From positions 1-20,301 of IMG/VR virus record IMGVR_UViG_3300044627_001459: a DNA stretch of 20,301 bases; one strand, written 5' to 3'. The notes beneath the pieces are model-generated. The model saw only the letters and a program-made list of their open reading frames with translations, had not been told where the DNA came from and ran no database searches. The position numbers and the translations under genes are program-made. This document shows positions 1 through 20,301 of this stretch, piece after piece; the stretch's first letter is position 1; every line of letters begins with the position of its first letter. The stretch is from a virus.

Positions 1-888
1 AAGGCGACCGCCAAGTGGCACACGCCTGGCGACAACATTCTTGAGGCCGCCTCGGGTTACCTCAACGACTTCAAGTTCGGCGAGCGCGTCATCAACATCG
101 ACAACATGCTGACCGCCAGCACGTTGATCCATGACGTCGATGAGCTGATGAACCATTGGGATGTCCGTGGTCCCATCGCAACGGAACTCGGCTACTCGCT
201 TGCCCGCGCCATGGATGGCTTTGCCATGCGTACCATGATCGCGGCTTCGCTTGCCTCTAGCCCGATTTCCAACACTTCTGGTAACGGCACCGCGCTGGCT
301 GGCGAGACCATTACGACTGGTACGGCCAATTCGGTGACTGGCGCACAGATTGTTGATTCGCTCTTCACCGCGCAGGAGAAGCTCGACAACAAGGACGTGC
401 CTGAGCAGGGCCGCTTCTGCATCGTGCGTCCTGAGCAGTACGGCTCGATTATGGCGGCTGCGACCGACCGCGCTGTTCGTTTCTCGAGCGACTACGGCTC
501 GGGTGTCGGCGACGTCTCCAAGGGCACGGCTTCGGGAATCGAGATCGCCGGGTTCAAGGTGCTCAAGAGCAACCTGTTCCCGCGCGACACGGGTGCCGAA
601 AACACCGACGCTCTGTGGGCTGCCGGCGGTACCACTCAGGCGAACATCGCCAACGATGTCTTTGGCACGGCTGGCGTCGGCTACGGACCCGACGGTACGG
701 CCGGTATTGACTACTGGGGCGTCTGTGGTCACGCCGATGCCATCGGTTGCGTCAAGAAGCTCGATGTCTCGACCGAGATGGAGCGCAAGATCGAGTATCA
801 GGGCACCCTGGTCGTCTCGAAGCTCATGGCTGGCTTCGGCATCCTCCGTCCGGAGTGCGCCATCGGTCTCAAGTGGGGCACGACGTAA
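1..888 (+). CDS. 10: Major capsid protein, T7 gp10-like (5' partial)
   Basis: This is the C-terminal 295 residues of the major capsid protein, which forms the icosahedral shell of a podovirus head. The frame is open from base 1, so the start lies upstream of the window. The stretch around DVDELMNHWDVR, followed by LGYSLARAMDGF, matches the conserved core of T7 gp10-type capsids (IDDAMNHYDVR, then LGESLAMAADG in T7). T7 gp10A has about 345 residues, so some 50 N-terminal residues are probably missing. The gene ends in tandem stops, TAA TAG at 886-891. I see no slippery site or extended alternative frame that would give a frameshifted minor capsid form like T7 gp10B. The next gene is the tail tubular protein, as in T7, which supports the call. 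Confidence 0.93.
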   Translation, partial: KATAKWHTPGDNILEAASGYLNDFKFGERVINIDNMLTASTLIHDVDELMNHWDVRGPIATELGYSLARAMDGFAMRTMIAASLASSPISNTSGNGTALAGETITTGTANSVTGAQIVDSLFTAQEKLDNKDVPEQGRFCIVRPEQYGSIMAAATDRAVRFSSDYGSGVGDVSKGTASGIEIAGFKVLKSNLFPRDTGAENTDALWAAGGTTQANIANDVFGTAGVGYGPDGTAGIDYWGVCGHADAIGCVKKLDVSTEMERKIEYQGTLVVSKLMAGFGILRPECAIGLKWGTT

Positions 889-916
889 TAGCGGCCTGAT
901 TCACTAACACCTACCG

Positions 917-940
917 CCTGCCCGGGGAAACCCGGGTAGG
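917..940 (+). terminator. Hairpin after the capsid gene, likely late transcription terminator (T-phi position)
   Basis: CCTGCCCGGG (917-926) pairs with CCCGGGTAGG (931-940) in a 10-bp stem with one G-U pair, closed by a GAAA tetraloop. An alternative bulged fold exists: CACCTA (908-913) pairs with TAGGTG (937-942), stacked on CCCGGG with CCCGGG. The downstream sequence is only mildly T-rich (TTCACTCCTTTCC), so it is not a textbook intrinsic terminator. In T7 the T-phi terminator lies at this same place, just after gene 10, and lowers transcription of the tail genes relative to capsid. The terminator role is inferred from fold and position. Confidence 0.6.
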
Positions 941-965
941 TGGATTCACTCCTTTCCTCCCTCCC

Positions 966-997
966 GGCCTCCCGGGGGATCACTCCCCCGGGGGGCT
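966..997 (+). other. Second strong RNA hairpin directly before the tail gene
   Basis: GGCCTCCCGGGGGA (966-979) pairs with TCCCCCGGGGGGCT (984-997) across a TCAC loop. This gives a 14-bp stem with two wobble pairs, of which nine central pairs are perfect and almost all G-C. The stem ends three bases before the AGGA ribosome-binding site of the gp11 gene and has no T-tract after it. It could therefore be an mRNA-stabilising 5' hairpin, a processing site or a translation modulator rather than a terminator. The fold is visible; the role is inferred. Confidence 0.55.
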
Positions 998-1000
998 ATC

Positions 1001-1004
1001 AGGA
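1001..1004 (+). promoter_or_regulatory. Ribosome-binding site of the gp11 gene
   Basis: AGGA lies 5 bases before the ATG at 1010. It is one of only two clear Shine-Dalgarno-like sites in the window. It serves the only structural gene here that does not overlap or closely follow an upstream stop codon. Confidence 0.6.
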
Positions 1005-1009
1005 ATCCC

Positions 1010-1576
1010 ATGAACGAAACATCCCGGCTCCAAGCGGTCAACACGATGCTCTCCTGCATCGGCGAGACCCCGGTATCGACTCTTACGGGTCCAACGAACG
1101 CAGACGTCGTGGTTGCCCAGCAGATCCTTGACGAGGTGTGTCGGGACCTGATGAGTCGGGAGTGGTCATGGAACACCCTGAAGAAGCAGACACTCATTCC
1201 CGACATCAACGGGAACGTGACCGTTCCGTCGAATTGGGTCCGCGTGGATCACCCAACCAAGGACTACGCCAAGAAAGGCTCGCGTCTTTACGACCGCGAC
1301 AAGGAAACGGACGTTTTCGATGGTCATGTCAAGGAACTTCAGGCCATCGTCCTACTTGACTGGGATGACATGCCGGAACCCGCCCGTCGATACGCCATGA
1401 TCCGCGCCGGCCGAACCATGGGGGCCCGCATGGTCGGCAGCGAAAAGGTGGTTGCATTCACGGAGCGTGACGAAGCCCAGGCTTTCATGGTGCTCCGAGA
1501 GTTTGAGGCAGAGCAGGCTGACTTCAACATCTTCAACAACCCCGACGTCTCCTACAACAACCGCCGCTGGGCATGA
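1010..1576 (+). CDS. 11: Tail tubular protein A, T7 gp11-like
   Basis: This 188-residue protein is the gatekeeper ring between the portal and the tail nozzle of a T7-like virion (T7 gp11 has 196 residues). The N-terminal 55 residues carry the family signature: AVNTMLSCIGETPVSTL, then NADVVVAQQILDEVCRDL, then REWSWNT. This compares with VNMLLSAIGEAPVNTL and GWHFNT in relatives. The C-terminal half is helical and rich in Arg and Glu, and ends in YNNRRWA. The start follows an AGGA site and keeps the conserved N-terminus. Its stop overlaps the next start by 4 bases (ATGA at 1573-1576), so gp11 and gp12 are probably translationally coupled, as expected for partners that assemble into one tail. Confidence 0.93.
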   Translation: MNETSRLQAVNTMLSCIGETPVSTLTGPTNADVVVAQQILDEVCRDLMSREWSWNTLKKQTLIPDINGNVTVPSNWVRVDHPTKDYAKKGSRLYDRDKETDVFDGHVKELQAIVLLDWDDMPEPARRYAMIRAGRTMGARMVGSEKVVAFTERDEAQAFMVLREFEAEQADFNIFNNPDVSYNNRRWA

Positions 1577-3906
1577 ACATCGTCTCCGTCCAGGTACCGA
1601 ACCTCATCCAAGGGGTCTCTCAGCAACCCCCGCAGATGAGGCTCCCGTCGCAGCTCGAGGAACAGGTCAACGCTTACCCCTCGCTGTCCGATGGGCTCAC
1701 GAAGCGCCCTCCGACAAATCATGTGAAGCGCCTGACCACGGACGCTCCTGACCAGTTCATTCACTTCATCAACCGTGATTCATCTGAGAGGTATGTGGTC
1801 CGAATCACCGCAAGTGGCCTGAAGGTGTTCACGCTTGCAGGCGTTGAGAAGACGGTCTATGACGCCCTGACCAACACCAACCCGTTTACGTTCCCTACCT
1901 ACCTGAACACCCCAGGGAACATTCGGGCAATTACCATTGCCGATTACACCTTCTTGCTCAATCGCGGGCAGACGGTGGCGATGGGTACCACTACGAGTGC
2001 TGCGGCCGTTCGAGAGGGCTTGGTCACGATCATCCAGGCTTCCTACAGCACCGACTACAGCGTGACAATCAAGGTCGGGTCAAATCAGTACACCTACACC
2101 AATACGACTACCAGTAGCTCGGCGAGCACTACTGGGATCGTCACGGCCCTTGTCAGTTCGATCAACGCAGCGACGGGTACGACCGGACTGACGGCAACAA
2201 GTTACGGATCTACCTTTCTTGTCAGCCATGGGACTCTAGACTTCTCTCTGAAGGTCTCCGACTCAGGAGGCGGGAGCCTCATGTCCTGCGCCAAGGGCAA
2301 GGTCAGCAGACTTGCAGACCTCCCGTTGCAGGCAAAGCACGGGTTCAAGGTTGCCGTCGGGGCGGCGGTTGATGAGCCTGAAGCGAGTGACTACTACGTT
2401 GAGTTCGTTGCCAACGACGGCGCGAGTGGTACTGGATTCTGGCAGGAGTCCGTCGGGTTCTTGGTCAAGACAGGCTTCGACGCCACAAGCCTCCCATTTG
2501 TCCTGGTCCGGAGGAGTGACGGTCATTTTGCCTGCTTCCGTCCGTCGTGGACCACCCGGACCGCCGGCGATTCCTCGTCGTCACCGGACCCGAGCATCGT
2601 GGGCAGGAAGATCAAGGACATCTTTCTCTTTAGGAACCGACTCGGGTTCGTCGCCGATGACAAGGTGGTCCTGAGCGAGAGTGGCTTCTACTTCAACTTC
2701 TTCCGCACGACGACCACTCAGATCCTCCCGACTGATCCCATCGACGTCTCGGTAGGGCACAGCAAGATTGCATCGCTAGAGGCCGCCGTCCCCTGGGACG
2801 AGAGGCTCATTCTCTTTTCCCCCCTCACGCAGTTCAGCCTTGGTTCGGGCGGGGACACCGTACTGAGCCCAGAGACGGTCGAGATCGTCCAGACCACGGA
2901 GTTTGAGAATGCTTCGGATCTTTGCCGCCCTGAGGCAACCGGGCGGTCCCTCCTGTTCCCGCAGCGTCGCGGTTCCTATGTCGGAATGCGTGAATACATC
3001 CGCATCTCCACGGACGAGAAGTACGACGGGATGGACATCACCGCGAATGTCCCCTCGTACATCTCTGGCTCCCCGACGCAGATCGCCGTAAGTACGCACG
3101 ACTCCACGGGATTTGTCAGGACATCCGACGGGGTCTGGAACTACAAGTGGTTCGTGAACGGCACCGAGAAGATCCAGTCTGCATGGAGCAGGTGGGACTT
3201 CGGGTTTGATGCCGTGATCCGCGGCATGGAGTGGTTTGACCACAGCCTGTATCTCGTCTTGACCCGAGGAGGTCAGACGGTACTTGAGCGGGTTGACTTT
3301 GGCGGGCGATTCCTTGACGCCCCCCTTGATTGGGGTGTCCACCTGGACCGCCGCCTGAAGGTCTCCTGCACAACGACTGGAGCTCCGGCTGGCTCGAGCA
3401 TCATCGACGTTTCCGGCCTTGACATCAACTTCACGGGCTTGGGTGTTCAGGTGATCGTGAACGGACTTCAGGCGAATGTTGAGTCCGTGTCTGGATCACA
3501 GATCGTCATTACGGGGCGATACAACTCATCTGAGGTGTGGATCGGTGTTCCCTATGAGATGACCTGGACGTTCTCCCAGCCGTTTGTCAGGAACGGGAGC
3601 GCGGCCATTGTCGATGCCAAACTCCAGCTCAACTACCTGACCTTGTCCTTCGAGGACACCGGGTACTTCACTACGACGGTGCAGCCGAAGTACCGGGACC
3701 CGTACTCCTATCTGTACTCCGCAGGGCATGTCGGATCCAACCTGACGGCCGGTGCGGCGTTCCTCGGTACCTCGTCATTCCGCTTCCCGATTCATTGCAA
3801 GTCTGACGAAGCAAAGATCACCGTGAGCAGCTCGTCGTTTCTCCCGTGTCGAATCCAGAGCGCGGCCTTTGAGGGTCGCTACACCACCCGTAACCAGCCC
3901 GTATGA
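1573..3906 (+). CDS. 12: Tail tubular protein B (tail nozzle), T7 gp12-like
   Basis: This 777-residue nozzle protein is close in length to T7 gp12 (794). Residues 10-47 contain the family motif with GVSQQPPQMRLP, QVNAYPSLSDGL and KRPP (T7: GISQQP, QVNGW, GLQKRPP). The middle (about 354-474) has the conserved run RNRLGFVADDKVVLSESG, FNFF, DPIDVSV, AVPWDERLILFS and GMREY, typical of the family's beta-propeller-like body. A Ser/Thr-rich segment lies near residues 175-200. The protein forms the distal hexameric tail tube that carries the fibres and opens for DNA ejection. No Shine-Dalgarno site precedes the ATG, so translation probably depends on the ATGA overlap with gp11. A similar overlap links it to the next gene. 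Confidence 0.94.
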   Translation: MNIVSVQVPNLIQGVSQQPPQMRLPSQLEEQVNAYPSLSDGLTKRPPTNHVKRLTTDAPDQFIHFINRDSSERYVVRITASGLKVFTLAGVEKTVYDALTNTNPFTFPTYLNTPGNIRAITIADYTFLLNRGQTVAMGTTTSAAAVREGLVTIIQASYSTDYSVTIKVGSNQYTYTNTTTSSSASTTGIVTALVSSINAATGTTGLTATSYGSTFLVSHGTLDFSLKVSDSGGGSLMSCAKGKVSRLADLPLQAKHGFKVAVGAAVDEPEASDYYVEFVANDGASGTGFWQESVGFLVKTGFDATSLPFVLVRRSDGHFACFRPSWTTRTAGDSSSSPDPSIVGRKIKDIFLFRNRLGFVADDKVVLSESGFYFNFFRTTTTQILPTDPIDVSVGHSKIASLEAAVPWDERLILFSPLTQFSLGSGGDTVLSPETVEIVQTTEFENASDLCRPEATGRSLLFPQRRGSYVGMREYIRISTDEKYDGMDITANVPSYISGSPTQIAVSTHDSTGFVRTSDGVWNYKWFVNGTEKIQSAWSRWDFGFDAVIRGMEWFDHSLYLVLTRGGQTVLERVDFGGRFLDAPLDWGVHLDRRLKVSCTTTGAPAGSSIIDVSGLDINFTGLGVQVIVNGLQANVESVSGSQIVITGRYNSSEVWIGVPYEMTWTFSQPFVRNGSAAIVDAKLQLNYLTLSFEDTGYFTTTVQPKYRDPYSYLYSAGHVGSNLTAGAAFLGTSSFRFPIHCKSDEAKITVSSSSFLPCRIQSAAFEGRYTTRNQPV

Positions 3907-4367
3907 CCCCCCATGTGCGCCCCTCGCTCGAGTCCGACTGCGGATTCATCGCCTCCCATCTCCGGGAAGCCGACAAGCGGGAATGCGACCTGTGGGGGGT
4001 TGATCCGCTGCATTCGCTGCGGCAAGGTCTCGCGTACTCGCTGCAACCGCTCACCGTCGTCGGCCCCTCGGGATCACCGACCGCCATGTTTGGGGCCACC
4101 TTCGGAAACTCATCGGACGCCACCGTCTGGCTCCTCGGGACTGACGAAATCGTGACGTTCCCCATGACGTTTCTGAGGCAGTCCAGTATGTGGGTAGATC
4201 ACTTGTGTCGGCCCCTGCGGTGCTCGGACAAGATCACCGGGATAGGGAACTGGGTGGATCGTCGAAATGATCGACATGTCTCATGGCTCCTTTGGATGGG
4301 CTTTGAGATGACATCGCCATCCATGAAGGATGAAGTCGAAATCGGATACTTCCGAAAGGCATTCTGA
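3903..4367 (+). CDS. gp13-like protein with GNAT-type fold (internal virion protein A family)
   Basis: This 154-residue protein occupies the T7 gene 13 position between gp12 and gp14. It opens with RPSLESDCGFIASHLREADK, a typical GNAT-like first strand and helix. It continues with AMFGATFG, VWLLGTDEI, WVDRRNDRHVSWLLWMGFEM and a short C-terminus. This order (small-molecule-fold strand, then an N-W-V-D-x-R-N and W-L-x-W-x-G-F ending) is that of acetyltransferase-like proteins found in this slot in many T7-like phages (DUF2833 type). Acetyl-CoA binding residues are not obvious, so catalysis is uncertain. Relatives are annotated as internal virion protein A, although T7 gp13 itself is reported absent from mature particles. 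The start shares ATGA with the gp12 stop and lacks a Shine-Dalgarno site. Confidence 0.75.
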   Translation: MTPHVRPSLESDCGFIASHLREADKRECDLWGVDPLHSLRQGLAYSLQPLTVVGPSGSPTAMFGATFGNSSDATVWLLGTDEIVTFPMTFLRQSSMWVDHLCRPLRCSDKITGIGNWVDRRNDRHVSWLLWMGFEMTSPSMKDEVEIGYFRKAF

Positions 4368-4373
4368 ACAACC

Positions 4374-5078
4374 ATGTGTCTCCCAATCCTTGCCCCCATC
4401 GGGGCGGCCCTTGGTGCCTCTGCGGCACAGGCGGCGGCAGTCGGGACCATGGCGACCCTCGGGCTTGCAACGTCGGCCGCCGGGGCCGCTATGTCCTTCG
4501 TCGGGCAGTCACAGGCTGCTTCGGCGCAGCGGTACCAGTACAGCGAGGCACAGCGCCTTGCGAACGAGAACCTTCAGCTCCAGTACCGGCAGATGGCCGT
4601 GCGGCAGCGGGAAGAGCAGATTTCCAAGGCGCAGCAGGTCCAGCAGATCCGCATGGAAGCCGAGCAGGCGTTCGGGTCTATCCGCGCAGAGAGCGGAGAA
4701 AGCGGTGTGTACGGAAACACCGTGGACATTCTGATGCGGGAGTTTGAGCGTCAGCAGAACGAGTCACTCTCAAACCTCGACCTGAACTACGACTTCAGGA
4801 ACAGGCAGCTCCAGATTGAGCAGCTCGGTATGCGGGGGCGAGCCGAGAGCGCCATGATCCAGGCGTACCCAAACCAGACCGCCCCGAGCATCATCACGCC
4901 GCTCCTTCAGGTTGGTGGCTCGGCGCTGAACACGGTGAACATGTACGGGAACTTCTCAAGGATGCCGGCGTTCGGCGGCAACCCGGCCCCCCAGGTCTCA
5001 AGCCTTGCCCGACGCGAGGCATTCGTGGCCGGGCTTCCTGCCTTCTACCGCACCCCCGGAATGAACCGCTGGTACTGA
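4374..5078 (+). CDS. 14: Internal virion protein B, T7 gp14-like
   Basis: This 234-residue protein resembles T7 gp14 (196 residues), one of three core proteins ejected at infection; gp14 forms the pore in the outer membrane. The N-terminus starts MC, as in T7, followed by an Ala/Gly-rich hydrophobic stretch (about residues 5-45) suited to membrane insertion. Residues 50-100 are a Gln/Glu/Arg-rich helix, probably coiled coil. The signature AFGSIRAESGESGVYGNT (about 99-116) aligns with AIGSIRAAIGESMLEGSS of T7 gp14, followed by a second amphipathic helix. The C-terminal 80 residues are Pro/Gly/Asn-rich. The start lies 6 bases after the gp13 stop with no convincing Shine-Dalgarno site. The gene sits directly before gp15 and gp16, its functional partners. 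Confidence 0.9.
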   Translation: MCLPILAPIGAALGASAAQAAAVGTMATLGLATSAAGAAMSFVGQSQAASAQRYQYSEAQRLANENLQLQYRQMAVRQREEQISKAQQVQQIRMEAEQAFGSIRAESGESGVYGNTVDILMREFERQQNESLSNLDLNYDFRNRQLQIEQLGMRGRAESAMIQAYPNQTAPSIITPLLQVGGSALNTVNMYGNFSRMPAFGGNPAPQVSSLARREAFVAGLPAFYRTPGMNRWY

Positions 5079-5082
5079 ACCG

Positions 5083-7491
5083 ATGGCAAAGTCCCTCACC
5101 CCAAACGACCTTACTCAGGTTGCCATTCAGCCTTCGGCTTCCCCCGTCTCCCTAAACATCCTCCCGGCCCCCGGGCAGCGATTCAGCGGAAACACCCTTC
5201 AGCAGATTGGTGAGTCTCTGGCAGCCTTCAGCCCATCCTTGCAGGGGATGCTTGCTCAGAGAGTGGAGGAGGACAAGCGGGCGCTGGCTGCCCAAGGGGC
5301 GGCGGTTGACTTCTCCCGTGCCTTTGACGTCGATCCGAATGCCGCCCCAGAAGATCGACAGCGGGCGCTCAATGAAGCGTTCAAGGAGTCGATTTCGAGG
5401 CAGGGTGGCCCGGACTCAGCCAACCCATTCTTTCTAATCGCTGCACGGCAGAACTTCGGGCGAACGGTCGGCCTGCGCTATCGGAACGCCCTCGCATCGC
5501 TCCGTGAGAAGGCTACGGATCCAGACAACCCGGTGGCGTTCGGGGAGATCGCCCGCCAGGCGGCAGAGATGGCAGGCTCAGACGCGGTCACGGACGATGT
5601 CTATGGAGCAGCCGGGTTCGCCTCGGTAGCGCAAGAAGTAAACGCCGAGATGAGCGGGCGGTTCCAAGAGGAACTACGCAAGCGGCAGGACTTCCTCGCG
5701 GTGGAGCGCACACAGCAGGGGATCGCGGATGGTCTTCTCACGGCTGCGGCAAGCGGCTCTGACTTCACTCCCGAATCGCTTGTCGGGCAGACCATTCAGC
5801 GGTCTATCGACGCCATTCAAACCACCTCGTCCGACCCTGAGACCGCACGAAGGACGGTCATTGGTGCGGCCCAGATTGCCCTGGGACAGATCAAGGACGA
5901 ACAGGATGCCGAAGAAGCCGTCGCAGCCTTGAGCGAGATGCGGTTCGGGAAGGCATCAATCAGAGAGAACCCGGCATTGTTCGTCCAGCTCCTTCGGATC
6001 AAGGATCAGCGGCTCGACGAGATTGCCGCTGAGGGTGCCCGAGGAGAACGAATCCTGAAGCAGCAGGTTCAGAGAGGGATCCGGGAAATGTATGCCCTCG
6101 GGCTCAACGAGAAGGTGACCCGGGCAATCATGGACGGCAACCAAGAAGGCGCACAGCAGGCGGTTGAGTCCGTGTTCGATCAATACATCACGAACAACCC
6201 GGATACCTCCCCGACGATCCGAGACGCCCTCCGCAGGGAACTCCAGCTTGAGTTGGACCCGCTCTACGGAGCGGTCAGCCGGCAGCGCAACGCATCAAAC
6301 GACGCAGCCTTTGAGAGCGGGTTCGGGCTCATTGACGATGGCACCATCATTGATTCAGGCGTCCTCAGAATGTGGGCGCAGGACAACCAGTTGACCATTG
6401 AGCAGCAGATGCAGCTCAACCGATACTTCTCGGAGAACGTCGGCGTGGTCCGATCCTCTGCCACCTACTACGCGCAGAACAAGGGCAAGGAGATCATCAA
6501 TAGGGTTCTTCAGGGAATGGCCGCAAGCGGGAAGTTGCCCATGGGGATGAACGGGCAGCCAACGGTTACCCCGACTGCACAGGATGAAGCACAGGCGCTT
6601 GAGGTTGAGTGGCGTACTGGTGCCTATGAGCAAGTCCAGAAGTTCGTCCGAGGGGACGTCCGAGACCCCGCATCGGGTTCTTCCTACCAGGACATCAAGC
6701 AGCAGAGCGGTGTTGAGACTGCTAACCGAGCGATTAGCGGTGTACTTGATGCGTGGTACGACAAGCAGATTGAGGCGTACAACCGAAAGAGCACGGCTAC
6801 CAAGGCAGCAGTCGATGCCGGCCTACAGGTCTCCGCGCAGTCTCCTGCCGCGACCTTTGCCGAGGAATCCGCATCGTCTCAGAAGATGGTCTACGACACC
6901 ATCGCCAAGCGCCTCGAGTCGGAGACGATGAACGAGCAGCAGCAGAAGACTGCCGTACTTGAGGCCATTGAGACCGAAATCGCTGATATCAATCGAATTG
7001 GCTACGAAGTCGGATTCGGGTATGGGGGGGCCTTTGAACCCGTCCAACTTGCTGATCGCCTCGGGTCCATGTGGCGGGTGGCTTCTGAGAAGGGGACTGT
7101 AGGGGTCAAGCAGCTCGGATGGGTGTGGGATTCAAGCGTCGCCTTTACCCCGGACGTCATCCTCCACCACTACGGCAAGGTCAAGCGGAGCATTGCCAAT
7201 GGGCTGGACGCTTATGAAGTGATCCGGAACGAGACCAGAGACGGTCTCCCCGTGTTTGGTGTGGTGCTTCCGCACCGCCGAGATGCTGTCGGGTACGCAT
7301 TCTCGGTGCCCCTGTTCTCTTCTTTCGCACAACTCGGAGAAGCCGATACGGTCAACGAGGTCATGGACGCCATGTCCATCCCAACGGATCTTCGACAGCA
7401 ATTTGTGGCCCGTCAAGCAACCCTCGTCCGAATGCGGGCGGCGGTGTCTGCCGAAGCGGAATCACCTAACAAGGTCAGCCCAATCGACTGA
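5083..7491 (+). CDS. 15: Internal virion protein C, T7 gp15-like
   Basis: This 802-residue protein (T7 gp15: 747) lies between gp14 and gp16 and is called chiefly from position, size and composition. It is a long, mostly helical protein rich in Gln, Glu, Ala and Arg. It has a short Pro/Ser-rich N-terminus (residues 1-40) and repeated amphipathic helices through about residue 620. The C-terminal part (about 640-800) is less helical, with aromatic segments such as GWVWDSSVAF and VVLPHRRDAVGYAF. No signal peptide, membrane segment or catalytic motif is visible, and there is no lytic transglycosylase motif. In T7 gp15 builds the periplasmic tube with gp16 during DNA ejection, and the same role is inferred here. 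The start is 4 bases after the gp14 stop with no Shine-Dalgarno site. Confidence 0.85.
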   Translation: MAKSLTPNDLTQVAIQPSASPVSLNILPAPGQRFSGNTLQQIGESLAAFSPSLQGMLAQRVEEDKRALAAQGAAVDFSRAFDVDPNAAPEDRQRALNEAFKESISRQGGPDSANPFFLIAARQNFGRTVGLRYRNALASLREKATDPDNPVAFGEIARQAAEMAGSDAVTDDVYGAAGFASVAQEVNAEMSGRFQEELRKRQDFLAVERTQQGIADGLLTAAASGSDFTPESLVGQTIQRSIDAIQTTSSDPETARRTVIGAAQIALGQIKDEQDAEEAVAALSEMRFGKASIRENPALFVQLLRIKDQRLDEIAAEGARGERILKQQVQRGIREMYALGLNEKVTRAIMDGNQEGAQQAVESVFDQYITNNPDTSPTIRDALRRELQLELDPLYGAVSRQRNASNDAAFESGFGLIDDGTIIDSGVLRMWAQDNQLTIEQQMQLNRYFSENVGVVRSSATYYAQNKGKEIINRVLQGMAASGKLPMGMNGQPTVTPTAQDEAQALEVEWRTGAYEQVQKFVRGDVRDPASGSSYQDIKQQSGVETANRAISGVLDAWYDKQIEAYNRKSTATKAAVDAGLQVSAQSPAATFAEESASSQKMVYDTIAKRLESETMNEQQQKTAVLEAIETEIADINRIGYEVGFGYGGAFEPVQLADRLGSMWRVASEKGTVGVKQLGWVWDSSVAFTPDVILHHYGKVKRSIANGLDAYEVIRNETRDGLPVFGVVLPHRRDAVGYAFSVPLFSSFAQLGEADTVNEVMDAMSIPTDLRQQFVARQATLVRMRAAVSAEAESPNKVSPID

Positions 7492-7493
7492 AC

Positions 7494-10400
7494 ATGCAGG
7501 ACAACCAGAACTCCGGGCGGTACTTCTCGCAGGAAGAACTCGACGCCATCGTCTCCGGGGCTGTCGTGCCAAAGATGCCGACTGACCTCGGGGCTCCCCA
7601 GGAAGCAACCGGATCGTCTCCTGTGTGGGATACCGCGGACACCCTCATGGCTGTCCCGCGGGGTGCCGTCGGGGCAGCGAAGGGCGTATGGAACTTTGCC
7701 GATTGGGCAACCTTCGACCTTCTCCCGGACTGGCATACCAATCCCCTCGGTTCGTCCAAGTCGATAGTGGGTGGTTTCGTAGAGGGAATTGCTCAGGTCG
7801 GAACCGGAATGCTTGTCGGGGGCGGGGTCCTTGGGGCTGTCTCCAAGATTCCGGGGGCCGTGGGTACGGCTGCTTCGTGGCTTGGCGGGGCTGGGGGCGG
7901 CGCGGCAGGCGTCGTCCGTTCCGGTCTCTCGAAGGGAGCCATTGCTGACTTCGTCGCGTTTGAGGCCCACGACGCCCGACTCTCAGACCTCCTTGTTCAG
8001 GCGGACAACCCCCTCCTAAACAACGTCGTCACGCAATACCTGGCGTCCGACATGGAGGATGGAGAACTCGAGGGGAGGCTCAAGAACGCCCTAGAGGGCG
8101 GCGTGACTGGCGTGGCCCTGGATGGCGTCGTCTCCTTGCTCAAGGGGTCCGTAAAGGCGTCCAAGAACTACCGGGCAGCAAAGGCGGCCGGTCGCTCTGA
8201 AGAAGAAGCAGTCAAGGCTGCCATGGACGCGGGTGCGTCCGACATCCGGCGGGGAGAGAGTGTCTTGTCCAAAGAGCAGGACAACCTCCTTACCAAGGCT
8301 GAGTTTGAGCAGACCGGCGGCGCGGGGGCTGAACTGAAGGAAGCGGAGGAACTGCTAGCCCGTGCCGACGATGAAGCGTCTCTTGAGGTGATGTCTGCTG
8401 GTCGGGCTGGTACCCAGTCCATTGAGGACATCCTCCAGGCGTTCAATGATGGCGATGTCGTTGATGTCAAGCGACCGTCTACGAGCGATGCCGGATATCC
8501 CGTGAAGCGCGGAGCTGACGCCATGATAAACCGGATCAACCGGGAGGTCGGGCAGGCCGCCGGGATCACCGCAGAGGAAGGGCGGTTCATGGCTCAACTC
8601 ATTGAGCGCATGGGGGTGTCCAACTTTGAGGACATCGGCATCCGGTTCAGGAAGCTCCGCCCTGGAGCGAACGGATCGTTCGATTTCATCAGGAACGTCA
8701 TCAACATCTCTCGGAAGGCCGAGGCGACCGGGGAGACGAAGCGCACGTTCGTCCATGAGGTGTGGCACTCGCTCACCGAGTACCTGGACGATTCGATGCT
8801 CTCCGCGATGAAGCGGGACTACGAGAAAGCCCACGTCGCATTCTTCGACAAGTACGGGGTTAGCCCACGGGATGCGGTGAGCGGGAACAAGCAGGTCGCC
8901 AAGAGCCTTGCCAAGGTCATCAGAGACAACAGCATCGACATTAGTGAGTGGTATCGGCTCATCAACTTGGATGAGTGGGTTGCCGAGACCCTGACGGACG
9001 CTTCGTTCCGTCAGCTCAATCTTGAGGCGGACACCAAGACCGTCCTCGGGTTCATGCGGTATTTCCTGAAGAACACGCTGACCGAAATCAAGTCCGTCTT
9101 CGGAGGTGCCAAGTACGACAAGCTCTCGAAGGACTGGCTGAACGGTCGCTACCAGTACGCGGCTGTTGACAAGATCACCAAGAGGCCGCACTCATTCCGC
9201 CAGACGGCTCGAGGAAAGCAAATCCTGCCAGGCAGGGGGGCGTTGGGCGGTCAGCGCATGGCTGAGTACCGGGCTTACGGTGAGTATGTGACGCCGGACA
9301 TGAGCGGGATCGCGTTCTCAGCCAGTCAGGTCGGTGGCCCCAACTACAAGGTCGATGAGGTTCGGGCAACCGCAGTCGATCCCAATGTCGCCAAAGAGAT
9401 GAGGGACATTTTGGCTGGTGGAGGGGACCGAGCTGCCATCCGAGACGCGGTCAAGCGATACGACGACGCTGGGCTCATCAACTTCAACCGCATCCTTCGC
9501 GGGCAGGGGACGGACGAGGAGCTCTACGAGGAACTTGTCGGAGTCCTCCGGCAATTTGAAGCAAATCCTCGGTCGTTTTCTAAGGCACCGAAGGGAAGCA
9601 ACAAGGCCACGTCCGATGCGGCCAAGGCTGCCCTCCTCGCCATGCAAGAAACCGGCGGAGTCAACATTGCGGCCATGCGGGCCATGGTGGAGAAGGGGAC
9701 CATCACGGCCAAGGAAGTGTTTGATCTTGCCCCCGTGCTCGAGGGAGTTGAGATGCACCTTCGCAGCAAGATGCTTGAAGCCCTCCGGAACCCGTCTTCC
9801 GCCGATCCCGTGCTGATGGCAAAGGCGTGGACATCCATTGCCGGAAGCGTTGAGAAGTTCTTCTCATACGCGGGCAAGACGCTTCAAGTCCGTCAGGCAT
9901 TCGATACCTCTAAGCGGTTCATGGACGAACTCTCAAGGCTCTCGCCAGAGCAGCGGAAGATCATGGCTGAGAGCATGGCGGACACCCTTCAGTACCTCGT
10001 CCTTGACCCCACGACTGGCAAGGAGATGGCGAAAGTCCTGACCGAGAGTTCAATGATGAAGGGGGTCCGAATCATCACGGAACTCCACCGGAACTCCATC
10101 CTCAGCGGCCCCAAGACTGCCGCCGTCAACTTCTGGAACGGGGTTCAGATGCTTCTCCAGCCCGTCGAGCGCGCCGTCGGGAGACTTGGTTCCGGGCAAA
10201 CAGACATTGCGGCCCGGGAACTCTCGACGATTACTCGCTACATGGGGGAGAGCCGGGAGGCTGCCCGAGCCGCAGCGGCATCGTTCATCGCAGAAGGCGA
10301 CTCAATCGCACTTGGACGAGGCAACACCCAGTTTGGTGAGTTCAGCCCACAGCGGGCCGTCTCAAGCCGTAACGCCAGATTCCTGAACACGGTTGATCCG

Positions 10401-12335
10401 GCTACCGGAGGGGTGAACAGGACCGTTGCCGGAACCGCTGTCGATTTTGTCGGACAAGTCGTGGGCACCCCGACTCGCCTGATGGGTACCTCAGATGAGT
10501 TCTTCACGACCCTCTCAGCACGGTCGGAAGCCGATGTCGTACTCCGACGGATTGTCGCCAAGAACATGAAGCGTGGGCTCACCGACTCTGCGGTCAGCGC
10601 AGAGGTGCATCGTCTCAAGCAAATCATGTTTGTTGACGGTCAGCTCTACACCCGAAAGACCGTACTTGAGCGGGGGATGCGAATGGCGCGGGAGAAGTAT
10701 CTGCCGAAGGCTCTCCTCAAGACGCTTTCCGATTCCATCGCGGCAAAGACCGGGGCGTCCGCAACGGACCCCTCGGTGGTCTCTGAGGCGAACCGGATGT
10801 TCAGCCAAATGATCGACCCTTCCACGGGCAAGGTCAAGTCCATGGCGGAAATCCGAAAGATGCCCGATGCTGACGTCTTGATCCCGAGCCTGGATGCCGC
10901 AGGTGGGAGAGCCGTCGCGGAGCCGCTGTTCCTCTCGGAGGTCCAGCGATTCGTTGACCAGAACTGGGACCAGTACGTCGATTCGGACATGATGCCAATC
11001 GGTGGGCGTTTCCAGGATCAGGTCGGTCAGGACTTCAGGATTCTCCAGCAGGCATCTCGGGAGATTGAGCGCCGCGTCCGGGAGACCACCTGGAAGCGCG
11101 ACTACGAGGACATGGCGGAATCATCGGTGTGGGGTACCCGTCTCGTCGGAAACATCGGCCGCGCTGTGTCTGGAGCCGTCAATCAAGTCCCGGCACTTCA
11201 GCTAGTCGTTCCGTTCATTAGGACTCCGACCAATCTGCTCGCGTATGTCACGGACCGGAACCCCGTCGGCCGCAGTCTTGCGTGGGTGCAGGCGGCGCGG
11301 GCCGGGGACAAGGAAGCCATGGCCGAGGCCATCGGCAGATTCTCGACCGGCACGGTCTTCTACACCACGGCAGTCGCCTTGGCCGCCAATGGGATGATTA
11401 CGGGCAAGGGTCCGAAGGACACCGAACTACGCAAGCAGCTCCTTGCCGCGGGGTGGCAGCCGTACTCGTTCCGAATCGGAGATACGTTCCTGTCCTACGG
11501 CCGAAACGACCCGGTGGCGACCTTCTTCGGGCTTGTGGCGGACACCTTTGAAGTCGCTAACGCCACCTACGACCCGACCCCAGACGAGCTTGGTGCTATG
11601 GAGACGCTGTCCAAGGCGGTCCTCACCTCGGTCGCCAACAACGTCACGACCAAGAGCTACCTGCGCGGTATCTCGACGGTCATTGAGGCACTCGGGGGTA
11701 ATGAGGCAGCCATTGGTCAGCTCAAGCGGCAGTACGCGGGTGCCGTGGTCCCGAACTTCCTTGCCCAAGGCGAGAACTACGTCCTCGATTCAGACATCCG
11801 TGAAACCAGGACGATGCTTGATGCCATTCGCGCACGGACACCGTTCCTGAACGACAACGTGGACAAGGTCAGGAATGCCACCGGCGACCCGATCTCCGGT
11901 GCTGAGGGTCCGTTCAGCATGTGGCTCCCAACGAACGCACGGAGACTCAGCAAGGACCCAGTCAAGCGGGAGCTCGCCTCGAGCCTCATCTCAGTCGGCT
12001 CGCCTCGTCGGGTACTTCCCGGCGGGATTGACTTGAAGAACATCAGGCTCAAGAGCGGACAGTCTGCTTACGACCGTCTTCAGGAGCTTTCCGGTGAAGT
12101 CCGGATTGGGGGGCGAACGCTGAAGCAGCAACTCCAGTCCCTCATCTCGAGCCCCTTCTACCAGGGTCTCCCAGAGATGGGTCAAGACAATTTTGACTCC
12201 CCCCGTGTGTCCCTCGTCCGAGGAAACGTGTCGTCGTTCCGTCGGGCAGCAATGCAGCAACTAATGAAGGAATCCCCGGATCTCGCCATCGCGGTCGCCA
12301 AGAGCCGCGAAGCCAAGGCGTCCATGTTCCGCTGA
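7494..12335 (+). CDS. 16: Giant internal virion protein D, T7 gp16-like, with predicted zinc metallopeptidase domain
   Basis: This 1613-residue protein (T7 gp16: 1318) is the largest product in the window and would be ejected with gp14/gp15 to span the envelope and draw DNA in. Residues about 90-144 are Gly/Ala-rich and hydrophobic. AHDARLSDLL (158-167) and a helix-forming segment after it resemble the N-terminal module of many podophage gp16 proteins. Residues 421-425 read HEVWH, a zincin HExxH motif, after a strand-like INISRK. DEWVAE (493-498) follows about 70 residues later and could supply the third zinc ligand. No N-terminal transglycosylase like that of T7 gp16 is seen. The C-terminal part has the conserved run VPFIRTP (1239-1245), GMITGKGP (1300-1307) and GWQPYS (1320-1325), found in this family and in large phage polyvalent proteins. 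The start is 2 bases after the gp15 stop, without a Shine-Dalgarno site. Peptidase activity is inference. Confidence 0.86.
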   Translation: MQDNQNSGRYFSQEELDAIVSGAVVPKMPTDLGAPQEATGSSPVWDTADTLMAVPRGAVGAAKGVWNFADWATFDLLPDWHTNPLGSSKSIVGGFVEGIAQVGTGMLVGGGVLGAVSKIPGAVGTAASWLGGAGGGAAGVVRSGLSKGAIADFVAFEAHDARLSDLLVQADNPLLNNVVTQYLASDMEDGELEGRLKNALEGGVTGVALDGVVSLLKGSVKASKNYRAAKAAGRSEEEAVKAAMDAGASDIRRGESVLSKEQDNLLTKAEFEQTGGAGAELKEAEELLARADDEASLEVMSAGRAGTQSIEDILQAFNDGDVVDVKRPSTSDAGYPVKRGADAMINRINREVGQAAGITAEEGRFMAQLIERMGVSNFEDIGIRFRKLRPGANGSFDFIRNVINISRKAEATGETKRTFVHEVWHSLTEYLDDSMLSAMKRDYEKAHVAFFDKYGVSPRDAVSGNKQVAKSLAKVIRDNSIDISEWYRLINLDEWVAETLTDASFRQLNLEADTKTVLGFMRYFLKNTLTEIKSVFGGAKYDKLSKDWLNGRYQYAAVDKITKRPHSFRQTARGKQILPGRGALGGQRMAEYRAYGEYVTPDMSGIAFSASQVGGPNYKVDEVRATAVDPNVAKEMRDILAGGGDRAAIRDAVKRYDDAGLINFNRILRGQGTDEELYEELVGVLRQFEANPRSFSKAPKGSNKATSDAAKAALLAMQETGGVNIAAMRAMVEKGTITAKEVFDLAPVLEGVEMHLRSKMLEALRNPSSADPVLMAKAWTSIAGSVEKFFSYAGKTLQVRQAFDTSKRFMDELSRLSPEQRKIMAESMADTLQYLVLDPTTGKEMAKVLTESSMMKGVRIITELHRNSILSGPKTAAVNFWNGVQMLLQPVERAVGRLGSGQTDIAARELSTITRYMGESREAARAAAASFIAEGDSIALGRGNTQFGEFSPQRAVSSRNARFLNTVDPATGGVNRTVAGTAVDFVGQVVGTPTRLMGTSDEFFTTLSARSEADVVLRRIVAKNMKRGLTDSAVSAEVHRLKQIMFVDGQLYTRKTVLERGMRMAREKYLPKALLKTLSDSIAAKTGASATDPSVVSEANRMFSQMIDPSTGKVKSMAEIRKMPDADVLIPSLDAAGGRAVAEPLFLSEVQRFVDQNWDQYVDSDMMPIGGRFQDQVGQDFRILQQASREIERRVRETTWKRDYEDMAESSVWGTRLVGNIGRAVSGAVNQVPALQLVVPFIRTPTNLLAYVTDRNPVGRSLAWVQAARAGDKEAMAEAIGRFSTGTVFYTTAVALAANGMITGKGPKDTELRKQLLAAGWQPYSFRIGDTFLSYGRNDPVATFFGLVADTFEVANATYDPTPDELGAMETLSKAVLTSVANNVTTKSYLRGISTVIEALGGNEAAIGQLKRQYAGAVVPNFLAQGENYVLDSDIRETRTMLDAIRARTPFLNDNVDKVRNATGDPISGAEGPFSMWLPTNARRLSKDPVKRELASSLISVGSPRRVLPGGIDLKNIRLKSGQSAYDRLQELSGEVRIGGRTLKQQLQSLISSPFYQGLPEMGQDNFDSPRVSLVRGNVSSFRRAAMQQLMKESPDLAIAVAKSREAKASMFR

Positions 12336-12344
12336 GAAACACCC

Positions 12345-15300
12345 ATGCCAGAGTTCTACGAACTTCCGTACAAGGCCCGGACCTTCTACTCAGGTGACGG
12401 GGTCCAGAAGGACTTCCCGATCTCATTTGCCGGCGGCCCCCCGCTTGCAAGAGAGCACGTCCAGGTGTTCCTGAACCAGGTGTCCTACTCCTCCAACTGG
12501 AGCATCGTCACCATTGGTGGGCAGGACTACGTCAGGTTCGTCGATGCCCCTCCGCAGGTCACCGGGGGCGTCCCGAACGTCATGCTCAAGCGCGTGACCC
12601 CGGCAGATGCTTCCAACCGGGTAGTTGACTTCACGGATGGTTCCATCCTGAGCGCCGCTGACTTGGACAAGGCCCAGCTGAACTCTCTGTACGTCAGCCA
12701 GGAATCCGCTGACCTGTTCCTCGATCAGGGCGGGGCGGCAGTCAACGTCAACTTCGACCAGACTATCGGAGGCGAGAAGACCTTCACCGGAGTCGTTGAG
12801 GTGGCCGAGAGTGGGGCCTTTGTCCACAGACCCGGCACTCCGATCTCGAAGGTCTCCGTTGGAAAGCAGTACGTCCTTGCCGCGGCTTCCGTAGATGGTT
12901 CGGTTGAGTGGATGCCGACCACGGTGTCCGCAGAGAACCTACCCACCAATGTCGTCCTCACCGACACGCCCGCAACATCGGCACAGGTCATCACCGGACC
13001 GAAGAAGTTCGAGAACACCGTCGAGGTGTTGAACAACGGGCTGAAGGTCTCCTCAACCGGATCAGCCAACAAGGCCCTGGTATCCACCGACAACGCCGGG
13101 ACCATGGGCCTCCAGCCCATCGTCAACGGGGTTCGCCTCGGATCTGCAAACGCAGCCGTCTCTACTGGAACTGTCACGATCTCCCCCGAGACCATTGGGG
13201 CATTGTCGGCGAACACGCAGGGCGGGGCCACTCAAACGGTTTCCGTCCCGGTCAACTTCACGGCATCCATTGGGCTTGGCGATGATGCTTCAGCCGACAC
13301 CCTGACCATCAACAGCAGTCTCGTCATCCCGCCGAACGCCGCGGCCGGGAAGATCCTGACCTGCCTGAGCAATACTGGTAACGCCACTTGGGCCAACGCC
13401 CCTCAGACTGGTATTACCTCAATCAACGGCGATACCGGAGTTGGTGGTTCGGTCACGCTTGACGCCGCGGACGTAGGCGCGGTCGCGGTGAATGGACCTG
13501 CCCAAAACGTAAACGCCGAAACGACGTTCACAAACAAGGTCACGCTCGGTGACTCTGAACTTGATACGGTGACGGTCAACGGCCGTATCAAGTACCCCAT
13601 TACCGGGTACGGGGCAGGCAAGATCCTCTTCTGCCAGAACGATGGCGAGGCTGTGTGGAACAATCTCCCAAGCTTCGTCACGTCGGTCAACGGAAAGACT
13701 GGCGCAGGGAACAGCGGTGCAGTCACGCTCTCCGCAGCCGACGTCTCGGCTGTTGGCGTCAGCGGAAACCAGAACATTGCCGACACCAAGACCTTCACGG
13801 GGACGGTGTCGGCGAACAACGCAACCGTCACGAACTCCCTGAGTTACCCGGTCGGCACCAACTTGGCCGGCAAGGTCCTGACCTCTGACGCCTCAGGAAA
13901 CGCCTCTTGGGCAAGCCCGCCGTCCACGGGAGTAACCTCGGTCAACAACCAGACGGGACCGTCGGTGACCCTCACGGCATCGGATGTTGGCGCGGTGAGT
14001 GTGGCGACCACTCAGGAAATCACGGGGGCAAAGACGTTCTCAAACAACGTCAATCTCGGTGTAGACCAGTTTGACATCATCACGGTCAACGGTGAGTTCC
14101 GGGTCCCAGGCGGAACCGCTGGACAGGTCCTCACCCAGACCGCCGCTGGCAAGGCCATCTGGCAGACGCCGGAGCCTGCTGGCGTGACGAGCGTGAACGG
14201 TGGGGCAGGGACCGTGACCATCACGGCCGCAGACCTCGGTGCGTATACGGCACAGACGATCCCGACCGCAACGACCGGGCAGAAGGGACTGATGCAGGTC
14301 GGGAGCGGACTCTCCGTCAGCAATGGCGTGGTCAGCGTCGATCAGAACGCAACCCTCCCTGTCGCCTCGGCTACCGTTCTCGGTGGTATCAAGATCGGCA
14401 GCAACCTGTCGATCAACCAGGATGGAGTTCTTTCGGCCGCTATTAGCCAAAATACCGGGGTTACTAAGTTCAACAACCGAGCCGGAGATGTCGTCCCCAC
14501 AAATGGTGATTACACGGCAGCTCAGGTCACTAATGCCGTTACGACGAACTCCGCGCAGGATGTCTCTGGGTCCAAGAAGTTCACGGCCAACCAGACCGTC
14601 TCTACCGCTACCCCAGCCGTCGGAGTGAACGGGTCGTCCGGTGTTCTCCTCAACACCTCTGGCCTGATTCAAGCGCAGCGAACCTCCGCCAATGACCGTG
14701 TCTTCCAGGGACATGCCCCGGCTGGAGGGGTGACCTCGTACATTGAGTCCGACGGCGATGCGACGTTCAATGGCGTCGTGACCGCCAATGGTGGGTTTGT
14801 TACGACGGCAGGGATGACCGTCGGCGACAATACCACCGACGGGATCAACATCACCGGAACCCTGAAGATTTCTGGTAACGGAACGCCAGCAGCAGGGAAG
14901 GTGCTGACATGCACCAACACTACCGGCAACGTCGAGTGGCAGATGCCGGCGAACGCCCCGGTCACGACCGTAAACGGCCTCAACGGGAACGTAAGCATCA
15001 GCCTTGACGGCGAGGCCAGCCCCACCGGAAACTTGGGCGGCGTCACCAAGGGAACTACCCAGAGCATCAGCGGAGCCAAGACGTTCACCGCTGCGACCAG
15101 CTTCACCAACAACGTCACCCTCGGAGACGGGGCCGCTGACATCATCAAGGTTGATGGGACGCTCCGTATCCCATCCGGGGCCGTCGCCGGCCGCTATCTT
15201 CAGTCGAACGCCAACGGTGATGCGTCGTGGGCCACGATCCCAACTGCGCCCGTGTCATCCGTCAACGGGGCAACTGGGGCCGTAACGATTATTGCGGACG

Positions 15301-16895
15301 GAACCGAGACCTCGACCACCAAGAGTCTTGGGGCCGTTGACAAGACCAGCAATCAGACGATTGGCGGTAACAAGACCTTTAGCGGTACGGTCACGTTCAA
15401 CAGCAACGTCACCGTCGGCGCAACCACGGCGTCAACCCTGACGGTCAATGCTTCTCCGACGTTCCCCTCCGGAGCGGCGGTTGGCCGCGTCCTGACCTGC
15501 GTTGACGCCAACGGAAACACCCAATGGTCGGACCCGACCGCCCCTCCGGTCACGTCTGTCAACGGGCAAACCGGGGCAGTCGTCGTCACGGCAGACGAAT
15601 CAGGAACCGGGATAGGCGCCGTGACCAAGACCACGGCCCAAGACATCACCGGAATCAAGACGTTCACCGTCGCACAGAACTTCCACGGAGACGTCAAGCT
15701 TGGCGATGCCGTCACCGATACGGTCACGCTCAATGCGAAGATGGTTGTTCCTGCGGACAAGGGCATCAATAAGGTCCTCACCTGCGTTGACGGCACCACA
15801 GGCCAGGTTGGGTGGGCTGCCCCTCGAGTCAACTCGGTCAGAGGGTCTACTGTTCTAATAGCAAACGCCCAGACCGGAGATGTCTCTATCTCGGCGGCGG
15901 ACGTTGGGGCACCCACGGTGGCGCAACTCAACACGGTTTCAGCCGCAGCAACGGCAGCACAGACCACGGCGAACACCGCCTCGACCAACGCATCAAACGC
16001 CCTGACGGTCGCAAACGCGAAGCTGTCCTCCGTCACCACGACGACTACCCCTGATCGGCCCGGAGCCGGAGCGACGAACCTCACTTGCCTGAGTGGTGAC
16101 GGTACGGCTGGAAATCCCCTCCGAGTTGAGGGAGCCATTCCATTTGGACCGGCCGCGGGAGACCTTACTGGTACTTACCCAAACCCAACCATCGGCTCAA
16201 ACAAAGTCACGTTTGACAAGATGCGCTTGGTCCCCCCAGCGAAGCTCTTGGGAGGACCGACCACCGGGACGAACGATGGCCAGATCCAGGCAATCGGGCT
16301 CGGGAGCGGGCTTGCCTTTGACGCGAACGGCAACCTCTCCAATAGCGCCATCCCGACCGTTTCCGCGAGTGGAGCCAACACGTTCACGGGGGCCAACACT
16401 TTCTCCGGCAACGTCACGGCTACCGGGAACGTGACTCTTGGTGATGCAACCGCCGACGTTGTTCAGGTCTCGGGAACCATGCGGTACCTGCCGGCTGGGA
16501 GTACTGCCCCCACGGTTGGTCACGTCCTGACCTGCAACAACGTGAACGGAACCGTTGCTTGGGCGGCAGCCCCCGGCGGATCTACGTTCACGCCGTCAAA
16601 CACAGACATTGGCTCAACGGCGATCTTGTTCACCAACGGAACCACACTAACGAACATAACGAACTCTGGAGCATTTTCGATGGCAACCTCCGGGACCTCG
16701 ATCACTCGTCTTCGGGCCCCATCTGGACAAACGTGGCGCGGAACAGTCGTTGCATACACCGACGGGGGCGTCTCCCTGAGCTTTCCAACCCCATATTCGG
16801 CCGTGGTGACTTCATCGGCGGCGCCGACAACGACAAACCTTTCTGGAGGCGTTACCGTCAACAACTGCGTATGGACGCTTGTGAGGACCGCCTGA
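12345..16895 (+). CDS. 17: Long tail fibre protein with T7 gp17 N-terminal anchor and repeat shaft
   Basis: This is a 1516-residue receptor-binding fibre, about three times T7 gp17 (roughly 550). Residues 1-125 are the T7-type tail-attachment domain: YSGDGVQKDFPISF, LKRVTPADASNRVVDFTDGS and ILSAADLDKAQLNSLYVSQE match T7 LRRVTSTTDRLVDFTDGSIL and its continuation. Residues about 139-1405 are a shaft of degenerate repeats (see the repeat entry). An Ala/Thr/Asn-rich helix at about 1190-1230 looks like a trimeric coiled coil. AGDLTGTYPNPTI follows, a motif common in phage fibres. The last 110 residues (about 1405-1516) are beta-rich, non-repetitive and the likely receptor-binding tip. No autoproteolytic chaperone is apparent. 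The ATG lies 9 bases after the gp16 stop without a Shine-Dalgarno site. The stop shares one base with the next start (TGATG). Confidence 0.93.
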   Translation: MPEFYELPYKARTFYSGDGVQKDFPISFAGGPPLAREHVQVFLNQVSYSSNWSIVTIGGQDYVRFVDAPPQVTGGVPNVMLKRVTPADASNRVVDFTDGSILSAADLDKAQLNSLYVSQESADLFLDQGGAAVNVNFDQTIGGEKTFTGVVEVAESGAFVHRPGTPISKVSVGKQYVLAAASVDGSVEWMPTTVSAENLPTNVVLTDTPATSAQVITGPKKFENTVEVLNNGLKVSSTGSANKALVSTDNAGTMGLQPIVNGVRLGSANAAVSTGTVTISPETIGALSANTQGGATQTVSVPVNFTASIGLGDDASADTLTINSSLVIPPNAAAGKILTCLSNTGNATWANAPQTGITSINGDTGVGGSVTLDAADVGAVAVNGPAQNVNAETTFTNKVTLGDSELDTVTVNGRIKYPITGYGAGKILFCQNDGEAVWNNLPSFVTSVNGKTGAGNSGAVTLSAADVSAVGVSGNQNIADTKTFTGTVSANNATVTNSLSYPVGTNLAGKVLTSDASGNASWASPPSTGVTSVNNQTGPSVTLTASDVGAVSVATTQEITGAKTFSNNVNLGVDQFDIITVNGEFRVPGGTAGQVLTQTAAGKAIWQTPEPAGVTSVNGGAGTVTITAADLGAYTAQTIPTATTGQKGLMQVGSGLSVSNGVVSVDQNATLPVASATVLGGIKIGSNLSINQDGVLSAAISQNTGVTKFNNRAGDVVPTNGDYTAAQVTNAVTTNSAQDVSGSKKFTANQTVSTATPAVGVNGSSGVLLNTSGLIQAQRTSANDRVFQGHAPAGGVTSYIESDGDATFNGVVTANGGFVTTAGMTVGDNTTDGINITGTLKISGNGTPAAGKVLTCTNTTGNVEWQMPANAPVTTVNGLNGNVSISLDGEASPTGNLGGVTKGTTQSISGAKTFTAATSFTNNVTLGDGAADIIKVDGTLRIPSGAVAGRYLQSNANGDASWATIPTAPVSSVNGATGAVTIIADGTETSTTKSLGAVDKTSNQTIGGNKTFSGTVTFNSNVTVGATTASTLTVNASPTFPSGAAVGRVLTCVDANGNTQWSDPTAPPVTSVNGQTGAVVVTADESGTGIGAVTKTTAQDITGIKTFTVAQNFHGDVKLGDAVTDTVTLNAKMVVPADKGINKVLTCVDGTTGQVGWAAPRVNSVRGSTVLIANAQTGDVSISAADVGAPTVAQLNTVSAAATAAQTTANTASTNASNALTVANAKLSSVTTTTTPDRPGAGATNLTCLSGDGTAGNPLRVEGAIPFGPAAGDLTGTYPNPTIGSNKVTFDKMRLVPPAKLLGGPTTGTNDGQIQAIGLGSGLAFDANGNLSNSAIPTVSASGANTFTGANTFSGNVTATGNVTLGDATADVVQVSGTMRYLPAGSTAPTVGHVLTCNNVNGTVAWAAAPGGSTFTPSNTDIGSTAILFTNGTTLTNITNSGAFSMATSGTSITRLRAPSGQTWRGTVVAYTDGGVSLSFPTPYSAVVTSSAAPTTTNLSGGVTVNNCVWTLVRTA
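12759..16562 (+). repeat. Degenerate in-frame repeats encoding the fibre shaft
   Basis: Each unit encodes, in order, a V-T-S-V-N-G-x-T-G motif, an A-A-D-V-G-A-V segment, Q-x-I-x-G-x-K-T-F-T, L-G-D-x-x-x-D-x-x-T-V-N, and G-K-V-L-T-C-x-x-x-x-G-N-x-x-W. The VTSVNG-type motif starts at 13413, 13677, 13932, 14184, 14460, 14961, 15252, 15549 and 15828. Spacings are therefore 252-297 bases, apart from one 501-base step between 14460 and 14961. About eleven QxIxGxKTF-like and ten GKVLTC...W-like copies are present. The units are similar in protein but clearly diverged in DNA, so the duplications are old or under diversifying change. Confidence 0.88.
16884..16887 (+). promoter_or_regulatory. Ribosome-binding site deciding the holin-like start
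   Basis: AGGA within GTGAGGACC lies 7 bases before the ATG at 16895. It sits inside the last codons of the fibre gene and supports initiation at 16895 rather than at ATG codons further upstream in the same open frame, which would overlap the fibre gene by more than 300 bases. Confidence 0.6.
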
Positions 16896-17104
16896 TGCCC
16901 GCAGAACACGACGTCATGCTTGCCATCGGACGCCTCGAGGGAAAGCTCGACTCGCTCCTCCAGATGCGTCAGCAACAGCAGCAGGAGATCAAGGAACTTG
17001 ACGGTCGGGTCCGTCACCTTGAACACACCAAGGCAATCATCATCGGAGGAGCTGGGGCCGTGTCGGCCGCCGTCTCCCTTCTTCTCAACCTCTTCCACAA
17101 GTAA
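16895..17104 (+). CDS. Small holin-like membrane protein (T7 gp17.5 position)
   Basis: This 69-residue protein has a charged N-terminal half and one hydrophobic segment. Residues 9-44 form a likely amphipathic coiled coil (IGRLEGKLDSLL, then five Gln in a row, then EIKELDGRVRHLE). Residues about 47-66 (AIIIGGAGAVSAAVSLLLNL) form a single membrane helix, followed by FHK. A coiled coil followed by one C-terminal helix is the layout of XhlA-like and some small phage holins. The slot right after the tail fibre and before the small terminase is that of T7 gene 17.5 (67-residue holin). The reading frame is open further upstream, but ATG 16895 has an AGGA site and a TGATG overlap with the fibre stop. 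An antiholin or other small membrane protein is possible. No endolysin or spanin gene is in the window. Confidence 0.72.
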   Translation: MPAEHDVMLAIGRLEGKLDSLLQMRQQQQQEIKELDGRVRHLEHTKAIIIGGAGAVSAAVSLLLNLFHK

Positions 17105-17107
17105 ACC

Positions 17108-17491
17108 ATGCAGACCTTTACCCTCCTCGCGCCGACCGCCATGAGTTCCGCCCTCACCGGCAGCTCAACGCAATACCGACCGATCATGGACTCCGTTGGT
17201 GTTGCCGTGATTGAGATGAAGCAGTCCTCAACCATCAACCCGCCCACGGGATCGTGCACCATCGAAATCCAGGGATCGCTTGACGGTTCTGACTGGGTTG
17301 TCCTCTTCAGCACCTCGAGTGCTGCCCTGACCAAGCCGCTTGGGGTCACGCCTGACTTTGGCTCGGGTATCGGCGGTTACCGCACGTTGGCTCAGGTCGT
17401 CCAGACGATGCCGGTCATGCGCGTGTGCACTTCGGCCGCCCTCACCAACGGCGCAAACGCGCTGGTCTCGGTCATCCTCGCCAATGGCTGA
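17108..17491 (+). CDS. Unrecognised beta-rich protein between holin and terminase
   Basis: This 127-residue protein is one I cannot assign to a family with confidence. It has no signal peptide or membrane helix. Residues 50-68 (starting SCTIEIQGSLDGSDWVVLF) and the end (ALTNGANALVSVILANG) give an alternating beta pattern with Gly/Asn turns. The pattern recalls small phage structural or decoration-type proteins whose sequences read LEGSLDGTNW and end with V-R-x-x-x-x-x-x-x-N-G. A minor virion or fibre-associated protein is the best guess. The ATG lies 3 bases after the holin-like stop with no Shine-Dalgarno site. Its 3' end overlaps the small terminase gene by 8 bases, so it belongs to the same transcript. 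Composition is like the neighbours, which argues that it is a resident gene. Confidence 0.7.
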   Translation: MQTFTLLAPTAMSSALTGSSTQYRPIMDSVGVAVIEMKQSSTINPPTGSCTIEIQGSLDGSDWVVLFSTSSAALTKPLGVTPDFGSGIGGYRTLAQVVQTMPVMRVCTSAALTNGANALVSVILANG

Positions 17492-17711
17492 CGAATCCAA
17501 GAAGGTCCTCAAGGACCTTCACGCCCTCCTGTGCGATGAGCTGGTGCGGCGCATTAGGTCTGGGGAGGCGTCCCCTTCGGACCTCAACGTAGCCAGGCAG
17601 CTCCTCAAGGACAACTGCATTGACCAGATGGCCCTTGAGGGAACCCCCGTTCTGAAGCTCGCCCAGAGCCTTCCGTTCGATGCCGAGGTTGAGCGCAAGT
17701 TCGGTACCTGA
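17484..17711 (+). CDS. 18: Small terminase subunit (DNA maturase A), T7 gp18-like
   Basis: This 75-residue protein (T7 gp18: 89) recognises concatemeric phage DNA and brings it to the large subunit for packaging. It opens MADESKKVLKDLHALLCDEL and continues RRIRSGEASPSDLNVARQLL. The central S-G-E-A-S-x-S-D-L-N-x-A-R-x-L-L-K-D-N stretch is the conserved helical signature of T7-type maturase A. The frame is open further upstream, but ATG 17484 gives the expected length and N-terminus; earlier starts would overlap the preceding gene almost entirely. It overlaps that gene by 8 bases, and its stop shares one base with the gp19 start (TGATG), consistent with stoichiometric coupled translation of the two terminase subunits. 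Confidence 0.87.
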   Translation: MADESKKVLKDLHALLCDELVRRIRSGEASPSDLNVARQLLKDNCIDQMALEGTPVLKLAQSLPFDAEVERKFGT

Positions 17712-19402
17712 TGAATCCCAACATCGACCCGCGGTTGGCGGACTTCCGCAACGCGCTCTACCTGACTTGGTCATCAATCGGGCTTCCAGAGCCCACCAAG
17801 GTCCAGTACGAGATGGCGGAGTGGATCCAGAACGGCCCCCGCCGGCAGGTGCTCATGGCCTTCCGCGGGGTGGGGAAGAGCTGGATCACGTCGGCGTTCG
17901 TGATGCACCAGCTCATGCTCGACCCATCCAAGCAATTCTTGGTTGTGTCGGCCTCCAAGCAAAGAGCCGACGAGTTCACGTCGTTCTGCAAGAAGTTGAT
18001 GGCTTCCGTGCCTCTGTTCCAGCACCTCACCCCTAGGGAAAACCAGAGGAACTCTTCCATCGCCTTTGACGTGGCTCCGGCCCCCCCGAGTCACGCCCCA
18101 AGCGTGAAGAGCCTTGGCATCACGGGTCAGCTGACGGGCTCCCGTGCAGACTGGGTGATTCTTGACGACGTCGAGGTTTCCAACAATTCAGCAACCTCGA
18201 CGATGCGGGAGCAGCTTCAGGAGCGAATCCGGGAAGTCGATGCAATCATCAAGCCTGGCGGGCGGGTGATCTTCTTGGGAACCCCTCAGACCGAGGAATC
18301 CATCTACCACATCCTCAATGAGCGCGGGTACGAGTGCCGTATCTGGCCCGCACTCTACCCACCGGAGTCTGACATCCCTTCGTACGGAAACCGGCTTGCA
18401 CCTTCAATCACCGAAGAGTGGGATGCTGGGCGGGTCGGCGAACCCACGGATCCAAGGAGGTTCTCAAAGGAAGACCTACAGGAACGTGCGCTCTCCTGGG
18501 GGCGCTCTGGGTTTCAGCTTCAATTCATGCTCAACACGTCGTTGAGTGACGCAGACAGATACCCGCTGAAGTTGAGTGACCTCATTGCCTATGGAGGCGA
18601 CCCAGAGCAGGGCCCAGAGCGTCTTGTGTGGAGCGGATCCGCAGACCGTGTTGAGGAAGACCTTCCCGCCGTCGGGTTCAGGGGAGATCGGTGGCACCGC
18701 CCTCAGACCATTTCTGAGAAGTTCCTGCCGTATTCAGGATCGGTCATGGCAATCGACCCTTCAGGTAGAGGCGAAGACGAGACAGCCTACGCGGTCGTGA
18801 AGATGCTCAATGGGTGGATGCACCTGACCGCAGCCGGCGGACTTCGCGGCGGCTACACGCCGGAAAACCTCAAGACTCTTGCGCGTGTCGCCCGGGAGCA
18901 GAAGGTCAACAGAATCCTCATCGAGTCAAACTTCGGTGACGGCATGTTCACCCAGCTCCTCACCCCGTATCTCCGAGAGACGTGGCCGGTCACAACCGAA
19001 GAAGTTCGTCACTCCGTCCAGAAGGAGAAGCGAATCATTGACACGCTCGAGCCCGTGCTCAATCAGCACAGGCTGGTGGTACAGCCGGCAGTCATCCGGG
19101 CCGACTACGAGTCAACCAAGGGACTGCCCCCAGAGAAGCAGCTCTCATACATGCTGTTCCATCAGCTCACCAGGATCACCCGGGACCGGGGAAGCCTTCG
19201 CCACGATGACCGCCTCGACTCACTCAGCATGGCTGTCGGGTATTGGTCCAAGGCGGTTGCCGTGGACGTGGATTCCATGATCCGACAGCGCAAGGAACGG
19301 GAGATGTCCAAGGAAATGGAGCGGTTTGAGAACGCCTACAGAGCCTCATATGGGGCCTCCAGAGAACACGGACTCAACTGGATGACAAAGACTCACCCAT
19401 GA
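17711..19402 (+). CDS. 19: Large terminase subunit (DNA maturase B), T7 gp19-like
   Basis: This 563-residue packaging motor (T7 gp19: 586) combines an ATPase and a nuclease. The Walker A motif FRGVGKS is at residues 51-57, nearly identical to AFRGVGKS of T7. The Walker B motif VILDDVE is at about 149-155, with catalytic acid candidates D153 and E155. SLGITGQLTGSRADW just before it is typical of the family. A coupling-type motif, VIFLGTPQTEESIY, follows. The C-terminal RNase H-like nuclease shows MAIDPSGRGEDET (D349), ILIESNFGDG (E405) and HDDRLDSLSMA (D499, D500, D503) as likely metal ligands. All expected motifs are present, so the protein looks intact. The start overlaps gp18 by one base, and the stop overlaps the next gene by four bases (ATGA). 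Confidence 0.95.
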   Translation: MNPNIDPRLADFRNALYLTWSSIGLPEPTKVQYEMAEWIQNGPRRQVLMAFRGVGKSWITSAFVMHQLMLDPSKQFLVVSASKQRADEFTSFCKKLMASVPLFQHLTPRENQRNSSIAFDVAPAPPSHAPSVKSLGITGQLTGSRADWVILDDVEVSNNSATSTMREQLQERIREVDAIIKPGGRVIFLGTPQTEESIYHILNERGYECRIWPALYPPESDIPSYGNRLAPSITEEWDAGRVGEPTDPRRFSKEDLQERALSWGRSGFQLQFMLNTSLSDADRYPLKLSDLIAYGGDPEQGPERLVWSGSADRVEEDLPAVGFRGDRWHRPQTISEKFLPYSGSVMAIDPSGRGEDETAYAVVKMLNGWMHLTAAGGLRGGYTPENLKTLARVAREQKVNRILIESNFGDGMFTQLLTPYLRETWPVTTEEVRHSVQKEKRIIDTLEPVLNQHRLVVQPAVIRADYESTKGLPPEKQLSYMLFHQLTRITRDRGSLRHDDRLDSLSMAVGYWSKAVAVDVDSMIRQRKEREMSKEMERFENAYRASYGASREHGLNWMTKTHP

Positions 19403-20301
19403 CAAACAGCCAGACCAATACGGTCCCTAATACGACCTCTCGGCTCAACGCCTTTACCGGAATCGCTCGAAGGAAGAATAGGTTCCGCCTCCTGCCGGCA
19501 AACGGCGACGGATCCACGCTGTCGCTCGACTTCACCACGGGCGTACTTGACCCGCGCCTGAGTTTCAGCCGAAGCACGGGCGGTTCCTACGTCCACTCGG
19601 ATGGGCTGTTATACGGGTTCGACACCTCATCGAGCAGCAACACCATCGGTACGGGGAGCAAGACCTTCACGCTCTCGGCGACCGCTGGCGTGAACCGCAG
19701 ATATGCGGTGGGCGACCTCATCATCGCTTCGAGCGGCGCGAACAACATGAGCGGGAGCGTGACCTCCTACGACCCGACCACGCAGGCGCTTGTTTGCAGC
19801 ATGGCATCATCGTCTGGCAGCGGCACGTTTACGACATGGATCATCGGCAACAGGCAGCCCCGCTTCGACCACGACCCGACCACGCGGGCACCGAGGGGGC
19901 TGCTGGTGGAGGGGACGGCGGTGAACCTGCTTTGCTGGAGCGAATCGTTTGCGACGAGCGGCGGAACAACGAACTGGACATACAACAGCAATAGCGGCGC
20001 AACGGTCACGGAAACGAATCCCGCTGGCGGATCGTCATCGTTCCAATTCCGAGAAACTTCTGGAAGTGGTCCGCTTTCCCAGACCGTGACAACGGTATCG
20101 ACTTCGCCATATACGTTCTCGTTTTGGGTTCGCGCATCTGTATTCAACTCCGTTACGACCACGCAGATACAGGTCGGAATTTTTACGACAGCATTCCAAA
20201 CTGTTTCAATTTCCAAAATCTCTGGACCGGGAAGCGTGTCCGGTACTGGGCTATGCACGGTTTCCGGCCTATCGCTCACAGAGTGGACCAAAGTTCAAGT
20301 C
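19399..20301 (+). CDS. Second adhesin / tail-associated protein with mosaic domains (3' partial)
   Basis: The frame opens at ATG 19399, inside the gp19 stop (ATGA), and stays open to the window end, giving 301 residues without a stop. Residues 44-72 (LDFTTGVLDPRLSFSRST, then YVHSDGLLYG) and 151-190 (NRQPRFDHDPTTRAPRGLLV, then NLLCWSESF) form a split module widespread in phage tail and head-fibre proteins (F-x-R-x-S-x-x-x-Y-V-x-x-D-G-L and P-R-F-D-H-D-P). Between them, residues about 81-150 carry a separate module: GTGSKTFTLSA, YAVGDLIIASS, MSGSVTSYDPTT and GSGTFTTWII. After about 190 comes a beta-sandwich, carbohydrate-binding-like stretch (NWTYN, then SPYTFSFWVRAS). The protein probably binds host surface glycans. 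No signal peptide or Shine-Dalgarno site is seen. The last 270 bases are less GC-rich than the rest. Confidence 0.8.
   Translation, partial: MTNSQTNTVPNTTSRLNAFTGIARRKNRFRLLPANGDGSTLSLDFTTGVLDPRLSFSRSTGGSYVHSDGLLYGFDTSSSSNTIGTGSKTFTLSATAGVNRRYAVGDLIIASSGANNMSGSVTSYDPTTQALVCSMASSSGSGTFTTWIIGNRQPRFDHDPTTRAPRGLLVEGTAVNLLCWSESFATSGGTTNWTYNSNSGATVTETNPAGGSSSFQFRETSGSGPLSQTVTTVSTSPYTFSFWVRASVFNSVTTTQIQVGIFTTAFQTVSISKISGPGSVSGTGLCTVSGLSLTEWTKVQV
19639..19848 (+). other. Nested fibre module inside the partial adhesin gene
   Basis: Residues 81-150 of the adhesin start with NTIGTGSKTFTLSA and end with GSGTFTTWIIG. This is a self-contained unit seen as a repeat-like module in many phage tail fibres: GSGSKTFTV, then a V-G-D strand, then M-x-G-x-V-T-S-Y, then G-S-G-T-x-x-x-W-x-I. 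It interrupts the otherwise continuous D-G-L-x to P-R-F-D-H-D-P module, so it looks like a domain insertion. Boundaries are approximate. Confidence 0.6.

Follow-up and report, generated by a model that had tools for sequence, protein, structure and literature searches.

The 1613-residue gp16-type internal virion protein encoded in this viral DNA carries a zincin-like metallopeptidase domain, supported by residue conservation and a structural model, within a hypervariable slot between two conserved modules. Among close relatives of the gene, the slot lacks a zincin, holds the same one, or holds a different version, which suggests that phages can swap the domain as a tool deployed against the host when infection begins. 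The window, by which we mean the whole stretch of DNA analysed, is a 20,301-nucleotide (20.3-kb) virus record from IMG/VR (IMGVR_UViG_3300044627_001459).

Based on Pfam and PHROGs matches, the window has a T7-like late gene order: nozzle, gp14, gp15-position, gp16, fibre, terminase. This order starts with a tail tube gene (PF17212), followed by the nozzle gene (PF25675) and, between nozzle and gp14, a gene for a 154-aa protein. The gp14-type internal virion protein (positions 4374 to 5078, plus strand) matches PF24072 (E=2e-25) and phrog_805. Next to it, the 802-aa protein at the gp15 position (5083 to 7491, plus strand) is assigned by synteny only; Pfam and PHROGs gave no informative family match for it, and the protein at the gp15 place in a relative (L025) is 52.7% identical to it. 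The 1613-aa protein is encoded by an open reading frame at 7494 to 12335 (plus strand), and we assigned it as a gp16-type internal virion (ejection) protein from its gene position and from its match to phrog_6651 (internal virion protein; E=1.8e-44, best stretch residues 1225 to 1494). Downstream lie the fibre gene, as in the T7-like order, and the terminase gene, which carries a T7-type RNase H domain. We compared nine zincin loci with the window proteins, and the nozzle gene was upstream of the zincin-bearing gene in 9/9, with a fibre match downstream in 7/9.

Two parts of the gp16-type protein frame the slot. Part of the N-terminal conserved module, residues 84 to 228 (7743 to 8177, plus strand), is covered by alignment A5, which we used for the slot survey. 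The C-module, residues 640 to 1613 (9411 to 12332, plus strand), is conserved in relatives with and without the protease cassette. Weak hydrophobic stretches, detected by hydropathy, flank the slot at residues 91 to 123, inside the N-module, and at residues 1224 to 1242. The protein resembles T7 gp16 (internal virion protein D) in gene position, C-module, and neighbours. Unlike T7 gp16, it has a protease slot inserted, and no N-terminal transglycosylase was found in it. At E up to 1, Pfam and PHROGs detected no lytic transglycosylase in either the gp16- or the gp15-position protein, in agreement with the first-pass annotation of this DNA, which had seen none in gp16. The N-terminal transglycosylase of gp16 has been called phage-specific (PMC8954989). 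No effector or catalytic domain other than the zincin was recognised in the window gp16 by Pfam.

The candidate active site is the motif HEVWH at residues 421 to 425 (8754 to 8768, plus strand), with H421 and H425 as candidate zinc ligands and E422 as candidate general base. The first-pass annotation had picked out this motif as a fit to HExxH, preceded by a strand-like NVINISRK and followed by a plausible third-ligand helix, DEWVAE, at residues 493 to 498. The translation of the reading frame confirms the motif, and a strand at residues 402 to 406 of the structural model bears out the reading of NVINISRK. For the 1613-residue protein, 0.003 occurrences of HExxH are expected from composition, and the motif is absent from the other 10 window ORFs tested.

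By scanning viral contigs repeatedly, we gathered relatives of the domain as distant as about 22% identity. The resulting alignment, A4, has 17 rows including the window, and some rows are close (the window and L003 are 96% identical). Residues G394, T418, H421, E422, W424, H425, K445, Y487, E494, L508, F536, and G537 are invariant in 17/17 rows. Thus, the residues singled out earlier as a test of the site are all conserved except E498, which is replaced in 4 of the 17 rows (L005, L038, L049, and L042). Because E498 varies, E494 (8973 to 8975, plus strand), near the start of helix 492-515, is the likely third ligand; the proposed third-ligand helix therefore stands, with E494 rather than E498 as its candidate. 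Together, the alignment and the model indicate a domain that is likely of gluzincin type, with H421, H425, and E494 as zinc ligands and E422 as the base. Purifying selection acts on the window domain, with a dN/dS of 0.16 (NG86, window versus L003). Other pairs gave 0.21 (window versus L005), 0.35 (L044/L053), and 0.37 (L053/L055), and we set aside pairs with saturated dS (window versus L032, window versus L025, and L025 versus L036) or none (L040/L041). A chance motif is ruled out by the 17/17 invariance, the expectation of 0.003, and the slot-restricted counts of the survey described below.

As modelled, the zincin-like domain spans residues 328 to 567 (8475 to 9194, plus strand), based on A4, AlphaFold2, and fold comparison. 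AlphaFold2 on A4 gave one good model (pLDDT 82.6, pTM 0.81), with pLDDT 46-53 for the other four, and a 3-row alignment gave a pLDDT of 38. The good model contains, in order, helix 360-373, three predicted strands before the motif helix (382-386, 394-397, and 402-406; 8637 to 8711, plus strand), helix 415-430 with HEVWH, and helix 492-515 with E494. This one model of five has the zincin core of an N-terminal helix, three strands, and two helices. Iyer et al. 2017 (PMC5512222) gave the same element order for the zincins of polyvalent proteins.

Fold comparison with VIA, which itself warns that Z below 8 can reflect a common arrangement, placed lethal factor (Z up to 7.8, rmsd 4.2, 145 aligned) and PPEP (Z 6.7) at the top, with further rows for IrrE (5.8), ArdC (5.1), 6mdx, a DPC-repair protease (4.9), selecase (4.7), and the VgrG2b effector domain (4.3). 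Lethal-factor-type proteins and PPEP (M34-like) are the nearest resemblance to the model, in fold only, at about 10-16% identity to the window domain and with no sequence-profile link in Pfam, NCBIfam, or PDB. The VIA rows also include Certhrax (Z 6.6) and edema factor (6.0), and we claim HExxH for neither. Foldseek of the model against PDB returned nothing at E <= 0.001. Against BFVD, two matches pass 0.001, both to uncharacterised phage proteins (best E=6.9e-6); several of the next rows are annotated as large polyvalent proteins, and Internal protein D of Bordetella phage BB8 is also listed (E=0.01). Since VIA lists zincins, Foldseek against PDB is blank, and BFVD points to polyvalent proteins, we regard the zincin fold class as well supported by the model and assign no specific family.

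Sequence searches placed the domain in no known peptidase family at a useful level in Pfam, PHROGs, or NCBIfam. The commonest weak PHROG match was phrog_1233 (function not known), in 7/12 members with a best E of 0.0033, and single weak Pfam matches among the 12 members were to SprT-like (0.036) and Peptidase_M76 (0.25). No relative was found in PDB by sequence. Pattern searches of cellular genomes, in which short exact patterns reach close relatives best, gave 65 and 26 matches and no relative. With tblastn against phage records, there were no matches for stretches from the window domain, L042, L044, L074, or L115, and three for L124, in phages of 250-485 kb and outside the L124 HExxH.

Nucleotide comparison defines the unit that carries the domain. 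The cassette is 1008 nt, or 336 codons, covering residues 274 to 609 (8313 to 9320, plus strand). By blastn, L009 is without exactly nucleotides 8313 to 9320, in frame, and neither flank alignment is gapped; its flanks are 98.5% identical to the window over 6,184 nt upstream and 98.1% over 4,019 nt downstream. The L009 gp16 is the window protein minus the cassette, 97-99% identical. L012, with about 76% DNA identity over its longest match, likewise has no cassette. The opposite pattern is seen in L008, which shares a 996-nt unit with the window (8321-9316, plus strand) at 96.2% identity (blastn), against 72-75% in the alignable gp16 flanks; in protein, the identity is 95.8% in the cassette and 58-70% in neighbouring gp16 parts. 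L008 and L036 are 96%, 87%, and 98% identical outside the domain and 50% in its core. Because the absence from L009, the sharing with L008, and the divergence between L008 and L036 are each confined to the cassette or domain, the domain moves as a unit. The cassette blastn was repeated on coding sequences with L064, which is nearly identical to the window (99.4% in protein) and stands for it; L064 also replaces the window in the slot survey and the exchange comparisons.

The linkers around the cassette give an indication of its origin. In the window lineage, as read from L064, the linkers KEQDNLLTKAEFEQ and KEQDDLLTKAEFEQ are of the type found in the cassette-less L065. Then, inside the window cassette, comes ELKEAEELLARADDEASLEVMSAG, the linker found in L077. 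L073 and L074, with other slot contents on the gene background of L077, share the first part of this linker, ELKEAEELL. Based on this handful of sequences, the window lineage probably gained its cassette recently from an L077-like phage. We also considered an intein. Inteins have a nucleophile at the first position and His-Asn at the last. The cassette starts with TGGAGAE and ends with GIAFS, with no HN at the end and no match to an intein or homing nuclease, and this candidate was rejected.

Comparison of near-identical genes shows the slot in several states. L073 has no insert, L074 has HEVVH, and L077 has HEVWH, and the DNA on either side of their slots is 96-98% identical. L078/L079 carry a diverged HEVWH domain as a fourth state, with flanks 94-96% identical to L077. 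Presence and absence are also seen in protein comparisons between L067 (none) and L068 (HEVWH; N-part 100%, C-part 99%), L082 (HEVWH) and L083 (none; 100% and 87%), and L118 (HEILH) and L111 (none; 94% and 98%). One version replaces another between L113/L124 (HEMLH) and L114/L115 (HELWH; N-part 99%, C-part 97-100%) and between L128 (HESTH) and L131 (HELWH; 93% and 88%). The slot content is thus present, absent, or exchanged among contigs that otherwise carry closely similar gp16 genes.

We surveyed the slot more widely by scanning with the N-module (A5), which found 271 relatives. The best 80 of the 271 were kept and fell into 59 clusters, and 51 representatives contain both modules. Contigs without the C-module were excluded (L098, L099, L101, L105, L108, L119, L132, and L134; three of them have HExxH), and some contigs appear under several ids (L003/L008/L077, L009/L065, L012/L066, L025/L071, L036/L078, and L064/L007). 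Some of the 51 representatives are near-identical genes that differ in their slots, so the number of independent lineages is below 51. HExxH was present in the slot of 33/51 representatives and in the rest of the protein of 0/51 (among the best 80 of 271), where composition predicts 0.15 in each. Slots of more than 150 net residues had the motif in 33/40 cases and short slots in 0/11. The motifs were HE[VIL]WH in 18 slots, HE[MI][LI]H in 8, HE[ASG]TH in 4, HEY[VI]H in 2, and HEVVH in 1. A third-ligand-like motif, defined as E[FWY], a hydrophobic residue, and then A/S/T/V/M, 40-150 residues past HExxH, accompanied all 33 HExxH slots, compared to 7.6% of shuffles, with a pattern that was chosen after inspecting the sequences. 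Six of the seven long slots without HExxH were scanned singly and had nothing above the Pfam cut-off; the seventh, L104, was scanned only inside a scan of 43 slots. That scan matched ART-PolyVal, a predicted modifying domain (ADP-ribosyltransferase), in 3/43 slots, and in the relatives L042 and L107 it sits beside a zincin. For slots of very unequal length, the global identities have a background of about 31-35%, and these were not used as evidence of relatedness. Between its two conserved modules, the slot is hypervariable.

Profile comparison links most slot zincins to one another. The window's slot group is linked to HELWH (100), HEWGH (99.8), HE[MI][LI]H (97.5), and HEVVH (85.7), with values of 18.5 for HEY[VI]H and 0.4 for HE[ASG]TH. 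The latter two join the chain through HE[MI][LI]H (98.3 and 98.5, respectively). The HEISH copy was unlinked to the other slot groups in this comparison.

All of the loaded slots that we found are on IMG/VR contigs, none from isolates. We examined 19 gp16-position proteins or fragments from named phage records, 17 from the 60 records listed of 88 gp16-matching records and two from the L038 search; among them, P-SCSP1d is cut by the stretch, HTVC309P is split in two genes, and ctgrD200 is from an uncultured phage. Because 18/19 have no HExxH, loaded slots may be rare in culture collections. The 2149-aa fragment of cyanophage P-SCSP1d has HESFH, but with no profile link to the slot zincins.

Taken with the model, these comparisons make it rather probable that the gp16 slot holds an exchangeable accessory zincin that would be ejected with the DNA and cut a host protein early in infection. 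The phage would keep a fixed slot in gp16 between the conserved N-module and C-module, here loaded with a gluzincin-type zincin. By orthology, the zincin, as part of gp16, would reside in the capsid core and leave the particle together with the DNA. The ejected domain would then refold in the envelope or cytoplasm, and within the first minutes of infection the refolded protease would cut a host protein, most likely a defence or envelope protein. Phages would gain, lose, and exchange this accessory content by recombination. What the sequences show is the conserved motif, the predicted fold, the slot architecture, and presence, absence, and exchange among contigs; zinc binding, catalysis, virion location, and target are steps that we infer. 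A host-directed effector is the best reading because the catalytic residues are kept, proteases are exchanged, and a predicted ADP-ribosyltransferase occasionally appears, and disarming the host is the role that we favour from the sequences. Exchange and dispensability would also be expected of a module that adjusts ejection to particular envelopes.

The first-pass annotation had suggested that the protease could mature the core proteins, and a processing protease that cleaves gp16 or its fellow core proteins, either inside the head or once they have been ejected, is a main proposal for polyvalent proteins, with DdrB of phage P1 as the model (Iyer et al. 2017, PMC5512222). The location of the domain in the middle of gp16, with variable linkers on both sides, would suit such a function. 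However, gp16 genes that are near-identical in both flanks exist without the cassette and with an open frame, so this machine can do without cleavage by the cassette. No conserved cleavage site is seen by eye in the linkers beside the slot, which vary, and N4 vRNAP is packaged unprocessed (PMC5512222). We therefore consider processing unlikely; the data agree better with a host-directed protease that the phage can do without than with one for virion maturation. Since near-identical phages can be without the module, neither capsid maturation nor DNA entry as such is likely to depend on it. In another role, a periplasmic protease would ease DNA entry by cutting an envelope protein or the peptides of peptidoglycan, either replacing a transglycosylase or working alongside one. 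The VgrG2b effector, whose domain is among the VIA rows, acts in the periplasm. In the T7 ejectosome, the N-terminal part of gp16 is periplasmic and gp16-C is placed in the cytoplasm (PMC8954989); with the slot between the N- and C-modules, the domain may act in either compartment. Yet the cassette-less L009 gp16 shows no transglycosylase either, contrary to the suggestion that the zincin replaces the missing enzyme. The L044 lineage has a transglycosylase-like stretch (by eye) in its gp15-position protein beside a zincin-bearing gp16, so the zincin is not a simple transglycosylase replacement. No peptidoglycan peptidase family matched at a useful level, and we find an envelope role of this kind quite unlikely.

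Two further explanations question the protease itself. The zincin fold might be kept as a spacer or binding module with no catalysis, as metallopeptidase families include inactive homologues (PMC11266112). Such a filler would be very improbable given that E422 and all three candidate ligands are invariant in the 17 rows, and that HExxH comes with the third-ligand signature in 33/33 HExxH-bearing slots from several subfamilies. The mixed genes might instead be assembler chimeras of co-occurring phages. The zincin-bearing genes are all from IMG/VR contigs whose names suggest metagenome data sets, and the near-absence of HExxH from the named phage records would be expected of an artefact. But the slot states recur across data sets (HEVWH in L068, L069, and L070; empty in L073 and L075), the reading frame is open across the slot, and distant relatives carry related zincins at the same position, which makes chimeras the least probable of these explanations.

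Zincins in injected phage proteins are already known. The first-pass annotation had presented a protease carried in the capsid and delivered with the DNA as a distinct solution, and this is not supported as a general statement, as both N4 vRNAP and the polyvalent proteins were described before (PMC5512222, PMC12633501). Zincins are the commonest domain of polyvalent proteins, for which autoprocessing and host targeting have been discussed (Iyer et al. 2017, PMC5512222). Like the metallopeptidases (MPTases) of that study, the window domain has the HExxH helix, a three-stranded sheet, and a Glu on a later helix, and sits in a large phage protein thought to be delivered with the DNA. Unlike them, it has a T7 gp16-type ejection protein as its chassis and was recently gained, lost, and exchanged at one fixed site; the main text of PMC5512222 does not contain the terms gp16, internal virion, or T7-like. 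One widespread phage-type group there, the one of 12 clades for which we compared marks, has a His ending strand 2 and an Asp three residues past HExxH (PMC5512222). The window has neither, with HEVWH-S-L-T at the motif and no His at the second strand (394-401, GSFDFIRN).

The C1 domain of N4 vRNAP also has HExxH in an ejected protein (PMC12633501). In the N4 record, we found HELVH at 2228 and, downstream, NEFMAWGLAN, like the slot zincins. With hhalign against seven slot groups, C1 scored 84.0% with HE[MI][LI]H, 49.6 with HE[ASG]TH, and below 9 with the other five; against the window's slot group, it scored only 4.5%, with no significant alignment. Its value against the pooled slot profile was 62.9, and a one-sequence hmmsearch gave 6.5e-5. 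Unlike the gp16 slot zincins, C1 is part of a polymerase. We found no paper on a protease slot in T7-type gp16 in searches of the open-licence literature.

Beyond this one phage, we put at slightly better than even the proposal that T7-type phages have a dedicated hypervariable effector slot in gp16, filled mostly with zincins of several subfamilies and reshuffled by recombination among phages that are otherwise near-identical, that strikes varying host targets before phage gene expression. Ejection proteins are commonly seen as components of the apparatus that delivers the DNA. If the proposal is true, this apparatus would also bring in an assortment of enzymes that keeps changing, on a gene that otherwise stays about 97% identical, and the gp16 slot would be a phage counterpart of the domain swapping of polymorphic toxins. 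It could also account for the presence of internal virion proteins in the hypervariable islands of aquatic phages. Under-recruiting islands of marine phages include internal virion proteins, for a reason called obscure (Mizuno et al. 2014, PMC3909814), and an exchangeable slot offers a testable cause for some of these genes. In HTVC010P-like phages, the island holds an internal virion protein (PMC6487183, PMC10504331), and it varies at the nucleotide rather than the gene-content level (PMC6487183), which counts against a wide reading of the slot. These accounts of metaviromic islands (PMC3909814, PMC6487183, PMC10504331), which we compared by description, give no domain-level explanation in the parts consulted. 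The different slot states on one gene background would form a natural knock-out series for early-delivered proteases against hosts and their defences.

Some gp16-type proteins of the relatives have more than one HExxH motif or an added domain. In the relative contig L042, the gp16-type protein (5829-13664; 2612 aa) has its zincin at residue 805, a second HExxH (HELAH) at residue 351, and an ART-PolyVal domain at residues 499-667 (E=3e-19). In two other relatives, L134 and L135, the single variable slot of gp16 contains two HExxH motifs, HEISH at residue 347 and HEWGH at residue 641. Profile comparison placed HEWGH in the group of slot zincins close to the HEVWH domain of the window, and found no link between HEISH and other slot motifs. 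The cultured Prochlorococcus phage P-SCSP1d (L157) has HESFH at residue 790 of a 2149-aa fragment, and this giant protein also contains a gp16 C-terminal match; profile comparison gave no link between HESFH and the slot zincins.

In another relative, L044, the zincin-bearing gp16 (6261-11936) adjoins the gp15-position protein (3345-6260), which by eye seems to contain LysM and a transglycosylase-like stretch. This arrangement suggests that transglycosylase-like and zincin activities may coexist within a single L044 virion.

On the plus strand of the window, a 154-aa protein (3903-4367) is flanked by the nozzle and gp14, with a counterpart at the same place in six of the nine loci compared. A Pfam search with this protein returned no match; it may be acetyltransferase-like. 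A 74-codon frame directly ahead of the terminase (17487-17708, plus strand) is likely the small terminase subunit, and L025, a relative, has an 88% identical counterpart at the same location.

The fibre gene (12345-16895 in the window, 9209-14857 in L009) is made up, by eye, of a large number of similar repeats of the SVNG..TG..V.. type. The fibre is 1516 aa long in the window versus 1882 aa in L009, despite 97-98% identity over the aligned DNA; thus, repeat number also differs between these near-identical phages. Directly after the fibre end is a small plus-strand ORF (about 16895-17104, start uncertain), in which a coiled coil precedes a single hydrophobic helix; by eye, it resembles a lysis protein, holin or spanin.
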